Shown piece by piece: positions 1 through 64,000 of a stretch of 64,000 bases of DNA. The stretch is taken from positions 124,001 through 188,000 of IMG/VR virus record IMGVR_UViG_3300042340_000379; one strand, 5' to 3'. Source of the DNA: a virus. Every line of letters starts with the position of its first letter. Positions within the stretch are counted from its first letter, which is position 1. The position numbers and the translations under genes are program-made. The notes under the pieces were generated by a model. It was not told where the DNA came from and ran no database searches. It saw only the letters and a program-made list of their open reading frames with translations.

Positions 1-838
1 CCCTTACAGCAATTTCTATGGGGCGAAGACTCGCTCTTTCAAAAGACACTGCTACGCCTAAAGGAAGAAATGGCAAAACTCTCTGGCGGAGCTGATCTTG
101 AAACTCATCTGTCAGTGGAGAGTCTAAATCAAGATAAACTCTAACAAAGCCAGGAGCTAGCGTTGTTACCCAAGCCCGATTAACTGGGAGATAAGAACTG
201 ATAGCGCTTTCAAGCGTTGGCCCCTGCCCGTCCTTAAACTCAGCAATCCGTTGACGGAGGGCCACGTCTGTTTCTTGAATTGTCCCGCCTGAAAGATTTC
301 CGCAGATAGACCCGTCAGAAGCTCTTTCATATCCAACAATCGCCTTTACTTGTAAGAGGCTAGGATTATTTGTCGCATTAAGGTAAAGGGGAGTCCCAGA
401 GGCTAAATTTGCCTCAGCTCCCTCAGCCACACTTAAAACATCTACAGTTATGTCTAAAGTTGGAGTAACAGTAATCGGGCCTTCAACAGTGATGTACTGA
501 AGCCCTCGATTAAGCTCTGTAAGAAGTGTGCCTCTAGGTACGATTAAAGAAACATTTGCGTCAGTAGAAAAAATAACAGTACCTCTAGCCAAAGTTCCAG
601 GCTTTCGGTAGATATTAAATTGAGCCACCGCGTAGTCGTCAAGATATGAACCTGACATTTTAGCTGGGTCTAAATTGTCTAAAGTTTCTTGAAGACGGTT
701 ATCTTGTTCTAGAGTAACTGAAGAGGCTGAACGGACTATTGCACTTAAAACAGACCCAGGGCTCAGATCATCGGCGGGAGAGTTCGCAATAGTTAGAGCG
801 GCTATCATAGCCTGCTGAATTTCTTCTAGAGATCTCAT
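1..838 (-). CDS. Baseplate J-like wedge protein (partial)
   Basis: Open reading frame starting ATG at 838 and running off the left edge; about 279 residues are visible and the C-terminus is missing. The N-terminus (MRSLEEIQQAM) leads into a region with PGTLARGTVIFS, a PRGTLLTELNRGLQYITVEG strand pair, and then SGGTIQETDVALRQRIAEF. This is the pattern of the Baseplate_J family (phage Mu gp47, P2 gpJ, T4 gp6 type), which builds the baseplate wedge of contractile tails. The ATG overlaps the stop of the upstream gp25-like gene (ATGA), so the two are translationally coupled. Family assignment is from motif recognition and order next to a gp25-like gene; confident for the family, less so for the exact subtype. 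Confidence 0.85.
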   Translation of the reverse strand, partial: MRSLEEIQQAMIAALTIANSPADDLSPGSVLSAIVRSASSVTLEQDNRLQETLDNLDPAKMSGSYLDDYAVAQFNIYRKPGTLARGTVIFSTDANVSLIVPRGTLLTELNRGLQYITVEGPITVTPTLDITVDVLSVAEGAEANLASGTPLYLNATNNPSLLQVKAIVGYERASDGSICGNLSGGTIQETDVALRQRIAEFKDGQGPTLESAISSYLPVNRAWVTTLAPGFVRVYLDLDSPLTDEFQDQLRQRVLPFLPLGVAVSFERASLRPIEIAVR

Positions 839-1317
839 AGCTGGTAATTAAGTAATTGAATAGCGTCCCGGCCTCGAATACGGTACTTAATCTCAAATGT
901 AAGAGGGGAGTTCATAGAACCTTTATTCCCTGTCACATTCAAGATTTCAATCCGGCCATCTATCTCAGCCGCCTTTTTCAAGTAATTAATAATCTCATTT
1001 ACTAAAGCATCTGACTTTAACGAGGATAGCTTTGAGTAAGTCTTATTTTCAAGATTAGAATTAACAAGTCGGATGCCTGTATGAGCTCTATAGTACCGTT
1101 CATAACCTCCAGTCCCTGTGGATAGCCTCCGCATTAGAGAGGTAATAATTGACCGCGCTCCAGATGCTAAGGCAAGATCTCCTTCTGAAATACCTAACTC
1201 AAAGTTCTCGCTTTGGTAATCAATCGTAATGTCAGAGCCTAGCCAAGGCTCAACATCAGCTACCTTAAAGGGTCTCGGTGTGCCAGCAAGAGAAGTAGAG
1301 TTGCGATCGTAGAACAT
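835..1317 (-). CDS. gp25/W-like baseplate wedge protein (probable)
   Basis: 160 residues, the usual size for gp25-like baseplate proteins. The N-terminal part sets up a short strand region, the middle (ALASGARSIITSLMRRL) is helical, and the C-terminal half has NEIINYLKKAAEIDGRIEIL followed by an amphipathic strand, resembling the gp25 pattern in which a helix precedes a strand describing the local reference frame. It sits immediately before a baseplate J-like gene with ATGA overlap, the standard gp25-then-gpJ order in contractile phages. Similarity is weak at single-residue level, so the call depends heavily on context. Confidence 0.6.
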   Translation of the reverse strand: MFYDRNSTSLAGTPRPFKVADVEPWLGSDITIDYQSENFELGISEGDLALASGARSIITSLMRRLSTGTGGYERYYRAHTGIRLVNSNLENKTYSKLSSLKSDALVNEIINYLKKAAEIDGRIEILNVTGNKGSMNSPLTFEIKYRIRGRDAIQLLNYQL

Positions 1318-1854
1318 TTACGCCAAGTTTATAGCTGAAATAGCCGCGCCCATCTTACATTCTAAAGTTGATGTTGGACTGGGAACTGTCCAACATTTCT
1401 CAACTTGCTTTATAGGACTCTGATTCAAATACTGAGTAACCCTTAATCTGTACGTGCCTTCCGGAAAAGAACCTCGTACTTGAGCTTTACAGTAGCCAGG
1501 GTTTAGCTCATCATTGCCAGTTAAGATTAATCTAGAGCCATAGAAGAGTTGCCATCTGATTCCACCCTGGCGACTAGTAATGCATTGAGCGCAAAATTTA
1601 GACTCCTCGGTACCAACAAAAAATAACTGGGGAACCAAAATAGTAAATGACGGCTGGGCTAGTTTCCACCAGGTTAAAACTTTTCCAACTGAAACAGAAG
1701 AGGAGTTAGATAGTTTTACACCGTAAGTTGTGTCATTATAAGTTTGGGTAATAATTCCGAAGCTTGACTCAAATTGAACTCGTGCGCCAATAGCTAGCTT
1801 TCTAAAACTAGAAACGGTGGCGTAATCTTCTTCTTGACTTACAACAGTAATCAT
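1318..1854 (-). CDS. Structural protein of unknown function, baseplate operon
   Basis: 178 residues, abutting the gp25-like gene and overlapping the stop of the 386-residue gene by 4 bases. The first ~60 residues look like a small beta-barrel (GARVQFESSFGIITQTYND). The second half has a fibronectin-like run of alternating strands ending in TYRLRVTQYLNQSP. Two pairs of cysteines are scattered through it without a metal-binding pattern. I do not recognise a family. Its place between the gp25-like gene and a spike-like gene suggests a minor baseplate component. Confidence 0.7.
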   Translation of the reverse strand: MITVVSQEEDYATVSSFRKLAIGARVQFESSFGIITQTYNDTTYGVKLSNSSSVSVGKVLTWWKLAQPSFTILVPQLFFVGTEESKFCAQCITSRQGGIRWQLFYGSRLILTGNDELNPGYCKAQVRGSFPEGTYRLRVTQYLNQSPIKQVEKCWTVPSPTSTLECKMGAAISAINLA

Positions 1855-3011
1855 AAAGTAGGTCTAGTTATAGATTGATCAGGCAAATTCTCATCTCGGT
1901 TATAAACCGGGGCGGTGATAGGAGAGGTTGAAATTCTTCCAGCAGGAGAGATACCGGCATAAGCTCCTGCTGTTCCCTGAGGTGGTGATACAACTTCTTG
2001 GCTTCCCATTTGAATACCCCCTGCTGACTGCGTTTGAAGTAAAGAAGTTTTCTCGTAGATAGGAACTTCTGAAAACTTAGAAGGTTTATGTCTTTCAATT
2101 ACTTCAATAGGAATCCTACCCGGCGCAGCAACTCTAGCTCCATTAATCATAACTGGAGAACCACTAATTCTAAGAAGACCAGCGGCCCCAACATTTGCTG
2201 AAGAACCATATACAGTAGTTGTGCTGCCTGAAAGGGTTAGTCGATCGGCATGAATAGTATATTGATTCGCCCTCTGTAAGACATTCTCTGCATTTACCGT
2301 CCAGTTTTCAAACTCAAAGCCAGCTCTTAAAGCAGTTATAGTTAACTTGCCCCCATCTTGATTAAAGCCTTTCTCAGCGCCAACTGTAATTAATAGGTCG
2401 TCTGCGTACAGAATTCTCTTGCCTGCTTGTTCAGTAACCGTTGCCGCAGAAACTTCGTAATTATTTGCGTGAATTAGAAACTTGTTTGACTGGTGAGTCT
2501 CAAACTCTGACCTATAAAAAGAGCACTGGCTAAATAGCTGGTATAGATCAGAAATAACATGGGTGTAAGCTGACTGTTGAAGTAACTGCTTTGCGTTAAG
2601 GAGAGCGGCACCCGTCTCTAAAACATAGGTTGTTGAAGAGATCGTATTAAGGGTTGACGAAGAACGAATGTCAGCACCGGCTAAATTAACTTGCCTACCT
2701 TGGCCATAATCTTGAAACGTTCTTGCTACCTGGCCAAGATGTATACCAGCAGAAATTAGTATGTCTTTATAGTCGTCAAAAACATTCCCGAGAATAGACT
2801 CAAGAATAGGAATGTCCTTATCATAGTGAGCGTCTCGAAGAATTGCCCTAGTTGTACCAACTAAACGATCAAGCGTAAATGCGTCTTGATATTGAGTAGA
2901 TGCCTGGGCAGTCTGAGTTTCTGTTTGACTAAACAGGCCTAGCTGGGCCGGGTTTAGAAAACCGTAGTGCTCATACAGTGCTGTGGCTAAGGGATTAATT
3001 AAATCTTCCAT
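1851..3011 (-). CDS. Putative baseplate spike-associated protein with beta-rich core
   Basis: 386 residues. The N-terminal ~150 residues are helical. Residues ~190-300 are a run of short strands with repeated turns (NEVS-, LTITALRAGFEFEN-, LTLSGSTTTVYGSSANVG-type), reminiscent of beta-prism or beta-helix segments in phage spike and hub proteins. The C-terminal ~80 residues are Pro/Gly/Ser-rich and probably flexible. Start ATG at 3011 overlaps the preceding gene by one base (ATGA-type coupling). No catalytic motif is visible. The position in the baseplate operon supports a structural role; the exact role is inference. Confidence 0.65.
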   Translation of the reverse strand: MEDLINPLATALYEHYGFLNPAQLGLFSQTETQTAQASTQYQDAFTLDRLVGTTRAILRDAHYDKDIPILESILGNVFDDYKDILISAGIHLGQVARTFQDYGQGRQVNLAGADIRSSSTLNTISSTTYVLETGAALLNAKQLLQQSAYTHVISDLYQLFSQCSFYRSEFETHQSNKFLIHANNYEVSAATVTEQAGKRILYADDLLITVGAEKGFNQDGGKLTITALRAGFEFENWTVNAENVLQRANQYTIHADRLTLSGSTTTVYGSSANVGAAGLLRISGSPVMINGARVAAPGRIPIEVIERHKPSKFSEVPIYEKTSLLQTQSAGGIQMGSQEVVSPPQGTAGAYAGISPAGRISTSPITAPVYNRDENLPDQSITRPTL

Positions 3012-4360
3012 TATGGCTTAAAGTCCAGAGGAATATTTTCAAAAAGGAGACTGTTTGACATAAGCTCTTGACCTACAGCTCGAGCAGAGCCATAGCCAGC
3101 TTCAGCAATCTCAACGGTTATCTTCTCAGGCTTATTCGCTTTGAGAACTCTACGTTCTGGGATAAAGCTTGCGTCACCTGACGACTCAAGGGTAATCGCC
3201 GCAGAAGAAACGGTTGCGCTTAAAAGCGTAATCGTAAATGTCATAAATTGGCTAGTAATATATTGGTCAGCTGCTAGCAAAATAACAGCTTCACGAGTTC
3301 GAACAGGTGAAGCAGGCCTATAAGTTAGACCAGGTTCTACTTGTAGACTAATTTCTTTAATTCCAAACCCTACCCGACCTTCTAAAAGAATAGAAGGTTT
3401 ACCTGATTGAAGAAGCCAAGCTTGTGCCATCTTGTGATATGACTGGGCATAGCTCGCCGCGTATTCAAAATTAAACATTGCCATAGACGTAAAAGCGTCC
3501 GAGACCTGAGCAAACAGCTCAGCCAACTTATAGGGCTGAGTTACATCAGATAGTATAAGTCCATCTGCTGTTTTGTAAGCTTCCAGCAAACTCTGCACTG
3601 CCTCAGCTTGAAATGCTAAAAGGAGGCCAGCGGTATACCCAATAGAAAGAGTAGACCTTACAAACTGAAGCGCGGTTTCTGGGTCGTATCTAGGTAAGCC
3701 CCCTCCAAACCTATTAGAAATACTTTGAAAGTATTCAATTACTTGAATAAGGTTGTGGTCAAACTCACCAAAAAGAAGCCTGTACTTTAAGCTACTAACG
3801 GAAGCTTCTGTTAGCCCACTGCGAATTAGAAGAGGATGCTCTAGACGAGCGGCTTCAACAAGTTTTGTCTCAAGCACATCAAAGTAAGACTCATGCTCAT
3901 AAAAGCACAACTGTTTTAAAAGTGCTGGAATCTTTAGTGATGCATTAGATAAACCGTGATCGCGCCAAAAGAGATCCAACAACTGTTGGACAACTTGAAT
4001 CGGCTCACCTTGAAGACCGTACTTAACAGAGACATACCCAAGAGAGCCTAAGTGACCAGCTAAGGAAACAGACTCATCCCGTCTTACATTATGCTGACGG
4101 TGAGGAAAGTACTGAAAGAATCGCCTGGCGTGCCTAGTTAGCTTTCCTTCTGATTGAGAAACCGAGCGAATAACCAACCGAATTATTGTAGCGAGTAGTG
4201 CCCCTTTTAGTTCGGCAGTATTTTCTATATAAAATGGATCATAAAAATTAGCCAGCCGCTGAGCTTCTAATCTAGATTTAACAACTTGAAGATGCGTCTG
4301 AATATTTGGGTTGCTTTTAGCTCCATAACGGATGTGGTCTGGTTCAATTAGATAGATCAT
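3011..4360 (-). CDS. Structural protein of unknown function, baseplate operon
   Basis: 449 residues, translationally coupled at both ends (4-base overlap with the 923-residue gene, 1-base overlap with the next). Mostly helical up to ~residue 320 (LAELFAQVSDAFTSMAMFNF, HKMAQAWLLQSGK), then strand-rich with VRTREAVILLAADQYITSQF and a closing beta region. No signal peptide, membrane segment or enzymatic motif. I do not recognise the family. Co-linear placement with baseplate genes is the only functional clue. Confidence 0.7.
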   Translation of the reverse strand: MIYLIEPDHIRYGAKSNPNIQTHLQVVKSRLEAQRLANFYDPFYIENTAELKGALLATIIRLVIRSVSQSEGKLTRHARRFFQYFPHRQHNVRRDESVSLAGHLGSLGYVSVKYGLQGEPIQVVQQLLDLFWRDHGLSNASLKIPALLKQLCFYEHESYFDVLETKLVEAARLEHPLLIRSGLTEASVSSLKYRLLFGEFDHNLIQVIEYFQSISNRFGGGLPRYDPETALQFVRSTLSIGYTAGLLLAFQAEAVQSLLEAYKTADGLILSDVTQPYKLAELFAQVSDAFTSMAMFNFEYAASYAQSYHKMAQAWLLQSGKPSILLEGRVGFGIKEISLQVEPGLTYRPASPVRTREAVILLAADQYITSQFMTFTITLLSATVSSAAITLESSGDASFIPERRVLKANKPEKITVEIAEAGYGSARAVGQELMSNSLLFENIPLDFKP

Positions 4361-7128
4361 TGGCGATACCCAAATTCCTGTTTGATTAGACGAACCATTC
4401 GTTCATACGCTTTAGGATGTGCTGGAAGCCACTCCCCCGTTTTCAGATAAATAAGTTGGGTAAAGAACTCGGGCAACTCCCCAAACATAAGATGCTCCGT
4501 GCTTTTTGTGAGAGTTGGTTCATTATTCTCAATCCAACTTACCAACTCTAGAGGATTCTCTATCAACTTTGTTGTATCAAGGGGCGTGTATAAAAGAGTG
4601 CTCATTGCCTCAGTTAAAGGAAGTTCTGTAATCCGTTCGACTATTTCGGGACTACACCCAGAGACACTTCGAACAAATTCTCTATCATTTACACCCATTG
4701 TCTCAAGAGTAGATGAGGTAGCGAGCTGAAATGACAGAGGTGCAGTTGCACCGACAGCTTTTAGAACCGAGGTTACTGATTGATTGTCCTTTACAGCTTT
4801 AACCTCTTTTGCAACCTGGGCCGGAATCCCATAACTTTCAAGGAATGCTTCTAGTGGATTTTTTGATGTAGAAGTGTCATAAATAGGGTTTGGGAGAGAT
4901 GGGGAGATCGGGTTAGTTGTAATCGCGCCAACTAGATTTGAGGGCCACTCGCTAAAGTCAGCAATGTTAAAGTTCTCTTTATTCTGAATAGGAATTTTAC
5001 CTACATCAAGATAACCGTCTTTCTTAATAGAAGAGGCATGACAACTAACGTCAAAAGACGGAATCTGGTATTGCTCAGCAGCTGGGATAGACGGAGAGAT
5101 AGACGCATCCTCACCAAACGCTGAAAGACATTCAAGTGTGGATAAAAGAAGAGGAATAGGAGAGCCCTGGCGAGTTTCAGATAAGTTTAGCTCAGGCCAC
5201 TCTCCAAGATACCCACCTCTATTAAGAGTCTCATCTTCAGACTCTGACGGCTCGAGCTGGTCATAAGGAAGTGCAACCTCAAATGTAGTAGAAGCTAAGA
5301 AATCTTGAATCAAGCCATCGGGCAAAAAATCTAAAACTCCCTGAATATTTAGACCCCCTACCGTTTTGGCAAGGTCAAGTCCTAACGTAAGATTACCTCC
5401 GTCTACTTTTGCTGAGAGCGGGCCTAAGGTTACGCCAGAAATCTTCCCGTCTTCAGAGCTAATTCCAAGTTGAAGCTGGGAGGGAAGCTTCTTATTTAAC
5501 TCAGCTACCCCAAAGTTATAGATCGCCTCGGGATTGATAAAGACAGAATTACCGTCTAAAGAAAATACGCCCTTTAGTTCAGCAGGCAGATAGTTAGTAA
5601 GAATCTGAAGCGCGGCCTCTGGGTTTTCCACTAAGCCAACAGCCATTTGAATCTTGGCAATTAACTGCTCAACAGAAAACGGCTTTGAAGTAATCGTCTG
5701 GTCTCCATACTCTAGTTGAGCTAGCTGTTGCAGCTCAATTGGAAGAGTGCATCTAAGGGCATCAATCGCAATTGTTACTGGGTTACCAATTGTCGTTTCT
5801 ACAACTAGAGCTTTGCCCTCTGAGATAAAAAGACCAGGCGTGATTCTAAGCGCTGTTACTCTATCTGAACCATAAGTTTCAAACTTAAGGCTGGCTGGAA
5901 GTCTATTGTTAAGACCCTTAAGACACTGAACAAGAGTAGAAGGAATCTCGCTATAGGTATCGTTAGTAGTAATCTCAAATCCGCAGACGGTTAAGCGATT
6001 GGCAGTGTAAACAAAAGCTTCTTCGGCAAGAGCCTCATTGATTTTGGCTATGCCTTGACTAATGTCTAAAGTTAAATCTAAAGTTTTGAGATCTAAAGTA
6101 GTAACGCCAACCGTTGCGCGTTGATCCGACTTTCCAAATAAAAGATCCTTTATCTTTAGTGCTTTAGGAAGCCATTTGTTAAGCTTAGCCATCACATCCA
6201 CTACTCCACCCAGCCCAGCTTCCTGAGTTAGATTTTGGACTAATCCAGCCACAGGGTTGTCAGTTGTACCAGACCAGGCATCCGCCGCTAAGTTCTGAAG
6301 AAGACAGTAAACAACCTCTCGATATTTCTCATTTAGAATAGGAAGCTCAATCAACTGTTCTAAAACGTTAACCCATCCAGAATCAGCGGGGCTAGCCTGA
6401 ATCTCATTGACCTCGGTTGAGCCATCCAGCAGATTTATCCCTAGCGTGCCATCATAGATGTGGTTATAGTTTGTGACTGCTTCCCGAAGCGCGATCTCTC
6501 CCATTAAACGGTTAGTTGTTGTTGAAAACGCGCCCGTGTTTTGGGTAACCGTTTGATTCTCAGCAATGACCTCTGTACCTACAGAGACATGATAGTTAGT
6601 CGCCGTTTGGTTAGCGAAGAACATCTGGTTAGCAGGCATTTCAAGATTAAGTTGGGTGCCCTCATTATCTGGTTTAGGAATATAAGATATGAATGTTAAA
6701 CCATCCATACTCACCGCCGCTGGGGCTAGCCAAGGTGATGAGACTACAGGAAGATCAGTTCCAAGTTGAAGGGCCCCTTCACCCACTTCATCATTCCCGC
6801 CATGCTGAAAAATCTCGCCCAGGCGGACAGACATGCTTTGCCCCACCTCACCCGTTACAAGCCTAGCACCCGGCCTCGGTGGCGGCGGCAGGAAGCCTCC
6901 TCCATTAAATAGACCAAAGCCCGTTTGGTTAACTTGCCTTAGACCTGACGGGGGTTCAGATGCTAAATATTTGCCATAATAAATATGCTCAGGAGATTGA
7001 AGCGCTTGAGCCATGCGAATATGAAGAGGATATCCCTGGCCCACACGAGCCTGCATGGATCGATGCTTCTGATAGAAGCCCAAGTTCTGCCCGCCAACTG
7101 AGCGCTGGCTGTCGGAGATAGAAGTCAT
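4357..7128 (-). CDS. Large structural protein with internal LP-helix repeats
   Basis: 923 residues, first gene of the leftmost baseplate operon; a 73-base gap separates its ATG from a divergent rightward gene. The N-terminal ~120 residues are Gly/Pro-rich. The central region contains a recurring unit of the form LNxxLPxxLxx followed by strands. Copies lie near residues 315 (LNKWLPKALKI), 406 (LNNRLPASLKF), 510 (LTNYLPAELKG), 544 (LNKKLPSQLQL) and ~600 (VLDFLPDGLI). The C-terminus is helical. No known family is recognised. It is too short and too beta-rich to be an obvious tape measure; a baseplate or tail-periphery scaffold is the better guess. Confidence 0.7.
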   Translation of the reverse strand: MTSISDSQRSVGGQNLGFYQKHRSMQARVGQGYPLHIRMAQALQSPEHIYYGKYLASEPPSGLRQVNQTGFGLFNGGGFLPPPPRPGARLVTGEVGQSMSVRLGEIFQHGGNDEVGEGALQLGTDLPVVSSPWLAPAAVSMDGLTFISYIPKPDNEGTQLNLEMPANQMFFANQTATNYHVSVGTEVIAENQTVTQNTGAFSTTTNRLMGEIALREAVTNYNHIYDGTLGINLLDGSTEVNEIQASPADSGWVNVLEQLIELPILNEKYREVVYCLLQNLAADAWSGTTDNPVAGLVQNLTQEAGLGGVVDVMAKLNKWLPKALKIKDLLFGKSDQRATVGVTTLDLKTLDLTLDISQGIAKINEALAEEAFVYTANRLTVCGFEITTNDTYSEIPSTLVQCLKGLNNRLPASLKFETYGSDRVTALRITPGLFISEGKALVVETTIGNPVTIAIDALRCTLPIELQQLAQLEYGDQTITSKPFSVEQLIAKIQMAVGLVENPEAALQILTNYLPAELKGVFSLDGNSVFINPEAIYNFGVAELNKKLPSQLQLGISSEDGKISGVTLGPLSAKVDGGNLTLGLDLAKTVGGLNIQGVLDFLPDGLIQDFLASTTFEVALPYDQLEPSESEDETLNRGGYLGEWPELNLSETRQGSPIPLLLSTLECLSAFGEDASISPSIPAAEQYQIPSFDVSCHASSIKKDGYLDVGKIPIQNKENFNIADFSEWPSNLVGAITTNPISPSLPNPIYDTSTSKNPLEAFLESYGIPAQVAKEVKAVKDNQSVTSVLKAVGATAPLSFQLATSSTLETMGVNDREFVRSVSGCSPEIVERITELPLTEAMSTLLYTPLDTTKLIENPLELVSWIENNEPTLTKSTEHLMFGELPEFFTQLIYLKTGEWLPAHPKAYERMVRLIKQEFGYRQ

Positions 7129-7201
7129 ACAAATGGTAAGCTAGTATTCAACATACTAATTTGTTCAACGTAAATCTAACTGTTCATTCAACCCCAAAAT
7201 T

Positions 7202-7669
7202 ATGTCAGCAAAAGAAGATCAATCTGTAATTCTATGGAATCCGGTAAACTGCCTTATTGTTGTTGACACAATGACAGACGGAGATAACTATCCATTCTTA
7301 GTCATTCAACAGACCAGCTCAGAATCAGAGCCTCTCTACGTAATCATCCCTTCCCAAGAACCTTTATCTAAATCAGACATCCGTAAAATGGGTGCGAGTT
7401 TTGGGGCGTTTATGAAAGGCTTTGACCTTTGGGATGAGCCGATCAGAACTGTTGACGTTACTATTTTTGATAATGATGGAATTGGTGAGTCAGCTGTTCT
7501 AGCCTCCTATCTTAAAAAGAATGGAATGGAAGAACTACTAAAAAACTGCTCTGGTAAGAAAACTCGAGAGGTTGTTCTCATAGATATGAGCGCGGAGGGT
7601 CAGGCAAGTGACTCAATCATTCGAGATCTACGGTATGCTTTCTCGAGATGTGTACGAGTGGGTTTATAA
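7202..7669 (+). CDS. Hypothetical protein (small-gene island 1)
   Basis: 155 residues, acidic, alpha/beta with no transmembrane segment. It opens a rightward island of seven small genes lodged between two leftward structural operons. The first half is strand-rich (ILWNPVNCLIVVDTMTDG, YVIIPSQEPL) and the second helical. Codon use is like the rest of the phage, and the pattern of overlapping short genes is typical of phage accessory clusters. I do not recognise a family. Confidence 0.6.
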   Translation: MSAKEDQSVILWNPVNCLIVVDTMTDGDNYPFLVIQQTSSESEPLYVIIPSQEPLSKSDIRKMGASFGAFMKGFDLWDEPIRTVDVTIFDNDGIGESAVLASYLKKNGMEELLKNCSGKKTREVVLIDMSAEGQASDSIIRDLRYAFSRCVRVGL

Positions 7670-7808
7670 GACTCTCTACTCCTCAAAAGAAGAGGCACAA
7701 TCCGTTGGCAGAAAGCTAGAGAAGATGGGAAAGCTTCCCGTTGGTCCAATCCTATGGAATGTTTGCCCTAGCACAACTCCATGCCCTGAATTAGTAAAAA
7801 GAGATTAG
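7608..7808 (+). CDS. Small hypothetical protein (island 1)
   Basis: 66 residues from ATG 7608, or 57 from the in-frame ATG at 7635; the later start shortens a 62-base overlap with the previous gene and removes a poorly structured N-terminus. The sequence RDVYEWVYKTLYSSKEEAQS looks like a helix-turn-helix-shaped helical hairpin, followed by a Pro/Cys-rich tail. Reading frame differs from the upstream gene, so a frameshift fusion is possible but no slippery site was seen. Confidence 0.5.
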   Translation: MTQSFEIYGMLSRDVYEWVYKTLYSSKEEAQSVGRKLEKMGKLPVGPILWNVCPSTTPCPELVKRD

Positions 7809-7812
7809 TCAG

Positions 7813-8100
7813 ATGACTGAGTCAAAAATAAAAGTGTTTGTCCTTCAAGGAGACCCTAGAGATGACGAAGGAGAAATTCTAGCTATCCATCAAGATAGAG
7901 AATCTCTGAGACCTGCCATTATAAAATACCTCAAGTCAAAAAATATTGATGAGTACGAAAGCAACTCAGAAGTCGGCGGCTGGACTAGCGTAAGAAAGTT
8001 CAACCAGTGGGCTAAAGGCAAAACAATTGATGAGTTGCTGAGTATTCATCCGCACTGCTGTACTCCCTACATTACAGAATGGTTCGTTTCATATGGCTAG
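7813..8100 (+). CDS. Hypothetical protein (island 1)
   Basis: 95 residues beginning 4 bases after the previous stop. Alternating strand-helix pattern (KIKVFVLQGDPRDDEGEI, then SLRPAIIKYLKSKNID) with a C-terminal His/Cys pair (HPHCCTPYITEW). The His-Cys cluster could bind a metal, but no known finger pattern fits. No family recognised. Its stop overlaps the start of a 39-residue ORF. Confidence 0.6.
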   Translation: MTESKIKVFVLQGDPRDDEGEILAIHQDRESLRPAIIKYLKSKNIDEYESNSEVGGWTSVRKFNQWAKGKTIDELLSIHPHCCTPYITEWFVSYG

Positions 8101-8212
8101 AGCCTACCTAGAAGTAACTTTTGACAAAAAGTTAATCCGCCGTTTTGGTGGCAACAATCAAGAGGTAAGAGAACTGCGCTATCAATATATGAACGAAGGT
8201 AAAAATGACTGA
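8093..8212 (+). CDS. 39-residue hypothetical protein (island 1)
   Basis: ATG at 8093, stop at 8210-8212, translation starting MARAYLEVTFDKKLIRRFGG. It overlaps the preceding stop by 8 bases and the next start by 8, so it fills exactly what would otherwise be a gap in a tightly packed operon. Composition is normal for a folded small basic protein (one strand, one Arg-rich turn, one helix). Too short for similarity-based judgement; position is the main support. Confidence 0.45.
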   Translation: MARAYLEVTFDKKLIRRFGGNNQEVRELRYQYMNEGKND

Positions 8213-8534
8213 CACATCTTTTGAATGGCGAGGGTTTCAAGTTAGAGTTAAAGTGTCCAGTGGCAATAAACGTGTGTACCTCTACACCAAAGCAAACAAA
8301 GAACAGTCTCCAGCGCGTTTTGACGCGAAGGTTTCTAGTGATATCCTTGAGTTGAAACCAGTGATGACTATAGCCAGTATTGAAACAAGGGATAGCCAAA
8401 AGATTTCAGAGTTTCAAGAGTTAGCTGCTGCGACTCTAATCATAAGAGATCACATAGAGCATGGGCGTTTTGAAAGATGGATTGAGCAGTGCGAGCTGGA
8501 CAAATTAATCCAAAATGATGAAATCAGTATCTAA
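8205..8534 (+). CDS. Hypothetical protein (island 1)
   Basis: 109 residues. The N-terminal half is beta-rich (FEWRGFQVRVKVSSGNKRVY), the C-terminal half helical and acidic (FERWIEQCELDKLIQND). A leftward reading frame of 100 codons on the other strand (8097-8399) is its shadow: the rightward frame has the operon context, start-stop coupling and normal composition. No family recognised. Confidence 0.6.
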   Translation: MTDTSFEWRGFQVRVKVSSGNKRVYLYTKANKEQSPARFDAKVSSDILELKPVMTIASIETRDSQKISEFQELAAATLIIRDHIEHGRFERWIEQCELDKLIQNDEISI

Positions 8535-8540
8535 AATCAA

Positions 8541-8804
8541 ATGCTCCAACATCAAAAAGTCGTAAGCTTCACCGTCACTCTTAATAAAGAGGCGTATAAG
8601 GAAACGATCGGCCCCGTGCCCATTCGACTTCATCAGCCACGTACTATTCTTTACGCTACATCGCTTAATTGGAATGGAGAGATTACTTCAGCGATAAAAG
8701 AGTCTCTTATTATGAGTTACTGGAATAAAGTTGGCGGGACAGGAAGCCAAAATATTCCAGAAAAGATGAGCCAAGATCTATTCACTATTGAGATTAAAAT
8801 ATGA
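8541..8804 (+). CDS. Hypothetical protein (island 1)
   Basis: 87 residues, starting 6 bases after the previous stop and overlapping the next ATG by 4 bases. Beta-strand dominated, with a short Gly-rich loop (WNKVGGTGSQN). No motif or membrane segment. Overlapping arrangement argues for co-translation with its neighbours. Confidence 0.55.
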   Translation: MLQHQKVVSFTVTLNKEAYKETIGPVPIRLHQPRTILYATSLNWNGEITSAIKESLIMSYWNKVGGTGSQNIPEKMSQDLFTIEIKI

Positions 8805-9103
8805 AAGCATTACAAAAAATGGGCTACAGAGAAATGAAGGAAGGCCTCTGGGGAAAGCCTATTGGTCACTCAATTCTTATCTATAGAATAAAGGAAAAAA
8901 CTCTTTATCACCAAACAGTTGGAATAACAGATCGGCCTATTACTTGGGATAGCCAAAATATCGACTATGAAGTCGAGAACTTTCTAGAACTCATCCAAAA
9001 TACTGAGGCTGAGTTTGCTATGGGCAGCGGAATGTCCTATCACCAACCGCATGATTTGAGCTTTTTAACTCAAAGAGAAGTTATAGAAACACTACTTCAA
9101 TAA
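8801..9103 (+). CDS. Hypothetical protein, last gene of island 1
   Basis: 100 residues; ATG overlaps the previous stop (ATGA). The N-terminus MKALQKMGYREMKEGLWGKP leads to a strand pair with an acidic C-terminal helix (NIDYEVENFLELIQ). Its stop overlaps that of the convergent hub gene by 7 bases, so both transcripts must end inside each other's coding sequence; no separate terminator hairpin was seen there. No family recognised. Confidence 0.55.
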   Translation: MKALQKMGYREMKEGLWGKPIGHSILIYRIKEKTLYHQTVGITDRPITWDSQNIDYEVENFLELIQNTEAEFAMGSGMSYHQPHDLSFLTQREVIETLLQ

Positions 9104-12100
9104 GGACTCAGTAATACAAGCTCACTAGTCCATCCCTGGCTACCTGCCGAGTTTAGCGTATGCCGTACACCCTCGATTCTCCAAATAGATCGAGGGTCTT
9201 GCGTGAACCCAGACTTTCGCCAGTGATTCTCGCCCCACTCTTCAGTTGTCGCTGCTGCGTTATCTCCCTCAGTATCCTTTTCTACAACCGTGGCTGTTTC
9301 TTTTTTAGTGGCAGAGCAAAAGATGTCCTCAGCGCTCTTCTTAAACTCAGCTTTTCTAGCCCTAATTTTATAGTCTTCATCAACTCGCTCATAGCCGTCA
9401 GGTGAAGGTTCAGATGAATAGTTCCCTGTAAGAGGGGCTGAAGTCTCAGCTCTAGATTCAATTCCCTGGCGCGTAACTTCTAATGCACTCAGGTAACTAG
9501 CACGAGTCGCGCCTTCATACTCAACAATAGACTGTCGCTCATCAATATAAGTCTGAAGAGTCTGAGAGTAAATAGGTGAGTTAATAGTTTGAACCAGCTC
9601 GCCAGGGGTTAACGAAGCATCACCTAACACAGTCATTGATGCCGTGCGCAACTCTTTAGCATAGAGACGAGCAACTGAAGCTGCAACCGCTGCCGCCTCT
9701 CCAATATTTTTGATCGTCTCGTCAACAATGTACATGTTGCGGCCACCAATTTCATGTCCTCGAAGAAACGCGGGCCTGGCTGACATGTGCATAATAATCG
9801 CGTCACCGGCCACACTCCCGTTAGGAGATTGGTTAGCAATAAAGAAGTTAGTCTTCATACCAAGAGAGGACAGCTCTTCTTTGAAGTTGATCGTCATCTG
9901 GTTGTAATCAACCTGGCCAAAGATGCGACTGTAGTCAAACGTTTGGGTAAACTCGCAACCTTCAGTCTCTAGCCTTTCTATAATGGACTCAAACGAGGGC
10001 TTAGGAATGCTACCAGAAACCTGCGGGGGAATAGTACGGTGGTAGTACGTCCTGTAAAATCGCTTAGGGTCAGCTAAGCCTGAAACATCATTTACTCTAG
10101 GGGTGTAATAGAACTGCCCGTCAAGATGGTTCATAAAAGTCTCAGTTGGGTAAGGTTCCTGAGCTGAGAGAACTCGAATAAACTCAATCGGAATCTGAGT
10201 TTCAATTGAGAAATCTTTGCTGATAATATCAACCGAGTAGGGTAATCGCCCGGTAAAGATGTTAAACCTCATTTCTGAGTCTAGGTCTAATAACTCTTTT
10301 GGGTTAGAAGTGCGAGCGCGGCAAGGGATAATATCTTTAGAAAATTCGTTTTTACATGTGTAGAAAAAGTCGGGGCGTTTTGCTTCTGTTAAAGGTCTAA
10401 CAAATGAATAACCTCCCGGCCCGCTAGAGCTTTCAGAAGGAGAACCTGTAAATGTGGGATCAGCACCTCCTAAATGGCTACCTAAAAAGTCATAAATTTG
10501 TTGAGGGGTTTTAGTTCCTTGACTAGGGTAACAAAAAGATCCATTGCTTCTTGGAATGCTGGCCCACTCACAAGCAATTTTATCTAGCACAGTAGGCCAG
10601 TCTTGTTTAAGAACCGCGTCATAAGCCCCTCTTTGTTTAAGAAGATCGATCGCAGCTTTGTCTTGATTCTCAGGACTAAAAGATGTCAAGCCCAATTTGC
10701 GAACTAGCCCATCCCAAGTTCTTATAAGAAATTGATATCGACCACTAGCAGATGACCGTAATCCAGTTCCTAAAATCTGGCGAGGGTGATCGCGATAGCC
10801 ATTATTAAATAAACGGCCAGTATACTGAACGTTGTAACCTCGATCACTTCCAGCTATTGTGCTAGTACCCTCTGCCCACGCGATCATATCTAACACCGCA
10901 CGAAGATTTGGGTCAGAAGTTCCTGACGCAGTTGTTGGTTGAGATGGCTGGGGAGTTGGTGTGGGTGCTGCTTGAAGTGCTTCTCCTCCAGACCCAAGTT
11001 CTACATTATAAACAGCAGGGTCTTGATGAAGCATCTGCAAAGAGACACCATCTGGAAAAGTGACTGCGGTGTAAAGGCCTCCACCACCCCGATCACTAAT
11101 TACTCCAGAAATCTTTTCTATAGGAACAGTTGAACGAATCTCTGTTCCTATAGAAGCTGCATAATCGATACCATAGTGCTTGCGTCCGTACCTCGCAGTT
11201 CTGCCAGGGTTTCTAGTCCAGTGTTCAGATGTAATTTGGACACTACCTAAAGGAACTCCATTTAAGGCAATACGGTTGGCATGTTCGTCTGTTACTCTAT
11301 TTCTGCTCGGGTCATAAGAGCGGGCGTATTGAAGATGGAGGTGAGGCCCTGTACCAACACCTGTTTGACCTGTGATTCCTAATAAAGCTCCAGTCCCAAC
11401 AGTCGCAGCACCCCCTCCACCTCTTAAAGCATTACCAGAACTACTGTTGTACTGAACATAAAAGCCCAAATCTTGAATAAAGCCCTTCTTAATAACTCGG
11501 CCATTTAGATTGCAGTCGTCAGTCTCACCTTGAATAGCAACATGGCCAATTCCCAACTGGGAAATCTTTAGGATCAAATCTGACCGCAAGACATTCTCGT
11601 TTCCTTTTGCAAATGCTTTTGCGAGTGTGCTAGCGTTCTTGTCATTACCGTATGATGGATCAAATGTTACTTCGCTATCAGACAGGTAACGAACACGATC
11701 TCGACACTGGATTGTTAATGAGATACCCTTTGGCGTTCCTATGGCTGCGATTGTGTCGATCACGCCAATATAGTTTCGTAAAAGAAGGGAGTTTTCTAGA
11801 TCCTCAGGAGCGACAGGTCGCATTGTCGGCAAATAGCCCATCCAAACGCAAATTTCATCCTCAGGGCCGAGTCTTGAAAGAACTTCCTCGTTGTCAATTT
11901 TCTTTTTGTAAAGAGGTAGTTCAGGTGGCATATCATGAACTGAAGTCAAGTTACATGACAATGAAATTGTTGCCGTCGAACTTGCAAAAAATCTCTGTTG
12001 ATAAACCGTCGCACTACTAATTACCCATTGGGAGGGCTCAGAATGAACGTTCGAGAATAAGATCTGAGTATGGTCAAGACTCGTGATCGCCCAAACCGGG

Positions 12101-12171
12101 ATAGCACCCTGACTTCTCATGTGACATTTATCCCCAAGGGTTGGATCGAATCTCGGTTCGGGAATACTCAT
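9097..12171 (-). CDS. Baseplate hub protein with inserted M23-like and GH104 lytic domains
   Basis: 1024 residues. The N-terminal ~200 and C-terminal ~400 residues resemble a gp27/gpD-type hub (MGYLPTMRPVAP, NYIGVIDTIAA; later VLGDASLTPGELVQTI). Inserted between them are two cell-wall domains. The first has M23 metallopeptidase motifs: TGPHLHLQ near residue 276, then HYGIDYAASIGTEI with H~331 and D~335, then a lone LHQD near 380. The HxH motif precedes the HxxxD motif, the reverse of canonical M23 order. The second (about 425-560) matches phage lambda R-type GH104 transglycosylase: AWAEGT with the catalytic Glu near 430, DHPRQI, GRYQFL and IACEWASIP. Likely role: puncture the peptidoglycan during tail contraction. 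The hub assignment rests on context and weak similarity; the GH104 call is strong. Confidence 0.85.
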   Translation of the reverse strand: MSIPEPRFDPTLGDKCHMRSQGAIPVWAITSLDHTQILFSNVHSEPSQWVISSATVYQQRFFASSTATISLSCNLTSVHDMPPELPLYKKKIDNEEVLSRLGPEDEICVWMGYLPTMRPVAPEDLENSLLLRNYIGVIDTIAAIGTPKGISLTIQCRDRVRYLSDSEVTFDPSYGNDKNASTLAKAFAKGNENVLRSDLILKISQLGIGHVAIQGETDDCNLNGRVIKKGFIQDLGFYVQYNSSSGNALRGGGGAATVGTGALLGITGQTGVGTGPHLHLQYARSYDPSRNRVTDEHANRIALNGVPLGSVQITSEHWTRNPGRTARYGRKHYGIDYAASIGTEIRSTVPIEKISGVISDRGGGGLYTAVTFPDGVSLQMLHQDPAVYNVELGSGGEALQAAPTPTPQPSQPTTASGTSDPNLRAVLDMIAWAEGTSTIAGSDRGYNVQYTGRLFNNGYRDHPRQILGTGLRSSASGRYQFLIRTWDGLVRKLGLTSFSPENQDKAAIDLLKQRGAYDAVLKQDWPTVLDKIACEWASIPRSNGSFCYPSQGTKTPQQIYDFLGSHLGGADPTFTGSPSESSSGPGGYSFVRPLTEAKRPDFFYTCKNEFSKDIIPCRARTSNPKELLDLDSEMRFNIFTGRLPYSVDIISKDFSIETQIPIEFIRVLSAQEPYPTETFMNHLDGQFYYTPRVNDVSGLADPKRFYRTYYHRTIPPQVSGSIPKPSFESIIERLETEGCEFTQTFDYSRIFGQVDYNQMTINFKEELSSLGMKTNFFIANQSPNGSVAGDAIIMHMSARPAFLRGHEIGGRNMYIVDETIKNIGEAAAVAASVARLYAKELRTASMTVLGDASLTPGELVQTINSPIYSQTLQTYIDERQSIVEYEGATRASYLSALEVTRQGIESRAETSAPLTGNYSSEPSPDGYERVDEDYKIRARKAEFKKSAEDIFCSATKKETATVVEKDTEGDNAAATTEEWGENHWRKSGFTQDPRSIWRIEGVRHTLNSAGSQGWTSELVLLSPY

Positions 12172-12535
12172 CTAATAATCTATTCATAAATATACTTTGA
12201 CCTTAACTGCCTAAGTTGCAAGCTAAGTGCGCAAGGTATATAGTAGAGAAGTCGCCTCCGCTCTCCTCTGCTCACCTCGACTCAGCTCAGCTCTTCTCCA
12301 CTCGACTCAACTCGGCGTTTTGCAAACCCTCAGTCCTAACCGGCTGGGGGTTTGGCCTTTCTACCCCTTTATGTAAAGCAGGCTCGCCACCCAGCCAAGC
12401 AGCTTGCACCTAGTCGCGGCAGTGTGTTAGATTGTTCAAGTCAGCTTCGGTTGACAAAAACCGCCTCTTCTCGGCTCAACTCCACTCTGCTCTACTCGAC
12501 TCAACTCAACTCGACGTAGCCTGAAAATGGCTAAA

Positions 12536-12569
12536 GAAACCCCAGGAAGTTTAGGCCTCCTGGGGTTTC
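12536..12569. terminator. 12-bp stem hairpin between tube and hub genes
   Basis: GAAACCCCAGGA pairs perfectly with TCCTGGGGTTTC across a 10-base loop. The left arm is preceded by A/T-rich bases and the right arm is followed by CTACTTTG, so there is no good T-run on either strand. It could terminate or attenuate the leftward tail transcript before the hub gene, or protect RNA ends. Confidence 0.55.
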
Positions 12570-12584
12570 TACTTTGTATCTACT

Positions 12585-12602
12585 CTGGGCTTTTAGGCCC
12601 AG
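12585..12602. terminator. Second hairpin in the tube-hub gap
   Basis: CTGGGC and GCCCAG pair across a TTTTAG loop. It lies 15 bases after the larger hairpin and before the third pentamer cluster. No T-run follows; the role is unclear. Confidence 0.35.
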
Positions 12603-12764
12603 TTGTCGTTCTGAAGATTACAAACTAGAATTGAAAAGTGCTTAGGCACAGCGTCTCAACTCAACTCGGTTCATCTCAACTCGACTCCCCTCATCTCCAC
12701 TCAACGCAACTCGTCTGCCTGGGAAGGCTGTTAGAGCATGCCCTAACCAAAACTCCACCCTATA

Positions 12765-13502
12765 CTAAAGAGCGAAAGTGTTTCCGTTTTGCAAAGCCCA
12801 AGTAGGCCGAGCATCATTAACAATAGTGGCCTGGTTATAAAATACAGAGTTTGTATTCTGACTGTCCGCAGGCGTAAAGGGATTACCAACAACAGTCCCG
12901 GCCCACACAGACGAGGAATCGACGTAACTGATCCCTTCAGCCAGGCCTTCCCAACGAACAGCAATTACTGAACGTCCGGCCATCGCGCCGATAGTCATAC
13001 TGTCAACTTTACAATAGACCAATCTATATTGGCCGACCGAGTGACGCCGACGACGGGAGTTATCATTTCCGTTGACTAGCAGTTCGCCAAGATTATTGTT
13101 CCGAAGATCAACGTTGTTGAGTGACCGTTCGTCAAGTTCAGGTGCAGAAAGATCAAAGGTGATTACCATCCTTGGGCTGCGACCAATGCGCATTTCACGA
13201 CGAATGTCATCAAAGCCAAAGGTAGACTCTAGAAGACGGGTGTCAATAAGACCCCGTTCTAAAACCCAACCGAACTGAAATTCACCATCAAGCATTCGGG
13301 GAATGCGTTGGTTAAATTCCATGTAAGGCTCAGTCGCGTTTCGGATAGTTAGCTGGATGCTGGTAAAGCGCCCAACTAAAAGCTGGTTGCCGGTCGCTTG
13401 GTCAATGACCCAGACATCGGCGTCAAAGCCCTGCATTGGATCCTTAATAGAATTATTAATCGCGGCCCCAGCAGGGGAAGAATTTGCTGTGAAAATTGCC
13501 AT
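12765..13502 (-). CDS. Tail tube protein
   Basis: 245 residues, directly after the sheath gene in the leftward operon, the standard sheath-then-tube order. Residues ~25-90 (FDADVWVIDQATGNQLLVGR, then a strand block and FQFGWVLERGLID) match the general layout of gp19-like inner tube subunits: an N-terminal beta-barrel edge, a loop, and a central strand rich in aromatic residues. A basic SRRRRHS stretch near 150 is a likely exposed loop. The protein forms the rigid channel for DNA inside the sheath. Longer than T4 gp19 (163 residues), which suggests an extra surface domain in the C-terminal third. Confidence 0.75.
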   Translation of the reverse strand: MAIFTANSSPAGAAINNSIKDPMQGFDADVWVIDQATGNQLLVGRFTSIQLTIRNATEPYMEFNQRIPRMLDGEFQFGWVLERGLIDTRLLESTFGFDDIRREMRIGRSPRMVITFDLSAPELDERSLNNVDLRNNNLGELLVNGNDNSRRRRHSVGQYRLVYCKVDSMTIGAMAGRSVIAVRWEGLAEGISYVDSSSVWAGTVVGNPFTPADSQNTNSVFYNQATIVNDARPTWALQNGNTFAL

Positions 13503-13542
13503 GTTAGCTTATCGGGGGTTAAGGTCTACTGGGGTGGAAAAC

Positions 13543-16500
13543 TTACTGGGTTTGCAGGCTCAGGGAATCTGCAATTTCTCGGGTAACGCTGACCCTGATA
13601 AAGTCAGCCGGGTATACTGGCGTGTAGAGCAACGCGATGTTTAGAATGCCCTGAGAGATAGTGGTTGGTGTGTTGTTACTTTCGTTACAAATCGTGTTTC
13701 GGAAGCTCGAGATTCGCCCTTCACGGGTCAGGCTTTGAAGATAGGCGTCAACCGCAACTGCTACCTGGGCTCTTAAAGAAGTGGTGTTCCTATTTGAGCG
13801 AACCCACACTAGATTAAGATACAGGTCGTGAAGAATTTGGTCAGCCATCCGTCGCACAGAGACGTACCGATCACTACTGTTAGAAGTAGTTGACAAACCA
13901 TTTAGAAACTTATAGACTCCAAGGCCCGCGTCGTAGAAGAGAACTTCAGTCCGAGCGCGAGTGACGGCATCCAGATAGGTTGTGTTTGAAGGAGTGTCAA
14001 CAGAAACGACGCCATTTGGAACCATTCCCTCGCCAGCAGCAGCGGGAGATATTTCAGGAGGGTTAGCTGCCAACAAACCTACATAAAAGCCAGCCCCAGG
14101 AGTATTGTTAAAACCGCTAACTCCAGCCATTGAGGTGTGCCCACCAACCAAAACAATTCGAGGATTGTTCTGGGCAGAGGCTAAGCTCAAAGCTTGAGTC
14201 CCAGAAAGATTACGGGGGGCTTGAATAACACCCGTTCTTAGACCAGTAGAAACATTAGCCCGATTGACCTGGCCAATAATCTCTTCGGTCACGCCCGAGA
14301 AGTTACGGTCGCCCGCATCATACCCAGCGGCATATAAGATTGAAATATCTTGACCTTCTAGCTCCTGAACAGCCTGGCGAAGAATAGCAGCTCGATCGGC
14401 AGCAGGCAAACTTGCAACAACAGTGTCTTGGCCTTCACTCAAGTAAATATTTTGGAGATAAGAATCACCAAAAGCCGCTTGAGCATAAAGAGGAAGAGAG
14501 AACGAGCTGGTAGATTGGTTTGCGGTATTAAAGACAGGAATGCGATCGCCATAAGACGGCGCAAGTCGAACAGGAACTTTATTTAGTTCTAGTTCAGTCA
14601 ACTCTTTACCATCAACAGCGGGTAGATAGTAACAACGAACCAGTCGGCTATTAGCCGAGGCGTTAAACAAACCGTCAGTTTCAACATCCCGAGTCGAAAG
14701 CGCCATCGTTTCCGAACCAGGAACATTTTGGTAAGAAGAACTATCTTCATCTAAAACAAAGAGAGTAAACTGACCGTCCCGTCCGGGGGTGACACTAACC
14801 TTAAGCTTATTGCCGTAAGCACCTTCTGATAAGGCTACAACTCGAAGCAGTGGGTCAGAATCAATAGAGTAGAAATCTTGATAAGCAGCGCTGGAACCAT
14901 CAATCGCCCCACTAAACCTTAGATCCGCTCCATACTTAGAGTTGGAATCGGAAATGTTGCTAGAGTTAAACAAAAGGTCATCAGCAGTAACACCAGAAGA
15001 CACCCCCTTAACTTCGCGAGTTAGAGTAGCCCGAATGCGATTTGCGTCAGTGCCTGTATACCCGGTGGCAAGACTCAGAGTTGGGGGATTCAAGTTAGCC
15101 GAAATAATAGGCTCTCTAAGAAGACCCATCATCATCGCGTCAAGTTCAATCGCTTCTTTTAGTTCAGTGAGAATTTGGGAAGCTGTCATACCAACCGAGA
15201 AGTCTTGCTCGCCAGCAGCAGAACCTAAAGCTACGGAAGCATAGGCAACAGGAACGTTAAACGTACCCCCCTTAAGAAACGCAATCTTATTAGAGGTCGA
15301 AATGCCTGGTAGGTCAACTTGAATGCCAGACGAGGGAGCAAAGATAACTCCATCTTCACGCTCAAACAGAATGCGATTGTCAAAATTGTTAGCTTGAACA
15401 GCTTCAGTTGAAACAAGAAATGCGTCAACAAGAGCGTTGCGGTCGTCTACCTCAAAAGCAGTCTGAATGAATTTATACTCTAGAGGATCAGAAACTGTGC
15501 CGACAGTAGTTGCGGCAACAGGGCCAGAAAGAGTACCAGAAATAGTAGCCGATGAAACAGAGGCAGGAGTTTGAGTGCCAACTGTAAATTTTGACCCGTT
15601 GGAAAAGTTAATTTCAAAGCCGGGGTCAAGTCGGTAAGGAACAGATGCTACAGAAAGAGAAACAGCTCCGTTTATCGCGTTTGAAGAAACAGTAACGCTA
15701 GCCGAAGGATTTTTTACGTACTCTGGGAGACCGCCAGATCTTGCCCTAAATGTGGAAGAGAAGATGTAGAGATTCTTAGAAGTTTCGTAGAGAGAAACCG
15801 AAGCGTTAGTCAGAACGGTCGCGATCTGCCCTTTAACTAAAAACCGAACTCGGTTTGGGTTAGAAGGGTCATCAGCAGCAACTGACATTACCATCAAGGG
15901 AGTGCTAGAAGTGCTGTTAAAAACAACCGCTGAACCAGAGTACAAAAGCCGACCGGGCTTTAAGTTAGCAACAAAAGATTGGTTGCTTTCTAAAGTGCGA
16001 TCAGCGTACATCCATTGAATCTGGTTCTCAACAGAACCAGAAACTGGAATATAAGTTGCAGGGGCGCTAACCGTCGCGGTTGATGAGATGATTTGCTCAA
16101 CAGATGGAATAGCGCCTTGGGGAATGATAACTCCAACAGAGGTTGAGCTTAAAACGCCTTTTAGAGAAACCGGGTTATTTGAGGGGTCAGCGTTTTCAGT
16201 TAGCTTAAAACTTGCGTTAGAAAAGTAGAGATAGCTGTCTTTTGCTAGACTAGTGCGAAGACTTGCAATCTCAAGAGTTTTAATCTGGCGAGCAGAATAA
16301 GTCGCGGCAGGTAGAGTGCCTGGATTTTTAGTGACGGTTGCAGTCGTTGCAGAAGCAATGGTAATTTGCATACCATTAGTTAAAACGTAAACTTGTCCAA
16401 CTACCGGAACACCGTCAACGTTAGTTAGAGTAGAAAGAGTTAAAACATCATTTAGAGCTAACGTTACGCTAGAAGCGAGAGTAAAGCCAATTGTGTTTGA

Positions 16501-17070
16501 CCGGCCAGTCAAAGCCGTCGAAACAACAAAACCAGGATCACCTTTCAAATACTCTTCAGCGACGTACTCAAAAAGACCCAGCCCATTGTAATCAACACTA
16601 CTAGGAAGAGCGCTAGTATCTCGAACGTTAAGTAAGCCAGCTGCCCGAACAGTCTCAAAGCTCTGGCCAACGTATCGAACATTCAGCTTTAGACCAGTAG
16701 TTTGAACTTGATTGCCAGCATTAAACTGCTGGATGTTGCCAATAAAACCAACTTGAGCTTGGTTAGTAGGAAGAACGTTGGCAAACTTTAGATCAAGAGT
16801 AGCTGCGGTAGCCCGAGGGGTAGCGCGAGAAATGACAATGTCAGTTGCACCTTGAAGTAGAACCTGACGAACAGCAACCGCACCAGGAGAGTTGTCATCT
16901 CCATAGAGATAGGCTGCATCTTGCCGGTTAGTAACTCGGACTGCACCACGAGGGCCTCGACGAAAAATACCGGCAATGCCCACCCGGTTGCGGTAGTTTG
17001 TATTGAATGGGATAGGCCCGACGAGAGTTTCCTGAAAACTAACGTTAGGAAAAGATAGTTGTTGGTTCAT
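13543..17070 (-). CDS. Contractile tail sheath protein (very large)
   Basis: 1175 residues, versus about 660 for T4 gp18. The N-terminus has the typical sheath lead-in (PIPFNTNYRNRVGIAGIF, then PGAVAVRQVLLQGATDIVIS). The C-terminus carries the conserved polymerisation domain: RRMADQILHDLYLNLVWVR, a long helix, TREGRISSF and the closing PADFIRVSVTREI strand. Between them, residues ~170-560 are a Ser/Thr/Val-rich insertion with repeated beta segments, probably decorating the outside of the sheath. Next gene is the tube. Function: contracts to drive the tube through the envelope. Assignment is firm; the role of the insertion is inferred. Confidence 0.93.
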   Translation of the reverse strand: MNQQLSFPNVSFQETLVGPIPFNTNYRNRVGIAGIFRRGPRGAVRVTNRQDAAYLYGDDNSPGAVAVRQVLLQGATDIVISRATPRATAATLDLKFANVLPTNQAQVGFIGNIQQFNAGNQVQTTGLKLNVRYVGQSFETVRAAGLLNVRDTSALPSSVDYNGLGLFEYVAEEYLKGDPGFVVSTALTGRSNTIGFTLASSVTLALNDVLTLSTLTNVDGVPVVGQVYVLTNGMQITIASATTATVTKNPGTLPAATYSARQIKTLEIASLRTSLAKDSYLYFSNASFKLTENADPSNNPVSLKGVLSSTSVGVIIPQGAIPSVEQIISSTATVSAPATYIPVSGSVENQIQWMYADRTLESNQSFVANLKPGRLLYSGSAVVFNSTSSTPLMVMSVAADDPSNPNRVRFLVKGQIATVLTNASVSLYETSKNLYIFSSTFRARSGGLPEYVKNPSASVTVSSNAINGAVSLSVASVPYRLDPGFEINFSNGSKFTVGTQTPASVSSATISGTLSGPVAATTVGTVSDPLEYKFIQTAFEVDDRNALVDAFLVSTEAVQANNFDNRILFEREDGVIFAPSSGIQVDLPGISTSNKIAFLKGGTFNVPVAYASVALGSAAGEQDFSVGMTASQILTELKEAIELDAMMMGLLREPIISANLNPPTLSLATGYTGTDANRIRATLTREVKGVSSGVTADDLLFNSSNISDSNSKYGADLRFSGAIDGSSAAYQDFYSIDSDPLLRVVALSEGAYGNKLKVSVTPGRDGQFTLFVLDEDSSSYQNVPGSETMALSTRDVETDGLFNASANSRLVRCYYLPAVDGKELTELELNKVPVRLAPSYGDRIPVFNTANQSTSSFSLPLYAQAAFGDSYLQNIYLSEGQDTVVASLPAADRAAILRQAVQELEGQDISILYAAGYDAGDRNFSGVTEEIIGQVNRANVSTGLRTGVIQAPRNLSGTQALSLASAQNNPRIVLVGGHTSMAGVSGFNNTPGAGFYVGLLAANPPEISPAAAGEGMVPNGVVSVDTPSNTTYLDAVTRARTEVLFYDAGLGVYKFLNGLSTTSNSSDRYVSVRRMADQILHDLYLNLVWVRSNRNTTSLRAQVAVAVDAYLQSLTREGRISSFRNTICNESNNTPTTISQGILNIALLYTPVYPADFIRVSVTREIADSLSLQTQ

Positions 17071-17122
17071 ATTACTTTTCTAGCTTTGTTTGTTTTATCA
17101 AAATGAAGACGGTCAAGGGTGG

Positions 17123-18370
17123 TCAATCGCTAGCGAGAATTACGCCAATAGCTCTTCCTCTATTAATTTCTGTTCCTTCAGAAGGTCTAATTAAACTGAC
17201 ACTAAAAAATCTGTCGGCTGGAAGGGAAAGCTCTCCAGCTGTCTTAAACGTAATTACTTGTGTCTCTTCCCCAACATCAAACTCGAGAGAATCCAAAGGA
17301 TATTCTAAATCCTCAAAATGAATAGCTAAAGCGGGAAGGGGGCCAGTGCCCGTAACCTGCCAGTTAACTTCGCTAATAATATCCAGGTTTCCGATTCTTG
17401 TAACAGTAAACGTAAATTGAGTCTGCTCTGTCAAGGCAACTTCACTAGTTGTCTGAGAAGTAATGCTCAATGTTGGAGGGGTATATCCTGGATACTGTAT
17501 TACAGTATATAGATCTACAGCATCTCGGACTGGGCTATTTGTCCAAGGCTCTTCTCCCTCTTCAGGTTCAGGAGGAACAAAGTAGTTAACTAAGTTTTCA
17601 AAGTCAACCTCAGTTGACTCATCTTCAATTAGAAGAGTTTTGACTGTCTCGACTATAAATAGACCTTGGTTTGAACGAGCGAGGTTTGTCTCATAAATAT
17701 CAAATTCAATTACTGTTTCAGCCCTGTGAAACACTAAGTTCTCTGGATTGGTTTGACTAATTGTTGATGTAGTTGGATAGTTTGTATAAAGAATAGATGG
17801 GTTGCGAATACCGTAAGGCTGAAAATGACCTATATCTCGGACTATGTACCGAATCATAGTCATTAAGTCTCGAAGCATTTCTTCAGAAGGGACAACATAA
17901 ATGATTGCTTCCCCTGTTACTTCAGCTGGTTCGTCTTGATTAGCAGGCTCGACTAATTCAAAACGCTGGCCAAAAGGCCCGTATTCTTCACTCTCTTGAA
18001 GAGAATAGGAGACAGCAATAGGAACATCAAAACTTGCCTCAATAATAGAGGCTTGAATCGTAAGCCTAAATCTCGTGCGATCAGAATATTCGCCAGGGTC
18101 AGGCCGACCCATTGTGTAATGCTCATTTTCTAGAGAGGCTGTCGATGTGTATCCACCTGTTGGAAACACGGATAGCGTTAAGCCAGGCTCTGGTAATTCA
18201 AGACCCGAGTAAGTTCTAAATTTCTGGACAGCAACTCTAACTGGTGGCTGACCAACCGGGGTACCCACTTCAAAAATGGGCAGCTCTTGCATGAGAGGAT
18301 GCTTCTGAAGTGCAAGCGCTACTGCTAGTACAACTTGCCGGTCAGTGGCTGAATAAATCCTATCTGCCAT
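17123..18370 (-). CDS. Putative tail terminator/completion protein with Calx-beta-like C-terminal domain
   Basis: 415 residues, overlapping the upstream gene by one base and placed just before the sheath. Residues 1-240 are a compact domain starting RIYSATDRQVVLAVALALQK, with the size and position expected of a tail terminator or neck-tail joining protein; this is positional inference. Residues ~300-415 look like a Calx-beta repeat: TLSITSQTTSEVALTEQTQ, FTFTVTRIG, FDVGEETQVITFKT and a final ADRFFSVSLIRPS strand. Calx-beta domains are calcium-binding adhesion modules, so this would be a surface-exposed decoration. Pro/Glu-rich linker between the two parts. Confidence 0.6.
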   Translation of the reverse strand: MADRIYSATDRQVVLAVALALQKHPLMQELPIFEVGTPVGQPPVRVAVQKFRTYSGLELPEPGLTLSVFPTGGYTSTASLENEHYTMGRPDPGEYSDRTRFRLTIQASIIEASFDVPIAVSYSLQESEEYGPFGQRFELVEPANQDEPAEVTGEAIIYVVPSEEMLRDLMTMIRYIVRDIGHFQPYGIRNPSILYTNYPTTSTISQTNPENLVFHRAETVIEFDIYETNLARSNQGLFIVETVKTLLIEDESTEVDFENLVNYFVPPEPEEGEEPWTNSPVRDAVDLYTVIQYPGYTPPTLSITSQTTSEVALTEQTQFTFTVTRIGNLDIISEVNWQVTGTGPLPALAIHFEDLEYPLDSLEFDVGEETQVITFKTAGELSLPADRFFSVSLIRPSEGTEINRGRAIGVILASD

Positions 18371-19962
18371 TAGTAAAAGTAGAAAGGATCATGCATAGCT
18401 TCAAACTGGCGGGTAGCATCATTAACATTGTCTAGAAGTTTGGAACGACTAAAGCCAACCATCTTAGGTGTTCCAGCTAAATCAAGCCCAGTAGTTGTAG
18501 TCACAGTTTCAGCAGCTCTTGCATAAGTCGCCCGTACTCTTAAAGAGCGAGGCTTATTTGAGAATTTGCTATAAGGGCCATTATAATCACCCAATGAAAT
18601 TTCTATATCAGCCGGAACCTGAAGAATATCAAGAACAAGAATAACCTGAGGATTCATTACCGACCAAGCAAATAGCTCTAGAACAGCTACAGGGTCAGCG
18701 GCTGTTGAAGGGTCGTTGCGAATAATCGCGGAAACCATAAAGTTTTCGTCTCTACTAGCCGTGATTGTATTGAGAAGACTTAAAGCAAACTGTTGATAGC
18801 GCTCAGCGTCTAGAGTTTCTTGTTGAGCACCCGTTACTCGGTTGAATGGCACAGTAATTAGAGTTTCATCAGTAACTGGGAACCTTAGTTGGTACTGATC
18901 AGTTGTGGAAGCATTAACAAGAGAGTTCTTTCTGATATACAGAATTGTTGGCAGGAACTCATCCTGTGTTGTGTCCTGAGCCTCACCAATTTTACTAGCT
19001 ACAAAATATGTTGCGCGGGTTAAAAGTAGAACACTATTAAGTGGGTACTTTGACATGTTTTCAACATCTAGTCCCCACATAAAGGGAAGGTCAGTTGAAT
19101 CATAATCTGCGCCAGCTTGAAACTTAAACTGGATTGTAATTAGGGTGGCTGTTCTATCAACCACCACCGTTCTAGGACTCAGTTCAATGTAGTGAGTGTT
19201 TTGTACGCCAGAAAGAACAGGGGAAGCTAAAAGGTTCCCACCATCTACAGTAAGAGAAGCTTCATTAATTTTGTCGGCTATGTCACTAACAATCTCTGCT
19301 GTAGAGAGGTTTCCTGGAGTGTAGACAATTGGAGTGAGGTCTGACAGCGTTCCAGGGAATGTTATGTAAACAGAAAGAGGAATCTCAAGTTGGTGAGTTA
19401 GACGTTGGAAATAAATGCGGCCAGTATTGACTTCATCTTCAGTAGCAGCACTAGTTGAGCCAGATGGCGCATTAGCCGGAATCTCAAGTAAAAACTTTAG
19501 CTCGCTAGTTGCTCTATCTTTAAGAGCTTCAGCATGAGCAAGTTGCTCTTTTAATGTCGCAAACTGAGAGATTAATTCAGCGGCTGCGAAGCAAGCAGAT
19601 ATGCGCCGGATACCATCTGCAAATTTGTTCTGGTACTCAGAAACAAGCTCTCCAGTAGCCGGGGAATAGATAAACTTTTTAACGTCATTAATACCGGCAT
19701 AACGCCAGTTGCCTTCAGAGTCTTTAGCAGAACCAAGAATTAAGCCAATCTCAGGGTCAGCATGGTCTGTAATGGCATAATAAATTTGTTTTACAGGAGT
19801 GCTCTTTAACAACACTGAAAAACGCCTCACCATTTGAGCTAAAGAATTCAACTCTGGTGAAGCGTTTATAAGTTGCGCGTCTGTTGCGCTCTCGATGGCA
19901 GTCTCGAGAGCAGCAAAAGTCGGGTTGTTATACGAAAAGCGATCGCCAAACGTAAACGTCAT
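18370..19962 (-). CDS. Structural protein of unknown function, neck/tail region
   Basis: 530 residues; single-base overlap with genes on both sides (ATGA-like coupling). The N-terminal ~150 residues are helical (AQMVRRFSVLLKSTPVKQI, LAHAEALKDRATSELKFLLE). The remainder mixes strands and helices with no recognisable motif. Lies between the capsid-proximal genes and the putative tail terminator, so a neck or portal-tail adaptor role is plausible but unproven. Confidence 0.65.
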   Translation of the reverse strand: MTFTFGDRFSYNNPTFAALETAIESATDAQLINASPELNSLAQMVRRFSVLLKSTPVKQIYYAITDHADPEIGLILGSAKDSEGNWRYAGINDVKKFIYSPATGELVSEYQNKFADGIRRISACFAAAELISQFATLKEQLAHAEALKDRATSELKFLLEIPANAPSGSTSAATEDEVNTGRIYFQRLTHQLEIPLSVYITFPGTLSDLTPIVYTPGNLSTAEIVSDIADKINEASLTVDGGNLLASPVLSGVQNTHYIELSPRTVVVDRTATLITIQFKFQAGADYDSTDLPFMWGLDVENMSKYPLNSVLLLTRATYFVASKIGEAQDTTQDEFLPTILYIRKNSLVNASTTDQYQLRFPVTDETLITVPFNRVTGAQQETLDAERYQQFALSLLNTITASRDENFMVSAIIRNDPSTAADPVAVLELFAWSVMNPQVILVLDILQVPADIEISLGDYNGPYSKFSNKPRSLRVRATYARAAETVTTTTGLDLAGTPKMVGFSRSKLLDNVNDATRQFEAMHDPFYFY

Positions 19963-20420
19963 CAGATTGCGCCATTCGCCTCAAGAATGCGATCGCACTC
20001 AGCAACAACAGACGCATAATTAGGAAAGCGAGTTTTCACTGCTTTGATTCTAGCTAGATCAACCGGATTTGCTTCCTCAAGATCAAGGACATAAGCCTTA
20101 ACCTTTGAGTGATGCGCATCTGATTCTAAAGGAAGAACTACTTCGTCTTCGCTAGTTTCAGCTAGCTTAGCCGAGTCAACCTGAAGACCAACAACCAGTT
20201 TAGTGTCTTCAGTTGGTTCGGCCTTAACTTTTACAGGCTTTTGGTCAGTAACCAAGTGAACATGAAAAGCGCCAGGGTAGTAAGAGATCAGCTTTTGGGC
20301 CACTTCATCTTCTACAGTCAGCACATCACCAGAGTAGACAGCTGAAAGCTCACCGGGTTTCCATTGCCCCTCAGTGAGGGGGACATTTACGTTGCTAATA
20401 ACAATCAGGGTGTGAGCCAT
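19962..20420 (-). CDS. Small structural protein, head-tail region
   Basis: 152 residues, coupled by overlap to both neighbours. The first ~60 residues form a compact beta unit (TLIVISNVNVPLTEGQWKPG, then VEDEVAQKLISYYPGAF). The middle is a low-complexity acidic linker and the end a helix (RIKAVKTRFPNYASVVAECD). The size and position fit a head-tail connector or completion protein; no family is recognised. Confidence 0.55.
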   Translation of the reverse strand: MAHTLIVISNVNVPLTEGQWKPGELSAVYSGDVLTVEDEVAQKLISYYPGAFHVHLVTDQKPVKVKAEPTEDTKLVVGLQVDSAKLAETSEDEVVLPLESDAHHSKVKAYVLDLEEANPVDLARIKAVKTRFPNYASVVAECDRILEANGAI

Positions 20421-21103
20421 TAGATAACGATTTCAACCTCTTTAGCGTCTACAGTTGCGGTGACAACATCACCAGTTGCAGCAGTAGTAGAAGTAACAAC
20501 TGCAATTAGTAAAGAGCTGTCGTAACGAACGTAATGAGCAGCAGGGGCAGATAAGAAAGGCGAAGAAACGTCTTTGCTATGCACCATTTTCTCAGGAGCA
20601 ACACCCACGGTAGCCCCAACAATCTCGTTGTGGGGAAGATTCCCGTAATCAAGAGTCGGGGGATCAAAGATGATATCGTGTTTAGCCCAGGCGCTGCCAG
20701 AATACTTGTAGAAATTAACGAGTTTGAAGTACTCGCCCATGTCTACAGCATGAAGACGCACGGGGCCAGTGCCTCCAGTAGGAGGAGCTGCGGCGTTAGA
20801 AGCAGGGGCAGAAGTTACAACTGGGTTGGCGCGAGTGGGAAGAACATAAATGGGAGTCACAACAGTTGCAGAACTGGGAACCGCTGCAACGGTAACAGAA
20901 CTCGCGCCGATAGAATACTTCTTACCATCGAGCCGAACAACGCCAGCAGCATAAGGGATGGTTAGAACATCAGTGGTAGCGTTATAGGCTACAGTCCCAA
21001 TGGTAAGGCCAGAAACGACCCCACCGTAAGGATAAACTCGCATCCCGCCGCGCATTGCCTGCGGGAAGCGATCAAAGTCAAATTGTTGGCCGACAGATGG
21101 CAT
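20420..21103 (-). CDS. Putative capsid decoration protein
   Basis: 227 residues. A strong ribosome binding site (AGGAG, 7 bases before the ATG at 21103) suggests high expression. The sequence is almost all small residues and strands (VVSGLTIGTVAYNATTDVLT, then VRLDGKKYSIGASSVTVAAV), typical of head decoration or head-fibre base proteins. It is the first gene after the major capsid protein on the leftward transcript, where decoration proteins usually lie. Function is inferred from composition and position. Confidence 0.5.
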   Translation of the reverse strand: MPSVGQQFDFDRFPQAMRGGMRVYPYGGVVSGLTIGTVAYNATTDVLTIPYAAGVVRLDGKKYSIGASSVTVAAVPSSATVVTPIYVLPTRANPVVTSAPASNAAAPPTGGTGPVRLHAVDMGEYFKLVNFYKYSGSAWAKHDIIFDPPTLDYGNLPHNEIVGATVGVAPEKMVHSKDVSSPFLSAPAAHYVRYDSSLLIAVVTSTTAATGDVVTATVDAKEVEIVI

Positions 21104-21149
21104 GGATTACTCCTAAAAAGCAGATTGGCGAGATGGTGAACAAAAAGAT

Positions 21150-22478
21150 CTAGAAAGTACCGAAGCTTTCCATCGAACCCAGAATGAGGGTATCGTTGAT
21201 CTCAGTAGCTTCACACACAGTGAGGATAGCAATCCACTCTGGGTATTTAGCAAAGGGAAGGAAAGAGTCACCCATCTGCATAGTCCGTCCGGGAGGAGAA
21301 GGAGGCTGCTGGTCAGGGCCAGTTCGCATCCACAGACCAGGAGAAGCATCAGGAGATTCACCCACACAGTGGTGAGTAAGACCGAGAGTTTCCTGGGCAT
21401 CTTGGTAATGGCGGGGTGCCATCAGAGCAACCTTATTCGGGGGCCAGTAGTTGGTGACAGTGTTGGTCTGAGGATGGCGGAAGAGACCGTCAAGAATACG
21501 GATTTTTACACCAGCAATAGCTTCAATGTCCCCACCTGGGCCGTAGCTAATAAACTGAGGACTGGTGACAGCACCCACTCCAGTCGCAGTAATGCTGCGA
21601 CCACCAGGCTGACCATCTGCGCGAGCATAATCACCAAAGAGACCCAGTTGACCTGAGTAAGCTTTCACAAACTCGTTTTCTTGAATCACAGTATAGAGTT
21701 CGCTAGAGATAACCATCTCAGTGAACTTATTCTTGTTGGTCTTCCAAAGGAAGTGCTTAATAAGGCGCAGAGTGCGAACAAGATCAGCTTGCGGGTGAGT
21801 CCAAGGGACGCCAGCGCGACCATTGGCATCAGTAAAGAGAAGAGCCTCAGTCCGACCTTTATCGTTAGTCAACGCGGTAGCTGCGGTATAAGCAGTACCA
21901 GTAATAGTTGCGTTAGCTGCTACAGTAGCGTTAAAGCCTTTGTAGTGGAAAAGGTTGTGAACAGGAATGTGGGTCGAAACGTTGATCGACTGGTTGGTGC
22001 GGGGGTCAGTATAATTAATCCCACCCAGCAGAACTTGAGCCCGGAAAAAGTCCATCGTCCGCTTGTGACGATTGATCATTTTCCGCACACGATCAGCGAT
22101 GATTTGTTGAGGGTTGTACTGATCGTTGTAGGTACCAGCTTTGCGCAGCTGGTTGATCAGGCCTTGGTCAAGAAAGTCATCTTCACGAACAACAGCGGGA
22201 GAAACTTCGCGCCGACGAATGCGCTCATTCTCAGCGAAGTTACCAGCAGGAACGCCAAAGCGAACAATGGGCATAATGCCTAAACCTTCAACAACCTGTT
22301 CGATTGTGATGGTACGCTCAGGAATATTCTGAGAAGGGAAAACATCGTCTAAAGAGCCGATTTCAATCTGCTCGTAAGAACGGGCCAGCATAGTCAGGTT
22401 CAAGGAACCTAGCGCTGTAACGTCACCGATGTATTCGTAATTTGTTGAGGAGGGGGTTAACTCGGGATGCGTAGACAT
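21150..22478 (-). CDS. Major capsid protein (lambda E family type)
   Basis: 442 residues. Resembles the Phage_cap_E group of HK97-fold capsid proteins: an early LTMLARSYEQIEIGS segment, a strand with VVEGLGIMPIVRFG, a long helix region (IIADRVRKMINRHKRTMDFF) followed by the characteristic RAQVLLGGINYTDPRT turn, and a late WMRTGPDQQPPSPPGRTMQM loop. It follows the protease/scaffold gene by 16 bases and precedes the decoration candidate. Forms the icosahedral shell. Frames on the opposite strand and in other phases are shadows. Confidence 0.85.
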   Translation of the reverse strand: MSTHPELTPSSTNYEYIGDVTALGSLNLTMLARSYEQIEIGSLDDVFPSQNIPERTITIEQVVEGLGIMPIVRFGVPAGNFAENERIRRREVSPAVVREDDFLDQGLINQLRKAGTYNDQYNPQQIIADRVRKMINRHKRTMDFFRAQVLLGGINYTDPRTNQSINVSTHIPVHNLFHYKGFNATVAANATITGTAYTAATALTNDKGRTEALLFTDANGRAGVPWTHPQADLVRTLRLIKHFLWKTNKNKFTEMVISSELYTVIQENEFVKAYSGQLGLFGDYARADGQPGGRSITATGVGAVTSPQFISYGPGGDIEAIAGVKIRILDGLFRHPQTNTVTNYWPPNKVALMAPRHYQDAQETLGLTHHCVGESPDASPGLWMRTGPDQQPPSPPGRTMQMGDSFLPFAKYPEWIAILTVCEATEINDTLILGSMESFGTF

Positions 22479-22494
22479 TTATCAGTCAGGTTCC

Positions 22495-23760
22495 TTAATA
22501 GAGTTGAGCGGAACGCTGACGCTGTTCGCTCAATTGGTTATGCTTTTGGATAATGTGAGCGTAAGGATTTTCATCCGAAACATTAGAGCCTTCAGCGTTC
22601 TGGTCAGAAGTATCATCTGATTGAGAACCTTGCTGCTTAGTCAAAAGCTGGGCATTTTGAGCGCTCATTTCAGATAAAGCGGTAAACACAGCCTCTTCTT
22701 GTTCAGAAGGAAGACCAGCTGTAATAACAGCCTTAAAAGAATCTTTAACAGGCTGGCTTAAATTAAGCTTTTCAATTTTGTCGAGCTTAGAAGCAAGTTC
22801 TTGGCGAGCAAGTTTTTGATTTGCTTCATCGGCTGAAGCTTTTGCTTTCTCAGTCTCAAGCCGCTGGGTCTCAACCTGCTGGGCAAGAGTAATTAGCTGA
22901 GAAGCCAGTTGAGAAGGATCAGCAAAACTTTCGGAAGCAGGGGCCGCAGGTTGATTTACAACAGCGGGTGCTTCGATAGTTTCAGGCTGAGCCGAGGTGG
23001 CTTGAGTTGTAATCATAGAACCTGGTGATTTATCAGTCTGGGTTAAGCTAAACACAAATGTATTTGCCAAGTCTGCGCAACTTGAGTAAACTTCTGTCAG
23101 AGCAACGTTTCGAGGCATCCGGGTTAAGAAAGGGCGGTTGGTTAACGCGCAGCCAACCAACAGAGTCCCAAGGGATTCTCCGTTTTCTTTAGAAACAGCA
23201 TTCCGAATAATTTCAGCCGAGGAATACCTAAAGTAGTCTTCAGCAACTTGGTAATAAGCATCAGGCTTAGCATCAAATTCTCCAAAGAGAGTATCGCCAA
23301 GTTGATACAAACGATCCAAGAAAGCAACAGCAGGAGCACCTTCCATAGTGTCCCGATTAATCGGGTGGCCATAGAATAAAGGAGGCTCATACCCAGTTAC
23401 ATTCGCGTTGAAGTTGCGCATCATATCCGCAAAGTCTTCAGTAGTAAATGAGATCGGCCCATACTCTGGGTGTTCCCAAGTGCCAAGAACAGCGATAGGA
23501 ACTCGGAGTCTAAAACCCTGGCTTAAAAGAGGGCCGTATTGAAGACCAAACTCATCAGAGAGTTGGATAGTTACGGTTGCATCCCTGTTCTCGGACAGAG
23601 TTTCTGAAGTGGGTTCGTCTTCCGATAGTTCTTCAAGTACCTCTGAGCTTTTAACATTAGGCGCATCTGCCTGATTGGAGTTGTCTTCGGTAGGCTCAGA
23701 GAAGAGTTCATCAAGGTCATCGTCTAGAAGGGCAGCAATTTGGGTGGGAGTTAAAGACAT
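22495..23760 (-). CDS. Mu I-type prohead protease fused to scaffold
   Basis: 421 residues. Residues ~60-230 match the Mu gpI-like protease pattern: IAVLGTWEHPEYGPISFTT, FADMMRNFNANVTGYEPPL, the YGHPINRD loop, APAVAFLDRL and YFRYSSAEI. The GHP histidine and later serine fit the expected catalytic positions. Residues ~270-400 are a Gln/Glu/Ala-rich coiled-coil scaffold (LASQLITLAQQVETQRLE onward) that would guide shell assembly and then be cleaved. The gene directly precedes the major capsid gene, the usual order. An internal scaffold-only start (methionine near residue 247) is possible. Confidence 0.82.
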   Translation of the reverse strand: MSLTPTQIAALLDDDLDELFSEPTEDNSNQADAPNVKSSEVLEELSEDEPTSETLSENRDATVTIQLSDEFGLQYGPLLSQGFRLRVPIAVLGTWEHPEYGPISFTTEDFADMMRNFNANVTGYEPPLFYGHPINRDTMEGAPAVAFLDRLYQLGDTLFGEFDAKPDAYYQVAEDYFRYSSAEIIRNAVSKENGESLGTLLVGCALTNRPFLTRMPRNVALTEVYSSCADLANTFVFSLTQTDKSPGSMITTQATSAQPETIEAPAVVNQPAAPASESFADPSQLASQLITLAQQVETQRLETEKAKASADEANQKLARQELASKLDKIEKLNLSQPVKDSFKAVITAGLPSEQEEAVFTALSEMSAQNAQLLTKQQGSQSDDTSDQNAEGSNVSDENPYAHIIQKHNQLSEQRQRSAQLY

Positions 23761-23775
23761 TTTGTATAATACAAA

Positions 23776-24603
23776 TTAAACAGCAGATTTTTTCTTGCGG
23801 TACTGAGTCATTTTTTCTTTGGCGGCATAAGCAAAGGCCTCGCTAAGCTCTGAGTCAGTAGAAAATGCGCCTTCAAGTGAGCCTGTCTTTTCTTTAAAAG
23901 CTTTCTTGTATAAAACGACGGCATAGACTTCTTGATCCTCGGGTGAAAGGTCAGGTCTAGAGTTAGCTTTTTCAGTTGCCTCAGCAAAAAGCTTTGCGTC
24001 AGAGGCCATTACGACTGGCTCTTGAGCCTTAGATTCTACCTGTTGAACTTTTGCCTCAACGGGCTTAGCTTGCTGAGGCTGACTAAAAACTTGGTGTGAA
24101 GCGCAAATATAGTTCGAGAGAACTAAAACCCCATAACTTTGGCAAGTAAGTTGGTTTAAGCTAGAGTCTAGAGTGGAAGCTTTACAAGTAGCGCAGGAGG
24201 GCGCTTGAGAAAATTCAGGAATAACGGCAGATGCATCAGCGTGGATCTTTCGGGACATCGCTGCTGGATCTGAGAGTCTTGACAATGCTTGAGCCAAAAT
24301 CTGAGACATAGATTCGCTATGATTAGATTCTGGCTGTGTAAATACAGAAGGATGGGGCTCGGTTAAAGTAGTGTAATCAGTACTGCGTGCAACAATCTCA
24401 TGAGGTTGTGCAGCAAGAGTTACAGGGCCAGGCGGCTCAGCAACCACAGGCTGAGCAGGCTGTGTCGCGGCAGACGGCTCTACAGGTTCAGAACTTGATT
24501 CAGATAAAACTTGCTCAGATGGCAGTGGGTCAACACCATTTTCTCTGCGATGTTGATTTACTGATTGAGCGAACAAGTTGTTAATAAGTTGAGTTTCCTG
24601 CAC
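23776..24603 (-). CDS. Hypothetical protein, head operon, Pro/Gln-rich with Cys cluster
   Basis: 275 residues, 15 bases upstream of the protease gene. The N-terminal half is disordered (Pro, Gln, Glu, Ser). Residues ~139-168 have CATC, a lone Cys, and C-x2-H (CATCKAS..TCQS..YICASH), a possible zinc site. The C-terminal ~70 residues are helical and acidic-basic mixed (EDQEVYAVVLYKKAFKEKTG), ending in a Lys-rich tail. Possibly a minor head or packaging accessory; not recognised. Confidence 0.6.
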   Translation of the reverse strand: MQETQLINNLFAQSVNQHRRENGVDPLPSEQVLSESSSEPVEPSAATQPAQPVVAEPPGPVTLAAQPHEIVARSTDYTTLTEPHPSVFTQPESNHSESMSQILAQALSRLSDPAAMSRKIHADASAVIPEFSQAPSCATCKASTLDSSLNQLTCQSYGVLVLSNYICASHQVFSQPQQAKPVEAKVQQVESKAQEPVVMASDAKLFAEATEKANSRPDLSPEDQEVYAVVLYKKAFKEKTGSLEGAFSTDSELSEAFAYAAKEKMTQYRKKKSAV

Positions 24604-24683
24604 GTAAAGCGCCCATAACTATGAGCTCAGAGTAAACGCTCAGCATAAATTTACGGTGTTCAATCTAAAGGTATTAATATAAA

Positions 24684-25298
24684 ATGATGCCATCGTTTTC
24701 AAACCTACTGGCAAATAGGTGTCTCGTTTGGAACTTAAGTGGCCGGTTGGGTGGTCTTCCTAAAGAGAGAATTCCAATTCCAAGCTTGAGAGCTAGATTA
24801 GAAGTATCCGACAAGATTTTGAATCAAAAAGGAAACTCCTATGCTAGCCCTAACATATGTCAAGCCATCCTCCAAATTGAGGCAGACTTTGAGAGCCTTA
24901 TCACAAGTTCTCAAATCGAGAACGGCAAGCTAACCTGTTGGCTAGAAGATGAGTTCAGAAATTCTACTCAGCAGAGCTTCGACGTTTCTGACTGGATAGA
25001 TGGAAGCCGGTTTGGTAAATCAGGAGAGGCTATTAGCTATCAAAAGTTAATAGCCGCGCAGATGATTCGACATGGGTACTCAATCCATGAAGAAATTGGG
25101 ATTGGGTTTACTGTGCTCGACTTTGCGGGCCAGTCAGCGTCTACCAATTTGAGCCGCTGCAACTGCTCTAGCAAGCAATCGCCCTGTGAGCATATGCTGC
25201 TTGCTAAAGAGTACGCCGCGCCTGGAAATCGAAAACTGTTAAAGGAGATTATTGGTTTTGAATACGTCCCAGCTAATAGTGGTCGCTCCATTAACTAA
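24684..25298 (+). CDS. SWIM-type zinc finger protein (island 2)
   Basis: 204 residues, first gene of the second rightward island, divergent from the head operon by 80 bases. A CxCx6CxH zinc motif (CNCSSKQSPCEH) with Cys at ~159, 161, 168 and His at ~170, followed by a helix (MLLAKEYAAPG), matches the SWIM finger, which binds DNA or proteins. The N-terminal ~140 residues are unassigned. A hairpin with CTTCGGCAGCTGCGAAG lies just after the stop and may terminate the transcript. Confidence 0.65.
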   Translation: MMPSFSNLLANRCLVWNLSGRLGGLPKERIPIPSLRARLEVSDKILNQKGNSYASPNICQAILQIEADFESLITSSQIENGKLTCWLEDEFRNSTQQSFDVSDWIDGSRFGKSGEAISYQKLIAAQMIRHGYSIHEEIGIGFTVLDFAGQSASTNLSRCNCSSKQSPCEHMLLAKEYAAPGNRKLLKEIIGFEYVPANSGRSIN

Positions 25299-25345
25299 AG
25301 AGACTCTCTCCCTTCGGCAGCTGCGAAGAAGGGAAGCTCCTATAG

Positions 25346-25379
25346 TCGATCGCATCTATATCTCTGTAGGTGCGATCGC
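25346..25379. other. Inverted HIP1-like arms after the SWIM gene
   Basis: CGATCGCA and TGCGATCG form an 8-bp stem over an 18-base loop; both arms are HIP1-related. HIP1 octamers are a cyanobacterial genome signature. Whether this hairpin has a function is unknown. Confidence 0.5.
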
Positions 25380-25406
25380 AACACACAAACATTTGGAGGC
25401 GGCAAA

Positions 25407-25730
25407 ATGATTGAAGTAGGACAAGAATTATTCGTAACAGGTGGGAGGTACAATAGTGTTGGCTGAAAACGAGTCGAAAAGATCGGGAAAGTATATTTTA
25501 CTTTTGAGGGCGATCGCGGGCGTTTTTATATAAGCAACCTTCGAGAGGATATCAAAACCAACTATCCCAGGCAATGTTATCTGACTGATAAGGAACACTT
25601 TGAAAGACTTGAGCTTGAGAGACTAACATCGGCTATCAAGGATCGAGTCAGGTATCCTATTAATTTAGGGCAGGCGCAGGCGATCGTAGCTATTCTTGGT
25701 CTTACGTCATTGTCTAGTCATGATCAATAA
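25407..25730 (+). pseudogene. Small gene interrupted by an in-frame TGA
   Basis: ATG at 25407 preceded by TTTGGAGGCGG (strong Shine-Dalgarno). The frame reads MIEVGQELFVTGGRYNSVG, then TGA at 25464-25466, then KRVEKIGKVYFTFEGDRGRF and continues open to TAA at 25728-25730: 107 sense or stop codons in all. The frame after the TGA has clear protein-like composition and no other stop. A Trp (TGG to TGA) nonsense change would explain it. No restart codon lies close downstream. Either a recent pseudogene, a read error, or readthrough. No family recognised. Confidence 0.65.
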
Positions 25731-25999
25731 GCGTATCCACAGCTATGCACCGCCTTCTATCATCGGATGGATTGGCGACTACCATCGATCGCGCAATCGT
25801 CCCAAAGCCCATCTAGGGGGCAGGCGATGTTCACATACTTCATCTCGTATCTTTGGGCTAACAGTTGGTGTAACTGAAAGCATTCATGACACTTGATAGC
25901 ATCACCTATGAAGAAAATCAAGAAATATTTATTGAAGGATTGATGGAATGTGTCTATGTGCTAGCTGAAGTGCGAGGACTGTTGTAGGAATTTTCTATT
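25731..25999. other. Region with no convincing gene
   Basis: A 33-codon frame lies at 25886-25987 (starting MTLDSITYEENQEIFIEGLM). It lacks an obvious ribosome binding site but has normal composition; it may be a gene fragment. A longer frame at 25696-25896 overlaps the preceding interrupted gene and is Arg/His/Ser-rich, which looks like chance. I see no RNA gene here. Confidence 0.4.
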
Positions 26000-26398
26000 A
26001 TGAACACTCAAGAATTGCAGGAAGCTTACTATGAGCTTCCCTATCACACTCGGCATAAATACGTTCGTATACTCCGATTAATTGATAAGGGCGTCGATAC
26101 ACTAAACGAAATATGCGCTGAGTTAAACGAGAAACCTCAATCCTTAGACCAGAAGTTAAAACGCCTCAAGGAACTAGGAATAATTGAAAGAGACCGAAAA
26201 ACACCAAGAGGTATGCTGGAATATCAATATCGATGGGCCGATGGTATAGAGAAAGATGATCTGTTTCAACTTATGAAAGAAACTATAACTTCAGATGGTA
26301 AACTACTAGAAAAACTATCTGACTTCAATCCTGCCTGGTCTAATAAGGCGGCTATAAAATGGTTTGATTGCTTCATTGAGCTTGCGGATAAAATATAG
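26000..26398 (+). CDS. Winged-helix DNA-binding protein (island 2)
   Basis: 132 residues. Residues ~18-70 form a winged helix: helix 1 (HTRHKYVRILRLIDKG), helix 2 (TLNEICAELNEK), recognition helix (SLDQKLKRLKELGI) and a wing (IERDRKTPRGMLEYQYRW). The ArsR/MarR-like layout suggests a transcriptional regulator. It precedes three or four small genes by 6 bases or overlaps, so it may control the island. Host or phage target cannot be told from the sequence. Confidence 0.65.
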   Translation: MNTQELQEAYYELPYHTRHKYVRILRLIDKGVDTLNEICAELNEKPQSLDQKLKRLKELGIIERDRKTPRGMLEYQYRWADGIEKDDLFQLMKETITSDGKLLEKLSDFNPAWSNKAAIKWFDCFIELADKI

Positions 26399-26404
26399 AA
26401 AACC

Positions 26405-27187
26405 ATGAGTTATCAACCTCGCCTTTCAGACAAAAAACTTTCCGACGCTTTAGAGAAAGCTAGCGAGCTTATCCCTGAATTCAAAGACATACAAGAGAGA
26501 GACTCTCGCTCCCTTCCTCTTCTACTCGCTACTGTGTTTGATTCTCTAGCCTACGGAGAATTAGACTTAGACTTTAATGTACTGAGGTGGGCAATTGAAG
26601 CTTATGCTGGCATTAGGCTAATTCGGTGTGTAGATCCTCTTTTGAAGATCCACGCCCAATTAGTGAAGAAGGGTTATAGCTATGAAAAACCTATTCAGTA
26701 TGCTGCGGGCGATCGATATGTAGGTTATGTTAAAGACCCGTTAGAAGACTGGTCTGTTCTATCTTTTAGCAGCCAACACCCTGGATTTATCGTTCTTGTT
26801 CGTCAGGGCAGAAAAGAAATTAGAGATGAATGTGCAAAGTGGGAGAAAGCTGGAGAAGACATTCGACTTCACAAAGCTGATCTTCTTACCCGCGAGATTC
26901 ATATTCGCCTGGCTGACAAAGAAGACGGTTCTCTATACAAAGTTTTGTCTCATGGTAAGAACTGCTTTCTAGTTGATGGGCCTAATTCAAGCCCTTTCTT
27001 TCGGTATGGAAGTTTTAACGACATTGGATTTATAGCTAGTGCAAAAGAGGACAGCTTCAACTTGTTTCAGGCTGAGGGCGCGATGGTGCATTGGAAGAAT
27101 ATGAATTGCGCTATGTATGATATGGCTTTCCTGATTGAAATCTTTGAGGAAGTTCTTGCTAAAGAAGAAGAAGAGGTGGACTCTTGA
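26405..27187 (+). CDS. Hypothetical protein (island 2)
   Basis: 260 residues, soluble. The N-terminal ~120 residues are helical (DALEKASELIPEFKDIQERD, then LDLDFNVLRWAIEAYAGIRL). The C-terminal part has strands with GKNCFLVDGPNSSPFFRYG. The C-terminus is a Glu-rich helix. Stop overlaps the next start by 4 bases. Not recognised. Confidence 0.6.
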   Translation: MSYQPRLSDKKLSDALEKASELIPEFKDIQERDSRSLPLLLATVFDSLAYGELDLDFNVLRWAIEAYAGIRLIRCVDPLLKIHAQLVKKGYSYEKPIQYAAGDRYVGYVKDPLEDWSVLSFSSQHPGFIVLVRQGRKEIRDECAKWEKAGEDIRLHKADLLTREIHIRLADKEDGSLYKVLSHGKNCFLVDGPNSSPFFRYGSFNDIGFIASAKEDSFNLFQAEGAMVHWKNMNCAMYDMAFLIEIFEEVLAKEEEEVDS

Positions 27188-27768
27188 AAACCGAATACTA
27201 CTCTATCCGTAGTCAAACAGGCGAACTACTCTACATCCACTCTAGCAGCAATGGCAATGCTGATTGTTGTGGCGATCGCACCTACAATCTAGACTATGTG
27301 GGTGACACGGTATATAAAGCTGAGGACTACACTACCGCCCTCTATGCCAGCCACCATTCAACTGAGTGGTATAACAGCACAGAAGACAGACCTAAGTGGT
27401 ATACACCCAAGATTGGTCAAGATGTTCTAACTGTAGTCAAGGTTGTAGAGACCATCGAGATTGAAGACCTGGAACCTCAATATGATCTAGCTCCTTCTTA
27501 TTCTGATGACTTAGCTTTTGTACTGAACTATAGTGCTGTTTTTGATATCGAGCACACTAAGGATCGTAATAAGACCGTATTCTTCATGAAAGGCAGAAAA
27601 GCCAAGTCAATAGATTTTCACCCTGGGAGATGTGTTTTTCGGAACCTTCATCTTGAGGGCATCACCAGTCACCCTGAATTTCCCTTAAATAAAAGAGCTG
27701 ACAAGTTCTTCCAGGAAAATCCCAATGCTTTTATTTTTGTAACTGAACCTATAGGAAAGCTAACATGA
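27184..27768 (+). CDS. Hypothetical protein (island 2)
   Basis: 194 residues. The track-frame start is TTG at 27184 (GACTCTTGAAAAC), overlapping the previous stop; an ATG does not occur nearby in frame. The sequence is beta-rich and aromatic (YYSIRSQTGELLYIHSSSNG), with WYNSTEDRPKWYTPKIGQDV in the middle. Coupled by 4-base overlap to the next gene. No recognised family. Confidence 0.55.
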   Translation: MKTEYYSIRSQTGELLYIHSSSNGNADCCGDRTYNLDYVGDTVYKAEDYTTALYASHHSTEWYNSTEDRPKWYTPKIGQDVLTVVKVVETIEIEDLEPQYDLAPSYSDDLAFVLNYSAVFDIEHTKDRNKTVFFMKGRKAKSIDFHPGRCVFRNLHLEGITSHPEFPLNKRADKFFQENPNAFIFVTEPIGKLT

Positions 27769-28093
27769 TCAATGACGCAATTCAACCATTTTTAGATGCT
27801 GGGTTTAAGAAATTTCCTAAAAATGACTTTCAAGAATACGCTGAATTTGGATTACAAAAACGAATTGAAGATGAAAAAGGAACCAAATATTTTGTAACTT
27901 TATACGTGTACGATTTCTCAAAAATTCCGAATTACCCAAATCCTAAAAAATTGACTTCCATTTAGATTTTCGAATTGAGTCTGAATTGCTTGACAAAGGC
28001 GTTGAAATTGACGTGGCTATCATATCTCCTAAAGACGCGCTACAGACAGCAGAGACACTTTGGATGGCCTTGAAAGGTAAATACTATGAGTAA
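27765..28093 (+). pseudogene. Small gene with a -1 frameshift at an A6 run
   Basis: The first frame (27765-27965) starts MINDAIQPFLDAGFKKFPKN and stops at TAG 27963-27965. A second frame, open through DFHLDFRIESELLDKGVEID and ending YYE at TAA 28091-28093, continues the protein naturally and overlaps the next ATG (28086). The switch falls at CCTAAAAAATTGAC, A-run 27945-27950: one extra A, or a -1 slip, would join ...NPKK to IDFHLDF. The joined product is about 109 residues. Could be a true mutation, a read error in the homopolymer, or frameshifting; no family recognised. Confidence 0.6.
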
Positions 28094-28487
28094 GTTTACT
28101 ATTCTAGTAAAGCATCCACCAGGAATTCAAACGCAATTTAGTAATTGTGACATTGAATACACCATCTCATTCTCTACTATTCATAAGTTTGAGACAGATG
28201 AAGCTCAAATCCTTAAAGCTTTTCAAGATGCTGTAGAAAGCTGGGTGACTTCTACAATTGAAGGTAAAGAGCGTTATCTAGTGGCAGGGCGGTATATTGA
28301 TATCGAGCAACTTCTTCGCTCGTTAGATAAACCGTCACTTCATAAGTGCTTAGCAAAACATGGGATATTAGATTTCAAAATAGCTGAACCACCTATGACG
28401 TTTGATTGTTGGAACTCTCAGACTAACCTAACGCCCCATGATTTAGACGTTGAGGATATAGGAGAATGGTCAGACGACTGGCCTTAG
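28086..28487 (+). CDS. Hypothetical protein, end of island 2
   Basis: 133 residues; ATG overlaps the end of the frameshifted gene by 8 bases. A beta-sandwich-like start (FTILVKHPPGIQTQFSNCDI) followed by a helix (AQILKAFQDAVESWVTSTIE) and an acidic tail. It ends 15 bases before the stop of the convergent portal gene. No family recognised. Confidence 0.6.
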   Translation: MSKFTILVKHPPGIQTQFSNCDIEYTISFSTIHKFETDEAQILKAFQDAVESWVTSTIEGKERYLVAGRYIDIEQLLRSLDKPSLHKCLAKHGILDFKIAEPPMTFDCWNSQTNLTPHDLDVEDIGEWSDDWP

Positions 28488-28502
28488 TAAAAGCAAGGAG
28501 GC

Positions 28503-29924
28503 CTAAGCCAATTTCCCAGTAGGCTTCTGAGCAGTTTTAGGCCGTGCGGTCTGCAAAGGTTTCGATACCCCAGTAGGCCGACCGGCTCCCTTCACTTCTT
28601 TGTAAAGCACTTTCTTAATAAACTCGGTGTCGCCTTTATCGTGCGGGCGATCCAAAGCGCGAACCATCTGCCGAACCATTTGGTGATCAGACGCGTTGTT
28701 CGGGTTGAAATAACCTTTGTCGGTCATGCCGCTTACAACCTGCATCATAGCCACTCTATCTTCAGCTCGATCGCTATATATACGAGAGAATGAAGCGGGA
28801 TGCCTGGCTGACTCGCGGTTAAAGTTGTATTGAATTAAACGCCCAAACGCCTGGCGGGCAATCGGCATCATGAACAGATTTCTGTAATGCTCAAGGTTGC
28901 CGTAGTAAAGTTCCATCCTGCGCTCAACCCCAGCTTCGTTATTGTTGAGTTCATTAGTAATTAGGAACGGGGGAATACCAAGAGGAAGCATTTCTTGTTC
29001 ACTCACGTATCGAATCGAGTCAATAAAGATAGAACCGATGTTGTTGCCTGGGGTTAAAGAACCAACATCAGGCTTGTTTGTCCCATCTTGCTGTGGCAAA
29101 AACAGCATGTTGCCGCTTGAGTCCAGGTTCTGAATAGTCTCTTGAAATACTTCCTGAGTTGTAAGAGTTCTTTCTTCTCCAGTAGAAGGATCAATCGCTG
29201 TTCGACTAGTAGGGTAAACCGGCATTTTTACATACAGAAGCGGGTTGCCGTACCGGTCAAGTGCCGAGGCCATCATATCAACCAGGGCGTCTTTCAGCCG
29301 ATGCCATTTATAGCAAGGCGCAACCGCTGAGTAACCATAGTAGTTACCAAACGCCGCGTTGTTCGCAATATATATGGTCTTCCAAAAAGACAAGCTTTGC
29401 TCAGGCTTAAATCGATTAGGAGTTTGATAGATACCAGATTTCCAGTAGCCACCAGCTGTCTCCTTACCTTCAGTCAACATCCCATTTTTATCAGGACGGA
29501 TGACAATTGTGTTGGGCTGGTAGGTAACTAACCCATCTAGAGAAAGCGTACCAAACTTTAGGTCATACAAATTCTCGCTAACAGAGAAGCCAGCCCAAAG
29601 CGTAGTAAATATAATCTGGTATAAAACTTCATGCCACTCTTGGTTAGTGCCATCTTGGAGAGTTTGAATATTAAAATTCAGAAACTCTTGGATTTCAGGG
29701 TCTGGATGGTGAACCGGGCCCACAGTTGAAAGAATAGATTTCACCATCATATTCAAAGCTGTAAACAGAATGGTGTCTTGATAGACCATCTGCTCATACG
29801 TTTTCAGCTTTTGCATAGACGGGCGCAGGGTAGCGATCGGCATCGAACCCTGCTGACTAAAATGTCCTCGAGCCTGTCGTTTAGACTCGAACCGCTTATC
29901 TGTTACATAAAGAGATTGGGGCAC
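28503..29924 (-). CDS. Portal protein (DUF935/Mu gp29-like)
   Basis: 473 residues. The order of features fits DUF935-type portals: an early helix (ILFTALNMMVKSILSTVGPV), EWHEVLYQIIFTTLWAGFSV with the Gly-Phe-Ser entry, then SENLYDLKFGTLSLDGL, a long insertion, and the stem helix LKDALVDMMASALDRYGNPL. The C-terminus is basic and Lys/Pro-rich. The portal forms the dodecameric vertex for DNA entry and exit. It precedes protease and capsid genes on the same transcript, although island 2 now separates them. Confidence 0.82.
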   Translation of the reverse strand: MPQSLYVTDKRFESKRQARGHFSQQGSMPIATLRPSMQKLKTYEQMVYQDTILFTALNMMVKSILSTVGPVHHPDPEIQEFLNFNIQTLQDGTNQEWHEVLYQIIFTTLWAGFSVSENLYDLKFGTLSLDGLVTYQPNTIVIRPDKNGMLTEGKETAGGYWKSGIYQTPNRFKPEQSLSFWKTIYIANNAAFGNYYGYSAVAPCYKWHRLKDALVDMMASALDRYGNPLLYVKMPVYPTSRTAIDPSTGEERTLTTQEVFQETIQNLDSSGNMLFLPQQDGTNKPDVGSLTPGNNIGSIFIDSIRYVSEQEMLPLGIPPFLITNELNNNEAGVERRMELYYGNLEHYRNLFMMPIARQAFGRLIQYNFNRESARHPASFSRIYSDRAEDRVAMMQVVSGMTDKGYFNPNNASDHQMVRQMVRALDRPHDKGDTEFIKKVLYKEVKGAGRPTGVSKPLQTARPKTAQKPTGKLA

Positions 29925-30194
29925 TTAGAGAACGCCAGCTTTAAATAGCTCTTCTTGAAGTTTGTAGCCTTCGAGCAGCCACATTTGGTCTTCTACTTTT
30001 TTCCTGGCAACTCTACGGCCAATCTCAAGATTGAAATTGGATGGGTCAACACAAGAGCCGCTGCCCTCTAAAGTAAAACCATTCTTCAGCTTGTAGGACA
30101 CAACCAAGCATTTGCCCCAGAAGACATGCTCTTCAGTTTCCGCTTCATCCAATAGCTTTGCAATTTGGTCTAGAGTGACCCGGTTCTGACTCAT
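29925..30194 (-). CDS. N4 gp49/Sf6 gene 66 family protein
   Basis: 89 residues, the typical length of the family (Pfam 09643 type). Diagnostic pattern: a strand ending YKLKNGFTLEGSGSCVDPSN, then FNLEIGRRVARKKVEDQMW, then LLEGYKLQEEL. These small proteins are widespread in phages and their role is unsettled. Stop abuts the portal ATG with no gap, so the two are co-translated. Confidence 0.75.
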   Translation of the reverse strand: MSQNRVTLDQIAKLLDEAETEEHVFWGKCLVVSYKLKNGFTLEGSGSCVDPSNFNLEIGRRVARKKVEDQMWLLEGYKLQEELFKAGVL

Positions 30195-30236
30195 GTCTCT
30201 AATCCTAGAGTGTGCGCAATTCTGATTAAACTACCC

Positions 30237-30256
30237 AAGCACCCCGTTAAGGTGCT
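30237..30256. terminator. Small hairpin after the chaperone gene
   Basis: AGCACC pairs with GGTGCT over an 8-base CCGTTAAG-side loop in the short gap between the chaperone C-terminal extension and the gp49-like gene. No clear T-run on the leftward transcript; possibly an attenuator. Confidence 0.35.
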
Positions 30257-30261
30257 CAGGT

Positions 30262-31484
30262 TTAGAAAAAGCGTGAGGTTGAAGAAGTGGGCGCTTGAGG
30301 GAATTGAAGCTTAGAATTCTGCTCCATACGCTGCATTTCCATCTTGCGCTCGGCCTGGCGATTATGCGATTCTCGCTCGCGAACGATGTTTTCCACCTCA
30401 TGCGCAATCGCCTTTTTGAGCATGTCGTCTAAACCGTGCCTTTCAAACCAAGGGTCTTTACCTAACCAATCTTGTACAGGAATTGGTACAAGTTGGTTTA
30501 TGGCTAGCCAAGATGAAAAGTCATACTTTTTAGCAACTCGCTTGATATCATCTTGAGACTGGTTGTATTCGTCAAAAATCTGCTGCTCGGTAAGTCTGTA
30601 CCTAACACGGTCGAAAAACTCAAACAGCTCAAGAGGGTCAAGCCTTCCAACTAATTCATAGAACACATCAACAAGTTCTGTTCTATGAATGGGGAAGTTC
30701 TCTAGGAAACGATGGCCTTGCGGGATGCAAGGCTCATAGTATCCTCGGTCAACTCGCTGGCGACGGCGGATGATTTGGGCTTGAGTTCGCCACCGAGCTT
30801 TTTTGCATCATCCATGTCTGACTCATCAATAGTAAACATATTGATAAAGACGGTCGCTGCAAACTGAACGTCAGCAATGTCCCATTCATCAAGAACTGAG
30901 ATGACATCTTTAGGATGCTCTACTGGTACATCGTTTACAGCCGAGAGGCAGTAAGCCAAAAGAAACTCTTCAAGGCTGCAGCCCATTTCAGCCATGCCGG
31001 TGTACTTTTGGTCAGCAGCAAACTGAACGCCAGTAGAAGGAGTACGAAACTCAATCGAGAGATTTGGACTAGGAAAGCGCCCTTTAGGAATACGGTAAGT
31101 AGGCTGGTACTGCTTGGTAAGATTCTCAGCAATTGCTTTAGCAGCTTTAGCCTGATCTTTTGACATAAAGAAAGCTTCAGTAATCGCCACAGTTAGAAAC
31201 TGGCGGTCACGAATCGGGAAAGGCTCAAGCCGATCAACCATGTCGCGAGGCTGAGCGTCCAAAGGCTGGTCGTTGATTTCCTGCATACTCTGAGCTAGCA
31301 TTAGCTCTTCTACAGAGTATGGGTTGCGATCACGCTCAGGGTAAAGACGGCGGGCGCTGCGATAGGTGCCGTAAGTCGGCTCGTTAAAAGAGATAGAATA
31401 CTGCTTAGAAGGAAGCTTTTCTGCTGCAATGCGGATCATAAGCTTTTTATTAGGAACAATCTCATTCTCACTTTTATTAATCAA
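30262..31484 (-). CDS. Tail assembly chaperone, long form by -1 frameshift
   Basis: The 260-residue frame (30702-31484) and the following frame (30262-30666, whose only apparent start is GTG) join if the ribosome slips -1 at A AAA AAG, located at 30798-30804 in the phase GCA AAA AAG CTC. The -1 frame is open from the slip site to 30262 without a stop. The product would be about 407 residues: 229 from the first frame plus 178 (starting ARWRTQAQII and continuing through HRTELVDVFYELVGRLDP). Long and short chaperone forms produced this way (lambda gpG/gpGT and counterparts) are near universal in tailed phages. The heptamer is the same as in E. coli dnaX. Confidence 0.75.
30702..31484 (-). CDS. 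Tail assembly chaperone, short form
   Basis: 260 residues if translation stops in the zero frame (SLASRKAIVS then TAG). The track-frame start is TTG at 31484; an in-frame ATG at 31439 (MIRIAAEK) is an equally good candidate. Two-domain helical protein with MCSLEEFLLAYCLSAVNDVP-like helices (reads GCSLEEFLLAYC) and an acidic C-terminal tail. The slip site lies 31 codons before its end. Role inferred from the frameshift architecture and the position among morphogenesis genes rather than from sequence identity. Confidence 0.6.
   Translation of the reverse strand: MINKSENEIVPNKKLMIRIAAEKLPSKQYSISFNEPTYGTYRSARRLYPERDRNPYSVEELMLAQSMQEINDQPLDAQPRDMVDRLEPFPIRDRQFLTVAITEAFFMSKDQAKAAKAIAENLTKQYQPTYRIPKGRFPSPNLSIEFRTPSTGVQFAADQKYTGMAEMGCSLEEFLLAYCLSAVNDVPVEHPKDVISVLDEWDIADVQFAATVFINMFTIDESDMDDAKKLGGELKPKSSAVASELTEDTMSLASRKAIVS
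30798..30804 (-). promoter_or_regulatory. Slippery heptamer A AAA AAG
   Basis: On the leftward mRNA the codons are GAT GCA AAA AAG CTC GGT. The heptamer is in exact phase for a -1 tandem slip (zero-frame AAA AAG). The following ~130 bases are open in the -1 frame and lead into the next reading frame. Confidence 0.75.
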
Positions 31485-31499
31485 GCAAAGTGGTCAATT

Positions 31500-32141
31500 A
31501 TGCAAAAGCTCATTTTTACTTTAATTTTAAGGTTAGGTTTGCTAGGAGCTGTACTTAGCGCGGGATTTCTCCTAGCTTTAGGCAAACTACCTGGCAAGAA
31601 TCAGCTAGCCGAGTTTGTGTTCTCAGATAAAGTTGATGTCGATGTGCGCGAGATTAAGCTGTCTGAGATCCAAGCAGTTGCTAAACTTATAACCGCTGAG
31701 CAAGATTACGAGGTTAATATTCCTCTGCGCTCAGACCGGGAAGTTTTAGGAACGGTTGTGGGTAGTACCAAGCTTATTTACATCGCAAGGGGAACCGTCT
31801 CTGCTGGAGTAGACTTAAGCAAAGTGACTATTAAGGATATTGAGAACACACCTGAAGGATTAGTCTTAAACCTACCCGCTCCAAAAATTCTCGAAACAGA
31901 ACTGGATGTATTTAAGTCTGCAGTGTTCGGGGAAAGCAAAAGTGTCTTTGGGCCTGACGTACTTGATAAGCTAGTCGTTCAGGGTCAACAAGAAGGAAAG
32001 ATTGCCATTATGGAGCAAGCTTGTAATAGCAACCTTCTCCTAGAAGCCGCCCAGAATGCTGAAAAGAGCCTGGCCGCAATTATCAAAGTTAACATACCTA
32101 ACGGTGATTGCTGGCAGGCTGAACAGACAAAAATGTCGTAA
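31500..32141 (+). CDS. DUF4230 membrane-anchored protein
   Basis: 213 residues. One N-terminal membrane anchor (residues ~5-28, ILRLGLLGAVLSAGFLLALG). The body has the DUF4230 pattern: VLGTVVGSTKLIYIARGTV, AGVDLSKVTI, LNLPAPKILE and a C-terminal helix with MEQACNSNLLLEAAQNAEKS. The family is common in cyanobacteria and other bacteria, with no known activity. Its start codon is only 15 bases from the divergent chaperone start, so each promoter must lie inside the other gene. Possibly acquired from the host. Confidence 0.75.
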   Translation: MQKLIFTLILRLGLLGAVLSAGFLLALGKLPGKNQLAEFVFSDKVDVDVREIKLSEIQAVAKLITAEQDYEVNIPLRSDREVLGTVVGSTKLIYIARGTVSAGVDLSKVTIKDIENTPEGLVLNLPAPKILETELDVFKSAVFGESKSVFGPDVLDKLVVQGQQEGKIAIMEQACNSNLLLEAAQNAEKSLAAIIKVNIPNGDCWQAEQTKMS

Positions 32142-32175
32142 AGTAGTAGGGTAATCCTAAAGCTTCTATAACGTC

Positions 32176-32403
32176 ATGCTAGCCTATAAAAAAAGAGACA
32201 TTATCACTTATCAGTCTTTAGTCCTAATTATGTTAGGTCTAATTATAGCTTTGGCTTCCATTGGCTCTGTTACAATGGGGACACTCTCAAGTCGTATTGA
32301 TATTCTTGAAAAGAAAGTGGATGCTCAAGCTGATCAGCAAATAGAGCAGAAAGCTAAGTCAGAAGCGATTACTAGAGAACTCACCATCCTTGAGAATAAC
32401 TAG
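32176..32403 (+). CDS. Small membrane protein with coiled coil
   Basis: 75 residues. One transmembrane helix (residues ~12-34, SLVLIMLGLIIALASIGSVT) followed by a heptad-like helix (SRIDILEKKVDAQADQQIEQ). The topology resembles bitopic spanin- or holin-like small phage proteins and also generic membrane adaptors; no lipobox or spanin partner is evident. Sits between the DUF4230 gene and a short soluble protein. Confidence 0.6.
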   Translation: MLAYKKRDIITYQSLVLIMLGLIIALASIGSVTMGTLSSRIDILEKKVDAQADQQIEQKAKSEAITRELTILENN

Positions 32404-32404
32404 C

Positions 32405-32725
32405 ATGCAAAAGCTAATGAGAAAGCTTTTCCATCTTGGCCCTCCTGAATCGCTCATCGAAAACGTAAGCGTAAACTTTGATTCTCATCCAACTCTACCC
32501 GGCATGTTAGAGGTAGAAATTACAATCAGAGCTGTAGTCAGCCCGCATATCCTCAAGCATAAACTAACTAGTGTTGCTTTTGGCCCTAAAGGAAAACTAG
32601 AACAGTTTCTCCGTCTGGCCATGCCCTATGTCAACAGCGGAGAGAATTTAGAGGAGGTTCTTAATTTTGCCAATAAGCTTATCTCTAAAAACAAGCCGCA
32701 GAATCCTGGGACGGCTAAAAGCTAA
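32405..32725 (+). CDS. Hypothetical protein upstream of the giant gene
   Basis: 106 residues from ATG 32405; an alternative TTG at 32390 would overlap the previous gene. A beta-alpha-beta core (LIENVSVNFDSHPTLPGMLE, then TIRAVVSPHILKHK) and a C-terminal helix. The small overlap suggests one operon with the membrane protein and possibly the 3360-residue gene 47 bases downstream. No family recognised. Confidence 0.55.
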   Translation: MQKLMRKLFHLGPPESLIENVSVNFDSHPTLPGMLEVEITIRAVVSPHILKHKLTSVAFGPKGKLEQFLRLAMPYVNSGENLEEVLNFANKLISKNKPQNPGTAKS

Positions 32726-32771
32726 GCGATTTGAGCACATTGACAAATTAAGTTTCTACTAGTCTGATGGG

Positions 32772-35700
32772 ATGGATCCCCTCTTCCCAGAATTAGACCC
32801 GGCTTTAATTGATAACCAGAACTCCGAAGTTCGAGAGCAAATCAGACGGTTAGAAAAATCAACCCCTGAAGATATTGCTCGCCAAGAGTTAACCACCCCT
32901 GACCTTAACTCCATAGGGATTAGTCGGGGGTTTAGACTTCACTACGGAGAAGTATCCGATCGCCCTGGCACACGCTACAACATGCTAGGGCAAAAGATCT
33001 ACGAACCACCGACTCTAGCAATGGAGTCTCAAGTTGGATTTTATGAGCCGGTCAGCGTTCGCGCCAACGTTTCTCTAGACCAATCCCTACAAGTTAGAGC
33101 TGTTAATGCAATCGACTCTATTAACTATGGACGTTCTGTATTAACTGGGCAGCAGCGAACTGTAACGAGTGGCTTAAACACTATGTTTGGGCGGCAGTTT
33201 AGAAGTTTAATGTATGACCAGCAAGTAAGAGCTGCCGGTCTTATGGGGTTAAGCCGAGAAGACACCCGCGCTCTTTTAGGAGAACCTGCAGTTAGAGAAG
33301 GGCTTTATCAAGACGCTGGCTTTAGAACACCCAGCCTTGAATCGATTATGGAGAATATGGGCACCGGGATGCCTAGCGCTGAACGCATCAGTGACATAAA
33401 TAGAATGGGCTTCTACGCCGATCGCTATGCAGATCCTGAGAGCGTTCAGAAACTTTATCGAGAAGTCAACCAACTAAAAAATGCCCTTGGCGATGGAATC
33501 AAATCTGTAGAAAAGCGCTATGCATACCGAAAAGTTAACGGCATGTACGAAAAAGTCCTTGTTGGCTTAAAGGTTGGAGTAAGAAATTACAATGACCTTT
33601 TTGACGGAATGGGTCTCTACAGCGGAACCAGCGCTCCTGCTGTTGAAAGAGAAACTGCTTTTAACTTTACTGTTGACTCTAAGGGCCAAGTAATTGAACT
33701 TAATACTAATAGGGTAATTAGTGGTTCGCTTATGGCCCTTGGGCCGTCCAGCATTTCTACTATTGTGGGTTCCTCTCTTATTGGAGGAGAAGGTCGCCGC
33801 CAAAGTAGTTCGGCTACAGCGCTGGGCCTTTTAGCTACTTACGCCAGGTCATCAGAGCTTGAAGCTCGGCACGGTGTTGTAGATGGTGTGTTTAACACCA
33901 TGATCGCACAAGGAGAATATGGTGCTCTTGGAAGAGTCTTTGCAGAAGCTCTTGTGTCTCGTAATGAGAAGTATGTCGCCAGCCGGGGCTTAAAATTTGG
34001 CGAAGTTGCTGGCCAAATGCTCAGCTCCGTCGGCCATAAAGATTTTAAGAAAGGTATTCATGAACTAATTGAGAGTATTTCCTATCGCGGTCTTGAGTAC
34101 TATTCCAGTCTCCATACTGTATTTAAGGAAAGCTTTGATGAAAACACAGCCCGCATGGAGCTGTTTAGAAACCGGCAGTCTCTTCTTACAGCTGCCTTTG
34201 ACCCTCTTCTAAATTACACGGGTGGGGAAGGCTCCAGATTTGATGGGTTAATTGACACCACAATGAAGCGGGTAGTTGACCTAATTCAATCTGATAGCAG
34301 TACCCAGCGGTTAAAAATTGCAGGTCAGGATGTAGACATTTCTCTATTTGATGACTTAAAAGTTGCGGCTTTAAACATGAGCCCAACAGGTCGAAGTGCT
34401 TACGACTTAAGAAAGAGTCAAGTCAGCCGCTCGATTCTGCAACTTATGATGTCGCCATTCCTAATGCCGCATGAGTCAGGCTACTCAGGGTCTCAGTCTT
34501 CCTCCCGCCTTGGATTGTTTGCCATGTCGGAAACTAGGGGTCAGCGGGGTATGTACGAGCTTTTTGCCATAAGCCCGTCAAAGCATACCCACGGAATGAA
34601 GAGCACAAAGCCTGGTGAGTACTACAAACCTATTGGCTCACAGAGCGCTAAAAGCTCTGTTATGAAATATATTGGCGGATTTTATAAATTTGACGACACT
34701 GCTGCTAAAGTAGCTGAGTTTTATGAGACAAAGACTTTATTTGCAGGTATGCCCTCATTAAAGCGTGCCAAGCTTGATGACATTCAGATTCACATGCAAA
34801 AAGCTGGATATAAAAGTTCTCGAGAGATTATCGAGAAGTATCGAGCAGAGATGCAGCTAAAAGAGGATAAAGATATTGAAGTTCTACTCATGCCATTTAG
34901 AAAGCCTGAGCAGATCTCCCAACGTCTTAAAAACTTGGTAGGGGGTAGACCCATGCTAGAAATAGCAACGGGTCTTCGCCGCGCAGTGATGAGCCAGAGT
35001 GGGCAGCAACTTCGAAGTTATTTCTCTGGAGGAGACTATGGCGTTTCCCTTGATGTGGGGAAAGCGTTAAGCGGCAACATTCCTGCCGCGCTAAATGACA
35101 TCCAGTATCAGCAGATGGAGCAAGAGAGATCGCGCATTATTGCTGAACTGGGTCTAGATGAAAAGAAAATAACGCCGAGACAGCAATCAGAGTTATCTCG
35201 TTTGCTAACCTCTCGTATGCGGGAAATTGAAACTCAGTTTAATGAAGGCGGCGGGTACATTCAAGGTAAAGCCGCTCGCTTAACCATGGTGGGCATGGGC
35301 GTGAACATGCTCTCTGACTTTATGCTCGTCAACCAGGAGTACGTCAACAACACAGCTTTTGGCTATCTACATCATTCCAAGTTTCGAGTTTCAGCTACTC
35401 AAAACGTTCGGTATGAAGGAGTGGGGCGAGTTACAGAAGCTGACCCTTATTTTGACTGGAAGACTAATCGCCTGGCGGAGGTGTTTAAAGCTGGTACCTC
35501 TATCTATCTATCACCTACCCCTCTAAAAAATGAGAGGGCAATGGAGATTCTTAAAAAGACCGCGCAAAGCATGAGGTCTGAGTTTCTTGCTCGAGGCATT
35601 AGCAAACGAGAGAGTGACGCGCAAGTAAGGCGCACGCTTCAAAGCAACTTCAAATTTTTAGAGAGCGTAGACATCAAAGATGGAGAAGTCACCAACGCAA

Positions 35701-38700
35701 CGATGCGGGCGGGTGCGTACTCGTTTGATGGGAATGATATGCGGTTCCAAGGTGAATTGGTTGGTTCCTCCCTCCGTCTTGGAATGCTGCCCACAAATAA
35801 TCGTCAGAGGTTAGGTGAGACTGGATTAAGCGGGGCGACTTCACTTGACTTCTTCGATGTAAAAATCCCCGGTGTAATCCGCTCAGTGTCTAAAGGCTTA
35901 GTTACGGTAGCCAATGACATAAACTTTGCTCCTTCTAGTGGGGGATATGAAGCAGACATTAATTTTCTGGTAACTTCAGATATTCCAAGTGGCTCTAGAT
36001 CCTCTTCTCTTACAAAAGGCCCTTGGTCTATGTATGAAAGTGAATCATTTTGGGCACGCGCTCGAGAGCAGGCTATTCAACATAGTTTTGTTTCTAAGCA
36101 AACAGCTCAAGAAGGGGTGTTTGGAATCTTAAGCCCAACCGCGTTTAAGGGTTACAACTACGAAGCTGGCTTAGATATTCTTAGGGATGCTGAATCTCGA
36201 CGGGATCTGCTAGCTATTCCTGCTGACCAAACTGCTTTTCTACTTGGTATAGCCTTTATGGAAAAAGGCGAGAAAGGCCAGCGGTTAAAAGCGGCTATGC
36301 GTGAGTATGCTAAAACTCAAAGCTTAGGCTCATCTGTCGGTCTTCTATTAGAAGATGTTAACTCGGGGTCTAGCATTGAAAAAATGCGGAATTTAATGCT
36401 CTCCACGCCTGACATTATTGAGTTTGCTGGGGGACAAAGCCTAGACCAAATGGGAGACTACCTTGCTCAACGATTTGAGACAGGAGACTTCGACCCGATT
36501 AAAAAGAGCTTAAACCGCATTGTTGGAAAAGCTCTGGACAAGTCTGTTCAAATGGAGCAGTATGTTGAAGGGCAGTCTAGTCTAGTTAGAACTTTCCAAG
36601 AAGGAGATTTTAGCGTTAGAAGTGCCGGTTTAGTTGCTGATGTACTCAATACAACTCGCCAATTAATTTATGGTGGCATGACTGTAGGTGATGACCCCCT
36701 CCAAGGATATGCTCTTGTAGACAAAGAGAAGGGCGCTCGAGTCGATCGCTTTATTGAAGATAAAGACTTCCGAGCCGCAACTTTAGATATAGCACAAAAG
36801 ATGGGAGTTAGAAGTCTGCTTCCTTCCCAGCTTAAGTTAGAGGGAGCCCTAAGCAGCCTTAAAGAAGGAGACGAACTCTACTCTCAAGTAGAGTCAATGC
36901 TCTATTTAATGCATGGTCATTTTAGTACTTCTCCTTTAGTAGCTCGCGCTTCAAATATGCTACCTAGCAGAATCCTAGTAGCCGCTGGTTCAGAAGATGC
37001 CGTAGCTCTAGAATTTCATTACTCTCTCAACTTAAGCAAGCGAGAGTTTGGCATGTTGCGCGGAACAGGCGTGGACATAGAGAAGTTTACAGACTTACAA
37101 GCCGCTTATGGCGTTGTGGCTACTCACGGCTCAGCCAACAGTACCTCTCGAATGATGCAAGTTATCAGCCCGTTTAGTACTGATAAGACTCAAGCAGGCG
37201 TGGCTAAAACAATGTCCCGTCTTATCGAGGGTTACAACGACTTTAGCGGCAAGTTCAAATTCTTAGGCAGCGTTGGAAATCTCAGCCTTCTTGATGAAGT
37301 TGTTCGGTCAATGGTGACTGGAAAGACCGATCGCACGCTACAGCTAATGGCTAGCTATGACTTAGCTAACAGAGCGCTTCGTCATCAAAAAGGTTTAGGG
37401 CAATTTACTGAGCAGACGGTAATGAACGTCGCCGGGGCCTTTAACCCAGGAAGCCTTGATTTAGACAGTGCTTCATTTAGTCAATTGGCCGACCTGGCTA
37501 ACATTTATGGGGTAAAAGGAAATACTAAAGAAGAGCTAGCCAAAGGGTTACGAGAAACTGGGCCAATACTTGGCAGAGGTATTCCCTACTATGGGCCTTC
37601 AAGAAATCCGTTCGAGATTAAGCGGATGGCAATGGCTCGGGCTGTTATTGACTTATCTAAACGACAAAAACAAAAAGGGCACGGCTCCCTAGTCTTTGGA
37701 GTCACTTCAGATAATGAAGATGTCAGAGACATCATGAAACGGGAGCGACTAAGCGCTTATGGATTTGGCTACTCAGACTTTAGGCAAGCTCTTGATTTAG
37801 TAAGTGATACTCAAACAGGGCGTCTTCTTTCTGACGGGAATGGCGACAAAGATCACGTTCAAAGAATTGCGGGGCGGCTGCAAGATCATGACCGCTCAGT
37901 AGAACTTATGATGGAAAAAGCGGCGGGCACCTCAGACACAGAGTCTTTTGTGGATGTTCTATATAAAGTAGTCTCTGGTGCTCAGCAAGTTATTGAAAAT
38001 ACTGAACGAGGTTCTGATGATTATAAGCGGGCCGAACGCTTAAGAAGTGAGGTCTATCAAACCAAGTCTCTTTTGATGCCTTTTGTTCAAACAGCTCGGG
38101 ATGGGTCGAAAGGAATCATTAGTCTGTATGACCCAACAGAAATGGGCGGTCAGTTACGATTCACCGGAACACCTGCCATTCGCTTGGGTCTTGATGTTCT
38201 GTCTAAAGTCCCCGCCCAGTTTGAGGATCACATTTCTGAGGTTGTAGATCGGCAGCGGCAGATATGGGAGATTCTCCCTGAATTCCAAAGCATTATGGAT
38301 AGGCTCACAACCGGGCCCATCATGGATGCTAACTTAGGTGAGATTTCTGTCATTGAAGAGATGCAGCGCCTGGCTATTCAAAGCCAAGAGGATGCCGCGC
38401 TTCTCTTTGGTAGCGTTATGGCCCAACGATCGCAAGGGGAGAAAATTAAGTACCCTGGCGTTTCCTTTGTTGCAGTAGCTGATTATCTAGCTACTCCTAT
38501 GGAAGCTTTTGTTGGTAGCCGGGTTATGGGAACTGGCTTAGACCAAGTTGTCCGAGATGCCCAAGCTAGCCTAAATGGAGAAGAGCGGAGAAACAATCGA
38601 TGGGAAGCAGAGAGAGAAAGGCTTCTAAAGCGAGCGGTTACTCATAGCCAATCAACTGAAAAATCAGTCCAGAATAAATTTAAGCTGGCCCAGCGTCGGC

Positions 38701-41700
38701 GTATGGAGCTTCTACGCCAGCGAGTAAACATTAGAAAAAACCTTAACGAGAATGTTGGGCGGTTAAAAGAAGAGCAGCGCGTTATTAAAAAAACTCGTGA
38801 GAGAGTTTTTAAGCAAGAACGGGGTGCAAACTACCAAGCGTATAGACTTGATGGGCTTAGCCAAAGATATAACCATGCTCAAGCTGAGATATATGGTGCT
38901 AGAGATAACTCTCAACGAGAACTGAGAGAGCTAAATCCTGAACTCAATCGATTGCGCAAAGATACAAAATTTATGCAGCGGCAGTTTGTTCAAAACAAAC
39001 TTCACCAGTTTGTTGTTGAAGGCCAGCACGTTTCTATCTTTAACAAAGAATTTATTGCTGGAATTGGCGCACGCGATGGAGTTGTGCAAAGCGAGCTACG
39101 AAGCATGATTGCTCAAGCTCCTGAGGGATTTGTCGAAGGACTTAGCTCAGGAGAAATTTCAGACCAAAACTACTATGACAAGTTTGTGTCAGTTCTAAGT
39201 AAAGTAGACCAGCAAGGTCAAAACATCTACAGAGCTGAGCTGGCCGGAATTGAAAGCGCAATGGGCCACGCTCTTAGAGATGGCTCAGGTTCTAGAAGCG
39301 ATCAGCGTCAAATCAAAAAATACATGGGGCGGCGAGCTGCCTTTAACCAAACTCAGCAAATTGGGTTTGACTTCAAACCTCAAGAATTCGCTGCTCTTCA
39401 AAAGCTTCAATCACTGACTGGCTACGTTAACAGAGCGGGTGGCCCTAGCGGCGGCTCTATTGTTAACCAGCAGCACTCAATCCAAAACGTTGAGCGTCTA
39501 AAAAACAAACAAGTCTCTGAAGGCAACCAACTCTCACTAGCTCTTGATGGAAACCAGACCGCGCTAATTGTCTCAATGTATGGCCGGTTTGGCGTGCAGG
39601 GCGGTGACTTTGACGGTGACGCTTACCAGCTCGTCTTTGGATTTAGAGACATTCAAGAGTCCTTAGTTAAATCAATCAACAAACGGAATCAGATGGAAGA
39701 TTCCAAATTGGCCCTTGAGCTTGAAATGGGGAGCGGGGAATATGGCAGAGATGTTCTTTTGCGTCGAGCCCAGCTTAGCAACCAAATTCGAGTTGAACAA
39801 CAAGGAATTGACGGTCTAATCGGAAAACTTGATAACCAATTCCAAATGGCTGGAGAGCAGATAAGCCAAGGTGTTCGTCGTCACGTCTCTTCTTTAACAG
39901 GTGTTCCCTTGTCAATTATGTTGAACAAGGACGTGTACAGTGATGAACAAGTCTCTAATATGATCGAGCAGCAACGGGGGATTACGCCTGGCTTAACCGA
40001 CTTTGGAGATTCTTATGGTGGCGAGGCCACGTCTTACGGCTTCTTATTCAACGACATTAACCAAGACCTTGGAAGTCTAAACGGAAGTCTTGGAGATTAC
40101 CTAGACACTAAATTGGAAGGAAAGCCCTACGGATTAGACAAAGCTCAGCTTAGCCAATTTAAGCAGTTGACAGAAGAAGCCATGTCTAAACTTGACTTGG
40201 TAAACTCAAATGCTTCTGAACGAGCCCAAGCCTTTGGAGTAGAGTTGGGAACTCTAAATAACCTGCGCATGAGTTTGGATACCACCCAAAAGTTCATTCA
40301 GTCAGCGGCGGGTACAGTTCTTGACATGAAGTCTTTTGATTTAATGCAAGATGCAATTGGTTATGTGGGTACTTCTCTAATCGGGGAAGGCTACAACGCA
40401 ATCACCAGCATGATAGGCCGGTCTACCCTAGCGCGAACTTTAGCTCATGGACTTGGCGCTGAGTCAATGGTCGGCTTAGACACCGCAGCCCTAAATCTTG
40501 GAGGACAAATTCAAGAAAGACTTGATTATCTATTTGCTGGTGGAGAGAAAGCAAATACGTCCAGCAATATTAAAGAGAAGTTCGCAGTCGATGAGATAAA
40601 ACGCACCGCCTATTTTGCTCAAGAGAAAAGCCAACAAATTAGCGGTAAGCTGACCATGATTCAGCAAATGATCCGAGACTCTCTAAAACCCAAAGAGGCT
40701 GGAGGTCTTATTGGAGCCATAGTTGATAACTCTGCAGATGGGGAAGCGTTCAGAGAAAAGTTTGACCGACTAGAGAAAAAGGAAGAGCGTTTAGACGCGC
40801 TACGAAACTTTGTGTCTACTAGAGCCGTTACCTCAATGGTAGATACAAATGAGCGGGGGCTCATCAACGCTTTTGGTGCCATCTTCTTAATGGCTGATTA
40901 CACCAAGGAAAGTTCTCCTGAGAAAATGCTTAGCGACAAATCTGATCGCTATAGTGTTCTGCGCCAAACTCGAGAGCTATATGAAAAACAGTCTTCCAGG
41001 CTTCAGCAAGGTAAAGGTTTAAGTTCAGATTTAGATACTATCACGCGCCTCCGTCTTCAAGACCCAGAGTTTAGAGACAAGATGGTAAATGATGATGGGT
41101 TCCTAATCCGTCAGACCGTTGTTGACTTAATCAATAGTGCTACTGCACAAGAGACAACCTCCAAATACTTAGGTTACGATGCTAATGATAGAGTTAGACA
41201 AGCCAACGTAATAAGAGAACAGTACATTGGTGCTTTAGCATCAGAGCGTGGACTTCTCGATGCTTCGTCTGACTTCTACTTTAAAAACGAGCAGCATCAA
41301 ATGGCTATGATGAGTGCTCTTAATATCAAAGAACAGGACATTCTTGGCTATACTCAAGGCCAAGTTCAGAATGTATTTTCAGATAGTAATGCAGCTTTTA
41401 AAGCTTTAACGGAAAGAACATTTGTTGAGTCAACTTATCTAGGAATGGGACAGGAAGACTTAGAGTTCTCCAGAAATGTCATTCAGGCTGGTCGCTCCTT
41501 AGAGTTTATGGAGTTTGGGAACCAAATAGCATTTGCGCCTTTTGCAGCAGCTCAAAGCGAAAACCTTGTAGCTATAGAACAGTTAATGCGTCGGGGTAAA
41601 TTAGATGACCCTGCTTTAATGAGAGAGGTTCAAATCAACAGCTCGGCAAGATTGTTTGATGCAATCGCCAAGGTCAGCACAAAACTTACCTCTCAGTATG

Positions 41701-42854
41701 GTTCTTTAGAATCAGCCATTAGTAAAGAGGAAGTGTATAAAGGCTATTCTCAAATGGCAGAGCTGGCTGGAGTATTTGATGTTAGTCGTGATGAATCTAA
41801 CATGCTTTCTTTAGCCATGGCAGCTAAACCTGACGGTAAGCAGTCTATCTTCGAGCAGCTTGCTGATTTGTCAGCTGGTCGCGCTAATGTTGAAGAGAAA
41901 TATAACCAAATTTCAGATATTCACCAGGAAATGAGTACTGCTACTGGAACTCGTAAACAGTTTCTAGAGCAGCATCTAGCTCTACTTGAAGGTTCACTTG
42001 ACTCTTATAGACAAGGAATTTCAACAAATGACACCAGCGCAGTAAGAACCGCACTGGCTGAAATTGGAAATAAAGAACGTCAATTTAGAACTGATCAGTT
42101 TAAAAAAGACGAGCGCGGCAGGCGGCTATTAATTCATAGCGCTGGAATGATGCACGTCGCGTCAGGTTCTCAAAGTATGGGCGTGGTCAATACGCTTGGT
42201 CTGTTTGCAGCCCCTGTTGTTGGAGCTGCTCTTATGAGTGGCGCTGGATTAGATGAGCGGCTAGTCCTGGGCGGGTACGATTTAATGCAGGGTCTATCTA
42301 CAGCTGAAGGATTTGCGGATAACAAAATGGCTCAGGCGACTAACAGCATGTTTATCATGAGCCGATTACGCCAGCAAATGGCCGAGCAAGAAAGTCTATT
42401 TCTAGGTTCTGTAAAAGGCGTAGCGACAGAAGCACTTTACACAGGCCTAGCAGGGCTCGCCAGCCAAGCGTCCACCAGCCTTATGCGAGCAGCCGGGGCG
42501 CGGCAGGCAGCAGGAGGTTTAGGATCCGCACTTGCTGAAGCAGTCGTGACAGCGGCTGCTTTAGCTTTTTCTCGTAAAGGAAGCCAGTATGGCGTTCAAG
42601 ACGAGGATTACAGTAGTCTAATGGCGCAATCTTTGTTAGACATGGCTCAGTCTACAGAGAACATGATACAAGCTATGATTGAGAGGGCCCAAGACATTGA
42701 GGTCGAAACAGAAGACCAAATTGTCACGTTTGACTTTGATGCATCTATGGCACCCACAGAATATGAAGAGCGGGTGACTGCTGGGTGGATTGAGTTCTCT
42801 GTTGCCTCTGATGAGTTTGATTCTGTCTACTCTGAAATTGGAAATTACGCTTAA
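32772..42854 (+). CDS. Giant DxDGD-motif protein, putative virion-associated RNA polymerase
   Basis: 3360 residues, unusually long. The key motif is GVQGGDFDGDAYQLVF with D2279, D2281 and D2283: the three-aspartate Mg-binding loop of two-double-psi-barrel RNA polymerases, in the GGDxDGDxY form typical of the QDE-1/RdRP-like and crAss-like phage polymerases rather than NADFDGDQ of cellular beta'. Residues ~1935-2060 are a long charged coiled coil. The C-terminus has two small-residue hydrophobic stretches (near 3137 and 3220-3265), which might interact with membranes. Location among morphogenesis genes and size recall N4 and crAss-like packaged polymerases, so ejection with the DNA is plausible. 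A tape-measure role cannot be excluded, as no other candidate is seen. Polymerase activity is inferred from one motif. Confidence 0.65.
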   Translation: MDPLFPELDPALIDNQNSEVREQIRRLEKSTPEDIARQELTTPDLNSIGISRGFRLHYGEVSDRPGTRYNMLGQKIYEPPTLAMESQVGFYEPVSVRANVSLDQSLQVRAVNAIDSINYGRSVLTGQQRTVTSGLNTMFGRQFRSLMYDQQVRAAGLMGLSREDTRALLGEPAVREGLYQDAGFRTPSLESIMENMGTGMPSAERISDINRMGFYADRYADPESVQKLYREVNQLKNALGDGIKSVEKRYAYRKVNGMYEKVLVGLKVGVRNYNDLFDGMGLYSGTSAPAVERETAFNFTVDSKGQVIELNTNRVISGSLMALGPSSISTIVGSSLIGGEGRRQSSSATALGLLATYARSSELEARHGVVDGVFNTMIAQGEYGALGRVFAEALVSRNEKYVASRGLKFGEVAGQMLSSVGHKDFKKGIHELIESISYRGLEYYSSLHTVFKESFDENTARMELFRNRQSLLTAAFDPLLNYTGGEGSRFDGLIDTTMKRVVDLIQSDSSTQRLKIAGQDVDISLFDDLKVAALNMSPTGRSAYDLRKSQVSRSILQLMMSPFLMPHESGYSGSQSSSRLGLFAMSETRGQRGMYELFAISPSKHTHGMKSTKPGEYYKPIGSQSAKSSVMKYIGGFYKFDDTAAKVAEFYETKTLFAGMPSLKRAKLDDIQIHMQKAGYKSSREIIEKYRAEMQLKEDKDIEVLLMPFRKPEQISQRLKNLVGGRPMLEIATGLRRAVMSQSGQQLRSYFSGGDYGVSLDVGKALSGNIPAALNDIQYQQMEQERSRIIAELGLDEKKITPRQQSELSRLLTSRMREIETQFNEGGGYIQGKAARLTMVGMGVNMLSDFMLVNQEYVNNTAFGYLHHSKFRVSATQNVRYEGVGRVTEADPYFDWKTNRLAEVFKAGTSIYLSPTPLKNERAMEILKKTAQSMRSEFLARGISKRESDAQVRRTLQSNFKFLESVDIKDGEVTNATMRAGAYSFDGNDMRFQGELVGSSLRLGMLPTNNRQRLGETGLSGATSLDFFDVKIPGVIRSVSKGLVTVANDINFAPSSGGYEADINFLVTSDIPSGSRSSSLTKGPWSMYESESFWARAREQAIQHSFVSKQTAQEGVFGILSPTAFKGYNYEAGLDILRDAESRRDLLAIPADQTAFLLGIAFMEKGEKGQRLKAAMREYAKTQSLGSSVGLLLEDVNSGSSIEKMRNLMLSTPDIIEFAGGQSLDQMGDYLAQRFETGDFDPIKKSLNRIVGKALDKSVQMEQYVEGQSSLVRTFQEGDFSVRSAGLVADVLNTTRQLIYGGMTVGDDPLQGYALVDKEKGARVDRFIEDKDFRAATLDIAQKMGVRSLLPSQLKLEGALSSLKEGDELYSQVESMLYLMHGHFSTSPLVARASNMLPSRILVAAGSEDAVALEFHYSLNLSKREFGMLRGTGVDIEKFTDLQAAYGVVATHGSANSTSRMMQVISPFSTDKTQAGVAKTMSRLIEGYNDFSGKFKFLGSVGNLSLLDEVVRSMVTGKTDRTLQLMASYDLANRALRHQKGLGQFTEQTVMNVAGAFNPGSLDLDSASFSQLADLANIYGVKGNTKEELAKGLRETGPILGRGIPYYGPSRNPFEIKRMAMARAVIDLSKRQKQKGHGSLVFGVTSDNEDVRDIMKRERLSAYGFGYSDFRQALDLVSDTQTGRLLSDGNGDKDHVQRIAGRLQDHDRSVELMMEKAAGTSDTESFVDVLYKVVSGAQQVIENTERGSDDYKRAERLRSEVYQTKSLLMPFVQTARDGSKGIISLYDPTEMGGQLRFTGTPAIRLGLDVLSKVPAQFEDHISEVVDRQRQIWEILPEFQSIMDRLTTGPIMDANLGEISVIEEMQRLAIQSQEDAALLFGSVMAQRSQGEKIKYPGVSFVAVADYLATPMEAFVGSRVMGTGLDQVVRDAQASLNGEERRNNRWEAERERLLKRAVTHSQSTEKSVQNKFKLAQRRRMELLRQRVNIRKNLNENVGRLKEEQRVIKKTRERVFKQERGANYQAYRLDGLSQRYNHAQAEIYGARDNSQRELRELNPELNRLRKDTKFMQRQFVQNKLHQFVVEGQHVSIFNKEFIAGIGARDGVVQSELRSMIAQAPEGFVEGLSSGEISDQNYYDKFVSVLSKVDQQGQNIYRAELAGIESAMGHALRDGSGSRSDQRQIKKYMGRRAAFNQTQQIGFDFKPQEFAALQKLQSLTGYVNRAGGPSGGSIVNQQHSIQNVERLKNKQVSEGNQLSLALDGNQTALIVSMYGRFGVQGGDFDGDAYQLVFGFRDIQESLVKSINKRNQMEDSKLALELEMGSGEYGRDVLLRRAQLSNQIRVEQQGIDGLIGKLDNQFQMAGEQISQGVRRHVSSLTGVPLSIMLNKDVYSDEQVSNMIEQQRGITPGLTDFGDSYGGEATSYGFLFNDINQDLGSLNGSLGDYLDTKLEGKPYGLDKAQLSQFKQLTEEAMSKLDLVNSNASERAQAFGVELGTLNNLRMSLDTTQKFIQSAAGTVLDMKSFDLMQDAIGYVGTSLIGEGYNAITSMIGRSTLARTLAHGLGAESMVGLDTAALNLGGQIQERLDYLFAGGEKANTSSNIKEKFAVDEIKRTAYFAQEKSQQISGKLTMIQQMIRDSLKPKEAGGLIGAIVDNSADGEAFREKFDRLEKKEERLDALRNFVSTRAVTSMVDTNERGLINAFGAIFLMADYTKESSPEKMLSDKSDRYSVLRQTRELYEKQSSRLQQGKGLSSDLDTITRLRLQDPEFRDKMVNDDGFLIRQTVVDLINSATAQETTSKYLGYDANDRVRQANVIREQYIGALASERGLLDASSDFYFKNEQHQMAMMSALNIKEQDILGYTQGQVQNVFSDSNAAFKALTERTFVESTYLGMGQEDLEFSRNVIQAGRSLEFMEFGNQIAFAPFAAAQSENLVAIEQLMRRGKLDDPALMREVQINSSARLFDAIAKVSTKLTSQYGSLESAISKEEVYKGYSQMAELAGVFDVSRDESNMLSLAMAAKPDGKQSIFEQLADLSAGRANVEEKYNQISDIHQEMSTATGTRKQFLEQHLALLEGSLDSYRQGISTNDTSAVRTALAEIGNKERQFRTDQFKKDERGRRLLIHSAGMMHVASGSQSMGVVNTLGLFAAPVVGAALMSGAGLDERLVLGGYDLMQGLSTAEGFADNKMAQATNSMFIMSRLRQQMAEQESLFLGSVKGVATEALYTGLAGLASQASTSLMRAAGARQAAGGLGSALAEAVVTAAALAFSRKGSQYGVQDEDYSSLMAQSLLDMAQSTENMIQAMIERAQDIEVETEDQIVTFDFDASMAPTEYEERVTAGWIEFSVASDEFDSVYSEIGNYA

Positions 42855-42883
42855 AGCCCTCGTTCGTTTAACCCCTATCTATT

Positions 42884-43075
42884 AATTGACACTCCTCAGC
42901 CTAAAGGCGTGAGGATTCTTGGACTCACTATTGCCTGTAGGACTTGTCCTAGCATGGTCTTACTTAGTGATACCTAGTCTTGCAACTAGCTTCTCAAGCG
43001 TGAATTGCCGTATGCCCTGCGGTACTACACCTATTCTAATATAAAGCCGTGCTAGAAGCACGGGGTTTTAAACCC
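42884..43075 (-). mobile_element. IS200/IS605-type remnant or MITE
   Basis: About 190 bases without a gene after the giant ORF. One end has the hairpin CCTCAGCCTAAAGGCGTGAGG (~42894-42914) next to TTGACACTC; the other has CCGTGCTAGAAGCACGG (~43049) followed by GGTTTTAAACCC. These look like the subterminal hairpins of cyanobacterial IS605-group ends, with the piece between resembling the 3' end of a tnpB gene read leftward. No transposase is present, so it would be a non-autonomous relic, possibly still encoding a reRNA-like transcript. Recognition is by pattern only. Confidence 0.45.
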
Positions 43076-43126
43076 ATTTTTTCGATAAAAACCTTTTCTT
43101 TGTAAGGATTAGAGACAACCGGCGAT

Positions 43127-43154
43127 CGTCAAGAATCCTTGGACGCCAAGATGG
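43127..43154. repeat. Direct repeat copy 1 (28 bp)
   Basis: Starts CGTCAAGAATCCTTGGACGC and ends CCAAGATGG. 26 of 28 bases match the copy at 43968. It includes a short inverted repeat (CTTGGACGCCAAG). The two copies bracket one gene. Confidence 0.75.
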
Positions 43155-43209
43155 CACAAAGAACCCCCTTTGGGGGGTGGAGGACTTGTGAGCGAGGATG
43201 CCTTTGTTA

Positions 43210-43872
43210 TTAAGAACCTGGGTATGAGTTCTCGAATAGCCATTCACCCTGAACCATTCCTCCCGTTTTTGAAAGGCGATCTACAATCTCGGTCGTAAAA
43301 GCCGTCTTGGGCTTTGTGTTGATCCGCTGGGCTTCAATGTCTGCAACTCTAAGGTCATACTTCGGGCCGTCAGGTATCTGGTCAGCAGAGAGCTGGTCAG
43401 TCGCAGTCCTCATGTTTTTTACATACTGCTGATAGTCGTTCCAACCCATTTCCTTTAGCTGGTCGAGGGTATATATTCGGCTACCCTCTCCATCGACCAA
43501 GACTATGTACTTGATATTCTCCTGAGCCAGAGGGGCTGAGAGCCAGTCGCCCACGTCTAGGGTGCCCAGTTCATTCTTGTACCCCATACTCTGGCCCCAG
43601 GGTCTACATGCTTCGGCTGACTGCTCATGCCAGAACGCAGCGACCATCTCTGTATGATTGTTGCGATCGATGGTGGCTTGCTGATCGATCGATATCGTCT
43701 CGGTTGGGTCGATGTCTGGGGAGACTTCTACCTCTCCGCATTCGTAGTAAGACTGCGCAGCGACATCCTGCTTAGGCCTTTCTGCGAGAATCTTGGGCGC
43801 TACGAATTGCGATCCCGCCACGATCGCGCCAACGCTAGATAGCGTCAGTATTGTGGAAACAATCTTGCTCAT
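43210..43872 (-). CDS. Exported or membrane-anchored hypothetical protein
   Basis: 220 residues from ATG 43872; an upstream GTG at 43908 would add 12. The N-terminus is a signal peptide or anchor (SKIVSTILTLSSVGAIVAGS) followed by a probable cleavage or stem region at KILAERPKQDVAAQ. The mature part is soluble, with two cysteines, and an internal YIVLVDGEGSRIYTLDQLKE segment. No family is recognised. It lies alone between two copies of a 28-bp repeat and runs against both neighbours, so it looks like an inserted cargo gene. Confidence 0.6.
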   Translation of the reverse strand: MSKIVSTILTLSSVGAIVAGSQFVAPKILAERPKQDVAAQSYYECGEVEVSPDIDPTETISIDQQATIDRNNHTEMVAAFWHEQSAEACRPWGQSMGYKNELGTLDVGDWLSAPLAQENIKYIVLVDGEGSRIYTLDQLKEMGWNDYQQYVKNMRTATDQLSADQIPDGPKYDLRVADIEAQRINTKPKTAFTTEIVDRLSKTGGMVQGEWLFENSYPGS

Positions 43873-43967
43873 AAGTTTCGTCCGTTGTGGTTGTAAAGGT
43901 CGGTCCACAAGAATACGTTTACTCTTGTCGACACTTTTTAGTATACGCCTAATTGCCGATCGCCACC

Positions 43968-43995
43968 CGTCAAGAATCTTTGGATGCCAAGATGG
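43968..43995. repeat. Direct repeat copy 2 (28 bp)
   Basis: Starts CGTCAAGAATCTTTGGATGC; the same unit as at 43127 with two transitions. It lies 96 bases upstream of the 43872 start codon on that gene's strand. Confidence 0.75.
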
Positions 43996-44038
43996 TCAAA
44001 GATCCATTGGCATAGCAACTCATCATGTTAGTCTAACA

Positions 44039-44200
44039 ATGGAGGAAGCAAACGCCTTTGTTCAAGCCTGGTCACAAGATAACCGGCCTCACATTCAAAA
44101 TATGCCTGAGGCTGCTAAGCTTAAGGCAGGCGATCGAGAGTTCTTTATTAGTGGGATACCTCCCGAAGCTTTCGACAAAATGTTTTCTGACGAAGAATAA
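44039..44200 (+). CDS. 53-residue hypothetical protein
   Basis: ATG 44039 to TAA 44200, reading MEEANAFVQAWSQDNRPHIQ and then GDREFFISGIPPEAFDKMF. The frame is open upstream to 43793, but that part overlaps the opposite gene and the repeat; the ATG at 44039 gives a compact acidic helical protein. The NPxxDRxFFISGI-like pattern is protein-like. A weak hairpin with a T6 run follows at ~44243-44270. Not recognised. Confidence 0.5.
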   Translation: MEEANAFVQAWSQDNRPHIQNMPEAAKLKAGDREFFISGIPPEAFDKMFSDEE

Positions 44201-44316
44201 TAATGGATCTCTCTACTGCCTGTAGAGATTAATAGAAAGACGGGCTGCATCCAGCGGCCCTCTTTTTTGCCAAAAATTGAACGGTTTAGCTAAGCTGCCG
44301 CTGGTAAGCTTAGTAA

Positions 44317-44832
44317 ATGAGCGCCTCTACCCCCCTTATTGGAATTGCCCACCAAATTACCCGGTTTCTTAGAGACCAGGTTCACCTTATGGCGATAGGG
44401 AATACTGTCACACCCTGGGCTACAGAAGGAATCGCGCCTTCTATTCCAACTACTCTGCTAGCTCTTCCTGAAATCTGCGGCTACTTCCCAATCAAAAGAG
44501 CAAGCCCAATTGTCCCTCACCAAAATGGAGAGATTCTTTCAGATGGGAGAAAATGGATTGAAGTTCATGGAAATGAGACAGACCTAGCCGCCGCTGCTTG
44601 TCGAGCTATTCTGTTTGAAGCCGACATTCGCCACTCGGTTATTCCTATTCAAGTTCTTAAATATAGAAGCGCGGGGCTGTTCACAGGCTGCTTTGTCAAT
44701 GAGGCGATCGACGCTCAAAGCTTCTTTCTGCCTAACGAAATCGTTGGCTACTTAGACAGCGCTTGGTACTTTCCTGCAATAGAAGTTCAAAGCAATCAAA
44801 TTCAAACTCTCCAACTTATTAGGAGATTCTGA
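44317..44832 (+). CDS. Structural protein, rightward tail-periphery operon
   Basis: 171 residues, first gene of a rightward run to 49149. Strand-rich with a single helix (ETDLAAAACRAILFEADIRH). The final part is YLDSAWYFPAIEVQSNQ. No signal peptide. Its stop overlaps the next ATG, so the two are co-translated. No family recognised; inferred to be a tail or baseplate component from its co-linear neighbours. Confidence 0.6.
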   Translation: MSASTPLIGIAHQITRFLRDQVHLMAIGNTVTPWATEGIAPSIPTTLLALPEICGYFPIKRASPIVPHQNGEILSDGRKWIEVHGNETDLAAAACRAILFEADIRHSVIPIQVLKYRSAGLFTGCFVNEAIDAQSFFLPNEIVGYLDSAWYFPAIEVQSNQIQTLQLIRRF

Positions 44833-46232
44833 TGCTCGCAAACTTTGCTCTCCTAACAGGTTTAAGAGCGTTAATTGACCGCTTTGGTGGTCGGCAAAAC
44901 ATTCCCGAAGAAGAAATTACGGCTTTTATTGGAGCTCAAGCAACAGGCTCTACAGCCAGAGCTGATATAGAAAAGTTGTTTGAAACTCTTGAAGAAGCTC
45001 CTGAGATTATAGAAACACTTGCAGAAGAAGCTGCTGTAAGGTCTATTCTTTCAGACCTTTCTCCAAACTTACAGTACGAAGATGAATCCCAAAATGGATT
45101 CTCTGCTTATGGTTACTTAGACTCAATTGTTTCTTCAGGTGGTGATAGCGCTAGGATCACTCGGCTCTTCGACCCTGACCGGCAAGACTACTTTGGAATC
45201 AAATACTACGACAAGTTTACTGGCAAAGGGCGCTACTTTAGATTTAGTTTATTGCCCGCCATTGAGAACAAAATCTCTCCTTTAATTCCTGGGCAAACAG
45301 TCCCAGGAGTTCAACCTGGCATTATGATCAATACCGCCATGCGCCACAGGAATATTTTAATTCCTGGCTCTACTCCTGTTTATCAAGCAATTGGCCTCGA
45401 GTCCGTTGAGATTCGTCTTTGTGGTTTGCTTAGCGGAGATGAAACTGTTATAAATGACACGCCAGGCCCAATAACATTTACAGATAACGAGTTAGGTAAT
45501 GCAACTAGTGGGTATGACCTCGCGCAATTTTTTAGAGAAGAAGTTGTAATTCCTGGGGTTCCTGTTGATGTTGAAATCTATGCTTCAGCAGGCCAAGTCG
45601 CGCCACTTCAACGAGAGGGCGCTAACCCTAACGGCTCAATTAAAATTAATGGGAGCCTTTTAATTAAAAGCTTTCGATCACTGTCAGCTCGAGCTTCAAG
45701 AGAATACTACTGCATCGATGCTTTTCTTATCAACTATAAATTAGAAAAACGAGCCGACCCTAAAGGAACTCAAAGCGCGGCAGACCTTGAGATTTGTCAG
45801 CTTTCAGCTCAGCAATGGAGAGAAAGCATAGGTGCTACAGATACATCTCCAGAGTCAGCTAGAGAAGGAAATCAAAATTCACCAGCTCCAGCCGAAGGGC
45901 AACCCGCAACCCCTACAGTAGTCCAGTTACCAGAACCTGTATCAAACGCTTGCTTAACCCTTCTTGCATCTAATGGGTTTGACATTTCAGATTTAAACAA
46001 AGCCCCTGAGCCCCCTCCTGTTCCAAGCACTGTTCCTGCTGCAATGGTTGGAGAAGGAGAGAGGGATAATAATGCTACAACGCCAGCTACAAGTGAAGTT
46101 GGAGCAAATGCTCAAACTGCTGGACAAGCTGCTCAACAGGGATTAGAAAATTTTTCTAATGTTGTTGGTGCTCAAGAACCTCTAAGAGCCCCTCAAGTGC
46201 TTATACAAAGAAACACTCAAGTAGCCCCTTAA
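44832..46232 (+). CDS. Putative baseplate-associated protein
   Basis: 466 residues. Residues ~150-300 contain GLESVEIRLCGLLSGDETV, a helix with AQFFREEVVIPGVPVDVEIY and IKINGSLLIKSFRSLSARAS. This strand-helix-strand order recalls LysM-adjacent or DUF6046-like phage baseplate proteins that bind near the tube. The C-terminal ~130 residues are Pro/Ala/Gln-rich and low complexity. Ends 5 bases before the next start. Family assignment is tentative. Confidence 0.5.
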   Translation: MLANFALLTGLRALIDRFGGRQNIPEEEITAFIGAQATGSTARADIEKLFETLEEAPEIIETLAEEAAVRSILSDLSPNLQYEDESQNGFSAYGYLDSIVSSGGDSARITRLFDPDRQDYFGIKYYDKFTGKGRYFRFSLLPAIENKISPLIPGQTVPGVQPGIMINTAMRHRNILIPGSTPVYQAIGLESVEIRLCGLLSGDETVINDTPGPITFTDNELGNATSGYDLAQFFREEVVIPGVPVDVEIYASAGQVAPLQREGANPNGSIKINGSLLIKSFRSLSARASREYYCIDAFLINYKLEKRADPKGTQSAADLEICQLSAQQWRESIGATDTSPESAREGNQNSPAPAEGQPATPTVVQLPEPVSNACLTLLASNGFDISDLNKAPEPPPVPSTVPAAMVGEGERDNNATTPATSEVGANAQTAGQAAQQGLENFSNVVGAQEPLRAPQVLIQRNTQVAP

Positions 46233-46237
46233 CTTTT

Positions 46238-47542
46238 ATGCTGCCGATCGCACTACAAAATCATATCGCGGCGGTATCCGAACAGTTCGGAGGATATTCT
46301 GCTGTTGAAAAGCTAATTCCTAAAAGCCAGCTCTACTATCTTTCGCTTTTTCCAGGCCCATTTTTTGTAACTTCTCCCTGGGTTCTATACAGCGCTCAGT
46401 TTGAAAACTACGCCCCTGAGTTAAAGTTAGCTGGGCATATTCTTGGCGAGCAATACAAAGTTTATAACCGAGAGCTATCATTCCTCTTCAAAGGAAACTC
46501 CGCTCTTTTTGGAGAATCAGAACAAGAAAAGCTTCTAATTAACTCTGCTTACAATGGTGAGTTCTTCCATATTCAAGTTAGCACTCAGTATGGCCCAAAA
46601 CTTGTAGTCCTCTGGGTATCAAAAGTTGTTCCTAGAAATGTTCAAGAACGAGCCGGACGAGCACTCAGGGAAAGTGTTAAGCCAGTTAGCCAAAACTCTC
46701 ATGAAATATTTCTCAGCTCTGAAGGATTTTCATCAGTAAGAATCTACTCTTACAGAGGTGTTTCAAAACTAACTGCTAAAGAAATAGAAAATTCGGGACA
46801 AGCGGAAGTTATTGAAATTACTAATGGAAGAACGATTAGACTTACTCCAAAAGTCAGTACTTGGTATGCTTTTGAAGCCAACGGAAGCTCTTTAAGAGTA
46901 GCGCCTACAGGAGTGGGTGAAGAGCGGTGGACAAATCATGGCGATGTTTACCATTTTGAGAGTCAAAATCAATACTTAGTCGGCAGGGACAAGCTTGATC
47001 TAAGTGATTTTTCGCTTAGTCGTCAAAATCAAGCCCATCTCTTTGGCCAGTTAACAAGCCCGCTGGTAAGTTCAGGAGCTATTAGTGGGAGTAGTGAATT
47101 TGCAGGAATTCCGTCAGAACCAACTCAGTTGCTTGTTACTGGATCAATTATTCGTAAAGGCTTGCTAACATCTGTAAATAGTGATAATATTAACCCACGA
47201 ATTGTCGTTTTTGGTCTAGGGGTTATTCAAGGGGCAAGCCTTGAATTAAGTGGAGGGGAGTTTAATTCAACTACTATAACTTACGGGTCTATAGAAGGAA
47301 ACTCTCCAAGTTCAACTGCTGCCTTTGAACAAAAGATTGAAACTTCTGGCTTGATTACTGTAGAGCCTATATTAGTCTCTCCGTTTACTCAAGAGTTTCA
47401 AGAAAGCGCGTTTGAAAGCTTCTTTATACCTAGAAGTACAGGATCGCTTGAGTTACAGATTTTTCCCCTCTACTTAAATATAAATTTCGATTTTTCCGAC
47501 ACACATAGTTCACTAACACTAGGGCTCCTAGGAACGCTATAA
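46238..47542 (+). CDS. Structural or adsorption protein of unknown function
   Basis: 434 residues. N-terminal helix (ALQNHIAAVSEQFGGYSAVE), then a predominantly beta protein with aromatic-rich turns (LYYLSLFPGPFFVTSPWVLY) and many Ser/Asn/Thr in the second half. Beta-rich, Ser/Asn-rich composition is typical of baseplate-rim or fibre-attachment proteins. One base separates it from the next gene's start. No family recognised. Confidence 0.55.
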   Translation: MLPIALQNHIAAVSEQFGGYSAVEKLIPKSQLYYLSLFPGPFFVTSPWVLYSAQFENYAPELKLAGHILGEQYKVYNRELSFLFKGNSALFGESEQEKLLINSAYNGEFFHIQVSTQYGPKLVVLWVSKVVPRNVQERAGRALRESVKPVSQNSHEIFLSSEGFSSVRIYSYRGVSKLTAKEIENSGQAEVIEITNGRTIRLTPKVSTWYAFEANGSSLRVAPTGVGEERWTNHGDVYHFESQNQYLVGRDKLDLSDFSLSRQNQAHLFGQLTSPLVSSGAISGSSEFAGIPSEPTQLLVTGSIIRKGLLTSVNSDNINPRIVVFGLGVIQGASLELSGGEFNSTTITYGSIEGNSPSSTAAFEQKIETSGLITVEPILVSPFTQEFQESAFESFFIPRSTGSLELQIFPLYLNINFDFSDTHSSLTLGLLGTL

Positions 47543-47543
47543 A

Positions 47544-48188
47544 ATGCCAAACATTCAAGGCAAAGACGCTAACAACGCAACTATTTTTATCCGCTCAACT
47601 CGGGCGGGGACGGACTTAGATCCTCATTCTTCAAATGAAGATACTATTGATCGGCTTGGCCCTGTTGGCGAGACTGCACCAGCTAGTGATACAGCCAGCT
47701 CTGGGCTAAATGGGCGATTGCAACGGATAGCCCAGCGACTCACATCATTAATCAGCGGGATAGGAGCTACCAACGACGCAGCCGCTACCAGTGACACAGG
47801 GACGTTTAGCCTAATTTCGCTGGTTAAGCGACTGCTATCTAGGCTGGGCGCGACCCGGCTTTATGTCGCCACTACAATTGCAACCAGTGGAGACAATACG
47901 GTAATTTCTGCCCCTGCTGCTGGGGTGCGAATCGTTATTACTGGTTTGCGGATTCAGAATAACACATCCACGACAACCACACTTTTGTTAAAAGATGGTG
48001 CGGCCACAACTGTATCAAGACTTAGGGCTGTTAGCGATGGGAGCGGCCTGAGTGAAAACTATGGGCTTGGGGATGAGATTAGGCTGACTGCCGCAACAGC
48101 CTTTGTTATTAACCTTAGTGGGGCAAATTCCCACGGGGTTTCTGTGCGTTATTGGCTTGAAAATGCCTCAACCGGGCTACCTATTTAG
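47544..48188 (+). CDS. Putative tail fibre/short tail protein
   Basis: 214 residues. The segment SSGLNGRLQRIAQRLTSLIS, followed by an alternating Ala/Ser/Thr linker and a second basic helix (ISLVKRLLSRLGATRLYVAT), is the layout often seen in cyanobacterial phage and prophage fibre or structural proteins. The C-terminal half (VRIVITGLRIQNNTSTTTTL) is a beta-sandwich. Codon use shifts to higher G+C relative to the previous gene. Confidence 0.55.
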   Translation: MPNIQGKDANNATIFIRSTRAGTDLDPHSSNEDTIDRLGPVGETAPASDTASSGLNGRLQRIAQRLTSLISGIGATNDAAATSDTGTFSLISLVKRLLSRLGATRLYVATTIATSGDNTVISAPAAGVRIVITGLRIQNNTSTTTTLLLKDGAATTVSRLRAVSDGSGLSENYGLGDEIRLTAATAFVINLSGANSHGVSVRYWLENASTGLPI

Positions 48189-48199
48189 GAATATGCAAA

Positions 48200-48733
48200 A
48201 TGACGTTATTGATGGGTTCAGTAATTGGATTTACCTACGACCAACAGGCCGAACCGAGTAGCCCTACCGCTGGGCAAACCTGGCGAGAACGCAGTAGTGG
48301 CGACGTTATCATTGGCGAATGGGAATGGTCTGGGAGCCTTTGGCTTACTTCAACACCGTCTCTTTCTGTACCCTTTGAAACTACCTCTTTCTCCTTAACG
48401 GCTGCGTCTTCTACTAGGTGCATCATTGGTGTCAGAGCCGTAGTCGTTGAAGTAGGATTTTTCGCGCGGATGACCGTACCGCCTTTGGACGCAGCTAACA
48501 GTTACCTAGTTACTATTAATTATGGCAGGGGCGATGGTGTTGCGGGATCTACTGCGCTTGGATCTGCACAAACGTTAAACGCCAACGAAATTAGCTATAA
48601 AAGCTCAACGTTAAATGTCTTGGGTTTAAACGCATACAACAACCATGCCGCCTACTTTACGATGACAATATCTGCGGGAACTCCGGGTGCCGTTCGTTTT
48701 AATCCTTATGCTTTGTATAAAAGGGTGCGCTAA
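48200..48733 (+). CDS. Tail fibre-like protein
   Basis: 177 residues. Opening motif QAEPSSPTAGQTWRERSSGD and EWEWSGSLWLTSTPSLS is the recurrent N-terminal element of fibre and receptor-binding proteins, where tandem PxxGxxWxxxxxG units occur. The C-terminal ~110 residues are a compact beta domain. The stop overlaps the next ATG. Role in host recognition is inferred. Confidence 0.6.
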   Translation: MTLLMGSVIGFTYDQQAEPSSPTAGQTWRERSSGDVIIGEWEWSGSLWLTSTPSLSVPFETTSFSLTAASSTRCIIGVRAVVVEVGFFARMTVPPLDAANSYLVTINYGRGDGVAGSTALGSAQTLNANEISYKSSTLNVLGLNAYNNHAAYFTMTISAGTPGAVRFNPYALYKRVR

Positions 48734-49149
48734 TGCAAATTACAATCACGACCGCAGACGAATTAATGCACGGCCCTTTTGAAGTAGTGGATGGAGCGCC
48801 CAATCTATCTAGTATTGCCAGCCCCAATACCCAATCCGCATTGGCCGCTGCCTATGCCGCTGGGAGCTACGCTACCTATACCCCGCCGCCAACAACCATC
48901 ACAGCACCACCCACACCCACCCCCTCGGCCTTCCGTGCGGCTCTAGCGCAGACCGCTACCTGGATAGCCTGGGCTGAGACTCTATCCTTCGTGAGATACA
49001 TCAACCTCACGACCGCCGCCGCCCTAGACAACTGGGCCGAAGCGCAGGCCATCTACAACGCCATCAAGGCCACCACTTCACCGCCAGAGGCATCAATTAC
49101 AGCCTGGCAGGCGTTGGCGGATGATAACGGCATTCCTATCACGTTCTAA
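48733..49149 (+). CDS. Fibre-associated or fibre chaperone-like protein
   Basis: 138 residues. The N-terminus has a beta segment, then a Pro/Thr-rich linker (PPPTTITAPPTPTPSAF), then a helical C-terminus (RAALAQTATWIAWAETLSFV and LDNWAEAQAIYNAIK). The last-gene position after a fibre gene, plus the helical C-terminus, fits a fibre assembly protein, but no family motif is seen. G+C is high compared with the genes before it. In the 126 bases that follow, CCCCGCCATGG occurs twice and GCCATGGC arms can pair. Confidence 0.5.
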   Translation: MQITITTADELMHGPFEVVDGAPNLSSIASPNTQSALAAAYAAGSYATYTPPPTTITAPPTPTPSAFRAALAQTATWIAWAETLSFVRYINLTTAAALDNWAEAQAIYNAIKATTSPPEASITAWQALADDNGIPITF

Positions 49150-49275
49150 GCCTCCTCCCAGCCCCGCCATGGCCCCGCCATGGCTTTAATCGTCAACACA
49201 CAGGCAAAAACGATTGATGCATTCTTGCCACAACTATTGGAGCTATAAGCAAAGTAACCCTTCTCATCCACCTAG

Positions 49276-49569
49276 CTAAGTTAAGCCAACGCGCTCATCA
49301 ATATGTTGCAGCAAAGTGTAAAGAACAGACAGCTGGTTTATTTCCATTGGTGATAAACCTCTTTCTTGCATTCTTCTTATATTACGAATAAGAAGATCAA
49401 AATGGCGCATATAGTAGAAATCAACTAACTGCCGAACAGCAAGGTCATGACTAAGCCCATGCTGTTCGGCAAACTCATCGATCGCTATTTTAACAGGGTC
49501 ACTAACTAATAGTCTGCACTTACTGTTTGCAGTTGTTCTGTGGCTTGCGAGTCTTGAGTCTTTTGGCAT
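49276..49569 (-). CDS. Small hypothetical protein, possible DNA-binding
   Basis: 97 residues. Central helices (DPVKIAIDEFAEQHGLSHDL, then AVRQLVDFYYMRHFDLLIRN) give a ribbon-helix-helix or simple helical bundle appearance. Basic N-terminus. It is last in a leftward run starting at 50785 and overlaps the previous gene by 64 bases in another frame. Unrecognised. Confidence 0.5.
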   Translation of the reverse strand: MPKDSRLASHRTTANSKCRLLVSDPVKIAIDEFAEQHGLSHDLAVRQLVDFYYMRHFDLLIRNIRRMQERGLSPMEINQLSVLYTLLQHIDERVGLT

Positions 49570-49772
49570 GGTTCAAAATCAGGGTCACAGTTTATCAATA
49601 AATACTCGCCGTTTAGAACGACCGGCTTATCAGAATAAACCCATACCCCGTCACCTAATGTAATCGCGTAATGGTCACTTGAAATTAAAAGGCAGTTGTC
49701 CTGAACTTTTGCATATTTAGCCAAGTAGGCTAAAACTTTAATCAGATTAATTAGCTTAGTTAACAAAGACAT
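49506..49772 (-). CDS. Small hypothetical protein next to PAAR gene
   Basis: 88 residues. N-terminal hydrophobic helix (SLLTKLINLIKVLAYLAKYA), then a small beta domain (LLISSDHYAITLGDGVWVYS) with a CDPDFEPC pair. The hydrophobic helix is too basic for a clear signal peptide. Overlaps the PAAR gene by 17 bases at its start. Function unknown. Confidence 0.5.
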   Translation of the reverse strand: MSLLTKLINLIKVLAYLAKYAKVQDNCLLISSDHYAITLGDGVWVYSDKPVVLNGEYLLINCDPDFEPCQKTQDSQATEQLQTVSADY

Positions 49773-50007
49773 TTGGACTCCCTTGAATAGCTATACCCCG
49801 CCCTGAATTACGATCGCCAATCCTATGAACCGCTCGATTGCCAGCAAAAACAGTAGGCGAACCACTAATTGCAAAAAAGTTAGTAATTATATCTCCAACT
49901 GATGAGGCCTTTCTATTGTTGACAAAAACGTTTCCAAAACAACGAGTCACAGGCCTTTTCCCCACAAAAGTTGTCTCTAGATCCCTAAGTCTAGTCCAAG
50001 CTGGCAT
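49756..50007 (-). CDS. PAAR-like baseplate spike tip
   Basis: 83 residues, the size of T4 gp5.4-type tips. Two PAAR-type hairpin repeats are visible: VNNRKASSVGDI and GSPTVFAGNRAVHRIGD, the latter with the conserved GN-x3-RxGD pattern, then GIAIQGSPNVFVN at the end. Conserved His and Cys at positions ~23 and 61 could hold the metal. PAAR proteins sharpen the spike that crosses the outer membrane. It is located ~37 kb from the hub gene. Confidence 0.78.
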   Translation of the reverse strand: MPAWTRLRDLETTFVGKRPVTRCFGNVFVNNRKASSVGDIITNFFAISGSPTVFAGNRAVHRIGDRNSGRGIAIQGSPNVFVN

Positions 50008-50785
50008 TTGTAAAATCCTTTATAGTCAGACTGTTTTTGATTTGATTATAGAGCTCAGTTTTTAAGTTTGTGCTCAAAGTAAAGTCAGGCATATAATCTA
50101 AAGTATAGCTTGAGAGCCCGTGAGAAGAAGTAAACCCAAAGCTGTAATCAATCATTAGCTTGTCAACAACTTCGATCGCTAACTTCTCGACACTCTTTGT
50201 TTCTACCGTAACCCCATACACAACACGGTCAGGTAGGGCTTTAAGTGCAGCGGGTGTAAGTGGTCTATACACATTTAAGCTCACAAATGGGTAGTCTTCT
50301 AGCAAAATTGTCTCTTCATCGAGAAGTCTCTGCCGTCGAGTTTTTTCAGCAAGTAGTAGTTTCAGTTCCCATTCATAAGGAAGTCCATTGTAAGGCTCGT
50401 TAACAAACCGGGCGACAACACTTTCTGAAAGACTAACCTCATCAGTCTGAGACCACAGCTCAAATGGCCCCTTTTGATAAACTGTTCCGTCATAAGCTTC
50501 TTCAAGCAAAGCAGGAGTCGCAGATGTTTCTTCCGAAAGTAAAACATAACTATGGATAAAATAAGCAAACTTTACTTCGAGTCGGTTAGGCCAAAGCGTC
50601 AGTGAAAGCTTGAATGGCCGATTTGATAAAGCTTCGAGAGACTGAAAGCGGAAAATTTTGTTGTCTAAAAGATTTAACTCATACTGCCATTGCTGATAGA
50701 GAAAGGGGTCGTCTAAAGATTCAGTCCTATAGAAAAGAGGAAACGTGTCTCCCTCAAAGTCAAAATCGCGGAAAGAAATTTGCAT
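49991..50785 (-). CDS. Structural protein upstream of the PAAR tip
   Basis: 264 residues from ATG 50785 (an in-frame TTG at 50797 would add four residues within the hairpin). Strand-rich first half with LEVKFAYFIHSYVLL, then a helical middle (EWELKLLLAEKTRRQRLLDE) and a strand-helix C-terminus. Seventeen bases overlap the PAAR gene. The PAAR partner suggests a spike or baseplate role. Family unknown. Confidence 0.55.
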   Translation of the reverse strand: MQISFRDFDFEGDTFPLFYRTESLDDPFLYQQWQYELNLLDNKIFRFQSLEALSNRPFKLSLTLWPNRLEVKFAYFIHSYVLLSEETSATPALLEEAYDGTVYQKGPFELWSQTDEVSLSESVVARFVNEPYNGLPYEWELKLLLAEKTRRQRLLDEETILLEDYPFVSLNVYRPLTPAALKALPDRVVYGVTVETKSVEKLAIEVVDKLMIDYSFGFTSSHGLSSYTLDYMPDFTLSTNLKTELYNQIKNSLTIKDFTNASLD

Positions 50786-50787
50786 GA

Positions 50788-50827
50788 AAAATCCCAAGCT
50801 GTACCTCTAAGTATAGCTTGGGATTTT
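50788..50827. terminator. 13-bp stem hairpin after parR-like gene
   Basis: AAAATCCCAAGCT pairs perfectly with AGCTTGGGATTTT over a 14-base loop. On the leftward transcript the stem is followed by TTCATG, with T-rich bases in the 3' arm, so it can act as terminator of the parM-parR transcript right before the next start codon. Confidence 0.65.
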
Positions 50828-50847
50828 CATCAACAAAAGGTAAACTT

Positions 50848-51138
50848 TTAATCGTCCATATCTAACTGTATATCAGAAAACTCAACCCCTCCTGTAGAAG
50901 GAGAAGATATTTTTGACTGCTGATATTCGTAAGCAGTTGGTGCATAGTTAGCCGAAAATGACGGGCTAGACGATCTAAGTTGGGGTTCCGGCATTTGTTG
51001 AGAAGTTCGATAGCTCCTAAGAAGAAAGGCAAATACTTCAACGTTAGTAACTTTTCTCGAGAATTCTTCTTTGCTTAGCTCCTGCCTGATGTTTTCTAAT
51101 TCTTCTTCTAGTTGACCCGTTAAAGCGATCTTTGCCAT
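50848..51138 (-). CDS. ParR-like partition adaptor (ribbon-helix-helix, putative)
   Basis: 96 residues, 6 bases after the stop of the actin-like gene, which is the parM-parR order. The N-terminal ~45 residues (KIALTGQLEEELENIRQELS, then a helix ending EVFAFLLRSYR) are compatible with a ribbon-helix-helix DNA-binding domain. The C-terminal half is disordered and ends in an acidic segment (FSDIQLDMDD), as in ParR, where the tail contacts the ParM filament. Sequence identity to known ParR is not evident; operon position is the main evidence. Confidence 0.6.
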   Translation of the reverse strand: MAKIALTGQLEEELENIRQELSKEEFSRKVTNVEVFAFLLRSYRTSQQMPEPQLRSSSPSFSANYAPTAYEYQQSKISSPSTGGVEFSDIQLDMDD

Positions 51139-51144
51139 CTTATC

Positions 51145-52227
51145 TTAGGCTCCCACTGTTACAGCATGTCGGTTTAAGTTATCCAATGCCATAATGTTAG
51201 CAAAATCAGGGTGCTGAGGAACATAAATTCCAGCATTTGCGGGAAGCCGACCTTTAAACAAGTAAGCACAGCCACCAAACAACATACGACCGGAAGTAGG
51301 AACAAACTGATTAAAGTTGTTTCGAATCTCACCTTGAACTAACTCAAAGAAGTTAGCAAGAGCATGCTTGGTAAGATCGGTGAAGTCGATCATCTCATTG
51401 TTGTCAGCAGGGTAAAAATAGGTAGAGCGCCCATTCTCTCCAGGAATAGGATTAGCCAGCGCAGTCATGACATCATCAAGGTCTAGTTGACCTCCAACAC
51501 GTTGGATCATCAAAGGATTGATTTTAATCATAGAAGCCAAAGCCTTACCACCAGCTAAAGTTGATCCTTTAACTCCATCATAGGAACTACGAAGTAGGAT
51601 GTTGTTGCGAGGGCCGATCGCAGTAATATCCAGTGTGCCGCCGCCAATGTCAGCGCCGATCACATTTCCGACAGAAGGAAGGTGGTTAAGTTCACGAGCC
51701 ATAATAATCGCGTCAACCCCTTCGGGCCGAGGAGCCTCAGGATAAATGCGAACTTTCATGTCAAATGTACCCTTGTCAGACGTATAGGTGTACTCAAAAG
51801 TATCAGTGAGTTTTTCGCGAAGGAACTCGCCTACAGTTCGGCCATCGGTTCGGCGCTTACTTGGGTCAGGTAGACTCCATTGAAGTACAACCTCGTAATT
51901 GGTTTTGTTTCCAATGGGGCCAAGAGTAGAAAGGAGAAAAGGAATAAAGTACTTGGGATCTAGCTTATCGCGGTTAACCAATCCACTCGCGGCGGCACCA
52001 TACTCAGAAGCGCGATCGCCAATATGAAAGCGACCAAAATCCCCCTCAACAATAATAGAGTCGCTGCCAGGGTCAATTGCGTCACCACCAGGAAAGATGG
52101 GAGCAACAATAGATTTTAGATAAATCGGCTGGGTGTGAATCCCATGACTAATAGCCAGAGTAGAAAAGTTGCCAACATCAATAGCGTGCTGAGTTTTCAT
52201 ACAAAAATTTGGGTAATAAGTGTTCAA
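51145..52227 (-). CDS. parM: ParM-like actin-family ATPase
   Basis: 360 residues from a TTG at 52227 that has AAGGGAG seven bases ahead; an in-frame ATG at 52200 (MKTQHAIDVG) gives the usual actin-like N-terminus and is a second candidate. Actin-fold landmarks: phosphate-1 loop AIDVGNFSTLAISHG, phosphate-2 loop GADIGGGTLDITAIG, and adenosine site MLFGGCAYLFKG. Such ATPases polymerise to push plasmids or phage-plasmids apart in cells, moving DNA through ParR bound to the centromere. A GGGCCC iteron array lies immediately upstream. A phage cytoskeletal role other than partition is possible. Confidence 0.72.
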   Translation of the reverse strand: MNTYYPNFCMKTQHAIDVGNFSTLAISHGIHTQPIYLKSIVAPIFPGGDAIDPGSDSIIVEGDFGRFHIGDRASEYGAAASGLVNRDKLDPKYFIPFLLSTLGPIGNKTNYEVVLQWSLPDPSKRRTDGRTVGEFLREKLTDTFEYTYTSDKGTFDMKVRIYPEAPRPEGVDAIIMARELNHLPSVGNVIGADIGGGTLDITAIGPRNNILLRSSYDGVKGSTLAGGKALASMIKINPLMIQRVGGQLDLDDVMTALANPIPGENGRSTYFYPADNNEMIDFTDLTKHALANFFELVQGEIRNNFNQFVPTSGRMLFGGCAYLFKGRLPANAGIYVPQHPDFANIMALDNLNRHAVTVGA

Positions 52228-52263
52228 CAGACTCCCTTAGTATAAGCTAAATTTTTGGGTTGT

Positions 52264-52410
52264 GGGCCATAAAAGGCCCGACGCGGGCCCTAATCGGACT
52301 TTCTAGGGCCCTAAAGGGCCCAACGCGGGACGTGAAGGGCCCTTCACGGGACATAGACGGCCCGACGCGGGCCCTAAAGAGACCAAAAAGGGCCCGTGAA
52401 GGGCCCTAGG
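52264..52410. repeat. GGGCCC iteron array 1 (candidate parC)
   Basis: About 14 units of 10-11 bases centred on GGGCCC, or decayed GGCCC, GGGAC and GGAC, spaced about one helical turn apart (centres near 52265, 52275, 52286, 52297, 52307, 52317, 52328, 52339, 52349, 52360, 52370, 52381, 52392, 52402). Directly upstream of the parM-like gene, as is parC of R1-type systems with its 11-bp repeats. Confidence 0.7.
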
Positions 52411-52432
52411 CAAACTTGTATCGTACAAAAAC

Positions 52433-52816
52433 CTAAGCCCAGATTACATTCCCAGGGCGAAAGTTGGCATTAGTATCAATGCGCTTAAGCTGCAATCCGG
52501 CTGGCTCTCCTAGCTCTTGCTTAAATTCGCTATAAGAACCAAACTCAATCTTAACGCCCCGCTCCTGGTAATAAGGATCATGCTTGATCTGGGCTCGTAA
52601 ACTCTGCCACTTCTTATATAGATCCTCATTCGTCTGGCGGCTGCACTCGCAAACCCTAAGAGTCTTGTTGTATAAGGCGCGAGGACTAGCTTTTCTATCC
52701 TTCCCGCAGCTAATACATATAATAGAGTAGCGAGCGTCAGAACCGTAATCTCCAACCTCCCATCCATTAACGATTGAAGGAACCTGCTTTGTGGGTCGTC
52801 CGCGATATCGCTTCAT
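52433..52816 (-). CDS. Zinc-ribbon DNA-binding protein with HNH-associated module
   Basis: 127 residues. N-terminal CISC and later CECS suggest a zinc ribbon (ICISCGKD...RVCECSRQ). The C-terminal ~60 residues (LYKKWQSLRAQIKHDPYYQE, RGVKIEFGSYSEF, QLKRIDTNANFRPGNVIWA) match the helix-plus-Asn domain found around phage HNH endonucleases, with the RxIDxNxNFxPxNxxWA signature. A classical HNH His pair is not seen, so it may only bind DNA. It lies between the iteron array and a long hairpin. Confidence 0.6.
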   Translation of the reverse strand: MKRYRGRPTKQVPSIVNGWEVGDYGSDARYSIICISCGKDRKASPRALYNKTLRVCECSRQTNEDLYKKWQSLRAQIKHDPYYQERGVKIEFGSYSEFKQELGEPAGLQLKRIDTNANFRPGNVIWA

Positions 52817-52930
52817 TTTAAGTAAGGGGTAAACGCAACCTCTTTAGTTTAAGTTGTAAGCCGCAATATAGAAAGGGTTTTTAAAAACAACATCAAAATA
52901 AGTGCTACTTTAACTCCACACTATTTCAAG

Positions 52931-52973
52931 AAAGGGGCCGCTAGATCTATTAGATCTAGCGGCCCCTTTTTTT
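52931..52973. terminator. 19-bp stem hairpin with T-run
   Basis: AAAGGGGCCGCTAGATCTA pairs with TAGATCTAGCGGCCCCTTT around a single T, then TTTT follows. Very stable and A/T-flanked on both sides, so it may terminate in either direction between the HNH-like gene and the tandem repeats. Confidence 0.8.
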
Positions 52974-52986
52974 GAGCAAATCTAGG

Positions 52987-53045
52987 TAAGTATTTATACT
53001 TACGATCACAAAGCTGGAGAAAATATGACGCGGATTTTAAGAGAC
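52987..53045 (+). repeat. Tandem 59-bp repeat, copy 1
   Basis: Begins with palindrome TAAGTATTTATACTTA, then GATCACAAAGCTGGAGAAAA, then a ribosome-binding-like GGAGA ahead of ATG 53025. The tiny frame reads MTRILRDYL (53025-53054). The second copy lies at 53056-53114. Confidence 0.7.
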
Positions 53046-53055
53046 TATCTTTAAC

Positions 53056-53114
53056 TAAGTATAAATACTTATGATCGCAAAGCTGGAGAAAATATGACGC
53101 GGATTTTAAGAGAC
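53056..53114 (+). repeat. Tandem 59-bp repeat, copy 2
   Basis: Same unit as 52987. The 16-base palindrome is inverted in its centre (TAAGTATAAATACTTA), as if flipped. Its tiny frame (ATG 53094) reads MTRILRDQL and stops at 53123. Apart from the palindrome centre, only two bases differ from copy 1. Confidence 0.7.
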
Positions 53115-53133
53115 CAATTATGAGGGATATCAA

Positions 53134-53432
53134 CTATGCCCCCCTCCGACTTTGAGAAATTCAAAGCATCGAAGGTACGGGTATGACGAGTTTGCTCACC
53201 ACAATTTTTGTGCGTGAGAACAACTCATCTCTTTGATTGAATGTAATTAAACATTTCACATCAAAGACTTAGTTTATTTCTCATTCACAACACAAGCTAT
53301 CTGTACTTACTCTCTTACATGAATGAGTACAGATAGCCTACCTACCACGCATCTACACACCCAAGCCCGTGCCTACACCCTAGGCACGGGCTTCTTTTTT
53401 ATTCACCTAGTACACACCAAGGAGAACACATC
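53134..53432. promoter_or_regulatory. Noncoding leader before the first hairpin-rich gene
   Basis: No gene is supported. Contents: overlapping micro-ORFs from 53120 to 53236 joined by ATGA overlaps, then two hairpins. One is at 53296-53337 (GCTATCTGTACT / AGTACAGATAGC, 18-base loop). The other, at 53363-53400, is a strong terminator: AAGCCCGTGCCTA / TAGGCACGGGCTT with a 5-base loop and CTTTTTT. Confidence 0.6.
53363..53400 (+). terminator. Terminator with 13-bp stem
   Basis: Thirteen-base perfect stem and T6 tail, 32 bases before the next start codon. The following gene needs its own promoter or readthrough. Confidence 0.8.
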
Positions 53433-53804
53433 ATGTCTATCTCTTCTTTTCTCATTCCATCCATTAAAGGACTAGTCAAGCTAGGACTGCAAGACAGCAA
53501 CCCACTGTGGGTGCATGACTGTATTCATGCACACGTATCTACACAACTACCACCCATACCCATGGGTACACACCAGGTGACTGGTGTTGATGGTCTATCC
53601 ATCAAGGAGTTCTGGGGTACACACCCACACACACCTACCTACCCAGGTGAACTAGATGAGGCACGGGTTGGGATACATCAGTTCCTAGCCTCACCACTAG
53701 GTAGCCCTTGCTACCTAGCTAGGTACATCTACTGGTGTACCTACCTAGCCACACAGGGTATCAACCCTGTGATGGTGACCTATCACCACTGGAGGTCTAT
53801 GTAA
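53433..53804 (+). CDS. Hairpin-tiled small gene, hypothetical protein
   Basis: 123 residues preceded by AAGGAGAACACATC (strong ribosome binding site). The product is rich in His, Pro, Tyr and Thr (HDCIHAHVSTQLPPIPMGTH, CYLARYIYWCTYLATQG) and I do not recognise a family. The DNA is notable: its coding sequence is made of adjacent perfect inverted repeats (for example 53511-53532, 53570-53587, 53587-53605, 53697-53718, 53720-53743, 53752-53771). The ORF is intact despite this. CTAG and CCTAGG-like words are frequent. Translation is supported by start context and absence of stops. Confidence 0.55.
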   Translation: MSISSFLIPSIKGLVKLGLQDSNPLWVHDCIHAHVSTQLPPIPMGTHQVTGVDGLSIKEFWGTHPHTPTYPGELDEARVGIHQFLASPLGSPCYLARYIYWCTYLATQGINPVMVTYHHWRSM

Positions 53805-53942
53805 TGACCTATCCATACAGGTACCCCTATATAGAGACCCCTCTATATAGGGGGCCTTATATACACCCCCCTACACCATGGTGGTTTAACTAGGTTCGAT
53901 TCCTAGGTAGGGCCTTGCCCGTAGCTACTTCTAGCTACGGGC
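53461..53942. repeat. Near-continuous chain of stem-loops
   Basis: More than 15 perfect short inverted repeats lie end to end from the first hairpin-tiled gene into the intergenic tract. They include a 13-bp stem at 53824-53853 (CCCCTATATAGAG / CTCTATATAGGGG, ACCC loop), a 7-bp stem at 53848-53873, the palindrome CACCATGGTG and a CTAGG/CCTAG loop that mimics a tRNA T-arm. Confidence 0.75.
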
Positions 53943-53950
53943 TTTTGTTT
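53917..53950 (+). terminator. Terminator hairpin before the 131-residue gene
   Basis: GCCCGTAGCTA and TAGCTACGGGC form an 11-bp stem with CTTC loop, then TTTTGTTT. It closes the hairpin chain. Confidence 0.8.
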
Positions 53951-53974
53951 ATTTACCCATAGAGAACAAACATC

Positions 53975-54370
53975 ATGCAATCACTCACTTCCCTTACAGC
54001 AGAACGGGATTTTAAAAAGGCCTGTTCAGAAAAGTACCAAATGGTTTCCCTAGACAGGCGGCTTGTTTGTCAGGTAGCTCGAAAGCTACCTAAACAGCGC
54101 CGGATAAAAGCTATGGCCCACCTGCTAGAAGAGTACGGCAGGCAAGAGGCAGTTCCGACAGGCGAGCTAGTGGATAAGCTTTTTGCCCTGGATGCCGTTT
54201 ATAAAATTAACGACTTGGTAATCGGGGTAGATGTGACCCTCGATAAATCTCGAATTGTAGAAAAACGGCAAAAACTGTCTTCCTTATCTGAAGCCCACAA
54301 AGCTTTAGGTATCGACAGAACAATAGTGTTTTGTCCAAAGATCCATAAGGATCTTCAGTCTGCTCTCTAA
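53975..54370 (+). CDS. Hypothetical protein, possible nuclease-like fold
   Basis: 131 residues with leader TAGAGAACAAACATC. Helical N-terminus (LTAERDFKKACSEKYQMVSL, then RRLVCQVARKLPKQRR), then a strand-helix unit with NDLVIGVDVTLDKSRIVEKR. IGVDVTL followed by Lys recalls a PD-(D/E)xK-type strand, but catalytic spacing is not clear. Two perfect hairpins lie inside the gene (AGGTAGCT/AGCTACCT near 54080 and AAGATCC/GGATCTT near 54340). Unassigned. Confidence 0.55.
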   Translation: MQSLTSLTAERDFKKACSEKYQMVSLDRRLVCQVARKLPKQRRIKAMAHLLEEYGRQEAVPTGELVDKLFALDAVYKINDLVIGVDVTLDKSRIVEKRQKLSSLSEAHKALGIDRTIVFCPKIHKDLQSAL

Positions 54371-54372
54371 AC

Positions 54373-54416
54373 CCTTTAATTCATAGCCGAGCCACAGGCT
54401 TAATTGTTCATGGCAA
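54373..54416 (+). repeat. 44-bp intergenic cassette, copy 1
   Basis: Starts three bases after the stop at 54370 with CCTTTAATTCATAGCCGAGC and ends TTGTTCATGGCAA. Contains AGCC/GGCT arms and is 42/44 identical to copy 2. It precedes the 66-residue gene by 28 bases. Confidence 0.75.
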
Positions 54417-54443
54417 AACGCAAACATTACCTGGAGAACATCT

Positions 54444-54644
54444 ATGTCTTTTCATGGAATCTATTACAACCACGCCGCTTCAAACCAAGAGTGGATTCGT
54501 CGCTACACCAAAATTGTATGCATTGGCGCTTGTAAGTGCCAAGACGGGAAAAAGCGCGTGGCCTACATCGCCAGCTTTGGCGATCAGAACAAAGACTTCA
54601 TCCGCCGCAAAGAAGCTGAAGCTTGGATTCAATCTAAGCTCTAA
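54444..54644 (+). CDS. Small basic hypothetical protein
   Basis: 66 residues, leader CTGGAGAACATCT before ATG 54444. Strand-rich with a basic middle (CIGACKCQDGKKRVAYIASF), an amphipathic C-terminal helix and a CxxxCxxxxxK loop. A frame-shifted overlapping ORF (54454-54675) is less likely. The DNA is followed at once by a terminator cassette. Confidence 0.55.
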   Translation: MSFHGIYYNHAASNQEWIRRYTKIVCIGACKCQDGKKRVAYIASFGDQNKDFIRRKEAEAWIQSKL

Positions 54645-54653
54645 TCCCAATCT

Positions 54654-54692
54654 TTTTATCATGCACGCCCAGTAAAGCCTGGGCTTTTTTGT
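54654..54692 (+). terminator. Repeated terminator cassette, copy 1
   Basis: GCCCAG / CTGGGC with TAAAGC loop, then T6. The 39-base cassette is 38/39 identical to that at 55178. Confidence 0.85.
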
Positions 54693-54718
54693 GTCTAAAA
54701 CTATCTGGAGAACATCAA

Positions 54719-55168
54719 ATGTCTACTCAAATCTTTTCCACTGCCCAAGCTTGCGCCGATGAAATCGCCAAGCTTCGCGCCCAGGGCGTTGCTTGCCGTC
54801 TTCAGAAAGTTGAAGGCGGTGGCTTCACCGTCGTTCTCATGAACGGTAAAGCCCAGCCTCAGAGCAAAACTAAAGCTAAAACTGATCCTGCTCCTCACAT
54901 CCAAATTCGCCAAACTCTCGATGGCGGCGTGTGGTGCAACAAGGGTGCAGGGTTCTACCCTGTCGTCAAGTTCACCTTGGATGAGGCTATCAAAGCTTTG
55001 ACTGATCGGTCTTACGTAAAGACCGACAAGAACCTGGATACGAAGAACTACAACACGACTTGGGAGTTTAGTCTTAAGTCTCTTGTAGAAAAGGATGAAG
55101 CTGAAGAGTGGGGCAATCAAAACGATATGGACGATGAGCTGTACATGAATCGCAACGGCCTCCTCTAG
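54719..55168 (+). CDS. Hypothetical protein
   Basis: 149 residues from ATG 54719, chosen because CTGGAGAACATCAA precedes it; an upstream TTG would run back into the terminator. N-terminal helix-strand unit (STAQACADEIAKLRAQGVAC, RLQKVEGGGFTVVLM) resembles small nucleic-acid-binding folds, then a Lys/Ala linker and a C-terminal domain with TLDGGVWCNKGAGFYPVVKF. The end is acidic. No family recognised. Codon use is G+C-shifted, as in the adjoining polymerase gene. Confidence 0.55.
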   Translation: MSTQIFSTAQACADEIAKLRAQGVACRLQKVEGGGFTVVLMNGKAQPQSKTKAKTDPAPHIQIRQTLDGGVWCNKGAGFYPVVKFTLDEAIKALTDRSYVKTDKNLDTKNYNTTWEFSLKSLVEKDEAEEWGNQNDMDDELYMNRNGLL

Positions 55169-55177
55169 TCAACAACC

Positions 55178-55216
55178 TTTTATCACGCACGCCCAGTAAA
55201 GCCTGGGCTTTTTTGT
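55178..55216 (+). terminator. Repeated terminator cassette, copy 2
   Basis: Same unit as 54654 (one base different), with T6 after the CTGGGC arm. Confidence 0.85.
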
Positions 55217-55238
55217 ACTTATTTAGCGGAGAACTTCA

Positions 55239-55418
55239 ATGGCCCTCTTTCTCTTCATTCTCTTTTTCATTTCCCTCTGTCTTTTCTTTGCAGAGGACAA
55301 AGTAAGCCAACCCAGAATTACGCCTGACATGCTCCTTAGCAAAAAAGGCAAGCCTCTATATGGGGCAACTTTGCAGGCTCGCATCGAAAAGCTAGAGCGA
55401 GCTGGGTACATCCTTTAG
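55239..55418 (+). CDS. 59-residue membrane protein
   Basis: ATG 55239 with GCGGAGAACTTCA ahead; stop 55416-55418. The N-terminus is one hydrophobic helix (MALFLFILFFISLCLFFAED), followed by a basic cytoplasmic tail (LLSKKGKPLYGATLQARIEK). The shared leader motif with all neighbouring genes supports its reality. Placed just before the second polymerase gene. The role is not known; one possibility is a membrane tether. Confidence 0.55.
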   Translation: MALFLFILFFISLCLFFAEDKVSQPRITPDMLLSKKGKPLYGATLQARIEKLERAGYIL

Positions 55419-55455
55419 TTCACAGCCGAGCCACAGGCTTAATTGTTCATGGCAA
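55412..55455 (+). repeat. 44-bp intergenic cassette, copy 2
   Basis: Overlaps the end of the 59-residue gene (stop TAG inside the repeat) and ends 37 bases before the polymerase ATG. 42/44 identical to 54373-54416. Confidence 0.75.
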
Positions 55456-55492
55456 TTTTCAAGCAACAACTAATCAACTGGAGAACAAACCC

Positions 55493-58400
55493 ATGAAATC
55501 CTTCACCAAATCTCTGAATTCTTTTGTTACCCGCTCCTTCTCTGTGGGTAAGCGCCAAATGATCTCTAAGGTCAAAATCGTTCACTCTAAGCGCGAGTTC
55601 ATCTCGCGTGTTTCTGGCACCTTTCGCCAGCGCTTGAACCCTGCTACTCCAAAGTCCATTTTTGCTTGGGACGATGTTCAGCTCTCCTTAGCCTTTACTT
55701 ATGGCCAAGGTTCTCTAGGAATCAAAGCTGACCGCGCCAACGCTGGCATTGGGTTTGGTAGTGATACCAAACCTAAATCTAAATCTGTTAAGTCCGATTC
55801 CATCAAAATCGCACACACCTTTAAGGAGATCCTCGCCCAAACCAAAGCTACCGCTGTCAAAGTCTTCGAGGCCATTTCCACCGTTTCTAAACTGATTACT
55901 CCCGATCTTCTGCTCTCTTCTACAGGTAAGCAGCTCTATGGAGCTGCTCTTAAAAACCGGATTGCCAAACTTGTTCGTGAGGGCTACGCAGCCCCTGTTT
56001 CTCAACCTGCAGCGGTAAAGGCCGTTGACTTCATGGCGCTTGCTCAAGAGCGCTGCGCCCAAAGCCTTGCTGCGATCGAAGCAGCTATGGGCTTCACATC
56101 CACGGGCACCGTTGTGGCCATGCTTCAATCCGGCCAGGAGCCTGCGCCCATTGCGCGGCAGTCCGCCTCAAATATGGAGAACATCTCATTGTTTGAACTC
56201 AGGGCAAAAGAATTTCCAGCTCCTTCTGTCGAGGAGCTAATGTCTGACCTAAATGGCGATCGCGCCACCCGCGCTGAAAAGTGCAAAGCCATCTTGGCTA
56301 AGCACAACCTCAACACAGTTGGTGAGCTGATCGCTCGCGGCATGGTGTCTCGCACCCGCAAAGACTTCTGGCTCGATAGTGCAAGCACTGCGTTCAGTGT
56401 GATGCTACTGGGCCACACTCTTGGCCAAATGCCCGCGCCTCTGGACTTCAAGGCTGGGAATACCTACCTGGTAGGTTTCCCTCTGTTTGATCGCACCTCT
56501 GGCGACAAGCAGATTTCCCCGTACAAGTGCGTCATAGGAGATATCGATCTCCTGATGGCGTCTGTTCGTAGAGAAGAGCACGACATAAAGAACCTATCTT
56601 CTCCTGCTACCAAGAAGGTGTTTAAGAAGCACTTTAAGGTGCTAGAAGATAACTGCAAAGCCCTGGGCCTGTGGTTGTCTAAGGACGAAGTGGCTAACAT
56701 GGCCGCTGCGTTGGCCATTAATGAAGTGGCTACCAAGCCCACCACTTTCGCGGTGCTGGCTTCCCACCTCTGCGAAGTCCTTGATGCTATGGGCATGATG
56801 CCCAACCGCGTGTATGCGGTGAATGCTGCGTGGAACCTTCCCCGCTACAAAGCGGATCGCGTTATTGTGCGTAAGTTGGTAACCGCACTGCTGCGGGCCC
56901 AAGAGGGCATCGGCATGACAGGGTTCAAGTTCATCGACATGTCCACCAGCGAGCAAACTGGTGAGCTATTTGATGAAGTCGTTATCTGTGGCCAACGCTT
57001 TGTCATGGATGACGAAGGCGTTATCTTTGATGACGCAGGTACATCAAAACGGCTAAACCAGATAATGTTGGCTGCTCCCATTAAGGTAGGCCGCAGTCTA
57101 CACCCCAACGAGTTCTCTATCTTGAGCGCTCACGACGTGTTGTTGTATCTGCTGGACAACATTGTGCTGCCCATGCTCAACCGAAAGGATGTCAAATCTG
57201 ACAAGAGCTTGGAAATCAGCCGTGTTGAGGAAACCAACGCTCGTGCTGCCCAGTCCATCAAATCGTTTATTGGCAAATCCATGCCTCTAAACGAGCGGGC
57301 TGTTGCGCTTGGTGTTGAAGATGCTGCCTCCAGCATTCTGACCAGCGGCGAAATCAGCTGCGTTGTCAAGTGGCATCAATCTCTCTTCCGTCGCAACATT
57401 GCGGCTGAGGGTTCAGCAGAGATCGCCATCTTCAAAGAAGGCATGCTAGTTGGGCCTGATAGTCCCTACAAACGCTCGGCTGATGCTACCGAGTATATGA
57501 TCTTTAGCCAAATGGAGTTAAAGACCTCCACCAATTTCACCGACTATCACCCTCTCATCGAGCCTATGATCGCTCATGGCAAAGTGATTCAGCCTTTTGG
57601 CAACATGAATGCTGTAAGCCTTTCTGCTCACGGTACTCACTATGCCAACCTTGATGTGAGCATTCAGAAAGAAGCTGTCAAAGCTTTCTGGGCTAACCAA
57701 GGCCTTGATGAGCAACAGCTGCGCTCTAAGTTCAACCTTGAAGGTGTAGTCGGTGATGTGTGGATGCACATTGCTGAAGAAACCCTCAACTTCTTGTCCT
57801 ACAAGGGCTCTAAGCGTTTCAAGCGCTCGGCTAACTTGTACGCTCAAGTCACCAGCTTCGCGTTTGAAGAGACCAGCCGCTTCCAGTGGTCTGGTCACGT
57901 TGATCACCAGATCACCGGCCTGGCGCTCAAGGCTGTGTTAGCTCCTAGCTACGTTTTCTCTGGGCCTGGTATGGCCTATATGAACTCGCACAAGCGTGCT
58001 CAATACGAGATGCGCTACCCCTTGGCTGGTGGCATGCATGACTACTACGATCGCGCTGCTGTGTTCAGTAACTTCGCGATTGATGATACTGCTATCATCA
58101 CCAATCCTCTCACGGGCTGGAGCCATATTGACCTGGACATCAAAGTCCGGGAAGGGCAGGAGACTGGCTTGTTTATCGTGAACGAACATGGCCATCAGGT
58201 TCCTCTAAAAGCTGAGCACAATGGTGTGCTTTGCAAAATTCGTTTCCGCACTGTCGATAAGTTCTCCGTTAACGGCGTATTGGAGTGTCGCCTCTTTTAT
58301 AAAGTGTCTGAGTACGACTTCAAACTGCGGGCTGGCTATAAAGCCATGACTACCTATCATGACGGGTCGATCTTTGACCATAACGCCTACGCTCCCGAGT

Positions 58401-60982
58401 GGGACATCATCATCCCTGGTGATGCCAACAAAACCCTCGACCTTTTAACTTGCTTCCTCCCCGAGGCTGCTGAGTCATTCGGTCGCGCTCCTGAGGGCAC
58501 TTTGGTTGATGGCGTTGATGTACGTGCCCTGCTGCGTTCACTTAATGCTGAGGCATTTGGTCGTGAGGGCATCATTAAAGATGCGCCCAACGACAGCCTC
58601 TATGTCAACATGCTCATGTTGAATGAGGGTCGCTACGAGCAACTCCGTAAGTTGTTCATGACCGCATTTGGTCAAGTTATATGGATGAGCGTTGAGTCTG
58701 TAGAAATGCAGATCTTTGTCAACAAATTCTATTCTGCCAACGTTGCTGGTGGTGGCAAATGGCGCGAGCTGTCTGAAGCTGAGCTGGAAACAGTTGCTAA
58801 AGATGGTCTACCCAAGGGTGCTCGCGGCTTCTGCGACACCGCTGATATCAATGACCAGAGCAACATTCTGGTTACCTACACTGAGAACGGGAAGTGCATG
58901 TCCCTTCACCGTCAGTGGGTCTACGCTTCCACGCCCGAGCTTGGCATGTACATGCTAGGTAAGCCTGAGTACACAACTGTGAGCCAGGCCGTTTCTGAAT
59001 CCAGCGTTATGGGCAACGTCATCTATGACCTGGCCCTACGTAGCAACAAAGCTGCGTTGGAATTCGTCAACCGTGGCGAAATCAACCGCGTGCGCTACTC
59101 TCTTATCCATCGCCTAGCAAAAGGCCTTCCTATTGCTATTGATGGCGGCGAAATTCCTGTGATGAAAATCCAGGGCTCGATCGCTGAAATCGTGGGTAGT
59201 TGCAGCGCCAACTTGGCTGCTGCATACGCGGAAGGGCCTAACCAGTTCTTCCAAGTACTCCTGGAAATCTGCCAGGACAAAGTGCTGCGCTTTGAAGCCG
59301 ACAACAGCACCTGGGTTAGCATCTACCTCCCTCTTCTCGCTTCTTACGGCGGGCAGGATCTTGAATCCAACGAAGGCATGACTCTTGCTAGCAAAGTCTA
59401 TGAGTTGATGACCTCTTGGTACAACGGGGCCGACCCTAAGTCTCAGGGCATCAAAGTCATCGCGGGGGAAATCTCCAAGATGATGAATAAGTTGGCCGAT
59501 GGTGGCCGGATGCAGAAGTCTTTGACCTACGGCCCTAAAGGCGTAGGTTTCAAGGTCGCCGCATTGCCCAACATTCCTACTGGGGAAGTGTGGGTCTATG
59601 CTGGCGGTGAAGTCTTTGCCAAAATGCGCAAGCTGTTTGGCAAAGACTTTGCTGAAAACGCCAAAACTGGCGATAGCTACATCGGTCTGGTGCGTGCGCC
59701 TATGACTCGTGTTGCTGTGCTCAAAGTCGTAGTCATCACCAAAGATGACAACCGCGCCTTGGCCTACAAACTCAATGGCGTGCAGGGCTACATCAGCCCA
59801 TTCTCCCAGTATTTCAACATGGGAGACTTTGACGGTGATGGTGACTTGTCTATGGACGTTAGTGATATCGTCCGTAGCGGTGAGCTTCAACAGGACTCTT
59901 TTGCGTCCATGCTCAAGTTCCAGCGGGAAACCCTGGGCTACGACATGATGCTACCCGAGTTCTGGAAGTCTGCTGCACCCGAGCAGTACTACGCCGACCA
60001 CTTCTATGTACAGAGCTACACCTCTGTCATGGCTAAAATCGGTGGGCGCGGCCTGAACTTGGAATCTTCCGAGAAGGCCAACGTCATCACCCGTGCTCAA
60101 CTGCTAGCCGGTGAGCACGGTGCAATCGGTCAGCAGACCGGCTATGTGTCCAGCTCATATCAAACCCAGTTCTTTATCACGCTGGCAGCTGAGATTCTGG
60201 GTCACCACAACGTAGCTGCATTCGAGTGGATTAAAGGCTCCACCTATCAAACCCAGGCCTTGTACGAAGTAGCGTTAGGCGGCTACTCTCCTGATATGTG
60301 CCGCGTGGCGTTTGGTCTTCTTGACCGCGCCTTCCGTTTGAGCACCACTCAAGATTGGTGGCTAAAGCGTGTTGACGCTGAGGTTGCCGGTATGTTGCTT
60401 GACGGTACCAAGCACACAGCTTCTTCTCTCCTAGGTACCGAGCCTATGGATAAAGAGAAGACCCTGTTCACTTCCCTGAGTGAAGGCCAAGTGTTCCCCG
60501 CAATGCAGGCTTGCGGTTTTGGCTGGAATGGCTTTGAGGATGACCGCAACCAAGTGCAACAGTTTGTTAAAGCTGCTGCGCTCGCTGGCGTTGCTAAAAA
60601 GCGTGTCAGCGAAATCAAGAACGATGATGCTGGAATTGGTAGCGGCACCTACCAAAAGCTGGTGAAAACCTACGGCAAGAACATGGCCCTTGTCATGTGT
60701 CTTGCTCAACGTCTAATGGACATCAGCCGTAATAAGGCTGAGTTTGGTAAGGACTACGACAACGAACTCCGCGCTGAACTCGACCAAATGCTCAAAGGTG
60801 TTAAAAGCGATTCTATTTCCGTCGATCTCTATCGTCGGATTGAGAAGACCCTAGACGACTCTGTGTCCGCAGAAGTCGTAAGCTATGACAGCGCTGCTAT
60901 CAACAAGCTTTGCCGCTTTGTTGAAACCGAAGACGCTGCTCCCATTACTCTGGAGGTTGCTGCCCAAGTTATCGCCAATTAA
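55493..60982 (+). CDS. DFDGDGD-motif RNA polymerase-like protein
   Basis: 1829 residues, leader CTGGAGAACAAACCC. The motif GDFDGDGDLSMDV with D1445, D1447 and D1449 follows a basic strand pair (RVAVLKVVVITKDDNRALA, GVQGYISPFSQYFNMG). This is the three-Asp metal loop of two-barrel RNA polymerases, closest in form to the QDE-1/YonO/crAss-like phage group. N-terminal ~500 residues are basic and Lys-rich; later parts have large helical blocks. No sigma, zinc ribbon or separate subunit is obvious, so it would act as a single chain. Codon use and G+C differ from the 3360-residue gene. Antisense open frames within it are shadows. Polymerase activity is inferred from the motif. Confidence 0.7.
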   Translation: MKSFTKSLNSFVTRSFSVGKRQMISKVKIVHSKREFISRVSGTFRQRLNPATPKSIFAWDDVQLSLAFTYGQGSLGIKADRANAGIGFGSDTKPKSKSVKSDSIKIAHTFKEILAQTKATAVKVFEAISTVSKLITPDLLLSSTGKQLYGAALKNRIAKLVREGYAAPVSQPAAVKAVDFMALAQERCAQSLAAIEAAMGFTSTGTVVAMLQSGQEPAPIARQSASNMENISLFELRAKEFPAPSVEELMSDLNGDRATRAEKCKAILAKHNLNTVGELIARGMVSRTRKDFWLDSASTAFSVMLLGHTLGQMPAPLDFKAGNTYLVGFPLFDRTSGDKQISPYKCVIGDIDLLMASVRREEHDIKNLSSPATKKVFKKHFKVLEDNCKALGLWLSKDEVANMAAALAINEVATKPTTFAVLASHLCEVLDAMGMMPNRVYAVNAAWNLPRYKADRVIVRKLVTALLRAQEGIGMTGFKFIDMSTSEQTGELFDEVVICGQRFVMDDEGVIFDDAGTSKRLNQIMLAAPIKVGRSLHPNEFSILSAHDVLLYLLDNIVLPMLNRKDVKSDKSLEISRVEETNARAAQSIKSFIGKSMPLNERAVALGVEDAASSILTSGEISCVVKWHQSLFRRNIAAEGSAEIAIFKEGMLVGPDSPYKRSADATEYMIFSQMELKTSTNFTDYHPLIEPMIAHGKVIQPFGNMNAVSLSAHGTHYANLDVSIQKEAVKAFWANQGLDEQQLRSKFNLEGVVGDVWMHIAEETLNFLSYKGSKRFKRSANLYAQVTSFAFEETSRFQWSGHVDHQITGLALKAVLAPSYVFSGPGMAYMNSHKRAQYEMRYPLAGGMHDYYDRAAVFSNFAIDDTAIITNPLTGWSHIDLDIKVREGQETGLFIVNEHGHQVPLKAEHNGVLCKIRFRTVDKFSVNGVLECRLFYKVSEYDFKLRAGYKAMTTYHDGSIFDHNAYAPEWDIIIPGDANKTLDLLTCFLPEAAESFGRAPEGTLVDGVDVRALLRSLNAEAFGREGIIKDAPNDSLYVNMLMLNEGRYEQLRKLFMTAFGQVIWMSVESVEMQIFVNKFYSANVAGGGKWRELSEAELETVAKDGLPKGARGFCDTADINDQSNILVTYTENGKCMSLHRQWVYASTPELGMYMLGKPEYTTVSQAVSESSVMGNVIYDLALRSNKAALEFVNRGEINRVRYSLIHRLAKGLPIAIDGGEIPVMKIQGSIAEIVGSCSANLAAAYAEGPNQFFQVLLEICQDKVLRFEADNSTWVSIYLPLLASYGGQDLESNEGMTLASKVYELMTSWYNGADPKSQGIKVIAGEISKMMNKLADGGRMQKSLTYGPKGVGFKVAALPNIPTGEVWVYAGGEVFAKMRKLFGKDFAENAKTGDSYIGLVRAPMTRVAVLKVVVITKDDNRALAYKLNGVQGYISPFSQYFNMGDFDGDGDLSMDVSDIVRSGELQQDSFASMLKFQRETLGYDMMLPEFWKSAAPEQYYADHFYVQSYTSVMAKIGGRGLNLESSEKANVITRAQLLAGEHGAIGQQTGYVSSSYQTQFFITLAAEILGHHNVAAFEWIKGSTYQTQALYEVALGGYSPDMCRVAFGLLDRAFRLSTTQDWWLKRVDAEVAGMLLDGTKHTASSLLGTEPMDKEKTLFTSLSEGQVFPAMQACGFGWNGFEDDRNQVQQFVKAAALAGVAKKRVSEIKNDDAGIGSGTYQKLVKTYGKNMALVMCLAQRLMDISRNKAEFGKDYDNELRAELDQMLKGVKSDSISVDLYRRIEKTLDDSVSAEVVSYDSAAINKLCRFVETEDAAPITLEVAAQVIAN

Positions 60983-60985
60983 TCG

Positions 60986-61146
60986 CTAGGGCCCTATAGG
61001 GCCCGCAAAAGTCCGATTGGGGCCCAACGCGGGCCCTTTACGTCCCGTGAAAGTCCTTTTAGGGCCCGCGTTGGGCCTTTCATGTCCCGTCGAGGGCCCT
61101 AAACGTCCCGCAAAAGTCCGATTAGGGCCCGTCAAGGGCCCAACCC
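60986..61146. repeat. GGGCCC iteron array 2
   Basis: About 15 units of 10-11 bases, GGGCCC alternating with GTCCCG and GTCCGA forms (centres near 60990, 61001, 61011, 61021, 61032, 61042, 61053, 61063, 61073, 61085, 61095, 61106, 61116, 61126, 61137). Same unit type as the array upstream of parM. It begins 4 bases after the polymerase stop. Confidence 0.75.
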
Positions 61147-61473
61147 CTATTTTGCTGCGCTCTACCCTGCGCGGTTAGAGGGGGAATGTTAGTTTTATTT
61201 GTTTGTTGTTAGCAGGTTTAGCTAATGGCAGTGGGTCTGTGTGTTATGCGGTTGGGCGGCAGGATGTAGATGCTAATAGGTATTTATGGCAGCACTATTA
61301 TTTAATTGGAGCCTGGTCGCAGCGATCGCGCTGTGTATCTGGCTCGACAAATGATTTGCCGACTGCCGTCCCCTGTGCGCGATGCGTTGGGACGGCAGCG
61401 GGAGAAAGAAACGCAAATTGCCGTGACTTAATGTCCGGCAGTTTGTAATCCGTTGAATTAGAGACTTGCTGCT
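61147..61473. other. Gap with hairpins and no supported gene
   Basis: An 81-codon frame (61203-61448) has no ribosome binding site and unusual composition, and ends within hairpins. Present are CTGCCGTCCC / GGGACGGCAG at 61363-61398 and TGCCG / CGGCA at 61419-61440, the latter followed by GTTTGTAATC. HIP1 occurs at ~61321. Confidence 0.5.
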
Positions 61474-62154
61474 ATGTCTACTTCCTCTTCTGTCTACACC
61501 GAAAATTTCTCCCTAGAGCACGAAGTCACTTGCAGCCACTTTGCTGCGCAGCTCGCAGCCAAAACTGAAGGTCGCTGTCTGGAAGTCTCTCGTGAGCTCG
61601 TCCGTGGGAAAGATCACGACGCGCTCTTTAGCCTAAGCTGCATTTTCCCAACCGAGAGCGATAATGGGGTTGTAGTACAAATCGCTCTCAGTGGGTACCT
61701 AGATGCGTCTAGTATGAACATCAATGGAAACCTGTATAGGATGGCCGTGCCGTTCACAAAAGGTGACCAGCGCCAGACTGACAAGCCCATGCGAATCAAG
61801 ACTGGGGCTATGAAGCCTCAGGAGTTCAAAGGTCTTCTCTCTGACGAGACCATTCTCGAGTTGCAGAAGTGGGCGGAGTTGAATGCTGGCGCAAAACGCG
61901 CTAGCTTTGACCTGGAGATTCCTGAAGGGGTGGATCTGTATTTCACTTTGTCCTTCCGTAAAGGAAAGGAAAACCCTTATGCAGTAGACCCGCTGCATAT
62001 CCTGAAAATGGATATCATTGGTGGTCTCTTGCAGGAGGTTGAGAAGCCCTATGGGACAAAAGTTGGGGGTGTGGAGGATTCCCGTTTAGCTGCAAAGAGA
62101 GCTGCCCTTGCTGCTTCCACCCTGCCCACGCCTGCTGACGATGACGTGATGTAA
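61474..62154 (+). CDS. Hypothetical protein after the polymerase
   Basis: 226 residues. An early strand-helix unit, a middle with VVVQIALSGYLDASSMNING, and a repeated strand pattern (SFDLEIPEGVDLYFTLSFRK) suggest a beta-sandwich. The C-terminus is a Lys/Ala helix followed by a short acidic tail (LPTPADDDVM); an acidic tail after a beta domain is reminiscent of single-strand DNA-binding proteins of phages, but no sequence motif proves that. Its terminator hairpin follows at 62168. Confidence 0.55.
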   Translation: MSTSSSVYTENFSLEHEVTCSHFAAQLAAKTEGRCLEVSRELVRGKDHDALFSLSCIFPTESDNGVVVQIALSGYLDASSMNINGNLYRMAVPFTKGDQRQTDKPMRIKTGAMKPQEFKGLLSDETILELQKWAELNAGAKRASFDLEIPEGVDLYFTLSFRKGKENPYAVDPLHILKMDIIGGLLQEVEKPYGTKVGGVEDSRLAAKRAALAASTLPTPADDDVM

Positions 62155-62167
62155 GGTTCTATGCAAG

Positions 62168-62205
62168 CTGCCGTAATCCTACAATAGGGTTGCGGCAGTT
62201 TGTAT
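62168..62205 (+). terminator. Terminator-like hairpin, CGGCAGTTTGTATTC type
   Basis: CTGCCGTAATCCT pairs with AGGGTTGCGGCAG (13 bp with two G-T pairs), loop ACAAT, then TTTGTATTC. One of four similar elements at 61419, 62168, 63039 and 63483. Confidence 0.65.
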
Positions 62206-62224
62206 TCACTCTTGGAGAAATCCC

Positions 62225-63031
62225 ATGAAAGCTATGACCATCATCCTGTCTAATGCCTTGACTGAGCTAGTTTCTTCTGCAGGAAACTGGGACGAGCAGA
62301 AAAAGGTAGAGACCTTTCAAGAGTCACTAGAAGAGTTATCTCGCAAAGGGGAGCTTCCCCTTTGCGAGATAACGCTAGACATAAAAGAGAGCCGTAATTA
62401 TTACGGCTTGATCGCCTATCTCGAAAATGTCAATGTCTCTCTCTTTGAGAGAGGCTTTCGGCAGACGACTGTCGAGAGCTTCAAGGTCACGACACCCTAT
62501 TCCATCAAGGAGGTGAGGAACAAAATCCTCAAATCCTTGCTTACCAATTCAGCGGTTGTCCCTGCTGAATTGGTAAAGTGGCTCAAATTTGAGCCACTGG
62601 TGTTCGGGCTAGACAAGAATTTCGTTCACGGACTCGCACCAGGTCACTACTCAGGGGAAATGCTGATAGTGAAAAAGGGGCTGTTCGCAAGAACACCCTG
62701 CTATCCCATGCCCATTAAAGATACGGAAGGCTGGGAATCAGCCTTCATTGATGGAACGTATGTATACAAGACGCCCTCGTCTTGGAGTGCGAGTTTGGTC
62801 TCGCGTGAAGATGAGGATAAGGCTGAGGCTAAGGCTGAAGCCGATGCCTCAATCCAGCAGATTGAGAAGGCCCAGCAATACGTAGGCTGGACAATCAGCG
62901 CGATCGCCAGTGGAATAGTCACTCTTACCTCTCCAACTGGAGAAGTAACTCAATTGACTTCCAGACACAGTGTCTGGAATTATGGGGATAATTCCGAAGA
63001 CTGGATTGATATAGGGGGGATCTCAATCTAG
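62225..63031 (+). CDS. Hairpin-tiled gene, hypothetical protein
   Basis: 268 residues, leader CTTGGAGAAATCCC before ATG 62225. The protein has an N-terminal helical region (NALTELVSSAGNWDEQKKVE), a strand-helix middle with KEVRNKILKSLLTNSAVVPA and a C-terminal strand pair (SGIVTLTSPTGEVTQLTSRH); not recognised. The DNA consists largely of consecutive perfect inverted repeats, including an 18-bp stem with 3-base loop at 62335-62373, a 13-bp stem at 62541-62576, a 22-base palindrome at 62577-62598 and a 10-bp stem at 62959-62979. Yet the frame is open, so selection acts on both protein and structure. Confidence 0.6.
   Translation: MKAMTIILSNALTELVSSAGNWDEQKKVETFQESLEELSRKGELPLCEITLDIKESRNYYGLIAYLENVNVSLFERGFRQTTVESFKVTTPYSIKEVRNKILKSLLTNSAVVPAELVKWLKFEPLVFGLDKNFVHGLAPGHYSGEMLIVKKGLFARTPCYPMPIKDTEGWESAFIDGTYVYKTPSSWSASLVSREDEDKAEAKAEADASIQQIEKAQQYVGWTISAIASGIVTLTSPTGEVTQLTSRHSVWNYGDNSEDWIDIGGISI
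62270..63028. repeat. Chain of coding-region stem-loops
   Basis: At least 15 stem-loops. Main arms: 62335/62356 (18 bp), 62390/62401 (8), 62437/62447 (7, TTT loop), 62514/62526 (6), 62541/62564 (13), 62577/62588 (11, no loop), 62726/62739 (8), 62767/62778 (7, CCCT loop), 62930/62938 (6), 62959/62970 (10), 62976/62988 (8, GGGG loop). Confidence 0.8.
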
Positions 63032-63038
63032 TTTCCAT

Positions 63039-63072
63039 AAACTGCCACTGGCGATCGCGCTGGCGGCAGTTT
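63039..63072 (+). terminator. Terminator-like hairpin after the hairpin-tiled gene
   Basis: AAACTGCC and GGCAGTTT close a stem around a HIP1 octamer (GCGATCGC); TTTGTATTC follows. Same terminal motif as at 62168. Confidence 0.6.
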
Positions 63073-63192
63073 GTATTCAATCGAGGCAACCACTACTCAC
63101 CCCTGAGCCTCGCAGGGAATGCCCAAGAAAACCACTTTAATCATTTAGCGCACCGCCGGGAGTAGCGCCCCGGCATTTTGGGAGATACCATC

Positions 63193-63405
63193 GTGGACGC
63201 CGAAACCGCATACGAATGTTTTGTTGGATCTATAACGCCTTTTGAATTTGTCGATAAATTTGACTGTTTGGGCGATGCTATTAAGCAGCTAATAGCTGAA
63301 GAATGGTGGGCTGGCACAGGCCAAGTAGCCCCTGACAATCTGGCTGAACTCATTCGTGAGTACGCTGCCGATTGGTTAATTGCTAACTATGAGTCTATCC
63401 TATGA
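63193..63405 (+). CDS. Small acidic hypothetical protein
   Basis: 70 residues from GTG 63193, chosen because GGGAGA lies 8 bases ahead; a TTG at 63178 is also in frame. The protein is helical and acidic (LGDAIKQLIAEEWWAGTGQV, NLAELIREYAADWLIANYE). The type resembles phage-encoded inhibitor proteins, but no family is recognised. An ATG (63402) overlaps its stop and begins a 29-codon frame ending at 63491 within a hairpin region, with low support. Confidence 0.5.
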   Translation: MDAETAYECFVGSITPFEFVDKFDCLGDAIKQLIAEEWWAGTGQVAPDNLAELIREYAADWLIANYESIL

Positions 63406-63446
63406 CCACTACGCCTGTCCCTATGCCTAGACTCCCTGCCCGTATA

Positions 63447-63470
63447 GCCCAGGCGATCGCCAGCCTGGGC
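63447..63470. repeat. Hairpin with HIP1 in its loop
   Basis: GCCCAGGC and GCCTGGGC close an 8-base loop (GATCGCCA). It lies before the 63483 terminator. Confidence 0.6.
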
Positions 63471-63482
63471 ATAACTACCCTA

Positions 63483-63510
63483 CTGCCGTGACTAGGAGTC
63501 ACGGCAGTTT
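63483..63510 (+). terminator. Terminator-like hairpin, 11-bp stem
   Basis: CTGCCGTGACT / AGTCACGGCAG, AGG loop, then TTTGCTGTC. Fourth element of the CGGCAGTTTG class. Confidence 0.7.
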
Positions 63511-63529
63511 GCTGTCAACAAAAGCCAAC

Positions 63530-63823
63530 ATGTATATTCCAGAACTCGACTGCCTTAGAACAGAAATTGTTCATCGGAGGCTTACAGAGGACAAAAACTT
63601 TTACCTATCTGTTCGAGAGTCTCTTTCGAGAACCAGTGGCGAGAAAGACTATGACCGCTTTGAACATTGGAGTCATGGGTTTGAAAAGCGGCTTAGAACG
63701 GCTACTGCTAGAAAAGATATGAGAGCCAAAATGAGGGAGGAGCGTAGATTCTCAGCTCTCTTCCGTGAGGGCTGGTTAGCTTGCGATCGCCTTCTTCAAC
63801 CCGAGTTCTATCCCAACCCCTAA
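63530..63823 (+). CDS. Hypothetical protein
   Basis: 97 residues from ATG 63530; a GTG at 63488 would begin within the hairpin and is less likely. Very basic and helical (RRLTEDKNFYLSVRESLSRT, KRLRTATARKDMRAKMREER), with a charged C-terminus. A DNA- or RNA-binding role fits the charge, but there is no motif. Followed by a gene with an AAGGAGAGGT ribosome site. Confidence 0.55.
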   Translation: MYIPELDCLRTEIVHRRLTEDKNFYLSVRESLSRTSGEKDYDRFEHWSHGFEKRLRTATARKDMRAKMREERRFSALFREGWLACDRLLQPEFYPNP

Positions 63824-63841
63824 CCCAATAAGGAGAGGTTA

Positions 63842-64000
63842 ATGGTTATTACCTATAAAGTAAAAAGTCTCACAAGCAGCGGTTGCTTAGTAGAACCCCC
63901 TAATTGCGGGCCCTACTACAATCTATACCGTCCGTTTAGCAGTAGCTTTGAGAGTGAAGAGAGTGCTCTCGCTGCCATACATGAGTGCCTGCTGAAGAGC
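63842..64000 (+). CDS. Hypothetical protein (partial at right edge)
   Basis: ATG 63842 with AAGGAGAGGTTA before it. 53 residues visible (MVITYKVKSLTSSGCLVEPP, NCGPYYNLYRPFS, then an acidic helix). The frame is open at the window edge. No family can be judged. Confidence 0.5.
   Translation, partial: MVITYKVKSLTSSGCLVEPPNCGPYYNLYRPFSSSFESEESALAAIHECLLKS

Follow-up and report, generated by a model that had tools for sequence, protein, structure and literature searches.

The window analysed here, a stretch of 64,000 nucleotides, comprises bases 124,001–188,000 of an IMG/VR virus record of 207,855 bp. The two ends of this record repeat each other over about 144 bases (1–144 of its start segment and 19711–19855 of its last segment), with one G-run differing by one G, and carry an 18-bp perfect hairpin; the 207,855-bp genome is therefore probably complete. 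The tail sheath resembles its counterpart in Microcystis phage LMM01 (30% match). Two kin records were used for comparison, one of 172 kb (G397, capsid candidate at 82%) and one of 195 kb (G399, capsid candidate at 57%). Below, the present phage is designated A and these kin phages B and C. A 19.9-kb piece of phage A recovered from another metagenome was 100% identical, and the gene described here (62225–63031) lies outside that piece. This gene is located in an accessory segment of elevated GC, most of whose gene complement is not the same in A as in B. Cyanobacterial HIP1 sites (GCGATCGC) occurred at 0.9/kb over 61000–64000 and further along the record up to position 205,000, versus 0.1/kb in the core, which suggests that the HIP1-rich segment is host-derived or host-adapted DNA.

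Several other features were observed in the window. Two giant ORFs, 32772–42854 (3360 aa) and 55493–60982 (1829 aa), contain GDFDGD motifs which, read by eye, resemble those of two-barrel RNA polymerases. Searches of PHROGs, NCBIfam and PDB sequences, and of Pfam for the 1829-aa ORF only, gave no informative match, and homologues of the two ORFs were found in phage B at 41% and 34–38%. An actin-like gene (50848–52227, Pfam ALP_N/Alp7A-like) is adjoined by a small ORF (52270–52410) that may be its partner. Just upstream, GGGCCC-containing units are arrayed at a spacing of about 21 bp, and similar arrays (for example, 60989–61140) are met at intervals of a few kb as far as the record's end; the gene and the arrays may form a segregation system with dispersed sites. 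A perfect 19-bp intergenic inverted repeat with a 1-nt loop (52931–52969) is followed by a T-run and is terminator-like. Besides, a family of intergenic hairpins ending in GGC(A/G)GTTTG, often then (A/T)TT, occurred shortly 5' of the next start codon in both A and B. Members were found in the window at 61436, 62193, 63064 and 63502, and about ten highly similar ones were located in phage B (14900–19800 of the segment examined). These hairpins are candidate terminators, processing sites or promoter elements.

The ORF at 62225–63031 (+ strand, 268 codons) follows a 226-aa orphan ORF which is not stem-rich (61474–62154, + strand). Just past its stop codon is a member of the intergenic hairpin family (63039–63072, + strand) ending in GGCAGTTTG, which is probably a terminator or processing signal outside the coding chain of stems. 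Read in frame, the ORF scored +0.059 for codon usage, against −0.41 to −0.92 for the five alternative frames, and this phage-like usage indicates that it is probably a real gene. Inside the arms of its stems, codons agreed less closely with phage usage than in the remainder of the gene (−0.05 versus +0.13), a difference that counts in favor of template switching. No homologue was detected in viral contigs, genome contigs, plasmids, phages or the kin phages B and C; no strain variant was found in the collections searched, and 386 cyanobacterial genomes gave neither a DNA nor a protein match. Matches of the 268-codon protein to Pfam and NCBIfam models (E 0.01–0.06) were below cut-offs and were dismissed as noise, as was a match in one cyanobacterium (E 3e-4) that contained internal stops. 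Structure prediction from the single sequence was uninformative (mean pLDDT 38.8). The 268-codon ORF probably represents a genuine and rapidly evolving accessory gene carried by a large cyanophage.

Within this coding sequence we found seven perfect arms of at least 8 bp (18, 13, 11, 10, 9, 8 and 8 bp, with loops of 0–10 nt). Counting maximal perfect arms with loops of up to 20 nt, there were 20 arms of at least 6 bp, 10 of at least 7, 7 of at least 8, 5 of at least 9, 4 of at least 10 and 2 of at least 12. The longest stem has an 18-bp arm and a 3-nt loop (62335–62373) and is followed by a 9-bp arm with a 1-nt loop (62390–62408) and a 7-bp arm with a 3-nt loop (62437–62453, CTCTCTC/GAGAGAG). 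Further on, a 13-bp arm with a 10-nt loop (62541–62576) directly abuts a loopless palindrome with an 11-bp arm (62577–62598). The remaining stems are an 8-bp arm with a 5-nt loop (62726–62746), a 10-bp arm with a 1-nt loop (62959–62979) and an 8-bp arm with a 4-nt loop (62976–62995), the last of which overlaps and competes with the 10-bp stem. A sequence-only reading of this DNA had described the gene as a chain of perfect stem-loops, and its named stems (18-, 13-, 11- and 10-bp arms) were all present where it had placed them. It had counted at least six arms of 8 bp or more (seven in our count) and had noted correctly that the frame runs through them without a stop, seven short stems being kept within one open frame. 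Its remark that each stem differs also held, the arms not being repeated elsewhere in the genome.

We compared these counts with three kinds of shuffled sequence, one of them a synonymous null which preserves both protein and codon usage. The mean number of arms of at least 8 bp was 0.28 in dinucleotide shuffles, 0.20 in codon-order shuffles and 0.44 in synonymous shuffles; the sequence-only reading had estimated well below one for random sequence. Arms of at least 9 bp averaged 0.04–0.16 (5 observed) and arms of at least 12 bp at most 0.01 (2 observed). Under each of the three nulls, 0 of 400 shuffles reached the observed counts. The sequence-only reading was thus upheld by the codon-preserving comparison it had proposed, and chance or composition was ruled out as the source of the stems. 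The gene also stood out from its own genome. The coding rate of the record is 0.27 arms of at least 9 bp per kb, so that about 0.2 would be expected in 62225–63031 where 5 were seen; the Poisson probability (uncorrected) is about 4e-6, or 1.5e-4 at a doubled regional rate. Among the 183 ORFs of the record, called by longest-ORF heuristics, the gene was a clear outlier for long arms. Only the 123-codon ORF at 53433–53804 had a higher density of arms of at least 8 bp, all of them 8–9 bp; this ORF is coding-like, has its own run of inverted repeats and lies between long intergenic hairpins. None of 560 ORFs drawn from four comparison sets (cyanobacterial contigs, TnpB-like loci and parts of two cyanophages) had as many as 5 arms of at least 9 bp; the highest number was 4.

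The excess was specific for close-set inverted repeats, and close direct repeats of the same size were much less enriched; perfect, short inverted repeats beyond both chance and direct repeats are what template switching is expected to leave. We rejected a tandem or dispersed repeat as the identity of the stems, as their arms are unique in the record. Nor did they behave as dispersed REP/MITE-like palindromes, with no DNA match in the 386 cyanobacterial genomes or in phages. Intrinsic terminators, GC-rich stems followed by a T-run, are normally intergenic, whereas these stems lie inside a CDS, and terminator-like sites in the region were at shuffle expectation (3 versus 2.8). The long hairpin gave an Rfam match to a miRNA model, which was antisense and far under the gathering score. 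In addition, 62896–62913 and 63045–63062 form an 18-bp inverted match that was initially attributed to copying across 131 nt. This was discarded, the match being an extended form of the HIP1 motif, which is present again at record position 188,770 and at other sites.

A milder excess was seen across the genome and in related phages. Coding arms of at least 8 bp, observed over synonymous expectation, numbered 100/47 in A, 93/39 in B, 95/39 in C and 39/14 in 50 kb of LMM01, that is, 2.1-fold in A, 2.4-fold in B and C and 2.7-fold in LMM01; a Microcoleus phage showed 1.7-fold, and sampled cyanobacterial contigs 1.3-fold (61/45). The Microcystis phages offered a comparison between relatives. In LMM01, the gp020 gene (annotated as thymidylate synthase; 15717–17192 of the segment examined) contains coding stems of 17, 11, 10, 9 and 8 bp. 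Its alignment to MaMV-DC and MaMV-CH01 revealed 38–40 substitutions in 1476 nt, 13 of which fell within 31 nt, with 7 in one 10-nt arm. This cluster forms a perfect 10-bp hairpin in LMM01 only, and none in MaMV-DC or MaMV-CH01. At two further gp020 stems, LMM01 has perfect pairing where both relatives carry a single mismatch. Of 365 testable clusters between LMM01 and MaMV-DC, 3 had a nearby reverse complement as template in just one of the two phages; distant and direct controls gave 0. Between MaMV-DC and CH01, no reverse-complement-templated clusters were found, and there were 14 direct copies. Over 35 stems of the Microcystis phages, the substitution rate was 0.039 in arms and 0.029 at random positions, and pairing is therefore not protected. 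The strongly compensated stems (21216 and 33704) are intergenic by annotated gene limits, as terminators would be, and most changed stems inside CDSs were broken in the relative. The clusters, few in number, are consistent with footprints of template switching but are not proof of it, because the direction of change is unpolarised.

Most tests of mechanism drew on the full set of coding stems in A and B, because 62225–63031 is without relatives, and it is from these that we infer how its own stems arose. One explanation is that the transcript has been selected to fold, with a chain of local hairpins that would protect the message, adjust its translation or act as a substrate for processing or attenuation. 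The coding sequence indeed folded about 9 standard deviations better than synonymous shuffles (z −9.4 on the + strand). However, the antisense strand folded equally well (z −9.1), and the gene includes loops of 0–1 nt. Loop sizes of the A and B coding stems were evenly spread, with about 4 stems for each loop length between 0 and 20 nt and about 1.2 beyond 30 nt. This lack of preference, for strand as for loops of 0–20 nt, is as expected of template switching. Arm GC was not enriched (0.453 versus 0.454 for the genome), and past the perfect arm complementarity fell at once to random (0.20–0.32). Selection on mRNA would be expected to tolerate G-U more than C-A on the coding strand; across the coding stems of both phages, G-U boundary mismatches did not significantly exceed C-A ones (34 versus 26, p=0.37). 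In the gene itself, for arms of at least 9 bp, stems including one or more G-U pairs somewhat outnumbered those with C-A (11 versus 5), a non-significant difference which is a weak hint of RNA-level selection and speaks against template switching. Selection on mRNA would also be expected to conserve or compensate stems in homologues. In A/B orthologues, any counterpart stem was found for only 8 of 50 stems, with local identity slightly below the gene average, and arms in the Microcystis phages evolved at or above the background rate. Strand symmetry, pairing, geometry, specificity and conservation all fit short-range template switching and fit RNA-hairpin selection poorly, and we regard a transcript selected to fold as unlikely.

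Other explanations involve the surroundings of the gene. The stems could act in single-stranded form, as DNA or RNA, and be recognized by phage proteins, for example as a substrate or decoy for the nearby polymerase-like proteins. Stem-dense ORFs do cluster beside the second polymerase-like gene, with p=2.6e-7 in phage B and a weak signal (p=0.06) in phage A; however, this zone was picked after the data had been seen, phage C had no obvious clustering on inspection, the stems share neither sequence nor loop, and coding stems are not conserved. Clustering at the polymerase gene is accordingly not claimed here, and signals of this kind appear quite improbable. A broader version, in which the accessory zone beside the second polymerase-like gene either undergoes locally raised, perhaps transcription- or polymerase-linked, palindrome-making or bears hairpins selected as single-stranded signals read by phage proteins, with 62225–63031 as the extreme case, we consider distinctly unlikely. 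It is improbable, too, that the stems were made elsewhere and came with a gene taken from a cyanobacterial host or plasmid with palindrome-rich DNA, the process being that of the donor. The HIP1 richness and higher GC of the accessory segment would suit such an origin, but the 386 cyanobacterial genomes contained no match, and the excess in sampled cyanobacterial coding DNA was smaller than in the phages. Finally, the gene comes from a metagenome assembly and is an orphan with an uninformative predicted structure, as might be the case for an assembly artefact or a non-coding stretch misread as a gene. This is highly improbable given the single open frame with phage-like codon usage, the repeated record ends, the similar stems in kin phages from other metagenomes and the identical 19.9-kb piece, even though that piece does not cover the gene.

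The explanation we favor, with a fair though incomplete degree of confidence, is that template-switch (quasipalindrome) mutagenesis has acted on an accessory gene under weak constraint. A replicating strand would briefly pair with, and copy, a nearby complementary or nascent strand, so that 8–18 nt would be overwritten by the perfect reverse complement of a neighbor within about 20–30 nt. Such a process would operate at a low rate across the whole genome and in related cyanophages. The density in 62225–63031 is above even the regional rate and an extra local cause is therefore needed; weak protein constraint, perhaps together with a locally raised rate, may have let several events persist with the frame unbroken. 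On this view, the process seen elsewhere would also have made the stems of this gene, and low constraint rather than function would account for their density. Of the three origins offered by the sequence-only reading, a template switch that keeps perfecting palindromes is the one best borne out, by strand symmetry, perfect-then-random arms, flat loops, non-conservation, the genome-wide excess and the clustered difference between Microcystis phages. Selection of mRNA or single-stranded DNA to fold gained no positive support, and a decoy or substrate for the DxDGD polymerases gained none either, there being no motif common to the stems and no obvious clustering in one of two kin phages.

Similar patterns have been described in other systems. 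An excess of coding inverted repeats in prokaryotes, attributed to sequence-directed mutagenesis, has been published and is discussed in PMC4060949, which also cites the rival view of selection on RNA. The present phage resembles these cases in having short perfect inverted repeats in coding DNA above codon-preserving expectation, here about 2-fold genome-wide. Unlike the published excess, which involves 6–9-bp arms spread over genomes, this gene has arms of up to 18 bp at more than 10 times the coding rate of its genome. Local RNA structure has also been reported to be under widespread selection in the coding regions of bacteria (Katz & Burge 2003, cited in PMC4060949). The likeness is that 62225–63031 folds better than codon-preserving shuffles; our signal differs in being strand-symmetric and perfectly Watson-Crick, with no preference for loop size or GC. 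In mitochondrial genes of Nematomorpha (hairworms), coding palindromes with gains and losses between relatives have been reported and template switching proposed (PMC6649704). Both systems have many perfect inverted repeats in protein-coding genes and binary, perfect-or-nothing pairing, whereas the hairworm arms reach 284 bp in conserved respiratory genes and those found here are 8–18 bp in an orphan phage gene. Template switching has been documented as a maker of hairpins (PMC8794818) and as a source of coding changes in yeast (PMC8604942). The clustered substitutions that produce a perfect reverse complement in LMM01 gp020 are like the cases in these two sources, and for 62225–63031 the same mechanism is likely. 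The gene is a dense new example of a known phenomenon, at extreme density, and not a new kind.

If this interpretation is right, template-switch mutagenesis has left an unusually rich natural record in 62225–63031. The Microcystis phages, of which several genomes have been sequenced and whose thymidylate synthase gene is rich in hairpins, are a ready system for measuring the rate and direction of such events. The interpretation would also call for caution in inferring RNA function from strong folding scores, and would mean that short hairpins can pile up in phage coding DNA without any function at the RNA level.
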